Source of the DNA: an uncultured Mediterraneibacter sp.
Lineage (GTDB): Bacteria; Bacillota; Clostridia; Lachnospirales; Lachnospiraceae
Assembly (NCBI GenBank): GCA_944384505.1
Contig: CALWTQ010000036.1
Span: forward strand, 1-38,359
Direction: 5' to 3'
DNA length: 38,359 nt
In this document: positions 1-38,359 of the stretch, piece by piece
How the letters are laid out: each line of letters starts with the position of its first letter
Numbering within the stretch: the stretch's first letter is position 1
The notes under the pieces: model-generated
Database searches by the model: none
Seen by the model: the letters and a program-made list of their open reading frames with translations, nothing else
What the model was told of the DNA's origin: nothing
Translations under genes and position numbers: made by a program

Positions 1-1
1 A

Positions 2-74
2 GGGCGTGTAGCTCAGGTGGTAGAGCACTTGACTTTTAATCAAGTTGTCCGGGGTTCGAATCCCCGCACGCTCA
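2..74 (+). tRNA. tRNA-Lys (anticodon TTT)
   Basis: A full cloverleaf can be drawn. The acceptor stem GGGCGTG (2-8) pairs with CACGCTC (67-73) with one G-T pair, and the discriminator is A74. The D arm starts at 11. Anticodon stem CTTGA/TCAAG encloses the loop CTTTTAA, giving anticodon TTT. T arm is CGGGG-TTCGAAT-CCCCG. CCA is not encoded. The promoter lies outside the window. Confidence 0.97.
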
Positions 75-184
75 TGGATATTATTAAAAGGAAATCTTGC
101 GTATTGACAGGGTTTCCGTTTTTTTATCCTGAAATTGCGTTGGCAGACAGGAAGCTAAAAAGCCTGTATACAGCGCGTGATTAA

Positions 185-265
185 GCGGATATGGCGGAAT
201 TGGCAGACGCGCCAGATTTAGGTTCTGGTGTCTTTGACGTGCAGGTTCAAGTCCTGTTATCCGCA
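185..265 (+). tRNA. tRNA-Leu (anticodon TAG), integration target
   Basis: Acceptor GCGGATA (185-191) pairs with TATCCGC (258-264), with discriminator A265. The anticodon stem CCAGA/TCTGG encloses TTTAGGT, giving anticodon TAG. A long variable arm follows, as expected for class II tRNA-Leu. Its last 14 bases plus one more are repeated at 9071-9085, so this gene is the attachment site of the adjacent element, which restores an intact 3' end. A weak TTGACA-like box lies at 104-109. Confidence 0.96.
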
Positions 266-266
266 C
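252..266 (+). repeat. attL core of the integrated element (15-bp direct repeat)
   Basis: TCCTGTTATCCGCAC covers the 3' T-arm and acceptor of tRNA-Leu and recurs exactly at 9071-9085. A tyrosine integrase gene starts to the right, with its 3' end facing the tRNA. This is the normal arrangement for elements inserted in tRNA 3' ends. Strand exchange must occur within these 15 bp. Confidence 0.88.
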
Positions 267-272
267 TGAAAA

Positions 273-313
273 GCGGCAGAATGCGCTAAAACAGTGCGTT
301 TTCTGCCGTTTCT
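273..313 (+). terminator. Hairpin terminator after tRNA-Leu / integrase end
   Basis: GCGGCAGAA (273-281) pairs with TTCTGCCGT (301-309), and TGCGC/GTGCG extends the stem inside, followed by TTCTCTTT. It can end transcription from the tRNA. It lies just inside the element, downstream of the integrase stop on the other strand. Confidence 0.6.
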
Positions 314-323
314 CTTTGCCCCT

Positions 324-342
324 TGATACTAAAATGATACTA
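324..342. repeat. Candidate integrase arm-type site, left end
   Basis: Two copies of TGATACT separated by four bases (324-330 and 335-341). The same TGATACT-N4-TGATACT-A pattern, with one spacer base changed, is at 8951-8969 near the other end. Paired short repeats just inside both ends fit arm-type binding sites for a tyrosine integrase or its excisionase. The function is inferred. Confidence 0.6.
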
Positions 343-344
343 TT

Positions 345-1430
345 TTAATAATTATCTGATGAATAGAGCCGGTCTAATTTGTCCGCAACTTCACTTTGCT
401 TTGATGGAAATAGGTGAGAATATATATCAAGTGTGGTCGATACATTCTCATGCCCGAGCCGCTCCGATACCAGCAGCGCAGAGAAGCCGAGCTCGATCAA
501 CAGCGAAGCGTGAGAGTGCCGGAGATCGTGCAGCCGGATGTGATGCAGCCCGGCCAGAGCTTCATGTTTTTTCATGTGCTGCAAGTACGGATTTTTGGAA
601 GAACTAAAAATCCGTGTATCTGGTGTGGCTCCATAGATGCGCTTCATGTGCCGTTCCAGGCACTCACATAAAAACCGGGGAATCGTAATTGTGCGGTTCC
701 CTTTTTCCGTCTTTGGCGGCGTTATGACCGTCCTCCCGTCTATTTTATGGTATGTCTTGTTTATACTGATCGTTCCGGCCTTCAGATCCACGTCAGCAAA
801 GGTCAGGGCCATGAGTTCCCCGATTCTCATGCCGGTGTAGTACAAGACAAGGAAAGCAGTGTAAAACGGATCTGATTTGTCAAACGTAGCAATAAACCGG
901 TCAAATTCTTCGTGAGTCCAAAACTGGACGCTCTTCACTTTCTTTCCAATATTATCCCCCGCAATCCGGCAGGGATTCCTTGCAAGGCCGTAATATTTCA
1001 CCGCAAAATTAAACACGGCAGAGCACTCCATCACGATATTATGCAGGTATGACTGAGACAGCAGCTCTCCGTTTGTGCCTGTGGCTGTCTTTAGTTCTGC
1101 CTGCCACTTCCTTATATCGGCAGCGGTAATACTGCTGAGAGGCTTATCTTTGAAATAAGGAATTACCCACGCTTCAAGACGCCCCTTCTCGCTCTTATAA
1201 GAGCTCAGTTTGGCATGAGCCTTCTTATCCTCAAGAAACAGCGTACACATGGCCGAGAAGCTCATATCTGGACTTCCCTGCTGTTGCTCGAGGAATTGAC
1301 GTTCCCACTCCTTCGCGTCCTTCTGGCGGCTGAATCCGCGCTTCATTTTCTGTTTCTTTGTGCCGGTGTAGTCGGTGTAGTAGCATTTCACAAACCATGC
1401 GCCGGTCTTTTCGTCTTTGTAGACTCCCAT
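345..1430 (-). CDS. int: Tyrosine site-specific integrase
   Basis: A 361-residue phage/ICE-type integrase that would recombine the element with the 3' end of tRNA-Leu. The N-terminal ~50 residues resemble an arm-binding (AP2-like) domain, residues ~55-155 look like a core-binding SAM-like domain, and the rest is catalytic. Catalytic landmarks are R in TGMRIGELMAL, HDLRHSH, the GH of SERLGHENV, and Y in LDIYSHLF. The start is supported by AAAAGGAG nine bases upstream. It lies alone at the left end, pointing to attL, divergent from the replication and capsid genes. Length is normal and no break is seen. Control is probably by its own promoter or read-through from the repressor gene. Confidence 0.96.
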   Translation of the reverse strand: MGVYKDEKTGAWFVKCYYTDYTGTKKQKMKRGFSRQKDAKEWERQFLEQQQGSPDMSFSAMCTLFLEDKKAHAKLSSYKSEKGRLEAWVIPYFKDKPLSSITAADIRKWQAELKTATGTNGELLSQSYLHNIVMECSAVFNFAVKYYGLARNPCRIAGDNIGKKVKSVQFWTHEEFDRFIATFDKSDPFYTAFLVLYYTGMRIGELMALTFADVDLKAGTISINKTYHKIDGRTVITPPKTEKGNRTITIPRFLCECLERHMKRIYGATPDTRIFSSSKNPYLQHMKKHEALAGLHHIRLHDLRHSHASLLIELGFSALLVSERLGHENVSTTLDIYSHLFPSKQSEVADKLDRLYSSDNY

Positions 1431-1450
1431 TTTATCATTCTCCTTTTCAC

Positions 1451-1476
1451 GGCTGGCGGGCTGGATCAGGAGATGA
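1451..1476. repeat. 26-bp direct repeat, copy 1 (flanks immunity module)
   Basis: Begins GGCTGGCGGGCTGGATCA and ends GAGATGA. It matches 2293-2318 at 25 of 26 positions. The two copies bracket the repressor gene, the divergent promoters and the Cro-like gene. Confidence 0.85.
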
Positions 1477-1500
1477 TATAGGTCTCTTTTGAAATGCGGG

Positions 1501-1944
1501 CTATTCGGTGTCTTTGCGCTGGCTTTTTACAAACTCCGCAAACTTCCGGATCTGCTCTAACTCTTCCTCGGTGTATTCGTCACCGTCGAAGTGAGCGGAG
1601 ATAGTAGTTTCCGGTTCTGATTTTGCATCGGGAATATAAGGGGCGCTATCAGAATCACCCGACATAGCATCATTATACTGATATTCATTGAACTTTTCGT
1701 TTTCATCCCCATGACGCACTGTGTCCACGAAGCAATAAAAATAAGGCTCGCCGTTCGGAGCATAACCATAGCCGAGATGCAAAGCGTCAGCTATCTTGTT
1801 CAAGGTGTCCTGCTTTGGTTTGCGCTTGCCTTGTTCGTATTGGGCATAGCTTTGCGCGTTTAGCAATCCAATTTTTTTAGCAATATCTAATTGAGTAAGT
1901 CCAGACCTTTTCCGCGCTGCTTTCAGCCTATCTTTAAAAGCCAT
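1501..1944 (-). CDS. XRE-family repressor (CI-like)
   Basis: A 147-residue protein with an N-terminal helix-turn-helix of the XRE type (KRSGLTQLDIAKKIGL, then SYAQYEQGKRKP). An acidic C-terminal half probably carries oligomerisation or activation signals. There is no Ser-Lys autoprotease motif, so induction is likely not by LexA-type self-cleavage. The start MAFKDRL is chosen because AAAGGATGTGAG precedes it; a further ATG six codons upstream overlaps that ribosome site. It faces away from the Cro-like gene across a 150-bp switch region with operators. It is the expected lysogeny repressor or satellite master repressor; the helper signal that would release it cannot be seen. Confidence 0.9.
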   Translation of the reverse strand: MAFKDRLKAARKRSGLTQLDIAKKIGLLNAQSYAQYEQGKRKPKQDTLNKIADALHLGYGYAPNGEPYFYCFVDTVRHGDENEKFNEYQYNDAMSGDSDSAPYIPDAKSEPETTISAHFDGDEYTEEELEQIRKFAEFVKSQRKDTE

Positions 1945-1967
1945 ATACTCACATCCTTTCATTGTAA

Positions 1968-1996
1968 ATAATACCCCACAGGAAAATTGAAGTCAA
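1968..1996 (-). promoter_or_regulatory. Leftward promoter of the repressor gene
   Basis: On the minus strand TTGACT (1996-1991), a 17-base spacer, and TATTAT (1973-1968), about 25 bases before the repressor start. A near-operator AATC-AAAAA-GAATTA lies just upstream at 1995-2009, which would allow autoregulation. Confidence 0.72.
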
Positions 1997-2015
1997 TCAA
2001 AAAGAATTATTTCTA

Positions 2016-2044
2016 TTGACTTATAACTCAAAAAGAGTTACTAT
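2016..2044 (+). promoter_or_regulatory. Rightward early promoter with embedded operator
   Basis: TTGACT (2016-2021), 17-base spacer, TACTAT (2039-2044). Between the boxes sits a perfect inverted repeat, TAACTC-AAAAA-GAGTTA (2024-2040), well placed for repressor or Cro binding to block polymerase. A degenerate second copy is at 1995-2009. Confidence 0.72.
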
Positions 2045-2095
2045 AAACTTGCAACTAAGTCAATTTGAGATACAAGAAGCGAGGTGATTAAGAGA

Positions 2096-2290
2096 ATGAG
2101 GATCAATAAGAAAAAGTTTGACCTTGCTAAAGCAAGAGCCTGCAAAGGCACAAAAGATCTTGCTGCGGCGGGGATCCCCAAAGGAACGCTGTGCAGAGTG
2201 TACCGCGATGATTTAAAACCGGATACGGTGGGAAAGATTGCGAAGGCTCTCGGCGTTGATGTAACTGAGATCATCGAAATAGAAGACTGA
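2096..2290 (+). CDS. Cro-like HTH regulator
   Basis: A 64-residue basic protein with a compact helix-turn-helix: LAKARACKGTKDLAAAGIPK, then TLCRVYRDDLKPDTVGKIAK, ending with the usual ALGVDVTEIIE of XRE/Cro proteins. ATG at 2096 has GAGGTGA nine bases upstream; the GTG at 2084 lies within that ribosome site. It is the first gene of the rightward transcript, opposite the repressor, so it probably acts as the Cro half of the switch. Ends just before the second copy of the 26-bp repeat. Confidence 0.85.
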   Translation: MRINKKKFDLAKARACKGTKDLAAAGIPKGTLCRVYRDDLKPDTVGKIAKALGVDVTEIIEIED

Positions 2291-2292
2291 CA

Positions 2293-2318
2293 GGCTGGCG
2301 GGCTGGATCAAGAGATGA
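2293..2318. repeat. 26-bp direct repeat, copy 2
   Basis: Partner of 1451-1476 with a single mismatch at the 19th base. It falls directly after the stop of the Cro-like gene. Confidence 0.85.
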
Positions 2319-2322
2319 GTGC

Positions 2323-2338
2323 GTTGCGACGTCGCAAC
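2323..2338. promoter_or_regulatory. Perfect 16-bp palindrome GTTGCGACGTCGCAAC
   Basis: An uninterrupted dyad 17 bases before the next start codon (2355) and just after the 26-bp repeat. No loop is available for an RNA hairpin, so a dimeric DNA-binding protein is the better explanation. The cognate regulator is unknown. Confidence 0.6.
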
Positions 2339-2354
2339 AGAAAGGAGAGGAGAC

Positions 2355-2495
2355 ATGTACATCATAACAGCGACTTACAGAGGCAGGAAGATCACCCGGA
2401 CAGCGTTCGGAGACTTCCAGGCGTTCACGATTGTCAATCAGTTGGCAAGAGACGGATGCGTTGATATCGGCATGAGAAAGGAGGATGAGCAATGA
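2355..2495 (+). CDS. Small protein, unknown function
   Basis: A 46-residue ORF (MYIITATYRGRKITRTAFGD...) preceded by AAAGGAGAGGAG and ending in an ATGA overlap with the following HTH gene. Strong ribosome site and translational coupling make it a real gene, though short. It is likely cytoplasmic, mildly basic, with no membrane segment. I do not recognise the family. It belongs to the early rightward operon between the Cro-like and excisionase-like genes. Confidence 0.7.
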   Translation: MYIITATYRGRKITRTAFGDFQAFTIVNQLARDGCVDIGMRKEDEQ

Positions 2496-2683
2496 CAAGA
2501 CAAGTATACGGTGCAAAGGACCTGCAGGAGCTCTTGGGCGTGTCTGAGAGTAAGGCGTACCAGTATATCAGGATTATGAATGCAGAACTGCAGGAGAAGG
2601 GATTTCTGACCGTAAGGGGCAAGGTGCCGGTGGCCTATGTGAAAGAGCGTTTCTTCGGGGTGACGATGAATGAGAGTGCCTGA
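2492..2683 (+). CDS. Excisionase-like HTH protein
   Basis: A 63-residue protein with one winged HTH-like unit: VYGAKDLQELLGVSESKAYQ followed by the recognition helix YIRIMNAELQEKG and a basic wing, VRGKVPVAYVKERFFG. Size and position (after the switch, before replication) match Xis-type recombination directionality factors of Gram-positive elements; a plain regulator is the alternative. The start overlaps the previous stop (ATGA), with GAAAGGAGGATGAGC upstream. Its likely targets are the TGATACT pairs near the ends. Confidence 0.75.
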   Translation: MTRQVYGAKDLQELLGVSESKAYQYIRIMNAELQEKGFLTVRGKVPVAYVKERFFGVTMNESA

Positions 2684-3140
2684 CGATATTTTCGCTCAGA
2701 TCTGCGCGGAGATGGAAGCTGCGGAGAAGTCCGGAGAGCTGGACGGGATCTTTAAGGGAGAGCCCAGGGCGCCGGATCAGCAGGCCGGCAGAGAACCGCT
2801 CATGCGCTCCCTGAGACCTGATGTGAAGCTCTACAAGAGCACATTCAAGAAGATATTAGGTTTTGAGCTGACTACACCGGGATTCGCCGAGAACGCGCTC
2901 ACACGGCTTGAAATTCTCGGATGTAGTAGAGCGCGGGAGTATTACGAGACGGTAAAAGCCGAGTGGCAACAGGAGCATGATGCGCAGATGAAAAGAGCGG
3001 CAGAATGGTCAAGAGACCGTGGGCCAAATGAATTTGAAAATCTGAAAAGAAAGGCGGTGAGGGAGTCACGGGAAGATTTGAAAAAGATGAGCAACAGCGA
3101 ATTGCTGACGTACTTGAAGAACTTGATCGCAGAGGTTTGA
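2670..3140 (+). CDS. Unknown protein preceding the replication ATPase
   Basis: A 156-residue, highly charged, mostly helical protein. The middle (residues ~50-80) reads SLRPDVKLYKSTFKKILGFE and then LTTPGFAENALTRLEILG. The C-terminal third is a probable coiled coil rich in Glu, Lys and Arg. Overlaps the genes on both sides, so it is translationally coupled to the RepA-type ATPase and may be its partner or loader. I do not recognise a family. No membrane segment, signal or catalytic motif is visible. Confidence 0.8.
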   Translation: MRVPDDIFAQICAEMEAAEKSGELDGIFKGEPRAPDQQAGREPLMRSLRPDVKLYKSTFKKILGFELTTPGFAENALTRLEILGCSRAREYYETVKAEWQQEHDAQMKRAAEWSRDRGPNEFENLKRKAVRESREDLKKMSNSELLTYLKNLIAEV

Positions 3141-4279
3141 CAGATACAAAGAACGGAAAAGTTGTTCCGAAGAAAGAATTCAAACCTATCAGGGCAGTTA
3201 CAGCAGCGGAGCTCGATAAGATGGATATTCCGCCGATAGAATGGATTGTTGAAAAGATCCTTCCTGTTGGACTGTCCATGATCGGAGCGCCGAGCAAATA
3301 CTATAAAAGCTATATGGCGCTGGGGCTGTGTGTGGCTATCTGTAACGGTGGAAAGTTTCTTGATTTTGATTGTCACAAGCACGCGTGTCTATACCTTGAT
3401 CTTGAGAGTACGAAGCGCAGACCGAAAAGCAGACTTAATCAGATTATAGGACCGTTTGGAAAGAAGCCGGATAATTTACATATCATCACAGGAACAGACG
3501 AGCCCGGGCGGATCGGTGACGGATTTGAAAAACAGATAGAATATCAGTTGCAGGAGCATCCAGACATTAAGCTGATTATCGTGGATGTGTTTCAGATGAT
3601 CCGACAACCTGCGAAGAAGAACCAGACAGGATATGACAGGGATTATGATGATTTCAAGGTACTTAAGCAGATTGCGGACAAGCACAACATAGGGCTGATG
3701 CTGATTCACCACACAAGGAAGATGCGAGATCCTTCAGATGTGTTCAACGAGCTTTCTGGATCTGTCGGAGTCATGGGCGCACTTGACTGCGCCTGGGTGA
3801 TTACGAAAGATGATCGTTACTCAGAAGAGGGAACGCTGCATATAACCGGCCGTGATATGGAAACTCAGAAATTAAAGATCCGGTTTAACAAGAAAACATT
3901 TCAGTGGGAGTATATCGGCACGGAGGAAGATATCGAAGCGCAACGGCTCCAGGCGCAATACGATCAGAGCCCGATTGTCGAAACAATCAAGAAGCTGGTA
4001 AAGCAAGGCGGTGGCCGATGGGAAGGCTCAGCCAGTGACATTAAGAGCGCGAGCAAATACTTAAGCTGCGAGATTTACGAAGATGTGAGAAAAGTTGGTG
4101 CTCTTATAAATAAGTTTGAGGCTTTACTCTATTTTGATGGTATTGATTATAAAACAGATAGAAATAAACGGGGGAGAAAATATATTTTTAATGTCATCAA
4201 TGACACTAATGACACTAATGACACCGTTGTCACCAATGACACCGAGCAGATGACAATGGGTGACATGATGACAAGGTGA
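3137..4279 (+). CDS. RepA-type replicative AAA ATPase (RecA-fold helicase family)
   Basis: A 380-residue protein of the RepA/AAA_25 group, probably driving replication of the excised element. N-terminal PPIEWIVEKILPVGLSMIG leads into the P-loop region GAPSKYYKSYMAL. Walker B is IKLIIVDVFQM, and the sensor-like MLIHHTRK and SGSVGVMGALD follow. The C-terminal ~90 residues look like a winged-helix extension. The usual Gly of the GKS motif is Tyr here (KYYKS). TTG start at 3137 overlaps the previous stop; ATG at 3221 is possible but would remove conserved N-terminal residues. The tail NDTNDTNDT is encoded by the iteron-like array, so origin and gene are superimposed. Confidence 0.85.
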   Translation: MTDTKNGKVVPKKEFKPIRAVTAAELDKMDIPPIEWIVEKILPVGLSMIGAPSKYYKSYMALGLCVAICNGGKFLDFDCHKHACLYLDLESTKRRPKSRLNQIIGPFGKKPDNLHIITGTDEPGRIGDGFEKQIEYQLQEHPDIKLIIVDVFQMIRQPAKKNQTGYDRDYDDFKVLKQIADKHNIGLMLIHHTRKMRDPSDVFNELSGSVGVMGALDCAWVITKDDRYSEEGTLHITGRDMETQKLKIRFNKKTFQWEYIGTEEDIEAQRLQAQYDQSPIVETIKKLVKQGGGRWEGSASDIKSASKYLSCEIYEDVRKVGALINKFEALLYFDGIDYKTDRNKRGRKYIFNVINDTNDTNDTVVTNDTEQMTMGDMMTR

Positions 4280-4282
4280 CAT
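4192..4282. repeat. Iteron-like TGACA array, candidate replication origin
   Basis: TGACA occurs at 4201, 4210, 4219, 4237, 4251, 4261, 4269 and 4278, with inverted TGTCA at 4192 and 4229. Most are 8-10 bases apart, close to one helical turn; the first three lie in perfect 9-base units (AATGACACT). An AT-rich stretch (about 4100-4190) lies beside it. Repeats near a rep gene end are a common satellite and plasmid origin design. That they bind this Rep is inferred. Confidence 0.62.
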
Positions 4283-4315
4283 AGATGTTATACCCCCACA
4301 TGAAAGGAGACAAAA

Positions 4316-4615
4316 ATGAAGAATAAGAAAGTGAACTTGCAACTTTTTGGAGATGCAGAAGATAATGCTGTTGATATCCTGAAGGAGCTCGGTGCAGAGT
4401 ACGAGCACATGGATGCAGCAACACAAATAGAGGTTGCAAAGCTGGCGCAGTTAAAGCGGATCGCGGACGTACTGAATGACATTAACAGCACGTTGATTGA
4501 TATGAGCGCACCGATCGAGTCGCTGGCTGAGTGTGTGGATGTTTCCCCGGCGAGATACGGCGGCAGGGAATACACTTTCCTTCATATTGGCGGCAGCGTA
4601 GACGCGGGAGTATAA
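4316..4615 (+). CDS. Small protein with capsid-type LQLFG N-terminus
   Basis: A 99-residue acidic protein beginning MKNKKVNLQLFGDAEDN. The N-terminal NLQLFG signature is common at the start of Firmicutes phage scaffold and capsid proteins, but the rest (two predicted helices, then DVSPARYGGREYTF) is not a recognised capsid fold. ATG is preceded by GAAAGGAGACAAAA. It starts the gene group after the origin. Possible roles are a small scaffold, a capsid-size modifier or a chaperone for the capsid protein; none is proven. Confidence 0.75.
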   Translation: MKNKKVNLQLFGDAEDNAVDILKELGAEYEHMDAATQIEVAKLAQLKRIADVLNDINSTLIDMSAPIESLAECVDVSPARYGGREYTFLHIGGSVDAGV

Positions 4616-4727
4616 AGAAATAAGCCCCATAGGGAGCGGCAACTCTCTACAGGGCAGCACAGCCGGAGCCATGCGGTAAAACACCAGTTACATAATAGCA
4701 TGGATCTTCCGGGGAAAGGAAGAGGAA

Positions 4728-4934
4728 ATGTTTGAGAGAGAAAAGATTATCATGTCCTTTATTGCAGAAATGCAGGATACCACTCCTGATGATTATATGG
4801 AGATTAAGCTGATAATGCTTGCGGTGAGCGCGGGAAATGAAGTGGTACTGAATTTCTTAAAAGCAGCGTTTGAGCTGATCGAAGCACACAGGCCGCGGCT
4901 GATCGGAACGAAGGGAGGCGTTACAGTTGAGTAA
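4728..4934 (+). CDS. Small helical protein, unknown function
   Basis: A 68-residue protein (MFEREKIIMSFIAEMQDTTPDDYMEIK...) predicted to be almost entirely helical and cytoplasmic. GGAAAGGAAGAGGAA precedes the ATG. Its stop overlaps the TTG start of the following 48-residue gene. The 112 bases upstream are non-coding and begin with a weak GC-rich hairpin. No family recognised; by position it belongs with the satellite's small accessory proteins. Confidence 0.72.
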   Translation: MFEREKIIMSFIAEMQDTTPDDYMEIKLIMLAVSAGNEVVLNFLKAAFELIEAHRPRLIGTKGGVTVE

Positions 4935-5073
4935 ATGGGAAGAGCTGATAGTATTACTGATCGAACCAAACACGGTGGATGAACTGAGGAATATGCTTCA
5001 TGAGGACTGTTGGAGCCCAGGAGTGAAGCGGATCTTCCGGGAAGGAATTGAGCGGAGACTTTCAGCAGCATAA
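4927..5073 (+). CDS. 48-residue protein with TTG start
   Basis: Starts with TTG at 4927, seven bases after AAGGGAGGCG, and reads MSKWEELIVLLIEPNTVDEL, continuing to the stop at 5071-5073. The ribosome site, the overlap with the previous stop and the dense element context support it, although ATG-only gene calling would miss it. Amphipathic and charged; no membrane segment or known domain. Function unknown. Confidence 0.62.
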   Translation: MSKWEELIVLLIEPNTVDELRNMLHEDCWSPGVKRIFREGIERRLSAA

Positions 5074-5081
5074 TAAAGCCT

Positions 5082-5243
5082 CTGCCCTCCCGGGGAAGGT
5101 GTTGGCACACCCGATCCGGGCGGCAGGGGAGCAGATCAGAGAGTGAACGGCGCTCCGGCGTGCTGGTAATACTGCCGGAGCATGAGAGAATGAATAACCG
5201 CCCTCCCCGGGGAGCTGCGCCAACAGCAGAACCGGGGCGGCGG
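5082..5243 (+). other. Non-coding stretch with three GC-rich hairpins
   Basis: The 191 bases 5074-5264 contain no convincing gene. Hairpin 1 (5082-5125) pairs CTGCC and CCCGG with CCGGG and GGCAG. Hairpin 2 (5152-5181) has a perfect GCTCCGGC/GCCGGAGC stem. Hairpin 3 (5198-5243) repeats the design of hairpin 1, with CCGCC and CCCCGG pairing with CCGGGG and GGCGG. It is probably a structured leader or processing region of the rightward transcript. Confidence 0.5.
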
Positions 5244-5264
5244 GATGGAAGGAGAAAGGAATAT

Positions 5265-5540
5265 ATGATAAATAAAGATGCAGCAAATGCGCTTTTTGAA
5301 AGGAATGCGTGTCTTGTAGTGGATCGGGATGTTATCCCGGAGAAGGTAGCAATAGAACTTACGAGCAGAGAGGCTGTTGAGTTCGCGAAGAAAATGGAAA
5401 GTAGTGCTTGTAATGGATATGGAATAGGTGGGATCGGCACTATGAGCTATTTGAACCGCAGGGGATTTTTCCTTGCGCTTACATACCAAAATGTAAGGCA
5501 TGAGCTCGGAACGGAGGCAGATCATGAGCATAAAGATTAG
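5265..5540 (+). CDS. Unknown small cytoplasmic protein
   Basis: A 91-residue protein, MINKDAANALFERNACLVVD and on, ending TEADHEHKD. ATG at 5265 is supported by GGAAGGAGAAAGGA; the longer open frame upstream runs through the hairpin region and is unlikely to be translated. A glycine-rich turn GYGIGGIGTMSYL sits near residue 65. The C-terminus overlaps the next gene by 17 bases. No family recognised. Confidence 0.72.
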   Translation: MINKDAANALFERNACLVVDRDVIPEKVAIELTSREAVEFAKKMESSACNGYGIGGIGTMSYLNRRGFFLALTYQNVRHELGTEADHEHKD

Positions 5541-5715
5541 AGTATCATATACCGATGATGAGGAGCTGGCCGGAGTGATCCGGCTGCTCTCCCCGGCGGT
5601 GAAGTCCTGGAAGGTGGCCAAGCGGCAGGAAGGGGCCTATAAAAACGCCTATATTGTTATGAAAGGTGTGGGTTTACCCCATGTTTTGGTTACTGAAAAT
5701 GCCGAAAATCCTTGA
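5524..5715 (+). CDS. Unknown small basic protein
   Basis: A 63-residue protein starting MSIKIRVSYTDDEELAGVIR, with CGGAGGCAGATC just upstream. It is an alpha/beta-looking small protein: strand KIRVSYT, helix EELAGVIRLLSP, strand WKVAKRQ, then YKNAYIVMK. Proteins of this look are frequent in Firmicutes mobile elements, but I cannot name a function. It is the last gene before the likely small RNA and terminator, so it probably closes the early transcript. Confidence 0.72.
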   Translation: MSIKIRVSYTDDEELAGVIRLLSPAVKSWKVAKRQEGAYKNAYIVMKGVGLPHVLVTENAENP

Positions 5716-5732
5716 GAATACAGGGAAAATGA

Positions 5733-5761
5733 TTGCATACCCCCTATGAAAATGATATACT
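5733..5761 (+). promoter_or_regulatory. Promoter before the candidate small RNA
   Basis: TTGCAT (5733-5738), exactly 17 bases, then TATACT (5756-5761). The spacer carries ATACCCCC (overlapping from 5737), a motif also seen at 4290, 1971 and, inverted, 9043. Confidence 0.6.
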
Positions 5762-5767
5762 TGCTTT

Positions 5768-5883
5768 AGAGCATATAGAGCAAGTACCGCACCGGGGATA
5801 CCTCCACGGTGTAAGCCTTAGAGGACGTGGGAAATGACTTGATTCCAGAAGTGGAAGAAAGCTGTTTCCTGCGTCCTCTTTTC
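5768..5883 (+). ncRNA. Candidate structured small RNA of the element
   Basis: Starting about seven bases after the TATACT box, the transcript would be about 115 nt and end at a terminator. Stems: CACCG/CGGTG (about 5790-5812), and a long closing helix AGAGGACG (5820-5827) with CGTCCTCT (5872-5879), continued inside by GGGAAA/TTTCCT and capped by TTCCA-GAAG-TGGAA. TTTTC follows. No known RNA family was recognised. It could also act as a conditional terminator between the early genes and the scaffold-capsid pair. The rest of the gap (5884-6034) shows no clear standard promoter. Confidence 0.5.
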
Positions 5884-6034
5884 ATATGCTCACCTTCGGT
5901 TTTTTATTCCGTAAGTGCGGCATCACGTAAAACTGTCAGAACTAGCTGGGGCGGTGGTTTCATCGTCCTGCTGCCCTGGCTGGATTTCACGCCTAACCAA
6001 ATTTAGTCTACTGGACGTAAAACAGGAGGTTGTT

Positions 6035-6526
6035 ATGGAGAATAACACGAACAAGCCGGGAACCGTTACCGAAGAACAGAAAACGGGACAGCAGCAGGAA
6101 GCCGATCAGCAGCATGAAGAGCATCAGGAGGGGCAGAGACCCCCGAAGACGTTCACAGAGGAAGAGGTCAACGCCATTGTGCAGAAACGCCTCAACCGTG
6201 AGCGGGAGAAGCTGACAAAGGCTTTCGAAGAAGGAACCAGAGAGAGCGACCTTGACGAGAGGGAGCGTAAAATATTAAGAAGAGAGCTAAAGGCAGACAC
6301 ATTGGAGAAGCTGGCTGAAAATGGTATGCCGGCCGGCCTGGCTGATCTGGTGAGCTATGACAGCGCGGAAGAGTGCGAGAAGAGCCTTCAAACCGTTGCG
6401 GCCGTGTTCAATCAGGCTGTAAATGAAGCTGTGAAGAGCAAGGCGCGCCAGACCACCCCGAGAGAAAGCGGACGCTTTTCCGGAAATCCTGATCCGATCG
6501 CTGGAGCCTTTGGCATTAAGAGGTGA
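6035..6526 (+). CDS. Phage capsid scaffold protein (DUF4355-type)
   Basis: A 163-residue, strongly charged protein. The N-terminal 40 residues are Gln/Glu/His-rich and disordered. KTFTEEEVNAIVQKRLNRER begins the long coiled coil, and a short C-terminal basic tail ends AGAFGIKR. This matches the DUF4355 scaffolds encoded directly before HK97-type capsid genes in Firmicutes phages, which guide shell assembly and then leave. ATG at 6035 has a strong AGGAGGTTGTT. Only eight bases separate it from the capsid gene. No protease gene accompanies it. It may set a shell size different from the helper's. Confidence 0.85.
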   Translation: MENNTNKPGTVTEEQKTGQQQEADQQHEEHQEGQRPPKTFTEEEVNAIVQKRLNREREKLTKAFEEGTRESDLDERERKILRRELKADTLEKLAENGMPAGLADLVSYDSAEECEKSLQTVAAVFNQAVNEAVKSKARQTTPRESGRFSGNPDPIAGAFGIKR

Positions 6527-6534
6527 TAGATTAA

Positions 6535-7404
6535 ATGGCTATTGATTTAACGACAAAATATCAGCCTTATGTGGATGAAGTATTTGCCACAGAGAGCAAG
6601 AAATCATTAGTTACAAACAATGATTACAGTTGGGCTGGTGCACATTCAATTAAACTGTACAAAGTGACAACGGGACAGATGAACGACTACGACAGGCCCG
6701 GCGAAAATATGGGGAAAATGCCCGGGGAGACTGTGATCCTGTCCAGATATGGGGCGATCGAGTCTCTGGATGCAACAACAGAAGAGCTGACACTGGCGAA
6801 GGATCGTTCCTTTACATTTGCAATCGACAAGCTGGACGCTGACGAAACGCAGCAGCAGCTTTCCGGAGCGTCTGCCCTGGCCAGACAGCAGCGTGAAGTA
6901 GTAATCCCGGAGGTGGACACTTATGTATACGGAGTAATGGCGGCTAAGGCAGGAACAAAGCCCGCAGCCGTTACGCTGACAGCGGATAACATCTACACGG
7001 AGATCATCAAAGCGACTCAGGTGCTGGATGATGCAGAGGTTCCGGATGATGGCACAAGGGCGCTGATCGTTACCCCTGCGGTGCTTCTGCTTATGAAGCA
7101 GTGCAGCGACATTACACTGAATAGCGACATCGGCGCAGATCTCCGGATAAAGGGAGTTGTTGCGGAGCTTGACGGAAACCGGGTTGTGAAGATCCCGGCA
7201 AAGAGACTCCCGTCAAACTTCGGCTTTATGGTGGCTCATCCGTGCGCTACGGTGGCGCCTACCAAACTAGAGGAATATAAGCTGCATACCAGCCCGCCTT
7301 TCATCAGCGGTGATCTGGTGGAGGGGCGTATCGTGTATGATGCGTTTGTACTGGACAATAAGAAGATGGCGATCTACTATCAGGAGGATCAGCCGTCGGT
7401 ATAA
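6535..7404 (+). CDS. Major capsid protein (HK97-like fold, Firmicutes phage type)
   Basis: A 289-residue capsid protein beginning MAIDLTTKYQPYVDEVFATE. It shows family landmarks: NNDYSWAGAHSIKLYKVTTG, MNDYDRPGENMG, then the spine-helix region DRSFTFAIDKLDADETQQ, VVIPEVDTYVYG, and a C-terminal P-domain region KRLPSNFGFMVAHPCA. Length is typical for family members without a cleaved delta domain. It directly follows its scaffold and is followed by a strong terminator, so the two form a private structural module. Portal, terminase and tail genes that normally flank it are absent. Frames are intact, suggesting selection for function. Confidence 0.9.
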   Translation: MAIDLTTKYQPYVDEVFATESKKSLVTNNDYSWAGAHSIKLYKVTTGQMNDYDRPGENMGKMPGETVILSRYGAIESLDATTEELTLAKDRSFTFAIDKLDADETQQQLSGASALARQQREVVIPEVDTYVYGVMAAKAGTKPAAVTLTADNIYTEIIKATQVLDDAEVPDDGTRALIVTPAVLLLMKQCSDITLNSDIGADLRIKGVVAELDGNRVVKIPAKRLPSNFGFMVAHPCATVAPTKLEEYKLHTSPPFISGDLVEGRIVYDAFVLDNKKMAIYYQEDQPSV

Positions 7405-7414
7405 TTGATAAAAG

Positions 7415-7452
7415 CACCCTGGGCGCTCTCTCCTTGCGTCTGGGGTGTTTTT
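7415..7452 (+). terminator. Strong terminator after the capsid gene
   Basis: CACCCTGGGCGC (7415-7426) pairs along all 12 bases with GCGTCTGGGGTG (7436-7447), counting G-T pairs, followed by TTTTT. Closes the scaffold-capsid transcript; the next ribosome site starts within ten bases. Confidence 0.85.
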
Positions 7453-7468
7453 GAAAGGCGGTGATGAT

Positions 7469-7702
7469 ATGGGGATCCGGTTCAGAATGAAAACACCCAC
7501 AGAGGTACGCCGGGTTCTGGTACGGGTGTCAAACATGGTCGTGAATGGCCAGATTGAAGCCAAGGAAGCAAACAGCATTATTTCAGCCTGTAACGCCGTC
7601 TTGTATGCGATCAAAACGGAAGAACAGCAGAAACGAATAGAGGAGCTCGAGAGGAAGATCACAGAGTATGAGGAGAGCAGGAAGGGCGGTGAATGGTATT
7701 GA
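7469..7702 (+). CDS. Small phage-type protein with C-terminal coiled coil
   Basis: A 77-residue protein: MGIRFRMKTPTEVRRVLVRV, then VVNGQIEAKEANSIISACN, ending in a charged helix EEQQKRIEELERKI. I recognise this pattern from small proteins next to packaging or recombination genes of Firmicutes phages, where the role is unclear. AAAGGCGGTGAT precedes the ATG. The frame overlaps the next gene. In a satellite it might contact helper DNA packaging, but that is a guess. Confidence 0.72.
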   Translation: MGIRFRMKTPTEVRRVLVRVSNMVVNGQIEAKEANSIISACNAVLYAIKTEEQQKRIEELERKITEYEESRKGGEWY

Positions 7703-7995
7703 ATCTAAATGATCTTGAACGAAGGGTGAAGGCCTTGGGGATCGGTCAGGATGATGAGGTCAGCTATACACTTGATGGAACCTTCTGCACTTCCAGTATG
7801 AAGATGTATATCAACCTCTTGAAACAGGGGCGCAACGTCAGCATGTACCATCTGACGCATGGCAGAGCGGAAAGGTGCTGCGCTGCATACTTGAAGGCAG
7901 TGGATGAGATGTTGGAGGAAGACGATCACGATGAACAACGAGCAGATAGTAGCCCGAATCCAGTCCGGGGAGAACGAAGCGGAGAACATGCTTAA
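7693..7995 (+). CDS. Unknown small protein upstream of the sigma factor
   Basis: About 98-100 residues (VLNLNDLERRVKALGIGQDD..., then YINLLKQGRNVSMYHLTHG, and an acidic tail). The ribosome site AAGGGCGGTGA touches the ATG at 7693 but is ideally spaced from the TTG at 7699, so TTG is probably the real start. Its last 65 bases overlap the sigma-like gene in another frame, implying coupled expression. Could be an anti-sigma or sigma partner by position only. Family not recognised. Confidence 0.65.
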   Translation: MVLNLNDLERRVKALGIGQDDEVSYTLDGTFCTSSMKMYINLLKQGRNVSMYHLTHGRAERCCAAYLKAVDEMLEEDDHDEQRADSSPNPVRGERSGEHA

Positions 7996-8815
7996 GCTAT
8001 GGCAGCAGAACCGGGGATTTATCGCAACGATGGCCCGGAAGTATTCAGCCGGGGCAGAGATGGAGGATCTTGAACAGGAGGGCTATATTGCCCTGTGTGA
8101 AGCAGTTCAGCATTATGATCCGGGCCGTGGAATGTCCTTTATCAGTTATGCAGCATTCTGGATCAAGCGCCGGATGCGGATCTGCGCAGACAATAGCCGA
8201 ACAGTGCGTCTTTCCTTCAACGCAGGGGATGAAGTCCGGCAGTACCAGAAGATCATGAGGGAATACCGGCAGGAGTATGGCTGTGATCCCTCAGACCGGG
8301 AGCTGTGCGCCTTCCTGTACGTCAGCCGAGAGAAACTCGACCAGATCAGGAAAGCGGCTCAGATGGGCAATATCCGAAGCCTTGACGAGCCTGTGCAGGG
8401 CATGGAGGGCGATATCAGTATAGGTGATACTGTGCCATCTGGTGAGGACATGGAAGAGGATACCATCAGGGAGATCGACAAGGAGCAGATGAAGCGGGAA
8501 CTGTGGATTGCTGTGGATCAGCTCCCCGGAGATCAACCCGCAGTGCTCAGGATGGTCTACGGGGATGGCATGACCAGGATTAAGGCGGGGGAAGTGCTGG
8601 GGTACGGAAACGGAAAGGTTGGTATAGAAGAACGGAGGGCATTGAACGCGCTTCGGAAGCCTCACAGGTGTAAGAAGTTCCGGGCATACTTTGAGGAATA
8701 TCTCTCAGCCGCTCCGGTTCATCACGTAGGAGTGCGGCGGTTTAAAGAGACATGGACCAGCGAGGTTGAGAGAGAAGCCCTCAGGTGGGCAGAAGAGGAG
8801 TTGGGATATATTTGA
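7931..8815 (+). CDS. Sigma-70-family RNA polymerase sigma factor
   Basis: A 294-residue protein. Region 2 is clear at residues ~45-85: DLEQEGYIALCEAVQHYDPG followed by MSFISYAAFWIKRRM. A region 3-like segment follows (GCDPSDRELCAFLYVSREKL), then NIRSLDEPV. Region 4 (about 190-240) has LPGDQPAVLRMVYGDGMTRI and the helix-turn-helix AGEVLGYGNGKVGIEERRAL. ATG at 7931 overlaps the previous frame. It probably directs polymerase to element promoters, perhaps the capsid operon, which lacks a good standard promoter; it could instead interfere with the helper or host. The ~55-residue tail after region 4 is unusual. Confidence 0.87.
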   Translation: MNNEQIVARIQSGENEAENMLKLWQQNRGFIATMARKYSAGAEMEDLEQEGYIALCEAVQHYDPGRGMSFISYAAFWIKRRMRICADNSRTVRLSFNAGDEVRQYQKIMREYRQEYGCDPSDRELCAFLYVSREKLDQIRKAAQMGNIRSLDEPVQGMEGDISIGDTVPSGEDMEEDTIREIDKEQMKRELWIAVDQLPGDQPAVLRMVYGDGMTRIKAGEVLGYGNGKVGIEERRALNALRKPHRCKKFRAYFEEYLSAAPVHHVGVRRFKETWTSEVEREALRWAEEELGYI

Positions 8816-8964
8816 TGAAGAACCATGAAGGGTATCATGATCCGACAGCCGGGAAGGCGATCAGACGGGCTCACCAGGCGAAACGCCGGGGCAGAGGTAG
8901 CGAAATGCGACCTTTGACCTACAAGGTCGGCGATCTGCCGGGGTTCCCGGTGATACTGAAATGA
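8815..8964 (+). CDS. 49-residue basic protein, last gene of the element
   Basis: Start overlaps the sigma stop (ATGA). It reads MKNHEGYHDPTAGKAIRRAH, then a basic run QAKRRGRG and PLTYKVGDLPGFPVILK. Small proteins with the DPTA...AI-RA pattern occur beside sigma-like genes in Lachnospiraceae phages and elements; function unknown. Its 3' end overlaps the right TGATACT pair, so the coding end and the recombination site share sequence. Confidence 0.68.
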   Translation: MKNHEGYHDPTAGKAIRRAHQAKRRGRGSEMRPLTYKVGDLPGFPVILK

Positions 8965-8969
8965 TACTA
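8951..8969. repeat. Candidate integrase arm-type site, right end
   Basis: TGATACT (8951-8957), four bases, TGATACT (8962-8968). It is the counterpart of 324-342, same orientation, about 100 bases before attR. Confidence 0.6.
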
Positions 8970-8974
8970 AAAAA

Positions 8975-9003
8975 TTGTACAGAGTACAAAAACATGATAT
9001 ACT
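8975..9003 (+). promoter_or_regulatory. Outward-facing promoter with palindromic operator
   Basis: TTGTAC (8975-8980), 17-base spacer, TATACT (8998-9003). The -35 box is half of a perfect dyad TTGTAC-AGA-GTACAA (8975-8989). It points through attR. In the excised circle it would read through attP toward the 273-313 terminator. No gene follows within the element. Confidence 0.55.
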
Positions 9004-9070
9004 ATGCAAAGTTACAAGAGTAAAACAACGGAAAACGGGGTATATAATAGGTAAAAACAGGCGCACTGAC

Positions 9071-9085
9071 TCCTGTTATCCGCAC
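9071..9085 (+). repeat. attR core (15-bp direct repeat)
   Basis: Exact copy of TCCTGTTATCCGCAC from the tRNA-Leu 3' end. Marks the right border of the element; the base after it differs from the left copy. Confidence 0.88.
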
Positions 9086-9097
9086 CAGAGAAGTAAT

Positions 9098-9139
9098 ACT
9101 TAAACCCGCACTAAAAAATTAGTGGTTTGAGTAGTTTTT
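9098..9139 (+). terminator. Terminator just outside attR
   Basis: ACT..AAACC..CACT pairs with AGTG.GTTT.AGT around an A/T loop (9113-9120), followed by AGTTTTT. Probably the original terminator of the tRNA-Leu transcript before the element entered. Confidence 0.55.
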
Positions 9140-9143
9140 ATAG

Positions 9144-9188
9144 GGTGGGCAGTACGATTCTGAGGGTCTGACTGCTTACCTTTTTTTT
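9144..9188 (+). terminator. Strong hairpin with T8 tail
   Basis: GGTGGGCAGT (9144-9153) pairs with ACTGCTTACC (9171-9180), with two G-T pairs, then eight T. A second terminator in tandem; what it originally ended is no longer visible. Confidence 0.72.
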
Positions 9189-9237
9189 GTATTCTGCACT
9201 CTGCCGCTTTAACGAGCAGATGGAGAAAATTGGGAAG

Positions 9238-9625
9238 TTAATGTTCCGATAGAAATTCAATGATACTTTCACTTATTGCCTTGTATTCGTAGTCGTGAAC
9301 ATAATGCGGGCAGTTTAATTCTATATATTCCCCTTCACCCATTCCATTTCATTTATCATAGTTATAGTTGCCGATTAACTTGCAATACACATAAGCGGAA
9401 TATTTATGTCCATGCTGTCATAATACTCTGGAACTGCCATATCAAGCCCAATAATTGCAGACACCTCATCAGGATATTTTTGCGCCCAATATAATGCTTC
9501 AAGCCCTGACATAGAGTGCGGGCATAGGACATAAGGTGCGGTTAATCCTGCTGATGTAAGCGATTGATGTATATAATAAGCAGCAATATAAGCATTGCAA
9601 CAATCACAGTAAAAAATGTTTTCAT
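9238..9625 (-). pseudogene. Broken alpha/beta-hydrolase gene
   Basis: Pieces of one protein appear on the minus strand in different frames. The N-terminus is MKTFFTVIVAMLILLLIIYI (membrane anchor) ending at an early stop. Next comes PHSMSGLEALYWAQKYPDEV with a nucleophile-elbow-like HSMSG, followed by IIGLDMAVPEYY. The C-terminus is HYVHDYEYKAISESIIEF, ending at 9238, with a plausible catalytic His. Stops and missing segments separate them, so it is inactive. Original function is only known at the fold level. Confidence 0.65.
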
Positions 9626-9682
9626 AACTCTTTTCTCTTTGGGGGCTGACGGTATAATAGAACTGTCAGCAGCTCCATTTTG

Positions 9683-9766
9683 GATTTTGCCAACATGCTG
9701 GAACTGTTCCAGCAGTACAATGTGGAGTTTATGTCCTTTACGGAAAAATGGATTGAGGAAGCTTAA
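9683..9766 (+). pseudogene. Fragment resembling a serine recombinase
   Basis: The frame reads DFANMLELFQQYNVEFMSFT and then EKWIEEA before a stop. This resembles the conserved LLELLEEHGVEF.S.TE stretch of large serine recombinases. Only about 27 residues remain. It may be a relic of an earlier element beside the tRNA. The next 75 bases could encode a separate scrap ending FDFGDWSVQL. Confidence 0.4.
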
Positions 9767-9856
9767 AGTGGAAGGAAAACTTCATCACGGAAGCGGCACA
9801 TTCGATTTTGGTGATTGGTCAGTGCAGCTATGAATTTTTAGGAAGGGAGTGCGGAA

Positions 9857-10090
9857 ATGGTGACTTCAAATATAAAAGCGCGAATCCCCGGAGAGCTGTG
9901 CGAAAAGCAATTTATCGAATACAGCAAAGAAGGGTACCCTGCAACATTTACTGTTACGAATGTAGAGATGTATAGACGCTGGGAATTTGATAATGAAATT
10001 AAATTTTCATTGTTGCCCTTGTCAGTCTGTGATATCAGATTTTCAAGGGAAAGAAATAGCCGCCAACTACTGCGAATAGTTGACGGCTGA
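9857..10090 (+). CDS. Unrecognised ORF, possibly a gene remnant
   Basis: A 77-residue frame with a reasonable ribosome site (GGAAGGGAGTGCGGAA). Residues 1-48 (KARIPGELCEKQFIEYSKEG and on to MYRRWEFDNE) look like ordinary protein. The remainder, LLPLSVCDIRFSRERNSRQL, looks like a different source read in this frame. It lies in a region of broken genes, so a truncated gene fused to non-coding sequence is the best reading. No family identified. Confidence 0.4.
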   Translation: MVTSNIKARIPGELCEKQFIEYSKEGYPATFTVTNVEMYRRWEFDNEIKFSLLPLSVCDIRFSRERNSRQLLRIVDG

Positions 10091-10126
10091 TGTTGAAAAG
10101 CATTTATAAGACTATCTTCTGCTTCC

Positions 10127-10687
10127 TTAAAATGCTCCCAGATGCTCCAGCAGAATCTTAAAACCGAGCAGAACCAGTATAAGCCCTCCGGCAAACTCGG
10201 CCTTTGCTTTATACTTTGTCCCAAATACATTCCCGATTTTAACCCCAAGTGCAGAGATGATAAAAGTCGTCACTCCGATAAAGAGAACTGCGGCAACGAT
10301 CTGGACCTTAAGGAATGCAAATGTGATCCCCACAGCAAGCGCGTCAATACTTGTAGCGACAGCGAGAAGAAACATAGTCCGGATATCAAGAGAATCGTCT
10401 TCGCTCTCACATTCTCCTGAACAGGCTTCACGGATCATGTTTACACCGATAATTCCCAGCAGAACAAAGGCGATCCAGTGGTCGACGGATGTGATTTTGT
10501 CCTGGAACTGTACGCCCAGCAGATAGCCGAGCACCGGCATTAGGGCCTGGAACCCCCCGAACCAGAGGCCGACGATGACAGTTTTTCGTACAGAGATCTT
10601 TGGCATTGCAAGCCCCTTACAGACGGACACTGCAAATGCATCCATTGATAAACCTACGGCTAAAATAAAAAGTTCAACAAGTCCCAT
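10127..10687 (-). CDS. mntP: Manganese efflux pump MntP
   Basis: A 186-residue membrane protein with six hydrophobic segments that exports Mn2+. It is built as two repeats, each with the family Asp motif: [10 protein letters not shown] (D16) and [11 protein letters not shown] charged loop [10 protein letters not shown] separates the halves. Length matches the family. TAGGAGGAAAATT precedes the ATG. It stands alone behind a yybP-ykoY manganese riboswitch with a terminator, so high manganese should switch it on. Family and regulator agree, so confidence is high. Confidence 0.96.
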
Positions 10688-10714
10688 AATTTTCCTCCTA
10701 TGTGATTATGACGC

Positions 10715-10743
10715 AAAAAAAACAGACGCCATGCCGCGCCTGT
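10715..10743 (-). terminator. Riboswitch expression-platform terminator
   Basis: On the minus strand ACAGGCGC pairs with GCGTCTGT around a short loop and is followed by eight T, 28 bases before the mntP start. The sequence between aptamer and terminator can form a competing GAGACTCATG/CATGTCTC helix. Confidence 0.85.
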
Positions 10744-10775
10744 CAGAATGAGACATGCACAGCACAAAAACTGTA

Positions 10776-10862
10776 CATGAGTCTCATCATTTAATGTAAG
10801 CCAGGCCTTTCACAGGCCAGCATGTTGACTTACCACGTGTGTACGCCGATTACTCCCTCATG
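10776..10862 (-). promoter_or_regulatory. yybP-ykoY (Mn2+) riboswitch
   Basis: P1 is CATGAG (10862-10857) pairing with CTCATG (10781-10776). Conserved loop elements sit in the right places: GGAGTA directly after the 5' P1 strand and GAGA directly before the 3' strand. A long hairpin with GTAAG/CTTAC and GGCCTG..AGGCC makes the second arm. Located before mntP, as in many bacteria. Confidence 0.88.
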
Positions 10863-10938
10863 AATCGATAATATATTATCATCAAGGAGCATGTAATGCA
10901 AGAGAAAAATCGACAGAATCCGGCTTCTGACGCCGGAT

Positions 10939-10953
10939 AGCTGAACTGCTGCC
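10939..10953. repeat. Dispersed intergenic repeat, copy 1
   Basis: AGCTGAACTGCTGCC, matching the reverse complement of the GTAACAGTTCAGCC family. It lies between mntP and the response-regulator promoter. Confidence 0.5.
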
Positions 10954-10975
10954 GGATTTACTGAAGTTCACAGGA

Positions 10976-11004
10976 TTGACATATTTCTCTGGTAAACTTA
11001 CATT
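10976..11004 (+). promoter_or_regulatory. Promoter of the two-component operon
   Basis: TTGACA (10976-10981), 17 bases, TACATT (10999-11004), 24 bases before the response-regulator start. Confidence 0.68.
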
Positions 11005-11028
11005 AATTATGAGAAGGAGTGGAACGGT

Positions 11029-11706
11029 ATGGGAAATATTAAAATTCTTGTAGTGGACGATGAGAGCAGAATGCGGAAGCTGGTCAAAGACTTCCTTACC
11101 AGAGAAGGTTATACAGTGCTGGAGGCCGGCGACGGGATGGAAGCCATGGACTTATTTTACAGTGACAAGGACATTTCACTGATTATACTGGATGTGATGA
11201 TGCCGAGGATGGATGGATGGCAGGTCTGCCGGGAAATCAGAGAATCTTCGAAAGTGCCGATTATTATGCTGACAGCGCGATCGGAGGAACGGGATGAGCT
11301 TCAGGGATTTGAACTGGGCGTTGATGAGTATATTTCCAAACCGTTCAGTCCGAAGATCCTTGTAGCCAGAGTGAATGCGATCCTCCGCAGGACTCTTGGA
11401 AGTACCGGCGGGGATGTGATCGAAGCAGGAGGAATCGTGATAGACAAAGCGGCGCATATTGTAACCCTGGACGGAGAGCCGGTGGAGCTGAGCTATAAAG
11501 AATTTGAGCTTCTGGCTTATTTTGTGGAGAATGAGGGAATCGCTCTGTCCAGAGAAAAAATACTGAATAATGTCTGGAATTATGATTATTTCGGCGACGC
11601 CCGCACAATAGACACTCATGTGAAGAAACTGCGCAGCAAACTCGGAGCCAAAGGAGAATATATCAAGACTATATGGGGGATGGGGTATAAATTCGAGACA
11701 GATTAA
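11029..11706 (+). CDS. OmpR/PhoB-family response regulator
   Basis: A 225-residue DNA-binding regulator. Receiver residues 4-118: acidic pair in LVVDDES, phospho-acceptor D55 in LIILDVMMPRMDG, switch Thr in IIMLTARS, and Lys in YISKPFSP. A winged-helix C-terminal domain follows, with LSYKEFELLAYFVENEG and the recognition region DARTIDTHVKKLRSKLG. ATG has GAGAAGGAGTGG upstream. The kinase gene follows 15 bases later in the same transcript. The stimulus is unknown; no target gene is adjacent other than possibly itself. Confidence 0.95.
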   Translation: MGNIKILVVDDESRMRKLVKDFLTREGYTVLEAGDGMEAMDLFYSDKDISLIILDVMMPRMDGWQVCREIRESSKVPIIMLTARSEERDELQGFELGVDEYISKPFSPKILVARVNAILRRTLGSTGGDVIEAGGIVIDKAAHIVTLDGEPVELSYKEFELLAYFVENEGIALSREKILNNVWNYDYFGDARTIDTHVKKLRSKLGAKGEYIKTIWGMGYKFETD

Positions 11707-11721
11707 TGTGGGGTGAAGATC

Positions 11722-13245
11722 ATGAAACATTCAGTCAGAAGACAGATGATTGCGATCTTTATCGGTTTATTTTCCTTTGTCCTTGGAGCGGTTCTTATTA
11801 TCAACAACAGTTTTCTGGGGAGCTACTATGTGTCGCACAAGTCGGAAGAGCTGATTCGGACTTATAATGAGGTGAATCAGACAATCACAGACGGAGATCT
11901 GGCAGATACGGAAGAGTTTATGGGGATTCTGATTCGGACAGAAAAAGCGAACGTGGATGTGGTGATTGTAGACACCGGCGGGAATCTTAAGTTTTCCACA
12001 CTGAGTGGGGATGACCCCAGGTTTATTGATATGCTCAGCGGAATTACAGGACTAACTGTGATTGCGAAAGATCAGGTGATCCGCCAGTCTGATGAATATA
12101 CAATATACAGAGACGGAACAGGCTCTGACTCAGAATATCTGAAGATGTGGGGAAGGTTTTCCGATGGATCCTGGTTTTTGATGCAGAGCCCTTTGGCAAG
12201 CATCAGGGAGAGCGCCGTTCTTGCCAACCGGTTTTTGATCTACCTGGGCGTTGTAGGCATGATCCTCTGTGGGATTCTTATCTGGCTTTTTTCCCGCAGG
12301 ATTACTAAACCGGTGATGGAGCTGGCGAGGCTGTCCCAGGAAATGGCAAACCTGAATTTTGACGCAAAATACACAGGAGGCGGCAGTGATGAGATTGGGA
12401 TTCTCGGGAGAAATTTTAATCGCATGTCAGTCCAGCTTGAGAAGACGATCTCAGAACTTAAGAGCGCTAACAATCAGCTCCAGAAGGATATTGAGCAGAA
12501 AGAAAAGATCGAAGATATGAGAAATGAATTTCTCGGAAATGTGTCCCATGAGCTCAAAACGCCGATTGCCCTTATCCAGGGGTATGCGGAAGGACTCAAA
12601 GAGGGTGTCAATGATGATCCGGAGAGCAGGGAGTTTTACTGCGACGTGATTATGGACGAGGCGGGTAAAATGAATCAGATGGTCCGCAATCTTCTGACTT
12701 TGAATCAGCTGGAATTCGGCAATGATGAGATGCAGTTCGAACGGTTTGACATTGTAAGGCTGGTAAAGGGAGTCATAGCAAGCTGTGAAATTCTGGTGCA
12801 GCAGGCGGACGCTAAGGTCGATTTTATTGCGGATGAATATCTGTATGTATGGGCGGATGAGTTTAAGACGGAGCAGGTGGTGAGAAATTATCTGACAAAT
12901 GCGATTCATCATGTAGAAAATGAAAAGCGGATTGAAGTGAGAATTGCCACTGTGGATAATAAAGCGAGGATTTCAGTGTTTAACAGCGGGAAGCCGATTC
13001 CGGAAGAGGATGTTCCTAAATTGTGGGACAAATTTTATAAAGTGGATAAAGCGCATACAAGAGAATATGGAGGAAATGGTATCGGTTTGTCTATCGTGAA
13101 GGCGATCATGGAGTCTTTCCATCAAAGATATGGCATAAGAAATTTCAACAACGGTGTGGAATTCTGGTTCGAACTGGATGCCAAGAACGGTTCTGAGACA
13201 GAAGAGGAAGGGAAGATGCTTCCCGGCAGCAGTGAAGAACCATAG
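11722..13245 (+). CDS. Membrane sensor histidine kinase (HAMP type)
   Basis: A 507-residue kinase. Transmembrane helix 1 is IFIGLFSFVLGAVLIINNSF, and an extracellular sensor of ~140 residues (DVVIVDTGGNLKFSTLSG) precedes helix 2 (LIYLGVVGMILCGILIW). HAMP starts at SRRITKPVMELARL, the H-box is NVSHELKTPIALIQGY, the N-box is NYLTNAIHHV, and the ATP lid glycines are GGNGIGLSIV. ATG at 11722 follows GGGGTGAAGATC; a GTG three codons earlier is less likely. It should phosphorylate the regulator encoded just upstream. Ligand unknown. Confidence 0.94.
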   Translation: MKHSVRRQMIAIFIGLFSFVLGAVLIINNSFLGSYYVSHKSEELIRTYNEVNQTITDGDLADTEEFMGILIRTEKANVDVVIVDTGGNLKFSTLSGDDPRFIDMLSGITGLTVIAKDQVIRQSDEYTIYRDGTGSDSEYLKMWGRFSDGSWFLMQSPLASIRESAVLANRFLIYLGVVGMILCGILIWLFSRRITKPVMELARLSQEMANLNFDAKYTGGGSDEIGILGRNFNRMSVQLEKTISELKSANNQLQKDIEQKEKIEDMRNEFLGNVSHELKTPIALIQGYAEGLKEGVNDDPESREFYCDVIMDEAGKMNQMVRNLLTLNQLEFGNDEMQFERFDIVRLVKGVIASCEILVQQADAKVDFIADEYLYVWADEFKTEQVVRNYLTNAIHHVENEKRIEVRIATVDNKARISVFNSGKPIPEEDVPKLWDKFYKVDKAHTREYGGNGIGLSIVKAIMESFHQRYGIRNFNNGVEFWFELDAKNGSETEEEGKMLPGSSEEP

Positions 13246-13286
13246 AATTATTCGCGCTTCCCTGCAGAAAAGAGAAGCGATACTTC

Positions 13287-13315
13287 TTTACATTAAAGTG
13301 AAAATGCGGTAAAAT
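13287..13315 (+). promoter_or_regulatory. Promoter for a short terminated leader
   Basis: TTTACA (13287-13292), 17 bases, TAAAAT (13310-13315). Transcription would start near 13322, only about 15 bases before a strong terminator hairpin. Confidence 0.55.
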
Positions 13316-13337
13316 GCAACTATTGCAGAACCGTTTA

Positions 13338-13395
13338 GAGACATGCGGGATGCCGGCTGTCCGCAGCGGGCATCTTGCGTGTCTCTTTGTTTTTT
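13338..13395 (+). terminator. Strong terminator, end of kinase operon or of a small leader RNA
   Basis: GAGACA..GC.GGATGCC (from 13338) pairs with GGGCATCTTGC.TGTCTC (to 13385), followed by TTTGTTTTTTT. With the promoter at 13287 it would define an RNA of about 70 nt. It could simply end the two-component operon, or attenuate hisH-hisF transcription. Confidence 0.75.
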
Positions 13396-13450
13396 TCACA
13401 TTCTGTTCTGGAGGAAAAGAAGGCTGCTGTGTCTGCGGGATTCGTCTCTT

Positions 13451-13606
13451 TTGGAATCGGATGTGCTGCTGTGGCCGGTCATTGTGAAGGAGACCAGGAA
13501 GTACATAAATAATCTGGAGGCAGTGGATGATACGCCTGTGCCTGCAGTAAAAATAGGAGTAAAAAATAACAGAAAGAGAGGGACAGCGGATGATCGCAGT
13601 CATTGA
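13451..13606 (+). CDS. Possible small protein before hisH
   Basis: An open frame reading VLLWPVIVKETRKYINNLEA, then VDDTPVPAVKIGVKNNRKRG, overlapping the hisH start by 17 bases. The amino-acid pattern looks protein-like, but no good ribosome site precedes the TTG at 13451 and upstream sequence in frame runs into the terminator. It may be a small gene or the tail of a lost one. Function unknown. Confidence 0.3.
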   Translation: MESDVLLWPVIVKETRKYINNLEAVDDTPVPAVKIGVKNNRKRGTADDRSH

Positions 13607-14195
13607 TTATGATGCCGGAAATATCAGAAGTGTTGAGAAGGCGCTCATGTATCTGGATCAGGATGTAAAGATTACAGGAGATCCGGAGGAAATTTTAAAC
13701 GCAGATAAGGTAATCCTGCCGGGAGTAGGGGCTTTTGGAGATGCAATGGAGCATATCAGGGCAAGAGGGCTGGAACAGGTGATTCGGTGTGTCGCGGAGC
13801 AGGGAACTCCCTTCCTTGGGATCTGTCTGGGCTTGCAGCTTCTCTTTGAGAGGAGCGATGAAGCGCCGGGGGTGAAAGGACTGGGTATCCTCAAAGGCGA
13901 TATCTTAAAGATCCCGGCTGCTGAAGGCCTGAAAATTCCCCATATGGGGTGGAATTCTCTGCATCTGCAGAACGACGGCAGACTATTTTATGGCGTGCCT
14001 GAACAGTCATATGTATATTTTGTCCATTCCTTCTATCTGAAAGCAGCGGATGAGAAAATTGTGAAAGCATCTACGGAGTACGGTGTCCATATTCATGCCT
14101 CAGTGGAGCAGGGGAATGTATTTGCCTGCCAGTTCCATCCGGAGAAGAGCGGCGATATAGGGCTGAGGATCCTGAAGAATTTTGTGGAGCTGTAA
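13590..14195 (+). CDS. hisH: Imidazole glycerol phosphate synthase, glutaminase subunit HisH
   Basis: A 201-residue class I glutamine amidotransferase supplying ammonia to HisF for histidine biosynthesis. N-terminal [19 protein letters not shown], oxyanion strand [11 protein letters not shown], nucleophile C79 in [11 protein letters not shown], and the His/Glu pair (H183, E185) in [25 protein letters not shown] precedes the ATG. hisF follows 13 bases after the stop. No other his gene is in the window, so this pair is detached from the rest of the pathway here. Confidence 0.95.
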
Positions 14196-14208
14196 GAGGA
14201 GGAAAGCT

Positions 14209-14970
14209 ATGTTTACAAAAAGAATCATTCCCTGCCTGGATGTGAATGCCGGGCGGGTGGTAAAAGGCGTAAATTTTGTCGATTTGAAAGACGCGGGGGA
14301 TCCGGTGGAGATCGCGCGCGCGTATGACCGGGCCGGTGCGGATGAACTGGTATTTCTGGATATTACTGCCTCCTCTGACGGAAGAAGGACAGTAATTGAT
14401 ATGGTGCGCAAAGTTGCGGAATGTGTCTTTATTCCCTTTACAGTAGGCGGAGGCATACGGACAGTGGACGATTTCCGGGCTATTCTCAGGGAAGGCGCTG
14501 ACAAGGTGTCAGTCAATTCATCTGCAATTAACACGCCTGAACTTGTCCGGGACGCGGCGGATAAATTTGGCAGCCAGTGCGTAGTTGTGGCTATTGACGC
14601 AAAGCGCAGGGCAGACGGCACCGGGTGGAATATCTATAAGAACGGCGGCCGCATCGATGTGGGGATTGACGCTGTGGAGTGGGCAAAAAAGGTGGAGAGC
14701 CTGGGCGCAGGGGAAATTCTGCTGACCAGCATGGATTGTGATGGAACCAAAGCGGGATATGACCTGGAGCTGACAAGAAGAATAGCAGAAAGCGTCTCTA
14801 TTCCTGTGATTGCATCCGGCGGGGCAGGAGAGCTGAAACATTTTAAAGATGCGCTGACTAAAGGAAAGGCAGACGCGGCTCTGGCGGCTTCATTGTTCCA
14901 CTATAAAGAACTGGAGATCCGTCAGGTAAAAGAATACCTCCGTGAAGAGGGAATTGCGGTACGCCTGTAA
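14209..14970 (+). CDS. hisF: Imidazole glycerol phosphate synthase, cyclase subunit HisF
   Basis: A 253-residue (beta-alpha)8 barrel making imidazole glycerol phosphate and AICAR from PRFAR and HisH-derived ammonia. Catalytic D11 is in [13 protein letters not shown]; the second Asp is in [14 protein letters not shown] (about residue 130). Phosphate-binding loops are seen in [12 protein letters not shown] and [15 protein letters not shown] at 14209 follows AGAGGAGGAAAGCT. It forms an operon with hisH and probably ung, which starts 29 bases later. Confidence 0.96.
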
Positions 14971-14999
14971 AGAGCTGTACGGAAGAAAAGGAGAATAAA

Positions 15000-15668
15000 A
15001 TGGCAGGACTGAATGGAGACTGGTATGAGGCTTTGAAGGGGGAATTTTCAAAGCCATATTATAAAAAGCTTTTTGAAACTGTGAATGAGGAATACAGAAC
15101 CAGATTGATATTTCCTCCGGCGGAAGATATCTTCAATGCTTTTCATCTTACTCCTCTGAAAGATGTAAAAGTGGTAATCCTGGGACAGGATCCATATCAT
15201 AACAACGGTCAGGCACATGGTCTGTGCTTTTCCGTCAAAAAAGGGGTTGAGATTCCTCCGTCTCTTGTAAATATCTATCAGGAGCTCCACGATGATCTGG
15301 GATGTACGATTCCGAATCACGGATGCCTGACCAAATGGGCCGAGCAGGGAGTGCTGATGCTGAACACGGTACTGACAGTGCGCGCCCATCAGGCTAACTC
15401 CCACAGAGGGATTGGCTGGGAAGAGTTTACAGATGCGGCCATTATGGCTCTGAACAGCCAGGACAGGCCGATTGTATTCATTCTGTGGGGAAGTCCTGCC
15501 CAGAGGAAAAGGACAATGCTGACAAATCCAAAGCATCTGATCCTGACAGCGCCTCATCCGAGTCCCCTCTCGGCATTCCGGGGATTCTTCGGCAGCAGGC
15601 CGTTCAGCAGGACAAATGAGTTTCTGGAGAAGAATGGGCTGGAGCCGATAGACTGGCAGATTGAGTGA
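15000..15668 (+). CDS. ung: Uracil-DNA glycosylase, family 1
   Basis: A 222-residue DNA repair enzyme that removes uracil from DNA. The water-activating loop is ILGQDPYHNNGQAHG with D64, the uracil-binding Asn region is IVFILWGSPAQ, and the DNA-intercalating loop is HPSPLSAFRGFFGSRPF. Length and motif order are normal. AAAGGAGAATAAA precedes the ATG. It follows hisF closely and may share its transcript. Confidence 0.97.
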   Translation: MAGLNGDWYEALKGEFSKPYYKKLFETVNEEYRTRLIFPPAEDIFNAFHLTPLKDVKVVILGQDPYHNNGQAHGLCFSVKKGVEIPPSLVNIYQELHDDLGCTIPNHGCLTKWAEQGVLMLNTVLTVRAHQANSHRGIGWEEFTDAAIMALNSQDRPIVFILWGSPAQRKRTMLTNPKHLILTAPHPSPLSAFRGFFGSRPFSRTNEFLEKNGLEPIDWQIE

Positions 15669-15715
15669 TTGTTTGGCGGGAGATTAAGATTGGCAGGAGA
15701 TTAAGCAAAAAGCTC

Positions 15716-15744
15716 TTGCAATTTCGGCCGAAGAGATGTATAAT
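15716..15744 (+). promoter_or_regulatory. tRNA-Gly promoter
   Basis: TTGCAA (15716-15721), 17 bases, consensus TATAAT (15739-15744), 16 bases before the mature tRNA. Confidence 0.8.
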
Positions 15745-15760
15745 TTTTATCGTGCCAGAT

Positions 15761-15831
15761 GCAGATGTAGTTCATCGGTAGAACACCAGCTTCCCAAGCT
15801 GGGGAGGCGGGTTCGACTCCCGTCATCTGCT
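15761..15831 (+). tRNA. tRNA-Gly (anticodon CCC)
   Basis: Acceptor GCAGATG (15761-15767) pairs with CATCTGC (15824-15830), discriminator T. Anticodon stem CCAGC/GCTGG encloses TTCCCAA, so the anticodon is CCC. D and T arms are normal and CCA is not encoded. Own promoter and terminator. Confidence 0.96.
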
Positions 15832-15838
15832 TAGGATA

Positions 15839-15876
15839 AGCCGTAAGCGCTGAATGACAGCGTTTACGGCTTTTTT
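15839..15876 (+). terminator. tRNA-Gly terminator
   Basis: AGCCGTAAGCGCTG pairs with CAGCGTTTACGGCT (one G-T pair) around AATGA, followed by T6. Confidence 0.9.
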
Positions 15877-15910
15877 GTGCAGGCATAAACCAGCTTTATC
15901 AATCCCTGAC

Positions 15911-15924
15911 GGCTGAACTGTTAC
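15911..15924. repeat. Dispersed intergenic repeat, copy 2
   Basis: GGCTGAACTGTTAC, exact reverse complement of GTAACAGTTCAGCC. It lies between tRNA-Gly and the modA promoter. Confidence 0.6.
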
Positions 15925-15951
15925 ACAATTGTATGGAAATTGTTGGGGAAG

Positions 15952-15983
15952 CGATTGCTTTTTAAAAAGCAATCGGATATAAT
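15952..15983 (+). promoter_or_regulatory. modA promoter overlapping a perfect 24-bp palindrome
   Basis: CGATTGCTTTTT (15952-15963) is followed immediately by its exact reverse complement (15964-15975). The promoter uses TTGCTT (15955-15960), 17-base spacer and TATAAT (15978-15983), so the dyad covers the -35 box and most of the spacer. A bound dimer would block transcription. It does not match the E. coli ModE site; the regulator is unknown. Confidence 0.75.
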
Positions 15984-16066
15984 GAAACATAAGTCTGAGT
16001 GCAATGCTTCAGATACCGTCTTCTAAAGCGTTCAGCATGAAGGCAGACAAGGAGGACAAAATAGTT

Positions 16067-16957
16067 ATGAAGAAAAGAGTATTAGCCGCACTTCTTGCGG
16101 GAATTATGGTATTTTCCATGGCAGGATGTTCGGGCGGCGGAGATGATGCCGGAGAGAGCAGTGATACGACTGCAGAGGCGGAAAGTACAGATTCCGGGGA
16201 GGAAGAGACTGAGATCCAGGTATTTATCGCAGCCAGTCTGAACACGGTTATGACAGAACTGGCAGAGATGTACAATGAGGATCATCCGAATGTAAAGATT
16301 ACATACAATGCGGACAGCTCAGGTACACTTCTGACACAGATTCAGGAAGGGTATGAATGTGACATTTTCTTTTCAGCTGCGCAGAAGCAGATGGATGATC
16401 TGGAAGCAGACGGACTGATGGTGGAAGGAACAAGGGCAAATGTGGTGAACAACCAGGTTGTTGTGATCACACTGAAGGACAGCGGAACAAAGGTGACAGG
16501 GCTTGAGAACCTGAACGAGGCTGAGAGCATTGCCCTGGCAGGCGGAAGCGTGCCGGTGGGGCGCTATACGAGACAGGCTCTGATCAGTCTTGGAATCCTT
16601 CCGAAGACAGATGATCCGGCTTCCATTACTACACAGGAAGTATCAGACGCGCTCGGCGGAGTGGAGATCAGCGAGCAGGACAATGTGAGCAAAGTTCTTT
16701 CAGCGGTTGTGGAAGGCTCCTGTGAAGTGGGAACGACTTATTATTCTGACACTTATGGATATGAGGATGATATTGACATCCTTCAGACAGTAAGCTATGA
16801 TCTGACAGGAAATGTAATCTATCCGATCGCGCGCGTAGTTAACGAGGAGGCAGACGACGCGCAGACAGCGGCAGCGGAAGATTTCCTGGCGTTCGTGCTT
16901 TCAGACGAGGCCAAGGCAGTATTTGATTCCTATTACTTTGATACAGACGTAGAATAA
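16067..16957 (+). CDS. modA: Molybdate/tungstate ABC transporter, binding lipoprotein
   Basis: A 296-residue extracellular lipoprotein. Signal peptide MKKRVLAALLAGIMVFSMAG ends at a lipobox Cys (SMAGC), then a Gly/Ser/Asp/Glu-rich linker to about residue 45. The periplasmic-binding fold begins IQVFIAASLNTVMTELAEMY, with oxyanion-contacting Ser residues in AASLN and NADSSGTL, and EVGTTYYSDTYGY further on; all are typical of ModA. ATG at 16067 follows AAGGAGGACAAAATAG. First gene of modABC. Confidence 0.93.
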   Translation: MKKRVLAALLAGIMVFSMAGCSGGGDDAGESSDTTAEAESTDSGEEETEIQVFIAASLNTVMTELAEMYNEDHPNVKITYNADSSGTLLTQIQEGYECDIFFSAAQKQMDDLEADGLMVEGTRANVVNNQVVVITLKDSGTKVTGLENLNEAESIALAGGSVPVGRYTRQALISLGILPKTDDPASITTQEVSDALGGVEISEQDNVSKVLSAVVEGSCEVGTTYYSDTYGYEDDIDILQTVSYDLTGNVIYPIARVVNEEADDAQTAAAEDFLAFVLSDEAKAVFDSYYFDTDVE

Positions 16958-17075
16958 TTGACGCGAATGTAAAATACAGGTAAGAGAAAGAGATATACAG
17001 GACGGCAGGAAGCGGACAGAGCGATGGCCTTTGTCCGCATTCTTTATGAGAGAAAATATTCTGCGGAGGGAAGCT

Positions 17076-17780
17076 ATGGAAGAGATCATGCAGATTTTGG
17101 AAGAACTGGACTGGAGTCCCCTGTTCATTTCATTAAAGACAGGAGTGGTGGCCACCGTGATATCATTTTTCCTCGGCATCTTTGCGGCGAGAAAAGTAGT
17201 TAAGACAACGCCGGGCAAGAAGGCGGTTATCGACGGTATTCTGACTCTGCCGATGGTGCTGCCGCCGACTGTGGCAGGTTTTTTTCTCCTGCTTCTGTTC
17301 AGCAGGAGGCGGCCGCTGGGGGAATTCCTTTTTGATGAGTTCGGATTTAAAGTGGTTCAGACATGGCTGGGATGCGTCATTGCGGCGACGGTGATCGCGT
17401 TTCCGCTGATGTACAGGAATGCGCGGGCCGCGATGGAGCAGATCGACGTCAACCTAGTCTATGCGGGACGTACCCTGGGAATGTCAGACACAAAAATATT
17501 CTGGAAGATCATTGTCCCGACTGCCGGGCCGGGGATCGCCTCCGGGACGATTCTTACATTTGCAAGGGCTCTGGGCGAATATGGAGCCACATCCATGCTG
17601 GCGGGGAATATCCCGGGCAAGACCGGCACGATTTCACAGAAGATCGCAATGGTTATCCAGGACGGAGATTATCTGACTGCCGGAATCTGGGTCGCCGTGG
17701 TCATGGTGATCGCGTTCCTCGTGATCTTTCTGATGAACCTGATCTCCGGGAAAAAGATGAAAAATATCGGGAGGTGGTAG
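17076..17780 (+). CDS. modB: Molybdate ABC transporter permease
   Basis: A 234-residue inner-membrane permease with about five helices. The ABC-contacting EAA-type loop is visible as YAGRTLGMSDTKIFWKIIVP, followed by GIASGTILTFARALGEYGAT, a hallmark of ModB/CysT-type permeases. The first helix region is SLKTGVVATVISFFLGIFAA. ATG at 17076 follows GGAGGGAAGCT; earlier in-frame ATGs lack this site. It ends three bases before modC. Confidence 0.94.
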   Translation: MEEIMQILEELDWSPLFISLKTGVVATVISFFLGIFAARKVVKTTPGKKAVIDGILTLPMVLPPTVAGFFLLLLFSRRRPLGEFLFDEFGFKVVQTWLGCVIAATVIAFPLMYRNARAAMEQIDVNLVYAGRTLGMSDTKIFWKIIVPTAGPGIASGTILTFARALGEYGATSMLAGNIPGKTGTISQKIAMVIQDGDYLTAGIWVAVVMVIAFLVIFLMNLISGKKMKNIGRW

Positions 17781-17783
17781 GCA

Positions 17784-18887
17784 GTGTCCATCAACGTCAA
17801 AATCAAAAAAAGGCTGGGCAGCTTCCTTCTGGACATGGACTTTCAGAGTGAGTCAAGGCGCATCGGCATTCTCGGGGCTTCCGGATGCGGAAAGAGCATG
17901 ACGCTCAAAAGTATAGCCGGAATCGAAAAACCGGACAAAGGTACGATTATCGTAGAAGGAAGAACGCTGTTTGATCAGAATCAGAAGATTAATCTGAAAC
18001 CCCAGAAAAGAAATGTCGGATATCTGTTTCAGAATTATGCTCTGTTTCCGGCCATGACAGTTGAGAAGAACATTGCCGCGGGCCTGAAAGGAAGCCGTCA
18101 GGATAATGAGAACCGGGTGCGGGAAATGATCCGGAAATTTCGGCTGGAAGGGCTGGAAAAACGGCTCCCCGGGCAGCTCTCGGGAGGCCAGCAGCAGAGA
18201 GTTGCGCTGGCGAGGATTATGGCCTATGAGCCTGATGTGATCCTTTTGGACGAACCGTTCTCTGCGCTGGACATGTTTCTGAAAGATCAGCTGCAGCAGG
18301 AGTTGATTGAAATGCTTGATGATTATAAGGGTACTGTGATTATGGTGTCCCATAACAGAGATGAAGTGTATCGCTTTAGTGAAGATCTGATTGTTATTGA
18401 TCAGGGGAAGGTATCCGCGTCAGGGGAGACAAAAGAACTCTTCCAGAATCCGGTGAGCAGGGCGGCGGCCCGGCTGACCGGCTGCAAGAATTTCTCACGT
18501 ATAAACAGGACGGACAATCATACGGCGCAGGCGCTGGACTGGGGGATTACATTGCATACACAGCGGGAGATCCCGGAGGATACTGGGTGGTTTGGCTACA
18601 GAGCCCATGATTTTATACCTGTGTGGGGGGAACGGGGAGAGAATATGATCCGATTTCACCTTGAAGGCAGTGCCCTTCTTCCCTTTGAACAGAACTACTA
18701 TCTGCATCCGGAAGGAGTTGAGGAAGGCGCGGAGGGATATCTGAAAGAGCCGGCTGCGTCATCGGCGCATGAGGAGAGGGATGTGCTGTGCTGGTTTGTG
18801 CAGCGGGAAAAGATTGAGGTGCTGGAAGAAAAAGGGAATCCGGATTTTCTGATGTTCCAGGAAAGTAAAATTCTCTTTCTGAAGTGA
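17784..18887 (+). CDS. modC: Molybdate ABC transporter ATP-binding protein
   Basis: A 367-residue ATPase with GTG start after GGGAGGTGGTAGGCA. Walker A is GASGCGKSMT, the Q-loop is YLFQNYALFP, the signature is LSGGQQQRVALAR, Walker B is VILLDEPFSALD, and the H-loop is IMVSHNRDE. The C-terminal ~135 residues would be the regulatory region; they look divergent from the usual TOBE/MOP repeats (SRINRTDNHTAQALDWGITL, GYRAHDFIPV). Completes the modABC operon that imports molybdate or tungstate. Confidence 0.94.
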   Translation: MSINVKIKKRLGSFLLDMDFQSESRRIGILGASGCGKSMTLKSIAGIEKPDKGTIIVEGRTLFDQNQKINLKPQKRNVGYLFQNYALFPAMTVEKNIAAGLKGSRQDNENRVREMIRKFRLEGLEKRLPGQLSGGQQQRVALARIMAYEPDVILLDEPFSALDMFLKDQLQQELIEMLDDYKGTVIMVSHNRDEVYRFSEDLIVIDQGKVSASGETKELFQNPVSRAAARLTGCKNFSRINRTDNHTAQALDWGITLHTQREIPEDTGWFGYRAHDFIPVWGERGENMIRFHLEGSALLPFEQNYYLHPEGVEEGAEGYLKEPAASSAHEERDVLCWFVQREKIEVLEEKGNPDFLMFQESKILFLK

Positions 18888-18901
18888 ATTTAGGCGAAGT
18901 C

Positions 18902-18951
18902 CAATGGCCATATAGGCAGGCTGCAAATACAGCCATTGTCTTCTTGTTTTC
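18902..18951 (+). terminator. Probable modABC terminator
   Basis: CAATGGC (18902-18908) pairs with GCCATTG (18932-18938), followed by a T-rich TCTTCTTGTTTT. The rest of the gap to 19107 shows only a short GCGGC/GCCGC hairpin near 19070. Confidence 0.5.
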
Positions 18952-19107
18952 ATGCTTATATAGTAGCAGAGAATTATGAAGGGGCTGTGACAATATATGG
19001 AAGAAAATTTAAAGATTATAAAAAATAAATAAAGTGCGGATAAAGCCGGAAAAATACAGAAATTAAGCGGCCTGAAGCCGCGCCGCCTGCCTTGTGTACA
19101 GCAATGT

Positions 19108-19425
19108 TTACAGCTGCGAACGGCGGTTTACGGTGTGCATCATTTCCTGTTCAGCAGTCAGCCAACGGTCCTTTTCAGATTCAAACTTTTCCCAGAGCCA
19201 GGCGATTGCCTGATCCATTCCCTCCTCTGACAGGGGGAAGGTTTCCTTCTGTTTCTCTTCGTCCGGAGTCTGCTCGAAGCACCAAGGCTCCGGATAAACA
19301 AAAACAGTGAAAGTTGTGCTTTTCTTTCCATCGTCACCCCGAAAGAAATAACGCATTCCGCGGTGGCTGCCGGAAAAGGGTTCCTTCTTTAATCCTCCAT
19401 AGGGGATAAGCTTTTTATCGATCAT
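19108..19425 (-). CDS. Conserved-looking small protein, unknown function
   Basis: A 105-residue cytoplasmic protein, MIDKKLIPYGGLKKEPFSGS, then MRYFFRGDDGKK, VFVYPEPWCFEQTPDEEKQK and a helical end WLWEKFESEKDRW. The central strand-rich part and the C-terminal helix resemble a small uncharacterised Firmicutes family; no catalytic motif is apparent. The upstream ribosome site is weak (AGGCATTATAAACT). It stands alone between modABC and an orphan binding protein. Confidence 0.75.
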   Translation of the reverse strand: MIDKKLIPYGGLKKEPFSGSHRGMRYFFRGDDGKKSTTFTVFVYPEPWCFEQTPDEEKQKETFPLSEEGMDQAIAWLWEKFESEKDRWLTAEQEMMHTVNRRSQL

Positions 19426-19479
19426 AGTTTATAATGCCTTTCTGAAAAAATGATATTAAAAAGGTTTCTGTCAGTATAC

Positions 19480-19511
19480 AAGGGAAGCATAGCTTAAAGC
19501 ATGCCTCCCTT
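19480..19511. repeat. Intergenic hairpin
   Basis: AAGGGA.GCAT and ATGC.TCCCTT are inverted around AGCTTAAAGC. There is no good T tail on either strand, so it is either a weak terminator for the binding-protein gene or an unrelated fold. The rest of 19426-19623 shows nothing else. Confidence 0.4.
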
Positions 19512-19623
19512 TCTGTGTCTCTTGAAGAATAGTATAACGAAAAAACAGGAGAAATACCAGAGGAAAAATCAGAGGAAACAGTGGCGGCAGTCACGATAGC
19601 GCAAAACTGAATGAAAGCCGGTT

Positions 19624-20679
19624 CTATTGCACTGCCGCTTCTGCAAACTCCGTTGTCACAAGATCTTCGTAAGGAACCCGTTCTTCCAGTTCTCCCGCGC
19701 TTTCCAGGATATCCTGGAGCAGGTCAAAGCTGCTCTCTTCAAAGATGAGGTCCGCTTTCCATGTGTCCTGGTCATAATAGCGGGTCACAATAGTTGTGAT
19801 TGTCTCCAGATCAGTTTCGGGAAACTGTGGTTCGATCACATCGGCGATTTCCTCCGGAGTATGGCTCTGGACATAATCCATGCCTTTCTGCAGTGCGTTT
19901 GTAAAGCCCTGGATAATATCCGGATTCTTGTCAATATAGCTCTGTTTCGCGCTGAATGCGGTGTAGGGCACATAACCACTGTCTTTCCCGAGAGATGCGA
20001 CGACATAGCCCTTGCCTTCAGATTCAAGAGAGGTTGCGCCTGGTTCAAACTCGACAGTGAACTCCCCCTGACCTTCAGAGAAAGCTGCGGCTGTAGATCC
20101 GAAATCGATATTCTGGTTGATTTCCAGATCTGTTTCAGGATCGATTCCATTTTCTTTCAGAATATACTCAAAGACCATCTCAGGCATGCCGCCCTTGCGT
20201 CCGCCAAGCACAAGATGGCCTTTGAGATCTTCCCACTTAAAGTCAGGCATTTCTTCCCTGGCTACCAGGAAGTTCCCGGCTCTCTGGGTGAGCTGGGCAA
20301 AGTTGACCACATAGTCTGTGGCGCCTTCTGCATAGGTATAGATCGACGCCTCTGACCCCATGAAACCAATGTCGGCCTCGCCGGAGATGACGGCGGTCAT
20401 AGTCTTATCCGCTCCAAAACCGCAGACCAGATCCAGGTCAATTCCTTCCTCTTCAAAGTACCCTTCCTCAATTGCGGCATACATAGGCGCATAGAAAATA
20501 GAGTGCGCCACTTCGTTCAGGGTGACTTTGACTGGTTCTGCCTTCTCGGGTTCTCCGGTCTGTTCCGCAGCGCCGGCATCTGAAACAGCAGACTTCTCAT
20601 CGGATGTTTCTGAGCATCCGGCGAGCAGCATCAGAGAGAGGGCTGAGCAGAGCAAACCTGATAAAATACGCTTTTTCAT
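19624..20679 (-). CDS. ABC transporter substrate-binding lipoprotein (NMT1/SsuA/ThiY-like)
   Basis: A 351-residue lipoprotein: signal MKKRILSGLLCSALSLMLLA with lipobox LLAGC, then an acidic linker. The binding domain opens VKVTLNEVAHSIFYAPMYAA and IEEGYFEEEGIDLDLV; GADKTMTAVISGEADIGFMG is a hallmark of the NMT1/SsuA group that binds sulfonates, nitrate, riboflavin or thiamine precursors. ATG at 20679 has GGAGGTTTTT; the longer frame lacks it. No permease or ATPase gene is adjacent. Substrate cannot be assigned. Confidence 0.9.
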   Translation of the reverse strand: MKKRILSGLLCSALSLMLLAGCSETSDEKSAVSDAGAAEQTGEPEKAEPVKVTLNEVAHSIFYAPMYAAIEEGYFEEEGIDLDLVCGFGADKTMTAVISGEADIGFMGSEASIYTYAEGATDYVVNFAQLTQRAGNFLVAREEMPDFKWEDLKGHLVLGGRKGGMPEMVFEYILKENGIDPETDLEINQNIDFGSTAAAFSEGQGEFTVEFEPGATSLESEGKGYVVASLGKDSGYVPYTAFSAKQSYIDKNPDIIQGFTNALQKGMDYVQSHTPEEIADVIEPQFPETDLETITTIVTRYYDQDTWKADLIFEESSFDLLQDILESAGELEERVPYEDLVTTEFAEAAVQ

Positions 20680-20753
20680 AAAAACCTCCATACATAAGCT
20701 GTTAAAAATCTCCAGTACTATTATATGTAAGAGGTTAAAAGCGGTGAAAAGAG

Positions 20754-20783
20754 AAAAAAGACGCCGCAATATCATGCGGCGTC
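20754..20783 (-). terminator. Terminator of the zinc-ribbon gene
   Basis: On the minus strand GACGCCGCATG pairs with the complementary CGGCGTC arm around ATATT and is followed by TTTTTT. Lies ten bases beyond the stop. Confidence 0.88.
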
Positions 20784-20793
20784 CATATATGTT

Positions 20794-22032
20794 TCAGTCA
20801 TCGTAATCGTCAGCATAGTCATCATCAAACGCATCATCATAGTCATCATCGTACTCATCTCCGCCTCTTGAAGTGATGGCAAGAATGAGTGAGATTACGG
20901 CCAGCACCGCGCCTGCGACAGCGGCTGCAAGTACCTGCATATCATCGCCCCGGTTAAAGAAAGCAAAGACTCCGCCTCCGAGATAGAAGATCATAGGCAG
21001 GAGGAAAGCAAATACGGTGTTTGTACCCAGCATGATGAAATAAAGGAGTGCGGATACGAGCATACACAGAGCCAGGATTACGTATACCATACCAGGCGAC
21101 AGAAGAGAGTCTTCCGTGCCGGTAAGACCTGCTGTGAATCCTCTGAAAATAAAATAGGCGAATCCTGCAAGGGAGAGGACTGCAAGGACTATCCGCATTG
21201 CGCGGAATTTCGGTGTATCGTCATAATAATCATCATCGTAATCCTCATAGTCGTCATTTTTGGCAGGCGATGTCTCCGGCTTTTCAGCGCTGGCTGAGCG
21301 AAGAGACTTTGTCTCGTCTTTCAGCTGCTTTTTCTTTCTGCCGGGTTTGGGAATGGTGCCTGTTGCGAGCATATCCTCATATCCTTGGCGGGCGGCTTTC
21401 TCGTGTTTTGTCCGTACTTTTTCAGACGGAATATTACTGTAGCGCTTCTCCTCGACAGTTTCCTCTGACGTCCGGGATACGCGTTTTTTGACCGGTTTCC
21501 TTTTTGCAGAAACAGCTTGTGATTCCTCAGCAGGACGAGACGTTGTTTTTGCAGAAACCGGACGGGAAACTCCCTCTGTGTTTGAGACAGAAGTTTTCCT
21601 GCCTCCCTGCCTCTTCGTATTTGCGGTTTTCCCTGGCGGTGTCAGTTTCTTTGTACTTTCGGGTTTCTCAGAATTTTCGCTTTTCTTAGCTGCGGCTGCG
21701 TTGGAAGAAGCTGACGCAGTCTTCTGAGAAGCAGCTTTTGCGGGCGCAGCTTTCTGAGAAGCGGCTTTTGCGGGCGCAGCTTTCTGAGAAGCGGCTTTCG
21801 CAGGCGCGGCCTTCTGAGAAGCAGCTTTTACAGAAGCGGCTTTTGAGGAAGCGCTTTTTTCAGAAGATGTTTTCCCGGCGGCTGTCTTTTTCGCCCTCTG
21901 TTTGTCAAGATTCCACTGTTTTCGGCAGTCACGGCATATCGCATATTCATTAAAGATCGGTTCACCGTTCTCGCTGGTGCCAATCTGCTTGTTCTTTAAT
22001 TCAAGATCCTTTCCACATATTGGACACTTCAT
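20794..22032 (-). CDS. Zinc-ribbon membrane protein with Lys/Ala repeats and acidic tail
   Basis: A 412-residue protein of unusual build. A zinc ribbon opens it: MKCPICGKDLELKNK with a second knuckle AICRDCRKQW. Residues ~45-230 are low-complexity, Lys/Ala/Ser-rich and positively charged, with three units of AASQKAAPAK. From ~275 there are four probable membrane helices (FRAMRIVLAVLSLAGFAYFI; VYVILALCMLVSALLYFIML; TVFAFLLPMIFYLGGGVFAF; VLAAAVAGAVLAVISLILAI). The C-terminus is almost all Asp and Tyr (YDDDYDDAFDDDYADDYDD). Function unknown; the basic arm may bind nucleic acid or cell wall. Confidence 0.85.
   Translation of the reverse strand: MKCPICGKDLELKNKQIGTSENGEPIFNEYAICRDCRKQWNLDKQRAKKTAAGKTSSEKSASSKAASVKAASQKAAPAKAASQKAAPAKAASQKAAPAKAASQKTASASSNAAAAKKSENSEKPESTKKLTPPGKTANTKRQGGRKTSVSNTEGVSRPVSAKTTSRPAEESQAVSAKRKPVKKRVSRTSEETVEEKRYSNIPSEKVRTKHEKAARQGYEDMLATGTIPKPGRKKKQLKDETKSLRSASAEKPETSPAKNDDYEDYDDDYYDDTPKFRAMRIVLAVLSLAGFAYFIFRGFTAGLTGTEDSLLSPGMVYVILALCMLVSALLYFIMLGTNTVFAFLLPMIFYLGGGVFAFFNRGDDMQVLAAAVAGAVLAVISLILAITSRGGDEYDDDYDDAFDDDYADDYDD
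21722..21811. repeat. 30-bp tandem repeat, three units
   Basis: Units start at 21722, 21752 and 21782, with a fading fourth copy to about 21840. They encode the AASQKAAPAK repeats of the zinc-ribbon protein and are nearly identical in DNA, so copy number may vary between strains. Confidence 0.85.
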
Positions 22033-22147
22033 ATATTTATACTCCTCTCTTTGGCTGAAGAAAATTTACAACACACCTATTATATCATTTTGGAAGCGTG
22101 AGAACAATGAAAAATTGTAAGATCTGGTCGAAAATGAGAACCAAATG

Positions 22148-22162
22148 GTAGCAGTTCAGCCA
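22148..22162. repeat. Dispersed intergenic repeat, copy 3
   Basis: GGTAGCAGTTCAGCC, one base from the consensus core, between the zinc-ribbon gene and the following small gene. Confidence 0.55.
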
Positions 22163-22222
22163 AAGGACTGTCCGAAAAACGCAGAAGAATGTATATGATT
22201 GTCAAATCAGAGAAGAGAGGGA

Positions 22223-22429
22223 TCAGTCCGAATGTCTGCTCTGAGATACTTCTTCTTTTTCTTCTTCATTTCCGCCCGGCGGCAGAAACTGATAGGTGGC
22301 GTTATAAGATTCCAATTCGGCTTCGCTCTGCGGGAGTGACGGGATTAGACCGGTACAGTCTCCGGCAGAAGCAGCGTTGGTAAGGTAATCATAGTCAGAA
22401 GGATTGTTTTTAGATATTCTTTTCTTCAA
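22223..22429 (-). CDS. Small conserved-looking protein with TTG start
   Basis: A 68-residue protein, MKKRISKNNPSDYDYLTNAA, then SAGDCTGLIPSLPQSEAELE, ending with a charged tail. TTG is preceded by AGAAAGGAACAAACAAG. The DCTGLIPSLP...ELESY stretch is of a type I have seen in small Firmicutes proteins with no assigned role. The single Cys and the acidic tail could fit a small regulator or a modified peptide, but no partner enzyme is nearby. Confidence 0.65.
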   Translation of the reverse strand: MKKRISKNNPSDYDYLTNAASAGDCTGLIPSLPQSEAELESYNATYQFLPPGGNEEEKEEVSQSRHSD

Positions 22430-22511
22430 CTTGTTTGTTCCTTTCTATTCTTTTTTTCTGCGGGCAGTGAGCCGGCCGGACATGTCTGTACATCCGGCCA
22501 GCGCCGCTGTG

Positions 22512-22526
22512 GGCTGAATTGCTGCC
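22512..22526. repeat. Dispersed intergenic repeat, copy 4
   Basis: GGCTGAATTGCTGCC, a diverged inverse copy before the PHP gene. Confidence 0.4.
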
Positions 22527-22603
22527 TGATTTCAGTATCTCCAGAATGAAAAAATTGTATTCTGGCAGAAATATGCTATAATTCTTTAGAAGGAGTGAAG
22601 AAA

Positions 22604-23323
22604 ATGAAAATTATTTCAGATACACATTCACACACACTGGCCAGCGGACACGCATACAGTACCATAAAGGAGATGGCGGCGGCCGCCAAAAGCAGGGGAC
22701 TCAGTGCGCTGGCGATTACGGAACATGCCCCTGAGATGCCGGGGACATGTGGCATGTATTATTTCGAAAACCTGGATGTGGTGCCCCGGGAGGCGGATGG
22801 AGTGAGGCTGCTGATGGGCGCGGAAGTTAACATTATGGCGCCGGACGGCACGATTGATCTTCCGGAGAAAACGTGCAGGGCGCTTGACATTGTTATAGCC
22901 AGTATCCATCCGCCCTGCTATGGGCTGGATCATACTGAGGAAGAAAACATAAGGGCATATACAGAGGTTATGAAAAAACCATATGTCAATATCATTGGTC
23001 ACCCGGATGATGGGAGATTTCCGTTTGATTATGAGATACTGGTAAAAACTGCCAGGGAGACAGGGACTCTTCTGGAAATTAATAATTCATCCATGCGGCC
23101 CCAGAGTTATAGAAAAGGGGCAAGGGAAAACGTCCTGACAATGCTGGATCTGTGCAGGCAGTACGAAGTGCCGGTTACGACTGGAAGCGACGCGCATGTG
23201 GATGTGGATGCCGGCAATTTTTCATATGTAAGAGAAGTGCTGGAATACTGTAAATTCCCTGAAGAGCTGGTTGTGACGACGGACTGGGAGAGACTGAAAG
23301 GGTACCTGAATCTCTGTAAATAA
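22604..23323 (+). CDS. PHP-domain phosphoesterase (YcdX-like)
   Basis: A 239-residue metal-dependent hydrolase. Metal-ligand motifs appear in family order: ISDTHSHTLASGHA, AITEHAPEMPG, IVIASIHPPCYG, NIIGHPDDGRFP, LEINNSSMRP and TTGSDAHVDVDAGN. This is the YcdX type of PHP phosphatase, usually acting on small phosphorylated substrates; the natural substrate is unclear. ATG at 22604 is eight bases after AAGGAG, better than the GTG three codons earlier. Monocistronic by position. Confidence 0.93.
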   Translation: MKIISDTHSHTLASGHAYSTIKEMAAAAKSRGLSALAITEHAPEMPGTCGMYYFENLDVVPREADGVRLLMGAEVNIMAPDGTIDLPEKTCRALDIVIASIHPPCYGLDHTEEENIRAYTEVMKKPYVNIIGHPDDGRFPFDYEILVKTARETGTLLEINNSSMRPQSYRKGARENVLTMLDLCRQYEVPVTTGSDAHVDVDAGNFSYVREVLEYCKFPEELVVTTDWERLKGYLNLCK

Positions 23324-23357
23324 AAACCAGAAAACAGAGAGGATAATTACTTTTATC

Positions 23358-23386
23358 TTGCTATCTGGTTTTGGATACTATATAAT
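23358..23386 (+). promoter_or_regulatory. Promoter of the DUF1836 gene
   Basis: TTGCTA (23358-23363), 17 bases, TATAAT (23381-23386), 20 bases before the start. It overlaps the right arm of an AAAACCAG/CTGGTTTT inverted repeat (23323-23372) that may end the PHP gene transcript. Confidence 0.7.
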
Positions 23387-23406
23387 AAACATGTCGAGGT
23401 GATAAC

Positions 23407-24012
23407 ATGAAGATTGACACAAGCGATATACTGAACAGTATCCTGAAAAGTCTTGATCAGGTTGACTATATAAAACCGGAAGAGGTGCCCAATATTGAAC
23501 TCTATATGGATCAGGTCACCACATTTATGGATGAACACCTGTCATCCACAAAGCGTTACAGCGAGGATAAGATATTAACCAAGACGATGATCAATAATTA
23601 TACGAAGAATAACCTGCTTCCCCCTTCCGTAAAAAAGAAGTATTCCAGGGAACATGTTCTCCTTCTTATATTTATTTACTATTTTAAAAATATTCTTTCA
23701 ATCAAGGATATAGAAACATTGTTAAAGCCCCTGAAGGAAAAATATTTTTCAAATGACAGTTCTGTAAAGCTCTCTGAGCTCTACAGAGAGGTATGTGAAA
23801 TAGAAAAATCCCGTATCCAGCCTCTAAAAGAATCTATACAAGAAGCGTATGAGAGATCCGCTTCCTCTTTTTCTGCTCTGCCGGACGGCGGGGAAAAGGA
23901 TGAGCTGCAGCTTTTTACATTTCTGTGTAGCCTGAGCTTTGATGTTTATCTGAAAAAAACAATGATAGAAAAAATCATAGATGAGCTGAGTTCTGATAAA
24001 TCATCTTCATAA
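23407..24012 (+). CDS. DUF1836-domain protein (MerR-like putative regulator)
   Basis: A 201-residue cytoplasmic protein. The central part, YSEDKILTKTMINNYTKNNL, then LPPSVKKKYSREHVLLLIFI, resembles the winged-helix start of MerR-type regulators and is the core of the DUF1836 family of Firmicutes. A further helical region (KDIETLLKPLKEKYF) follows, and the C-terminus is Ser-rich. GAGGTGATAAC precedes the ATG. Probably a transcription regulator, target unknown; it has its own promoter and a bidirectional terminator. Confidence 0.88.
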   Translation: MKIDTSDILNSILKSLDQVDYIKPEEVPNIELYMDQVTTFMDEHLSSTKRYSEDKILTKTMINNYTKNNLLPPSVKKKYSREHVLLLIFIYYFKNILSIKDIETLLKPLKEKYFSNDSSVKLSELYREVCEIEKSRIQPLKESIQEAYERSASSFSALPDGGEKDELQLFTFLCSLSFDVYLKKTMIEKIIDELSSDKSSS

Positions 24013-24050
24013 TGACAGACAGCCTGAGTATGGTTTCTTCAATAATATAT

Positions 24051-24097
24051 AAAAAGACACCGGAACATAATTTTCAGCTTGCTCCAGGTGTCTTTTT
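24051..24097. terminator. Bidirectional terminator between convergent genes
   Basis: AAAAAGACACC (24051-24061) is inverted as GGTGTCTTTTT (24087-24097), giving a U-tail on either strand. It serves the DUF1836 gene and the convergent YerC-like gene. Confidence 0.85.
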
Positions 24098-24113
24098 ATT
24101 TTTGCCGCAGGTA

Positions 24114-24428
24114 CTATTTTTCCGGCTGCTCTTCGTCTGTCTGCAGTCCGATCCTTTCAAATACCATGTCATATCCATCATTACCATAGTTCAGAGAGCG
24201 ATTCACACGGCTGATCGTAGCTGTTGACGCTCCGGTTCTCTCCGCGATCTCTAAGTAAGTTTTCTGCTCTCTGAGCATTTTTGCAACCTCAAACCTCTGT
24301 GACAGGGAAAGAAGTTCGTTGATTGTACAGATATCTTCAAAGAACGTATAACATTCTTCCTTATTTTCCAGACTGAGGATCGCTTTAAACAGATAGTCAA
24401 CCGCCTCTGTCCTTATCTTCTTACTCAT
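24114..24428 (-). CDS. TrpR-like regulator of the YerC/YecD family
   Basis: A 104-residue protein with the TrpR fold: LFKAILSLENKEECYTFFED, then CTINELLSLSQRFEVAKML, and the HTH TYLEIAERTGASTATISRVN. Family members are small DNA-binding proteins of uncertain role in Firmicutes (YerC in Bacillus). ATG at 24428 has AAAAGGAGACGGAATATT; the longer frame upstream is not supported. The Trp ligand residues of true TrpR are not obvious, so no tryptophan role is claimed. Confidence 0.92.
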   Translation of the reverse strand: MSKKIRTEAVDYLFKAILSLENKEECYTFFEDICTINELLSLSQRFEVAKMLREQKTYLEIAERTGASTATISRVNRSLNYGNDGYDMVFERIGLQTDEEQPEK

Positions 24429-24548
24429 AATATTCCGTCTCCTTTTCAAGCCCGTGGCATGATCAGCCTGAAACACTGATGTAATCTGGAATGAACGTTT
24501 CAGGGCACTGTTATATTTTAGCACACTAAACTTTTAAAGTCCACAACT

Positions 24549-25919
24549 TTATACGGGATTTCGTGTAATCAGAGCTACTGTCTCCACATGCACCGTCTCG
24601 CAGAACTGATCTACAGCAGTTATTTTTTCCACTTTATACCCGGCCATCTGTATCATCTCCAGATCCCGTGCCAGGCTTGTCATCTTGCATGATATATATA
24701 CAATACGATCTACGCCATACTTAAGAATCTTCGGCAGCGCTTTAGGATGAATCCCATCCCTCGGCGGATCGAGAACGATCACATCCGGCTTTTTATCCAC
24801 TGTATCCAGCACCTGAAATACATCGCCTGCTATGAATTTACAATTGGAAATTCCGTTTCTTGCGGCATTTTCCTGCGCAGCCTTTACAGCTTCTTCGACA
24901 ATTTCCACGCCGATGACTTCTTTTGCTATGGGAGCCAGTACCTGGCTGATTGTCCCTGTTCCGCTGAAGAGATCGAAGACAGTCATTCCATGAATATCGC
25001 CGATATATTCCCGCACGGTCCTGTACAGCACTTCTGCTCCCTTTGTGTTAGGCTGGAAAAAGGAAAAAGGTGTGATTTTAAATTCCAGGCCGAGGAGTTT
25101 TTCATAAAAGAAATCCTGTCCGCAGAGGATACGGGTTTCATCACTTTTCACTACATCAGCGAGGGAATCATTAAGTATGTGAAGAATTCCCACAATACGT
25201 CCTTCAAGGTCAAGCTTCAAAAGACGTTCAGTCAGCGGTGCCAGATCGTGCTCTTCCTGGGTGGTAGTCACCAGGTTTACAAGGATTTCACCTGTGGAGT
25301 CCCCTCTGCGCAGAAGCAGGTGGCGGAGATATCCTGTGTGCTGCATTTTTTTGTAATAGCTTGTATTGCGCGCTCTGAAATAATCCAGCACACATATCAG
25401 GATTTTGTTCATATCTGCATGTACAAGCCTGCAGTCAGCGGCAGTCAGTATATCGTAGGTGCTGCCTTTCTTATGAAGACCCAGCGAGAGAGGGCCGTCT
25501 TTATATTCATCGCCAAAGGAAAATTCCATTTTATTTCGATATCCGAATTCTTTCGGGCTTGCCTTTACCCCCTCGAAAACATAGCTGCCTTTGACAGCCT
25601 CATCCATGATCCGGCGAATCTGGCCTTCCTTCATCTTCACCTGCTCCTCATAAGGCATGGTCTGATACATACACCCTCCGCAGGCGGGAAAGATGCTGCA
25701 GACAGGCTTTCTTGTTTCAAGCGGGGAGGGAGAGAGGACTTCTAAAAGACGTCCTTCAGCGTTCCCTCTTTTAAATTTATTTATGACAAACCGGACTTTC
25801 TGCCCCGGGATGCCGTTTTTTACTATGACATATTTCTCTTCTTCCGGTATAAATACCATTCCTTTATTCGGGAAATCAACCCGTTCTATCATTCCTTCAA
25901 AGATCTGACCTTTCTTCAT
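24549..25919 (-). CDS. rlmD: 23S rRNA (uracil-5)-methyltransferase, RlmD/RumA type
   Basis: A 456-residue enzyme making m5U in rRNA with S-adenosylmethionine. The N-terminal TRAM domain has VDFPNKGMVFIPEEEKYVIV. The 4Fe-4S Cys cluster is CSIFPACGGC plus a later Cys in TAADCRLVH. The SAM motif is FDLFSGTGTISQVL, the PP motif is VLDPPRDGIHP, and the catalytic Cys is in IVYISCKMTSLARD. ATG follows TGGAGGATGGA. Firmicutes have several paralogues (RlmCD, others), so the exact uridine is uncertain. Confidence 0.93.
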   Translation of the reverse strand: MKKGQIFEGMIERVDFPNKGMVFIPEEEKYVIVKNGIPGQKVRFVINKFKRGNAEGRLLEVLSPSPLETRKPVCSIFPACGGCMYQTMPYEEQVKMKEGQIRRIMDEAVKGSYVFEGVKASPKEFGYRNKMEFSFGDEYKDGPLSLGLHKKGSTYDILTAADCRLVHADMNKILICVLDYFRARNTSYYKKMQHTGYLRHLLLRRGDSTGEILVNLVTTTQEEHDLAPLTERLLKLDLEGRIVGILHILNDSLADVVKSDETRILCGQDFFYEKLLGLEFKITPFSFFQPNTKGAEVLYRTVREYIGDIHGMTVFDLFSGTGTISQVLAPIAKEVIGVEIVEEAVKAAQENAARNGISNCKFIAGDVFQVLDTVDKKPDVIVLDPPRDGIHPKALPKILKYGVDRIVYISCKMTSLARDLEMIQMAGYKVEKITAVDQFCETVHVETVALITRNPV

Positions 25920-26026
25920 TCCATCCTCCGTATGTAATAAAGTTCAAATCCGGCCTTGCAGCAAAGCCTGCTTCCTGCCGTCCTCCGGTATACTGTCACG
26001 CAAAACAGGCAGGGTGCAGTATATAA

Positions 26027-26063
26027 GTTACCGTTCAGCCCGCGCCTTACGAGTGAACGGTAA
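26027..26063. repeat. Dispersed intergenic repeat, palindromic copy 5
   Basis: GTTACCGTTCA (26027-26037) and TGAACGGTAAC (26053-26063) are perfect inverted arms, with CAGCC running into the spacer. It lies between the rlmD start and the small membrane protein's stop. Confidence 0.7.
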
Positions 26064-26110
26064 CGTTTCCCACATCCTGCCTGTATGTTTGCGTATCTTT
26101 TTCCGGCAGA

Positions 26111-26350
26111 TTATACCTGATCGTCTTCGCTGAAATAATCATCGAAATCGTCGTCAAAATCATCCTCAAAGTCTTCCAGATAATCCGGTGTGAAGAAGCG
26201 GTATACCGCGTATGCGATTCCGGCAACTGCGGCAACTGCGCCGATAATCGCCAGGATCCAGATCACTGTATTTTTCTGCTTCTCAGCCTCGTTTCTGTTC
26301 AGGATCTCACTTAATTTTGATTCAGCTATCATCTCTTCTATTCTGTTCAT
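26111..26350 (-). CDS. Small membrane protein with acidic tail
   Basis: A 79-residue protein: an N-terminal amphipathic helix (EEMIAESKLSEILNRNEAEK), one membrane helix VIWILAIIGAVAAVAGIAYA, then a strongly acidic end DYLEDFEDDFDDDFDDYFSE. AGGGAAAGGACGTGTATT precedes the ATG. It echoes the acidic Asp/Tyr tail of the zinc-ribbon protein at 20794-22032. Function unknown. Confidence 0.85.
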   Translation of the reverse strand: MNRIEEMIAESKLSEILNRNEAEKQKNTVIWILAIIGAVAAVAGIAYAVYRFFTPDYLEDFEDDFDDDFDDYFSEDDQV

Positions 26351-26452
26351 AATACACGTCCTTTCCCTGTCCCTGGGACAGTGCTTGCTTTCTGATTATT
26401 ATACCACTAACATTTTCAGATTACTACTAATTTATCCCAAAATCTTGAAGAA

Positions 26453-28792
26453 TCAGCCGGATATTTTTTTCAGCTTTGCAAACATGGCAAACATCTTTCT
26501 CACGCCTGCGGCGTCAAAGTCTACGGTCACTTCGTAATCCCGGCCGCCTTCTTTGATATCCAGTACAGTGCCTTCCCCGAATTTGACGTGAGATACCCGG
26601 TCACCTGTACTGTAGGAGAGCTTTCCGCCTTTCCCGGCAGTAAGCTGGCTTCCTTTTTTCAAAGCGGAGAACGGCTGCTTTCCGAATGCCGGCGACGCAC
26701 CCGCAGTTGAGGAGTAAGAACCTGTCGTCTGATACGGAGGTGTCCGGAAAGCTTCTTTTGCTTTCTGGTAAGCTGACGCCGCACCTTTGGAGAAAGGGTC
26801 TCCATCGCCGGCGATGTCCCTGCCAAATGCGCCGGCAGAAGAGCGGCGCGTACCCCGTCCTGTATCCAGAAGTTCTCTTGGTATTTCTTTTACAAAACGG
26901 GAGATACTATTATACTGGACATCTCCGCGTATCATCCGCTTCCTGGCGCAGGTAAGCGTCAGCTCCTCCTCAGCTCGGGTAATTCCCACATAGCAGAGTC
27001 TCCGCTCCTCTTCAAGTTCCTCAGGATCATCTCCGGTGATGGTCATATAACTGGGGAAAAGCCCGTCCTCCATACCGGCCAGATATACTCTGGGGAATTC
27101 CAGCCCTTTTGCGCTGTGAAGCGTCATGAGGACTACATAGTCCTGGTCCTCGTCCAGACTGTCGATGTCTGCCACGAGAGCCACCTCCTCCAGAAATCCG
27201 CTCAGCGTGGCCGGCTCATTTCTGTCCTCGCAGGCCTCCTCATAGGCGGCCGCTTTATTGACCAGCTCGTCGATATTCTGAATTCTGGCTTCCGCGTCTA
27301 CCGGATCGTCAGCCTCCAGGCTGTCAATATATCCTGTCTGCTCAATGATTTCATTTAACAGATCTGTAATACTTTCTCTTTGCGCCTGCCCCTTGAAGTA
27401 TTCGATCAGTGCGGCAAAGGAATCCAGTTTGGATGCGCTTCTTCCGGCTCCGGGGATCAGCTCCGGCGCGAGAAGGGCCTCGTAGAAACTGATTCCCCGC
27501 TCGTCAGCCGCTTCCTGGATCCGGTTGACGGTAGTGAGTCCGATGCCCCTTTTTGGCACGTTGATAATCCTGCGGACCGCCAGGTCATCCTGTCCGTTGT
27601 CCACGGTTTTTAAATAGGCCAGAAGATCCTTGATCTCCCTGCGGGCATAGAAGTTTACTCCGCCGACAATCTTGTAAGGGATGTTCATGGCGACAAATTT
27701 CTCTTCAAATAACCGGGACTGGGCATTTGTGCGGTAGAGAATTGCGTTATCGTTATAAGAAGCGCCGTTTTCCACACTTTTTTGGATGTCCCCGGCAACG
27801 AAATCAGCCTCGTCATAACCCGTATCGAACTGGCAGAACCGGATCTTTTCCCCGTCGCCTTTATCGGTCCAGAGCGTTTTGTCTTTTCGCCCCTTATTGT
27901 TTCGGATCACGTTGTTTGCAGCGTTTAGGATATTCCCGGTAGAGCGGTAGTTCTGTTCCAGACGGATCACTTCCGCGTCGGGGAACTCCTTTTCAAAATC
28001 AAGGATATTCCGTATGTTGGCTCCGCGGAATTTATAGATGGACTGGTCGTCGTCCCCTACTACGCACAGATTCCTGTATTTGCCCGCCAGAAGGCTGACC
28101 AGCTTAAACTGTACGGTATTGGTATCCTGATATTCGTCCACCATAATATACCGGAATCTTTCCTGATAGTTCTCGCGCACATCGGGCTGGGTATCTAGAA
28201 GCTGTACTGTTTTGACAAGCAGGTCGTCAAAATCAAGCGCGTTATTGGCTTTAAGCTGGGCTTCGTATTCCCGGTAGACTTTGGCCAGCTTCTGCTGTAC
28301 GAAATCCCCTCCCGCGTTCAGCTCGAATTCATCGGGAAGAATCATTTCATTTTTTGCGGAAGATATTACGGATAAGAGCATCCGCTCCTTGAACTTCTTT
28401 GTGTCTACATCGGTCTTCCGGCAGACTTCCTTCATCAGAGTTTTCTGGTCGTCCGTGTCATAGATCGTAAAGCGGTTGTCGTATCCCAGTCTGTCAATGT
28501 GTCTTCTTAAGATACGCACACATGCCGAGTGGAACGTGCTTACCCAGATGCTTTCCGATCCGAATCCCACGAGACTGTCAACTCTCTGGCGCATCTCCTC
28601 CGCCGCCTTATTCGTAAATGTGATCGCCATGATATTCCATGGATTAACTCCTGCCTCCTGGATCAGATAGGCGATCCGGTGGGTCAGCACCCTCGTCTTG
28701 CCTGAACCGGCGCCGGCGAGAACCAGAAGAGGGCCTTCCGTGTGAAATACCGCTTTTCTCTGTGGTTCATTTAAGGTATCAAATATACTCAT
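26453..28792 (-). CDS. pcrA: ATP-dependent DNA helicase PcrA (UvrD family)
   Basis: A 779-residue SF1A helicase for repair and plasmid/phage replication. Motif I is LAGAGSGKTRVLTHR, Ia AITFTNKAAEEMRQR, II VDEYQDTNTVQF, III VVGDDDQSIYKFRG, IV RLEQNYRSTGNIL, V LMTLHSAKGLEF and VI YVGITRAEEELTL. The Gly/Ser-rich linker and the C-terminal Tudor-like RNA-polymerase-binding fold (GDRVSHVKFGEGTVLDIKEG) are both present. CAGGAGACACTAA precedes the ATG. Full length; single gene. Confidence 0.97.
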   Translation of the reverse strand: MSIFDTLNEPQRKAVFHTEGPLLVLAGAGSGKTRVLTHRIAYLIQEAGVNPWNIMAITFTNKAAEEMRQRVDSLVGFGSESIWVSTFHSACVRILRRHIDRLGYDNRFTIYDTDDQKTLMKEVCRKTDVDTKKFKERMLLSVISSAKNEMILPDEFELNAGGDFVQQKLAKVYREYEAQLKANNALDFDDLLVKTVQLLDTQPDVRENYQERFRYIMVDEYQDTNTVQFKLVSLLAGKYRNLCVVGDDDQSIYKFRGANIRNILDFEKEFPDAEVIRLEQNYRSTGNILNAANNVIRNNKGRKDKTLWTDKGDGEKIRFCQFDTGYDEADFVAGDIQKSVENGASYNDNAILYRTNAQSRLFEEKFVAMNIPYKIVGGVNFYARREIKDLLAYLKTVDNGQDDLAVRRIINVPKRGIGLTTVNRIQEAADERGISFYEALLAPELIPGAGRSASKLDSFAALIEYFKGQAQRESITDLLNEIIEQTGYIDSLEADDPVDAEARIQNIDELVNKAAAYEEACEDRNEPATLSGFLEEVALVADIDSLDEDQDYVVLMTLHSAKGLEFPRVYLAGMEDGLFPSYMTITGDDPEELEEERRLCYVGITRAEEELTLTCARKRMIRGDVQYNSISRFVKEIPRELLDTGRGTRRSSAGAFGRDIAGDGDPFSKGAASAYQKAKEAFRTPPYQTTGSYSSTAGASPAFGKQPFSALKKGSQLTAGKGGKLSYSTGDRVSHVKFGEGTVLDIKEGGRDYEVTVDFDAAGVRKMFAMFAKLKKISG

Positions 28793-28915
28793 TTAGTGTC
28801 TCCTGTTGTATTTATGGGTGTCTGTTTATTATCGAACACCTTTTCGCTAAAGTCAACTATATTTGTCTAATATCTTTACTGGCTGGTTTTGCGCATGTGG
28901 GCAGAGCGGCTGTGA

Positions 28916-28933
28916 GTAGTAACATCGTTCAGC
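28916..28933. repeat. Dispersed intergenic repeat, copy 6
   Basis: GTAGTAACATCGTTCAGCT, a diverged copy with an inverse-like TTCAGCC nearby, upstream of the LytTR operon promoter. The remaining bases of 28793-29057 hold only this and the promoter. Confidence 0.4.
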
Positions 28934-28938
28934 TATGC

Positions 28939-28968
28939 TTGTAATTCAGCCATTGATTTATGTATAAT
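28939..28968 (+). promoter_or_regulatory. Promoter of the LytTR-kinase-ABC operon
   Basis: TTGTAA (28939-28944), 18 bases, consensus TATAAT (28963-28968), about 90 bases before the first start, leaving a leader of about 80 nt. Confidence 0.6.
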
Positions 28969-29057
28969 AGGGAAATGCAGCGTGCTGTCCTTTGTATACC
29001 GGCGCTGCTCAGGGCCAACGGTACAGGATAAGAAAGGATAGATTGCAGGTGTGGAAT

Positions 29058-29804
29058 ATGAATATTTTGATTTGTGATGATAACAGAGACATTGTAGTGC
29101 AGGAAGAATTTGTTATCGAAGAAGCGATGAAGGTTATAAAAAAGAGAGGGAAGATCAGAACGTTTACTTCTTCGAAAGCATGTTTGGATGCTGTTATGAA
29201 GAATAAAAATGCATATGGAATTGTTTTTCTGGATATTGAGATGCCTCACATTTCAGGGCTGGAGCTGGGGAGAAAGATAAAAGAAATCAATCCGATAATA
29301 CAGATTATATTTGTTACCAGCTTTGAAAAATACTCTTTGCCAGCATACGAGGCACACCCGTTCCACTATATTGTGAAGCAGCTGGAAATGGAAAAGGTAA
29401 AGGAGATTCTCCTAAGTGTTATGTGGTATGAACGGGCAGGGGGACCGGCTGGCTCTGACGGCCCCAGGATTAAAGTAGAGATTAACAGGGATATTATATC
29501 TATACCACCAGAAAGTGTCTGCTACATAGAAAAAGAGAAAAATATTTGTAATATTGTCACGGAATCCAGAGTATACCGGACGTATGCCAGTTTGAAAGAG
29601 CTTGAAAATCAGGTTATGAAACTGAAGGCAAATGATCTGTACAGGTGTCACCAGTCATTTATTGTGAATCTGAGGCGCGTGCAGAGGTATGAGAGCAGCG
29701 GATTTGTTTTGGACAATGAAATCACTGTCCCGATCAGCCGGGGGAAAAGGGCAGAAGCAAAGAAGCGGTTCTATGATATGCTCAGAGAGGAAGAAGAATT
29801 ATGA
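29058..29804 (+). CDS. LytTR-family response regulator
   Basis: A 248-residue regulator of the AgrA/LytR type. Receiver starts MNILICDDNRDIVVQEEF, with phospho-acceptor D59 in GIVFLDIEMPHISGLELG. The LytTR DNA-binding domain covers residues ~140-240: ISIPPESVCYIEKEKNICNI, LYRCHQSFIVNLRRVQRYES and ITVPISRGKRAEAKKRF. ATG at 29058 is preceded by GCAGGTGTGGAAT. It overlaps the kinase gene by four bases. It probably controls the ABC genes that follow. Confidence 0.94.
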   Translation: MNILICDDNRDIVVQEEFVIEEAMKVIKKRGKIRTFTSSKACLDAVMKNKNAYGIVFLDIEMPHISGLELGRKIKEINPIIQIIFVTSFEKYSLPAYEAHPFHYIVKQLEMEKVKEILLSVMWYERAGGPAGSDGPRIKVEINRDIISIPPESVCYIEKEKNICNIVTESRVYRTYASLKELENQVMKLKANDLYRCHQSFIVNLRRVQRYESSGFVLDNEITVPISRGKRAEAKKRFYDMLREEEEL

Positions 29805-31090
29805 GAGTAATAACACCAGTATTTCTCGACATATTTCTGTTCTATTGCTATTTGAGTACAGAATACCGTTTAAAAGTGTCACGTATAAAAGGCGGCTGCA
29901 GTATTGTACTGCTGTCTTCTCTGTGTTCACTGACTGTTAATACAATGCCTGAAGTACCGTTTATCCAGCTTTTGTCATATCTTATGATTATGCCGTTCAT
30001 TGCTGCGATGTTTTATGGCAATACCTGGATTAAGACTGCCAGCTGCTTAAAATTACTTTTAGTGCTGAGCGCTCTGGATCTTTCATGCTCATACATCTTT
30101 AAACAGGCAGAGAGGATAAATGACGGAAATGGTACATTTATTTTATTTATAGCGTTTACGGTTACAGCCAGAGTACTTGTGTACTTCTTTTTGAAGAAGC
30201 GCGGGGAACATAAGAAAATCAACTATTTTGAAGTAACCGCCTATCGTTATATCTTAATAAAATTCATTATTTGTATTGTCTTACTGATCGCGGATTCCTT
30301 TATCATGATTAACGAAGAGATGCTTCGGACGGAACTTTTATGGGATATAAAGATTATTTTATTAATCGTGCAGGTCGTCTTACTGATCAGTATCTTTGAA
30401 GATATTGAAACAGAGGCCCAAAAAGTCATACAAAATATGTGGAAAGAACATCAGACGGATCTCGAGAGAAACTATCTGAATGTGATCAGTATGAGGACAC
30501 GGGAACTTGCAAAGATACGCCATGACATTAAGGATCATATTTTTATGATAAATTATCTGGCTGAGAAAGATGATATACAGGGGATCAGGAAATATTTAGG
30601 GAAAATTCCGGCCGCGGACGGAACGGCGCTGATCACGATTCCGCAGAAGGAGTGGCTGGCAGCACTTATCTATTCAAAGGCTGAAAAGGCAGAGCAGACA
30701 GGAATTGAATTTAATTTTGAAAATAGATGGAGTCCGGATCTGGAGATTTTGCCGGATGATATGGATATGATGAGCCTGACTGCAAATCTGCTGGATAATG
30801 CAATCGAAGCGGCGCAGAAGGTAACAGAAAAAGACAAGAAAAAGATCGGGGCGCTTTTTAATGAAAACAAAGGGTATCTGATCATTGACGTATGGAATTA
30901 TTACAATAAAAGTGATTTGGATATAAAAGGGAACAGATTCCGGACCACGAAAAAGGATAGACAGCTCCATGGAAAGGGAACGGAGATCATCCGGGAAATA
31001 ACAGAAAAATATAGAGGGAATTTTTCATATGATATCAAAGACGATAAAATCGTAATGAAAATTACGATACAGAATATCACGGCTTTTTGA
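29801..31090 (+). CDS. Membrane GHKL histidine kinase (AgrC-like)
   Basis: A 429-residue sensor with about six N-terminal hydrophobic segments (IFLFYCYLSTEYRL; LLSYLMIMPFIAAMFYG; YILIKFIICIVLLIADSFIM and others). Next come a dimerisation helix with the H-box LAKIRHDIKDHIFMINYLAE and a GHKL ATPase domain with N-box LTANLLDNAIEAAQK and a G-box KGTEIIREITEKY. This is the layout of peptide- and antibiotic-sensing AgrC-type kinases. Start overlaps the regulator stop. No agrB/agrD-like peptide genes are nearby, so the signal is unknown. Confidence 0.92.
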   Translation: MRVITPVFLDIFLFYCYLSTEYRLKVSRIKGGCSIVLLSSLCSLTVNTMPEVPFIQLLSYLMIMPFIAAMFYGNTWIKTASCLKLLLVLSALDLSCSYIFKQAERINDGNGTFILFIAFTVTARVLVYFFLKKRGEHKKINYFEVTAYRYILIKFIICIVLLIADSFIMINEEMLRTELLWDIKIILLIVQVVLLISIFEDIETEAQKVIQNMWKEHQTDLERNYLNVISMRTRELAKIRHDIKDHIFMINYLAEKDDIQGIRKYLGKIPAADGTALITIPQKEWLAALIYSKAEKAEQTGIEFNFENRWSPDLEILPDDMDMMSLTANLLDNAIEAAQKVTEKDKKKIGALFNENKGYLIIDVWNYYNKSDLDIKGNRFRTTKKDRQLHGKGTEIIREITEKYRGNFSYDIKDDKIVMKITIQNITAF

Positions 31091-31186
31091 CCAAATGCCA
31101 TCTGCCGGGCATAAGTGTGAGAGTACCGGATATAATGGGGCCGTCACAGGAAAAACAAAGTTATGCTTGACAGAAAGGACATGTGG

Positions 31187-32104
31187 ATGAAGGCAGACAA
31201 ACTGTTGCTAAATATCTCTCATCTGAAAAAGTCATATGGAGATAAGAAAATTTTAAGAGACATCAATCTGACCATTGAAAAAGGAGAGGTAGTCGGACTG
31301 CTTGGTGTAAATGGAGCCGGAAAAACAACACTGATGCGCTGCATTGCAGGGACAGTCCCGGTTTCAGACGGAGAGATCCGGTTTCACGGGAAAGATTTAT
31401 CGGAGAATTATCATGAACTTAGCAGAATCGGCTTTCTGATCAGAATAAGTTTTCTGGACTATCTGACTGCGGAGGAAAACCTGAGAGTACTTGGAACATA
31501 TGCAGGGATTTCAAAAAAGGAACTGGATATATCCGTACCCGAAGTGCTAAAAATTGTTCAGCTTTACGAGAAGAGAAAGGAGTATACGACAGGCTTCTCT
31601 TTCGGGCAGCAGCAGCGCCTTGGAGTGGCTCAGGCCATTTTGGGAAAAAAGGATCTTCTGATTTTAGATGAACCGTTTGTAGGACTTGACAGCAGTGGGA
31701 AGGAAATGCTGGAGGACCTGATCCGGGATAAATCGCAGAAAGATGGAACTGCCGTACTTCTTTCTTCACATGACATGGAAGAAATTGAAAAAGTATGTGA
31801 CCGGATCGTGATCATGAGAGATGGAATGATCGTTTTCGATGATGTTTTTGAAGTGAACCAGGTCACGTATATACAGCTAAAAGTAAAAGGAGAGGAGTTC
31901 ACAGCTTATTTAAACATGTTTCCACTGAAGCAAAAGATCATGATATATGACGACGGAATAATAGAAGTAAAGGACATAGAAATATTGGGAGAGGTATTGA
32001 ATCTGCTTGGAAAAGACCAGGTGATTGAAGGATTGTATGTAAAAGATGTGTCAGTCCGGGAAATTTTTGACAATGTAGTCACCCGGAGGGGGCCGGAATT
32101 ATGA
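31187..32104 (+). CDS. ABC exporter ATP-binding protein (immunity-type)
   Basis: A 305-residue ATPase. Walker A is GVNGAGKTTLMRC, the Q-loop region is GFLIRISFLDYLTAEENL, the signature is FSFGQQQRLGVAQ (second Gly of SGG replaced by Phe), Walker B is LLILDEPFVGLDS, and the H-loop is VLLSSHDMEE. ATG at 31187 is seven bases after AAAGGA; ATGs at 31163 and 31181 are poorer. The C-terminal ~90 residues resemble those of BcrA/LanF-type exporters. It overlaps the first permease by four bases. Confidence 0.92.
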   Translation: MKADKLLLNISHLKKSYGDKKILRDINLTIEKGEVVGLLGVNGAGKTTLMRCIAGTVPVSDGEIRFHGKDLSENYHELSRIGFLIRISFLDYLTAEENLRVLGTYAGISKKELDISVPEVLKIVQLYEKRKEYTTGFSFGQQQRLGVAQAILGKKDLLILDEPFVGLDSSGKEMLEDLIRDKSQKDGTAVLLSSHDMEEIEKVCDRIVIMRDGMIVFDDVFEVNQVTYIQLKVKGEEFTAYLNMFPLKQKIMIYDDGIIEVKDIEILGEVLNLLGKDQVIEGLYVKDVSVREIFDNVVTRRGPEL

Positions 32105-32886
32105 AGCGGTTGGTAAAAACGGAATTTTACAAGCTGTGTAAGGCGGATCATGCCTTATTTATCGTGTTACTTTTTTTCTATCCGGTGCTATGGTCAGTCT
32201 TAGCATATCGGGGGCAGATTATTCTGGTGGATAACGGAAACAGCATGCTGTCATGGATTTTGAAGATGCTCCTGAATATGGATAAAATGTTTCTTATTCC
32301 TCTGATTTTTGCGCTGATCATTAATACGATTACCGGTGAAGAGATAAGGAAAGGATATTTTTCAGTGGTTCAAAGCGAAGGCGTTTCAGGGGAGATGCTT
32401 TATCTGTCCAAAGCGGCCGCGGTAATAGGGTATTTGGCATTCCTTTTTTTGACAGTCACGATTGAGTCTGCGATCTGCTATCTGCTATTTGTCAGGGGAG
32501 ACAGTGTAATGGCGACCGGGAACCTTTGGAATAACGGAGAATTAATCCCCGGAATGGAGATCCTGCTTATATGGATTTTAGACAGATGTGTCCTGTTCCC
32601 GGGTGTATTTATCTGGCTTTCAAAAACGCAGAGTACAGGGAAAACAATTGTTATCATGGCGGGTCTGATTTTGCTGGACAGAGGGATCGCGTTATTCCCG
32701 GGAATCGCGTTTTTAAGCATATGGAACAATTACAAAAATGCGGATTATTTTGTCAGTTTATGTAAAGAAGGAGAGTTGAACATCCATATGAGCATTCTGA
32801 TACAGATTATACTGTACAGCTGTATTGTGATCCTGCTGATAAAGCGGCAAAAGAAGAGGAGAAGAAATGAAAGCAGAGCTATATAA
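32101..32886 (+). CDS. ABC-2 type permease, first subunit
   Basis: A 261-residue membrane protein with about six helices (ALFIVLLFFYPVLWSVLAYR; FLIPLIFALIINTITGEEIR; AAAVIGYLAFLFLTVTIESA; IVIMAGLILLDRGIALFPG; IQIILYSCIVILLI). The motif TGEEIRKGYFSVVQSEGVSG is typical of ABC-2 permeases of the LanE/MutE and BcrB kind. It overlaps both neighbours. It should pair with the next permease and the ATPase to remove or exclude a membrane-active compound. Confidence 0.88.
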   Translation: MKRLVKTEFYKLCKADHALFIVLLFFYPVLWSVLAYRGQIILVDNGNSMLSWILKMLLNMDKMFLIPLIFALIINTITGEEIRKGYFSVVQSEGVSGEMLYLSKAAAVIGYLAFLFLTVTIESAICYLLFVRGDSVMATGNLWNNGELIPGMEILLIWILDRCVLFPGVFIWLSKTQSTGKTIVIMAGLILLDRGIALFPGIAFLSIWNNYKNADYFVSLCKEGELNIHMSILIQIILYSCIVILLIKRQKKRRRNESRAI

Positions 32887-33637
32887 ATATAAAAAAAGAA
32901 AAATTTATTTGCTGTCAGTCATGCTGTTGATTATACCGGTACTTCTGGCAATGAACAGTATCTTCGCATCGGATCCGTATGAATCAGAGAGACAGAGCCT
33001 GTTATACTGGTGCAGCAATGCGATTTTTATGACCAGCATTATGTATGTGCTGCCTGTTATATTTTCATATGCCAGCTGCATTAATCTTTCAGATGAGATG
33101 GACAATCAGTTTATTGGGATGCTCAGTCAGAGATGCGGAAAAAAAACTGTGTACAGGAATAAGGCGCTTGCCGCAATTATTGTGACATCCCTGCTGTTTC
33201 TATTTGAAGCGGCTGGATGCGCTGCCGTCTATTATCTGACTTATTTTTCAGGCGGGGCATATATATCGGGATGCATTCTGGGACAAGGATATAATATTCA
33301 GGCAGTTACTTTTATAGCGGAAATGTTCCTGGCTTACTGTATACTGATCCCACTGGCTGCGAACGGTATCAGCACATATATTACAGGAAAGAACAGGACA
33401 GCCATTTTATTTCTTGTCCTTGTTTTTATTGGAAGAATGTTTCCGAGCAATCCTGTCTTTAATCATATTGTTCCGTTCAATATATTAGGAGTCAGCTGGC
33501 AGATGGGAACAGGAACGGGCGGATATGATTTGTGGCAGAGTCTGCTTAGTTTGGGAAATATGATACTGGTTACGCTGGTAATTGGACTGTTTTGTTATTT
33601 TTTAGGAAAAATCAGAATATGCAGACTGAATTTATAG
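32867..33637 (+). CDS. ABC-2 type permease, second subunit
   Basis: A 256-residue membrane protein with six likely helices, starting KAELYKYKKRKIYLLSVMLL, as in LanG/MutG and BcrB-type permeases, and with NLSDEMDNQFIGMLSQRCGK after the second helix. The 20-base overlap with the previous gene indicates translational coupling. Last gene of the regulator-kinase-ABC operon. Substrate unknown; bacitracin-like or lantibiotic peptides are plausible from family knowledge. Confidence 0.88.
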   Translation: MKAELYKYKKRKIYLLSVMLLIIPVLLAMNSIFASDPYESERQSLLYWCSNAIFMTSIMYVLPVIFSYASCINLSDEMDNQFIGMLSQRCGKKTVYRNKALAAIIVTSLLFLFEAAGCAAVYYLTYFSGGAYISGCILGQGYNIQAVTFIAEMFLAYCILIPLAANGISTYITGKNRTAILFLVLVFIGRMFPSNPVFNHIVPFNILGVSWQMGTGTGGYDLWQSLLSLGNMILVTLVIGLFCYFLGKIRICRLNL

Positions 33638-33672
33638 AATGTGGCTGATATGAGGAATTTGGAAAAAATATT

Positions 33673-33737
33673 AGAAATTAGCCGGGGGCTGCCGGGGCTG
33701 ACATGTTGTCACTGCCGGCAGACCCCGGCCAATTTCT
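33673..33737. repeat. Long near-perfect inverted repeat between convergent genes
   Basis: AGAAATT, GCCGGGG and CTGCCGG on the left pair with CCGGCAG, CCCCGGC and AATTTCT on the right, with only two single mismatches between the blocks. This gives a 23-position stem with a ~19-base loop. No clear T-run follows on either strand. It may be a terminator acting on both strands or a small mobile inverted repeat. Confidence 0.7.
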
Positions 33738-33754
33738 GCAGGGCAAAGCTATGA

Positions 33755-36253
33755 TTACTTTTGGGGGCGGAGAAACTTCCCGGTGATACTTTCCTTCGTA
33801 TTTCCAATCTCTTCCGGCGTGCCCGCGGCGACGATTCTGCCGCCGTCTGCGCCGCCGCCCGGCCCCATATCGATGATATAGTCCGCGTTTCGTATTACAT
33901 CCAGATCATGCTCAATCACAATTACAGTGGCACCGTTTTTGATCAATGTCTGAAACACCCGGATTAGAGTCTGTACATCCAGAGGATGCAGGCCGATTGT
34001 AGGTTCGTCGAACACAAATATAGAATCACCCTGCGGGCGGCCCATCTCGCTGGCGAGTTTCAGCCGCTGCGCCTCGCCGCCGGAGAGGCTGGGCGTCTCT
34101 TCGCCCAGAGTCAGGTATCCGAGCCCTAAGTCACGGAGTATCTGGAGCCTCTGGTGTACAGTCTTAAGATTTTCGCATACCTTTAGCGCTGTAGTTACGT
34201 CCATTGCCATCAGTTCAGGCAGGGAGCAGGAGCGGCCATGCTTTTCTTTTTTGTTTGTATATCTGATTTTCAGCGCGTCTTTCGAATATCTGGATCCTCT
34301 GCAGTCCGGGCAGGTAATCTTTACATCCGGGAGGAACTGCACGTCCAGGCTGATCACGCCGGTCCCGTCGCAGACCGGGCAGCGAAGCTTTCCTGTATTG
34401 TAGGAGAAGTCGCCGGCTTTAAGCCCCATCTGCTTTGCGTCCGCGGTCCGCGCGAATGTTTTCCTCAGTTCATCGTGCACATTGGCATATGTGGCCACTG
34501 TGGAGCGCACGTTGATACCAATAGGCGTGGCGTCGATCAGCTTCACCTGTCCGATGCCTTTTGCACTGACAGAACGGATATGATCCGGAAGCTTTTTCCC
34601 TTTCAGATGCGCTTCCAGCGCGGGGATCAGACTCTCCAGAATCAGAGTGGTCTTGCCTGAGCCGGATACACCGGTTACAGCGGTCAGCCGTCCTTTGGGG
34701 ATATCAGCTTCCAGGGGTCTTACTGTATGGATAGGGCCGGTGGAGAGTCGGATGTGCCCGAGGGAAAACAGCTCGTCACGGGATCCGGGAACCCGCTCCC
34801 GGATCGCGGAGGATCCAGAGAGAAACGGGCCGATCTTTGAACAGGGATTTCGGGAAATGTCATCGACAGTGCCTTCTGCGATGACCTGCCCGCCGTCTGC
34901 GCCGGCCCCAGGACCCATCTCGATGATCCAGTCTGATTCTGAGAGGATCTGCGTGTCGTGATCTACCAGAATTATAGAATTCCCGTCGGAAATCAAGTCG
35001 TGCATGACGCCGGTCAGCCCGACGATATTGGAAGGATGGAGTCCGATGGAAGGCTCGTCCAGCACGTAGAGGACGCCTGTTGTCCGGTTGCGGACAGCGC
35101 GGGCAAGCTGCATTCTCTGCCTCTCTCCGGTGGATAGGGTAGAGGATGCGCGGTCCAGTGTCAGATAGCCAAGTCCAAGATCCAGAAGCCTTTTTGCCAC
35201 GGTCTGAAAGGATTCACAGATGCTTTTTGCCATGGGACGCATTTCTTCCGGGAGTGAGCCGGGAACTTCTGCGACCCATCCGGTGAGGTCAGCTAGTGTC
35301 TTTTTGCATGCTTCATCAAGAGAAATGCCGCGGAGCTTCGGTGCTCTTGCGGATTCAGACAATCGGGAGCCGAGGCAGTCCGGACAGACGTCTTCTTTCA
35401 AAAATTTCTCCACACGTTTCATACCCTTTTCATCTTTGACTTTGGAGAGGGCGTTTTCTACAGTATAAACTGCATTGTAATATGTGAAATCAAGCTCGCT
35501 GGCCTGATTTGTCTTTTTGGAATAATAGAGGATATGTTTCTTTTCCGCCGGGCCGTTGTAGACGATGTCCTTCTCCTTTTCTGAAAGCTCGCTGAACGGA
35601 ATGTCTGTGCGCACGCCCATTTCCCGGCATACGTCGACCATGATAGACCACATCAGAGAATTCCAGGGAGCGACAGCTCCACCGTCGATCGTGAGAGACT
35701 CGTCAGGCACAAGAGAAGAACGGTCCACGGTGCGCACAGTTCCTGTCCCGTCGCAGGTGCGGCAGGCTCCCTGGCTGTTAAAAGCAAGCTCTTCCGCCGA
35801 AGGCGCGTAGAATACGGCGCCGCACCGGGGGCAGCAAAGTTCCTGCCCGGCGGCGACTGCCAGTGTGGGTTCCAGGTAGTGACCGTTCGGACATCTGTGG
35901 CTGGCAAGCCGCGAGAACATCAGGCGCAGGCTGTTCAGGAGTTCAGTACCTGTACCGAAGGTGCTTCGGATGCCGGGGACTCCCGGACGCTGGTGCAGCG
36001 CGAGGGCGGCGGGCACGTACAGTACTTCGTCTACATCCGCCTTTGCGGCCTGAGTCATCCGGCGTCTTGTGTAAGTGGAAAGCGCGTCCAGATAGCGCCG
36101 GGAGCCTTCCGCATACAGAACTCCCAGCGCGAGCGAGGACTTCCCGGAGCCGGACACACCGGCGATCCCCACGATCTGGCCGAGCGGAATATCTACATCT
36201 ATATTTTTCAGGTTATGGACCCTTGCGCCCCGAATTAACATCTTGTCAATCAT
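33755..36253 (-). CDS. UvrA paralogue lacking the UvrB-binding domain
   Basis: An 832-residue ABC ATPase of the UvrA family. N-terminal Walker A is GVSGSGKSSLALGVLYAEGS; the first zinc-finger area is ELCCPRCGAVFYAPSAEELA then QGACRTCDGTGTV; first signature LSTGERQRMQLARA; second Walker A GVSGSGKTTLILESL; second zinc module LRCPVCDGTGVIS and KITCPDCRGSRYS; second signature LSGGEAQRLKLASEMG. The segment between HRCPNGHY and the first zinc region is only ~20 residues, so the usual ~130-residue UvrB-binding domain is missing. This is the UvrA2-type of antibiotic- or damage-tolerance proteins. GAAAGGAAAATGAACG precedes the ATG. Confidence 0.92.
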   Translation of the reverse strand: MIDKMLIRGARVHNLKNIDVDIPLGQIVGIAGVSGSGKSSLALGVLYAEGSRRYLDALSTYTRRRMTQAAKADVDEVLYVPAALALHQRPGVPGIRSTFGTGTELLNSLRLMFSRLASHRCPNGHYLEPTLAVAAGQELCCPRCGAVFYAPSAEELAFNSQGACRTCDGTGTVRTVDRSSLVPDESLTIDGGAVAPWNSLMWSIMVDVCREMGVRTDIPFSELSEKEKDIVYNGPAEKKHILYYSKKTNQASELDFTYYNAVYTVENALSKVKDEKGMKRVEKFLKEDVCPDCLGSRLSESARAPKLRGISLDEACKKTLADLTGWVAEVPGSLPEEMRPMAKSICESFQTVAKRLLDLGLGYLTLDRASSTLSTGERQRMQLARAVRNRTTGVLYVLDEPSIGLHPSNIVGLTGVMHDLISDGNSIILVDHDTQILSESDWIIEMGPGAGADGGQVIAEGTVDDISRNPCSKIGPFLSGSSAIRERVPGSRDELFSLGHIRLSTGPIHTVRPLEADIPKGRLTAVTGVSGSGKTTLILESLIPALEAHLKGKKLPDHIRSVSAKGIGQVKLIDATPIGINVRSTVATYANVHDELRKTFARTADAKQMGLKAGDFSYNTGKLRCPVCDGTGVISLDVQFLPDVKITCPDCRGSRYSKDALKIRYTNKKEKHGRSCSLPELMAMDVTTALKVCENLKTVHQRLQILRDLGLGYLTLGEETPSLSGGEAQRLKLASEMGRPQGDSIFVFDEPTIGLHPLDVQTLIRVFQTLIKNGATVIVIEHDLDVIRNADYIIDMGPGGGADGGRIVAAGTPEEIGNTKESITGKFLRPQK

Positions 36254-36274
36254 CGTTCATTTTCCTTTCGTTCC

Positions 36275-36317
36275 GCAACAGTTCAGCCTGCGCCATCTCT
36301 GACGGATGAACTGTCGC
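36275..36317. repeat. Dispersed intergenic repeat, palindromic copy 7
   Basis: GCAACAGTTCAGCC (36275-36288) is inverted as GGATGAACTGTCGC (36304-36317), two mismatches, 15-base spacer. Upstream of the uvrA-like gene. Confidence 0.7.
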
Positions 36318-36417
36318 AATCTCTATGTCAGCAGTACAGACAATATTATATCGGCAGCCCTGAGAAACATCAAGACCGCCTGGGTGTTGAAAAAAGTGGA
36401 GGCTGTCTATATAATTA

Positions 36418-36446
36418 GTAACAGTTCAGATAAGCTGAGCTGCTGT
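36418..36446. repeat. Dispersed intergenic repeat, copy 8
   Basis: GTAACAGTTCAG (36418-36429) followed by a degenerate inverse CTGAGCTGCTG. Beyond this the 36254-36554 gap shows no other feature. Confidence 0.6.
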
Positions 36447-36554
36447 GCGGGATGGTTGTAATACCTTCGGTATACCGCCGCAGAGCGCGGAAATATCATG
36501 GCCTGGAGCGTATAAGGCTTTGCCGGGAGAGGGCATGAAAGGATGGGAACGGAT

Positions 36555-37058
36555 ATGATGAATCAATTATATATGGAAATGATCCGATATTACAGCGGGG
36601 ATGCAAAGAGAATACAGCATTTTGTAAAGGTGCATGCTTTTGCAAAGCTGATCAGTGAGCTGGAGCATGTAGATGACAGAACAAAAGAGATTATAGAGAC
36701 AGCGGCGCTTGTCCACGATATCGGAATCAGACCGGCAGAAGAAAAGTATGGGACAAGCAGCGGAAAACTCCAGGAACAGGAAGGGCCGGCAGCGGCACAG
36801 GCAATGCTGACGCGGCTGGGGACTGACGAAAGGCTGACAGACCGGGTGTGCTATCTGGTCGGGCATCATCACACTTATACAGATATCGACGGCATTGACT
36901 ATCAGATCTTGGTGGAAGCGGACTTCCTTGTTAATCTGTACGAGGATCAGTCCGGAGATAACGCGGTGGTTTCTGCGATGAAAAATATATTTAAAACAGA
37001 GAGTGGAAAGCAGATCTGCAGAGAAATGTTTAGGACGGAGGGAGAGAGCAATGGCTGA
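36555..37058 (+). CDS. HD-domain phosphohydrolase
   Basis: A 167-residue cytoplasmic protein with HD-superfamily metal motifs: H in RIQHFVKVHAFAKLI, the HD pair in ALVHDIGIRPAEEKYG, then VGHHHTYTDIDGIDYQILVE and D in LVEADFLVNLYE. These suit a metal-dependent phosphohydrolase, perhaps on a nucleotide; the substrate is unknown. Start is uncertain: ATG at 36543 touches AAAGG, so 36555 is preferred. The stop overlaps the methyltransferase gene, so the two are cotranscribed. Confidence 0.85.
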   Translation: MMNQLYMEMIRYYSGDAKRIQHFVKVHAFAKLISELEHVDDRTKEIIETAALVHDIGIRPAEEKYGTSSGKLQEQEGPAAAQAMLTRLGTDERLTDRVCYLVGHHHTYTDIDGIDYQILVEADFLVNLYEDQSGDNAVVSAMKNIFKTESGKQICREMFRTEGESNG

Positions 37059-38256
37059 GGCAGTTGTTACATTAAGAAAAGGTGCGGGACGCACATTGAA
37101 ACAGGGCGGGCCGTGGATTTATGACAATGAAGTGGAAAGTATTATGGGAAGCTTTGAGGACGGGGACATTGTGGCTGTCCATGATTTTGACGGATATCCG
37201 CTGGGCCGGGGCTTTGTCAACCGCAATTCAAAGCTGATCGTCCGTATGATGACGAGAAACCGTGAGACGGCGGTCGATGAAGAATTCATACGGATGCGAG
37301 TGAAAAATGCCTGGGAGTACAGAAAAAAGGTAATGGATGATATTTCCAGCTGCCGTGTGATCTTCGGAGAGGCAGACTTTCTTCCCGGTATTGTGGTGGA
37401 TAAGTTCGCAGATGTACTGGTCGTGGAATCCCTGGCGCTTGGAATCGACCGATTTAAGGAAATGATTGTGGGGATTTTGAAAGAGATGATGGAGGCGGAC
37501 GGCATCCGCATCCGGGGCGTATATGAGAGAAGTGACGCAAAAGTCCGGGAACAGGAGGGGATGGAGCGGTACAAAGGGTTTATTGGAGAGCCTTTTGATA
37601 CAAAAGTAGAGATTGTAGAGAATGGCGTCAGATACTTCGTGGATGTGAAGGACGGGCAGAAGACAGGATTTTTCCTGGATCAGAAATATAACCGCCGGGC
37701 AGTGGCAGGACTCTGCAATGGCGCGCGGGTGCTGGACTGCTTTACTCATACGGGATCCTTTGCCCTCAACGCGGGGATGGGAGGAGCAGAACATGTGACC
37801 GGAGTGGACGCCTCCGAGCTCGGCGTGAATCAGGCCAGAGAGAACGCGGAGCTTAACGGGCTTTCAGACCGGGTGGAATTCGTATGCGCAGATGTGTTTG
37901 ATCTTCTCCCTGAACTGGAGAAAAAGGGAGAGAAATACGACGTCGTAATTCTGGATCCGCCCGCCTTTACAAAATCGAGAAGCTCAATCAAGAAAGCGGT
38001 CAAAGGATACCGGGAGATCAATCTGCGGGGAATGAAGCTGGTAAAAGACGGAGGCTATCTGGCAACCTGTTCATGCTCTCATTTCATGGACTATGAGCTC
38101 TTCACCCGGACCATCGGGCAGGCGGCGGGAAATGTACATAAGAGACTGAGACAGGTAGAATTCCGTACTCAGGCGCCGGATCATCCGATCCTGTGGGGAG
38201 CGGGGGATTCCTATTATCTGAAGTTCTATATCTTCCAGGTGTGCGATGAGAAATAG
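37051..38256 (+). CDS. rRNA large-subunit cytosine-5 methyltransferase, RlmI-like
   Basis: A 401-residue SAM-dependent RNA methyltransferase. An N-terminal PUA domain (LRKGAGRTLKQGGPWIYDNE, PLGRGFVNRNSKLIVRMM) precedes the EEHEE-like linker GVYERSDAKVREQEGM. The catalytic Rossmann domain has KTGFFLDQKYNRRAV, VLDCFTHTGSFALNAG, GVDASELGVNQARENAE, VVILDPPAFTKS and the catalytic Cys region GYLATCSCSHFM. This order is that of RlmI/YccW (m5C1962). ATG at 37051 follows GGAGGGAGAGAGCA. Overlaps the HD gene by eight bases. Confidence 0.93.
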   Translation: MAEAVVTLRKGAGRTLKQGGPWIYDNEVESIMGSFEDGDIVAVHDFDGYPLGRGFVNRNSKLIVRMMTRNRETAVDEEFIRMRVKNAWEYRKKVMDDISSCRVIFGEADFLPGIVVDKFADVLVVESLALGIDRFKEMIVGILKEMMEADGIRIRGVYERSDAKVREQEGMERYKGFIGEPFDTKVEIVENGVRYFVDVKDGQKTGFFLDQKYNRRAVAGLCNGARVLDCFTHTGSFALNAGMGGAEHVTGVDASELGVNQARENAELNGLSDRVEFVCADVFDLLPELEKKGEKYDVVILDPPAFTKSRSSIKKAVKGYREINLRGMKLVKDGGYLATCSCSHFMDYELFTRTIGQAAGNVHKRLRQVEFRTQAPDHPILWGAGDSYYLKFYIFQVCDEK

Positions 38257-38359
38257 GTCAGCTATAAAGTTCACTAATGTCTGGATGCAAAACGTTCGAA
38301 AACAGGGGCTATTTCTGAGACGTATTCTGCGGAGATGAAGGATGGCTCTGGATTCCGCT
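38257..38359. other. End of window, no feature seen
   Basis: The last 103 bases after the methyltransferase stop contain no hairpin with a T tail, promoter or start that I can support. Confidence 0.5.

Follow-up and report, generated by a model that had tools for sequence, protein, structure and literature searches.

A putative phage satellite carrying its own scaffold and capsid genes at a tRNA-Leu gene

The window, that is, the whole stretch of 38,359 nucleotides that was analysed, contains at positions 252-9085 an integrated element of about 8.8 kb, flanked by two exact 15-bp repeats. The features of the element and its target site are the following.

185..266, + strand: tRNA-Leu (tag), the integration target, whole at the left end (ARAGORN and Rfam)
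252..266, + strand: attL core TCCTGTTATCCGCAC (two copies in the window; empty site in relative G019)
345..1430, - strand: tyrosine integrase (PF00589, E 3.2e-24; phrog_1, E 4.4e-82)
1501..1944, - strand: CI-like HTH repressor, start at 1944 or 1962 (PF01381, E 5.6e-13; RBS-like sequence before 1944)
2084..2290, + strand: Cro-like HTH protein (weak matches: PF13443, E 7.4e-5; phrog_4, E 1e-5)
2323..2338, no strand: 16-bp palindrome GTTGCGACGTCGCAAC, candidate operator or RNA hairpin (from the sequence)
2355..2495, + strand: 46-aa protein directly after the palindrome (from the sequence)
2492..2683, + strand: 63-aa protein kept in relatives (cluster in 9 of 25 elements)
2670..3140, + strand: 156-aa protein (81% identical in relative L015)
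3137..4279, + strand: AAA_25 (RepA/primase-helicase-like) replication ATPase, start at 3137 or 3221 (PF13481, E 7.8e-22; 98% identical in L015)
4316..4615, + strand: 99-aa protein, kept in some relatives
4728..4934, + strand: 68-aa protein (tblastn match in relative L030)
5160..5540, + strand: 126-aa protein, kept in some relatives
5524..5715, + strand: 63-aa protein (cluster in 8 of 25 elements)
6035..6526, + strand: capsid assembly scaffold (DUF4355), 163 aa (PF14265, E 4.5e-12; phrog_172, E 4.7e-22; alignment with relatives)
6535..7404, + strand: HK97-fold major capsid protein, 289 aa (phrog_422, E 2.4e-55; AF2 and Foldseek)
7469..7702, + strand: 77-aa two-helix protein (o85 family), behind the capsid in many relatives
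7693..7995, + strand: 100-aa protein (only the window's own copies matched among the loci compared)
7931..8815, + strand: sigma-70-family factor, start at 7904 or 7931 (PF04542, E 5.2e-13; PF04539; PF04545; phrog_351, E 4.5e-41)
8812..8964, + strand: 50-aa protein with the sequence NHEGYHDPTA (phrog_6568, E 1.8e-7; relatives exist)
9071..9085, + strand: attR core TCCTGTTATCCGCAC (evidence as for attL)

The first copy of TCCTGTTATCCGCAC is the 3' end of the tRNA-Leu gene. The repeat has two matches in the window, a count that is unchanged at up to two mismatches, and shuffled controls gave a mean of 0.10 matches, with two matches in 2 of 100 shuffles. Stretches of three relatives were compared as possible empty sites. 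In G019 the tRNA-Leu end joins the right flank of the window directly (81% over 118 bp), G021 has the tRNA-Leu with a different sequence behind it, and no tRNA was present in the stretch of G007 that was examined. The two exact copies, the tRNA end and the empty site bear out the clean att repeat of the original prediction, and precise integration at tRNA-Leu is established at the level of sequence.

The main frames of the element are open, as expected from the predicted lack of gene decay, and profile matches were obtained for all the proposed components, namely integrase, repressor/Cro switch, Rep ATPase, scaffold, HK97-type capsid and sigma-like factor, that of the Cro-like protein being weak. 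Like a satellite, the element has its own integrase, its own regulator and genes for replication, and its att sites are intact. The only match of GTTGYRANNTYRCAAC in the 3.95-Mb genome is the palindrome at 2323..2338. The 63-aa protein of 2492..2683 is possibly excisionase-like, and the 156-aa protein of 2670..3140 gave no PHROG match and no Pfam match above the cut-off. The scaffold most likely starts at 6035, because an RBS precedes this position and the conserved domain stays whole. The AF2 model of the capsid protein predicts an HK97 fold (pLDDT 76, pTM 0.73), whose best PDB match in Foldseek is the phage Che8 capsid 8e16 (E 1.6e-12, TM 0.56). Encapsulins, which share this fold, also match the model.

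The conserved small gene at 7469..7702 was absent from the gene list of the original prediction. Its product has weak matches to unnamed PHROGs and is modelled as two helices. A search with one o85-family member against annotated phages gave no match, and a terminase search, the sole inspection made of L123, L126, L127 and L129 (4 of 13 o85 loci), found none in them. The idea that this protein is small-terminase-like found no support and was discarded.

Relatives were collected by capsid searches, and 25 elements, hand-picked as apparently complete and with several right ends set by hand, share a common layout with the window element. The capsid is present in all of them by construction; the scaffold adjoins it in 25 of 25, and the sigma cluster occurs in 15 and is absent from 10. 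Loci outside this set include the terminase-bearing L063-L065 and L068-L070 and, for example, L026, L031, L035, L045, L046, L058, L060 and L061. Eleven relatives are contigs with end repeats that close to 7,611-10,429 bases, and one is a tandem contig with a period of 8,513. Their sequences establish a circular (or head-to-tail) DNA form of about 8-10 kb for relatives. Among 299 genomes from the bacterial family of the window (a tally of genera), at least 8, its own included, hold a capsid of the element branch, and such elements are not rare. The suggested occurrence in Lachnospiraceae fits most named hosts, whose genera belong to that family; cultured commensals that carry a relative include Mediterraneibacter glycyrrhizinilyticus and Blautia sp. 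XA-2221.

Pfam and PHROG scans covered 56 of 71 unassigned ORFs of at least 120 aa together with four window ORFs; the other 15, on the minus strand and of at most 171 aa, were judged antisense. The first PHROG scan is represented by 25 of its 99 families and a rescan of 44 ORFs, mostly non-replication, by all 23, so that for about 30 ORFs, mostly replication genes, the full family lists are those of Pfam. No terminase, portal, protease, tail or lysis family appeared among the 23 Pfam families of these 60 larger ORFs from the 25 elements, and a scan of 44 ORFs showed no defence-system family; with PHROGs, matches to a neck protein, an adaptor and a tape measure were obtained across three of the 25. 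In the window element, no ORF of terminase or portal size was left unassigned, the AAA_25 ATPase being the only large ORF besides integrase, capsid and sigma. The window element and the relatives scanned lack a full virion gene set. In the window element, Pfam and PHROG profiles recognised no terminase, portal, connector, protease, tail or lysis gene, and to this extent the original prediction stands, but the missing protease says little, because Streptococcus phage Javan246, with a related capsid, shows none in its head-gene stretch (TerS, TerL, SPP1-type portal, minor capsid, scaffold, capsid).

Direct profile searches were of unequal value. A portal search with phrog_12 was useless (0 of 50 records, both control phages being missed), and PF05133 was used instead, with matches in 8 of 50. 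The terminase profile phrog_2 matched 12 of 50 records and then 16 of 35. This profile misses some terminases, since L071 and the L045 prophage both have terminase-like ORFs that were recognised by eye; a miss alone is therefore weak, and the absence claim rests on the ORF scans. Terminase matches at E <1e-10 were present in only 7 of 12 element-bearing genomes versus 7 of 26 controls. These figures are subject to the same misses, and their element-bearing genomes do not include G215, which is partial, or G340, whose capsid falls with those of phages in the tree.

The same gene order without terminase or portal was found in most relatives examined, as anticipated, but a minority has a terminase after the capsid, and in some relatives terminase, portal, neck, adaptor or tape-measure genes follow it. 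L063, a linear 7.4-kb contig, carries scaffold, capsid, TerS, TerL, portal and sigma. In L068-L070, TerS-TerL lies downstream of the capsid, with a stop within the terminase frame. L065 is a phage-like contig that has a scaffold and a major head protein of its own and, in addition, a satellite-type capsid located between TerL and portal.

A capsid tree was built by a quick method, with SH-aLRT as the only support and a midpoint root drawn. A usable capsid ORF was obtained from 96 of 109 loci, and 95 rows remained after L018 was dropped. L033, L100 and L107 had no terminase match and received the phage label because of tail genes or record length. Of the 95 rows, 57 lie on one side of a 99% branch, 51 without and 6 with a detected terminase. 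The other side holds the remaining 24 phage-labelled rows and 14 without a detected terminase, many of them short contigs. In this tree most element capsids group on one side of the branch, unlike scattered recent captures. Estimates of dN/dS were 0.03-0.13 for the capsid (five of eight pairs unsaturated, none of the five including the window) and 0.10-0.28 for the scaffold (six of eight unsaturated), which places both genes under purifying selection in relatives, as judged from these comparisons. The capsid is conserved and is not the degenerate lone copy that could have undermined the original prediction.

Taken together, these results support a compact, intact, integrating, satellite-like element that keeps scaffold and capsid. 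The favoured reading, held with somewhat better than even confidence as a whole, is that it is a phage satellite of a distinct family, mostly in gut Clostridia, which builds its own small shell and borrows the remaining parts from a helper, packaging being putative. Activity of a helper tailed phage would lead the element to excise and replicate, and the sigma factor may help to transcribe its late genes. With the scaffold guiding assembly, the capsid protein would form a small shell, probably of less than T=4, into which a helper portal would be built; helper terminase would then fill the shell, and the particle would be finished with helper tails. Those relatives that have further genes behind the capsid (terminase, portal, neck, head-tail adaptor or tape measure) may be tuned to a helper or less dependent on it. 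A more far-reaching version, tentative and rather less likely than not to hold in full, envisages minimal satellites with a wholly self-encoded shell below any known tailed-phage head (T=3 or less; genomes of 7.6-10.4 kb), the portal, motor and tail of a helper, and adaptation to new helpers through the exchange of plug-in genes for neck, adaptor, tape measure, terminase or portal downstream of the capsid gene.

The two prophages detected in the host have capsids of another family, PF05065, and shared with the element no packaging-site-like word above control (16 vs 15 bases). The scaffold resembles the host's C21 prophage (43% over 65 aa), a likeness that was discounted as special because Streptococcus phages reach 37-48% in the same part. 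In L045, a prophage that has head, connector and tail genes carries a sister element, which is inserted within its capsid gene; the window element lies in tRNA-Leu and not in a prophage late gene.

Owning a capsid gene does not prove its use in an own shell, because Gram-negative PICI capsids are reported as dispensable and EcCICFT073 is packaged in full-size heads (PMC6092414, in the part available). Further points against the favoured reading are the lack of a packaging-site-like word shared with the host prophages, the limited number of element-bearing genomes with a strong terminase match, the 10 elements that have no sigma cluster and the stop in the terminase frame of L068-L070. The strongest competing explanation, unlikely yet deserving weight, is that the element capsid, instead of forming a complete shell, mixes with that of the helper, as Ccm of SaPIbov5 does at pentamers, and together with the scaffold forces small helper heads. 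Ccm is a satellite capsid homologue 24% identical to that of its helper (PMC8569155, in part), and the L045 prophage capsid belongs to the same broad family as the element capsids (phrog_422; 25-28% identical). However, phi12, the helper of Ccm, is described in the available part of that source as having no separate scaffold gene, whereas a scaffold accompanies the capsid in all 25 elements, and the PF05065 capsids of the host prophages point away from such mixing. It is more doubtful still that capsid and scaffold are captured late genes serving as a backup or interference copy, with the element travelling as multimers in unmodified helper heads. The arrangement in L065 could be read in this way, and 21 of 29 reference Gram-negative PICIs carry a capsid gene reported as dispensable for transfer (PMC10111431, in part), but the grouping of most element capsids on one side of the 99% branch and the purifying selection on both genes argue against it.

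A defective prophage that lost its other late genes here is very improbable. Related capsids do occur in full phages, the 11 best annotated matches being records of 34-38 kb with 41-45% identity, but neither gene decay nor close relatives that are full prophages around these genes were found: the relatives are mostly compact with the same order, the architecture recurs in 25 elements, 11 being circular contigs, and dN/dS is low, the att sites are intact and an empty site exists. Least credible of all is a tiny virus that is autonomous and uses for its packaging an unrecognised motor encoded among the small genes, for although integration, replication, capsid and scaffold genes are present, as are conserved small genes (the o85 family among them), no terminase- or portal-sized ORF is left over, and terminase or neck genes of ordinary phage type occur in some relatives.

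Capsid-bearing satellites are already known, and the contrast drawn with them in the original prediction was overstated: cos-type SaPIs (Ccm) and most reference Gram-negative PICIs, as described in the available parts of the sources, carry a lone capsid gene, which is reported there as dispensable for transfer. The gene set described for capsid-forming PICIs (cf-PICIs) comprises capsid, protease, portal, connectors, both terminase subunits and an HNH nuclease (PMC10690885, in part). Like them, the window element encodes a capsid and, as predicted from its genes, would make its own shell and take tails from a helper; unlike them, it has only scaffold and capsid, and L063 is nearer to them than it is. 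SaPIbov5, a cos-type SaPI, is likewise a Gram-positive satellite with a capsid-protein homologue. Its Ccm is reported to redirect helper assembly alone, to form no shell by itself and to have its N-terminal delta domain cleaved (PMC8569155, in part), whereas a scaffold gene stands beside the capsid here. Gram-negative PICIs are also small satellites with integrase, regulator, replication genes and, in most reference members, a capsid gene without the rest, and 11capE is inserted in the capsid gene of its helper as L045 is in a prophage capsid gene (PMC10111431, in part). They differ in their hosts, in their size (10-20 kb versus about 8-10 kb here) and, as far as described there, in the paired scaffold and frequent sigma factor of the present elements. 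Javan246 has a related capsid (45-47% identity) but is a complete phage of 38 kb, equipped with terminase, SPP1-type portal and tail, and its scaffold belongs to PF06810.

Nine circular gut genomes of 7.3-8.5 kb encoding major capsid proteins, with a predicted T of about 2.33 (Luque 2020, PMC7762592), and 107 small terminally redundant sequences with HK97 capsids (Sugimoto 2021, PMC8530359) resemble the circular relatives by description only; in the available parts of these sources they are taken as small tailed phages or left uncharacterised. Luque et al. put the average T=3 genome at about 11.8 kb and T=4 genomes at 13.2-24.5 kb (PMC7762592, in part), so that circular relatives of 7.6-10.4 kb could provide a size test of the missing tailed-phage shell of T=3 or smaller, only if monomers are packaged. 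If the favoured reading is true, head proteins could be combined with foreign portals and motors, and these elements would form the missing link between satellites limited to remodelling the capsid of a helper and those with a whole head and packaging set.

The compact element at 252-9085 is one member of a genuine family that recurs and is maintained. The window corresponds to contig C36 of a draft genome of 3.95 Mb, and the 8.8-kb element is flanked there by two exact copies of the 15-bp repeat TCCTGTTATCCGCAC, the left one being the 3' end of tRNA-Leu. Stretches of three relatives were compared with this site. In G019, a same-genus genome without the element, the sequence behind tRNA-Lys and tRNA-Leu matches the right flank of the window at 81% identity over 118 bp. 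The stretches inspected in two other relatives gave no empty-site match: tRNA-Leu is present in G021 but with different sequence behind it, and the G007 stretch contains no tRNA. Just beyond attR, at 9375-9560, short minus-strand open frames resemble by eye an alpha/beta-hydrolase gene fragment.

Gene content of the window element
Minus strand: integrase
Minus strand: repressor
Plus strand: Cro-like protein, small proteins
Plus strand: AAA_25 ATPase
Plus strand: scaffold (DUF4355)
Plus strand: major capsid protein (phrog_422)
Plus strand, after the capsid: two small proteins, sigma factor, 50-aa protein

The ORFs and profile matches of the element included no recognisable terminase, portal, connector, tail or lysis gene. 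The original prediction of a compact element with scaffold and capsid, the rest of the virion set being unrecognised, is borne out by the att repeats and gene profiles. The predicted model of the capsid has the HK97 fold, and the profile of its family matches the phage Che8 capsid (E 1.4e-10).

A single capsid query returned 17 genome loci at 52-71% identity, with named hosts including Mediterraneibacter, Blautia, Anaerostipes, Acetatifactor, Butyrivibrio, Coprococcus, other Clostridia and one Selenomonas bin, together with 4 viral-contig loci. A search with a capsid alignment yielded the top 79 loci out of 132 relatives. Matches to annotated phages are weaker (108 records, top identity 45%), and 31 plasmid records reach at most 41%. 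A close capsid occurs in 4 of 36 same-genus relatives; matches at E <= 1e-3 occur in 31 of 299 family genomes, 8 of which, the window's own included, fall in the element branch of the capsid tree. Relatives G012 and G036 yield hits identical to those of the Mediterraneibacter bins L023 and L015, which makes Mediterraneibacter the probable genus of the window. For comparison, 25 elements were chosen from loci found via the capsid, which is therefore present in all by construction (24 assigned by clustering, L053 by tblastn). The scaffold is likewise found in all 25, in 23 by clustering and in L013 and L024 by a separate check. A tyrosine integrase is encoded by 23; L029 is truncated at the left end of its sequence, and L072 has a recombinase ORF of a different kind (one resolvase/recombinase Pfam match in the ORF scan). 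Repressor/Cro and sigma clusters are present in 24 and 15 elements, respectively. Behind the capsid, L029 and L046, the latter from outside the 25, carry phrog_36-type transcriptional regulators instead of sigma. The 23 families found by a Pfam scan of 60 ORFs all concern replication, recombination, regulation or unknown functions.

Pairwise dN/dS was 0.03-0.13 for the capsid in 5 of 8 pairs with unsaturated synonymous sites, a range that excludes the window's own, saturated pair, and 0.10-0.28 for the scaffold in 6 of 8; these ratios are rough because the majority of dS values lie close to 1 or higher. A 95-row tree of capsids, built by a quick method with SH-aLRT as its only support, joined 57 rows on one side of a 99% branch. 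Terminase was detected in six of them (L063, L064, L065 and the identical L068-L070) and not in the other 51, a label that depends in part on fragments and on a profile missing some terminases. On the opposite side lie 24 phage-labelled rows, as well as 14 in which no terminase was detected; many of the latter are short contigs. End repeats of 28-127 bases were found on 11 contigs of relatives (closed lengths 7,611-10,429 bases), and contig L061 contains the same element twice with a period of 8,513. Read from sequence, such repeats indicate DNA that is circular or joined head to tail, or an effect of assembling such DNA, and are no proof of packaging.

Gene content 3' of the capsid differs between relatives. 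The window and many others have the 77-aa o85 family there. L016 has a neck/tail-completion protein (phrog_222, E 1.2e-38), L052 a head-tail adaptor (phrog_615, E 1.9e-36), and L092, at 652-2427, a tape-measure-like protein of 592 aa (phrog_6900, E 1.8e-66), whose gene lies between those for capsid and sigma factor. In L063, a 7.4-kb linear contig within which no integrase was seen, TerS, TerL and an SPP1 portal lie downstream of the capsid, ahead of the sigma gene. L068-L070 carry TerL downstream of the capsid by profile, with one stop in frame, and TerS by eye; no portal was seen in them. This variable slot fits elements that would make their own heads and need to match them to foreign necks and motors. 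On the phage-like contig L065 (5460-12860), terminase and portal flank a capsid gene of satellite type, and the contig also has a scaffold and a major head protein (phrog_247) of its own. At 2210-9655 of L071, a terminase-like ORF adjoins the satellite scaffold and capsid, followed by an integrase-like ORF and then another that resembles a capsid gene (everything except the capsid was assigned by eye).

Locus L045 holds a sister element (2832-13208) that interrupts the major head gene of a prophage. The split gene covers profile positions 2-98 on one flank and 154-294 on the other, and ATGGACATT, one of three 9-base repeats there, is in frame at both joints. The same record has minor head, scaffold, connector, major tail and tape-measure genes by PHROG, and terminase-, portal- and lysin-like ORFs by eye; profile searches with phrog_2 and PF05133 found no match in it. 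Capsid fragments from this prophage share 25-28% identity with the capsids of elements, and the prophage is a possible helper. Two neighbouring 16-base palindromes are identical in element and prophage in reversed order, ahead of an early gene in the former and of a lysin-like ORF in the latter.

Positions of 16-bp palindromes
2323-2338: window
5376-5408: L045
2334-2366: L178

The motif GTTGYRANNTYRCAAC was found in 6 of 178 loci (L013, L015, L023, L045, the L045 prophage and the capsid-bearing fragment L087) and at a single place in the window's whole genome, within the element. It is absent from L016, L019, L022, L030, L042 and L058; a looser form also matches the phage contig L115 and L171, a stretch of chromosome. 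At 1-4126 of L058, a satellite integrase-like ORF lies by eye directly 3' of phage tail-like genes. The same record contains an SPP1-type portal by profile search and is possibly another helper-embedded case.

Two tailed prophages were detected in the window's genome. That on contig C137 has a PF04860 portal, a ClpP-type protease and a PF05065 capsid; that on C21 has an SPP1-type portal, a MuF protein, a PF05065 capsid and, by similarity, a DUF4355-like scaffold. The C21 prophage would be the better helper candidate, since its portal type accompanies phages of the element's capsid family. No packaging-site word common to the window element and these prophages was found. Strong terminase matches (E < 1e-10) were obtained for 7 of 12 genomes with an element versus 7 of 26 others, which is at best suggestive.

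The likeliest mechanism, and a fairly probable one, is that the element makes its own small shell and would borrow portal, motor and tail. Mixing of its capsid protein into foreign shells, as with Ccm, is a rather unlikely alternative. Searches of open-access literature, which leaves out most subscription papers and preprints, brought up no account of a satellite family in Lachnospiraceae with scaffold plus capsid. A capsid gene that lacks the remaining head genes is already known from SaPIbov5 Ccm (PMC8569155), EcCICFT073 (PMC6092414), PmCI172 and, among Gram-negative PICIs, 21 of 29 reference elements (PMC10111431), and cf-PICIs carry the head and packaging set (PMC10690885); known systems are further treated in PMC8530359, PMC12324425, PMC7762592 and PMC6893505. 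The E. coli PICI 11capE is described as placed in its helper's capsid gene (PMC10111431), and the L045 element lies likewise within a prophage head gene.
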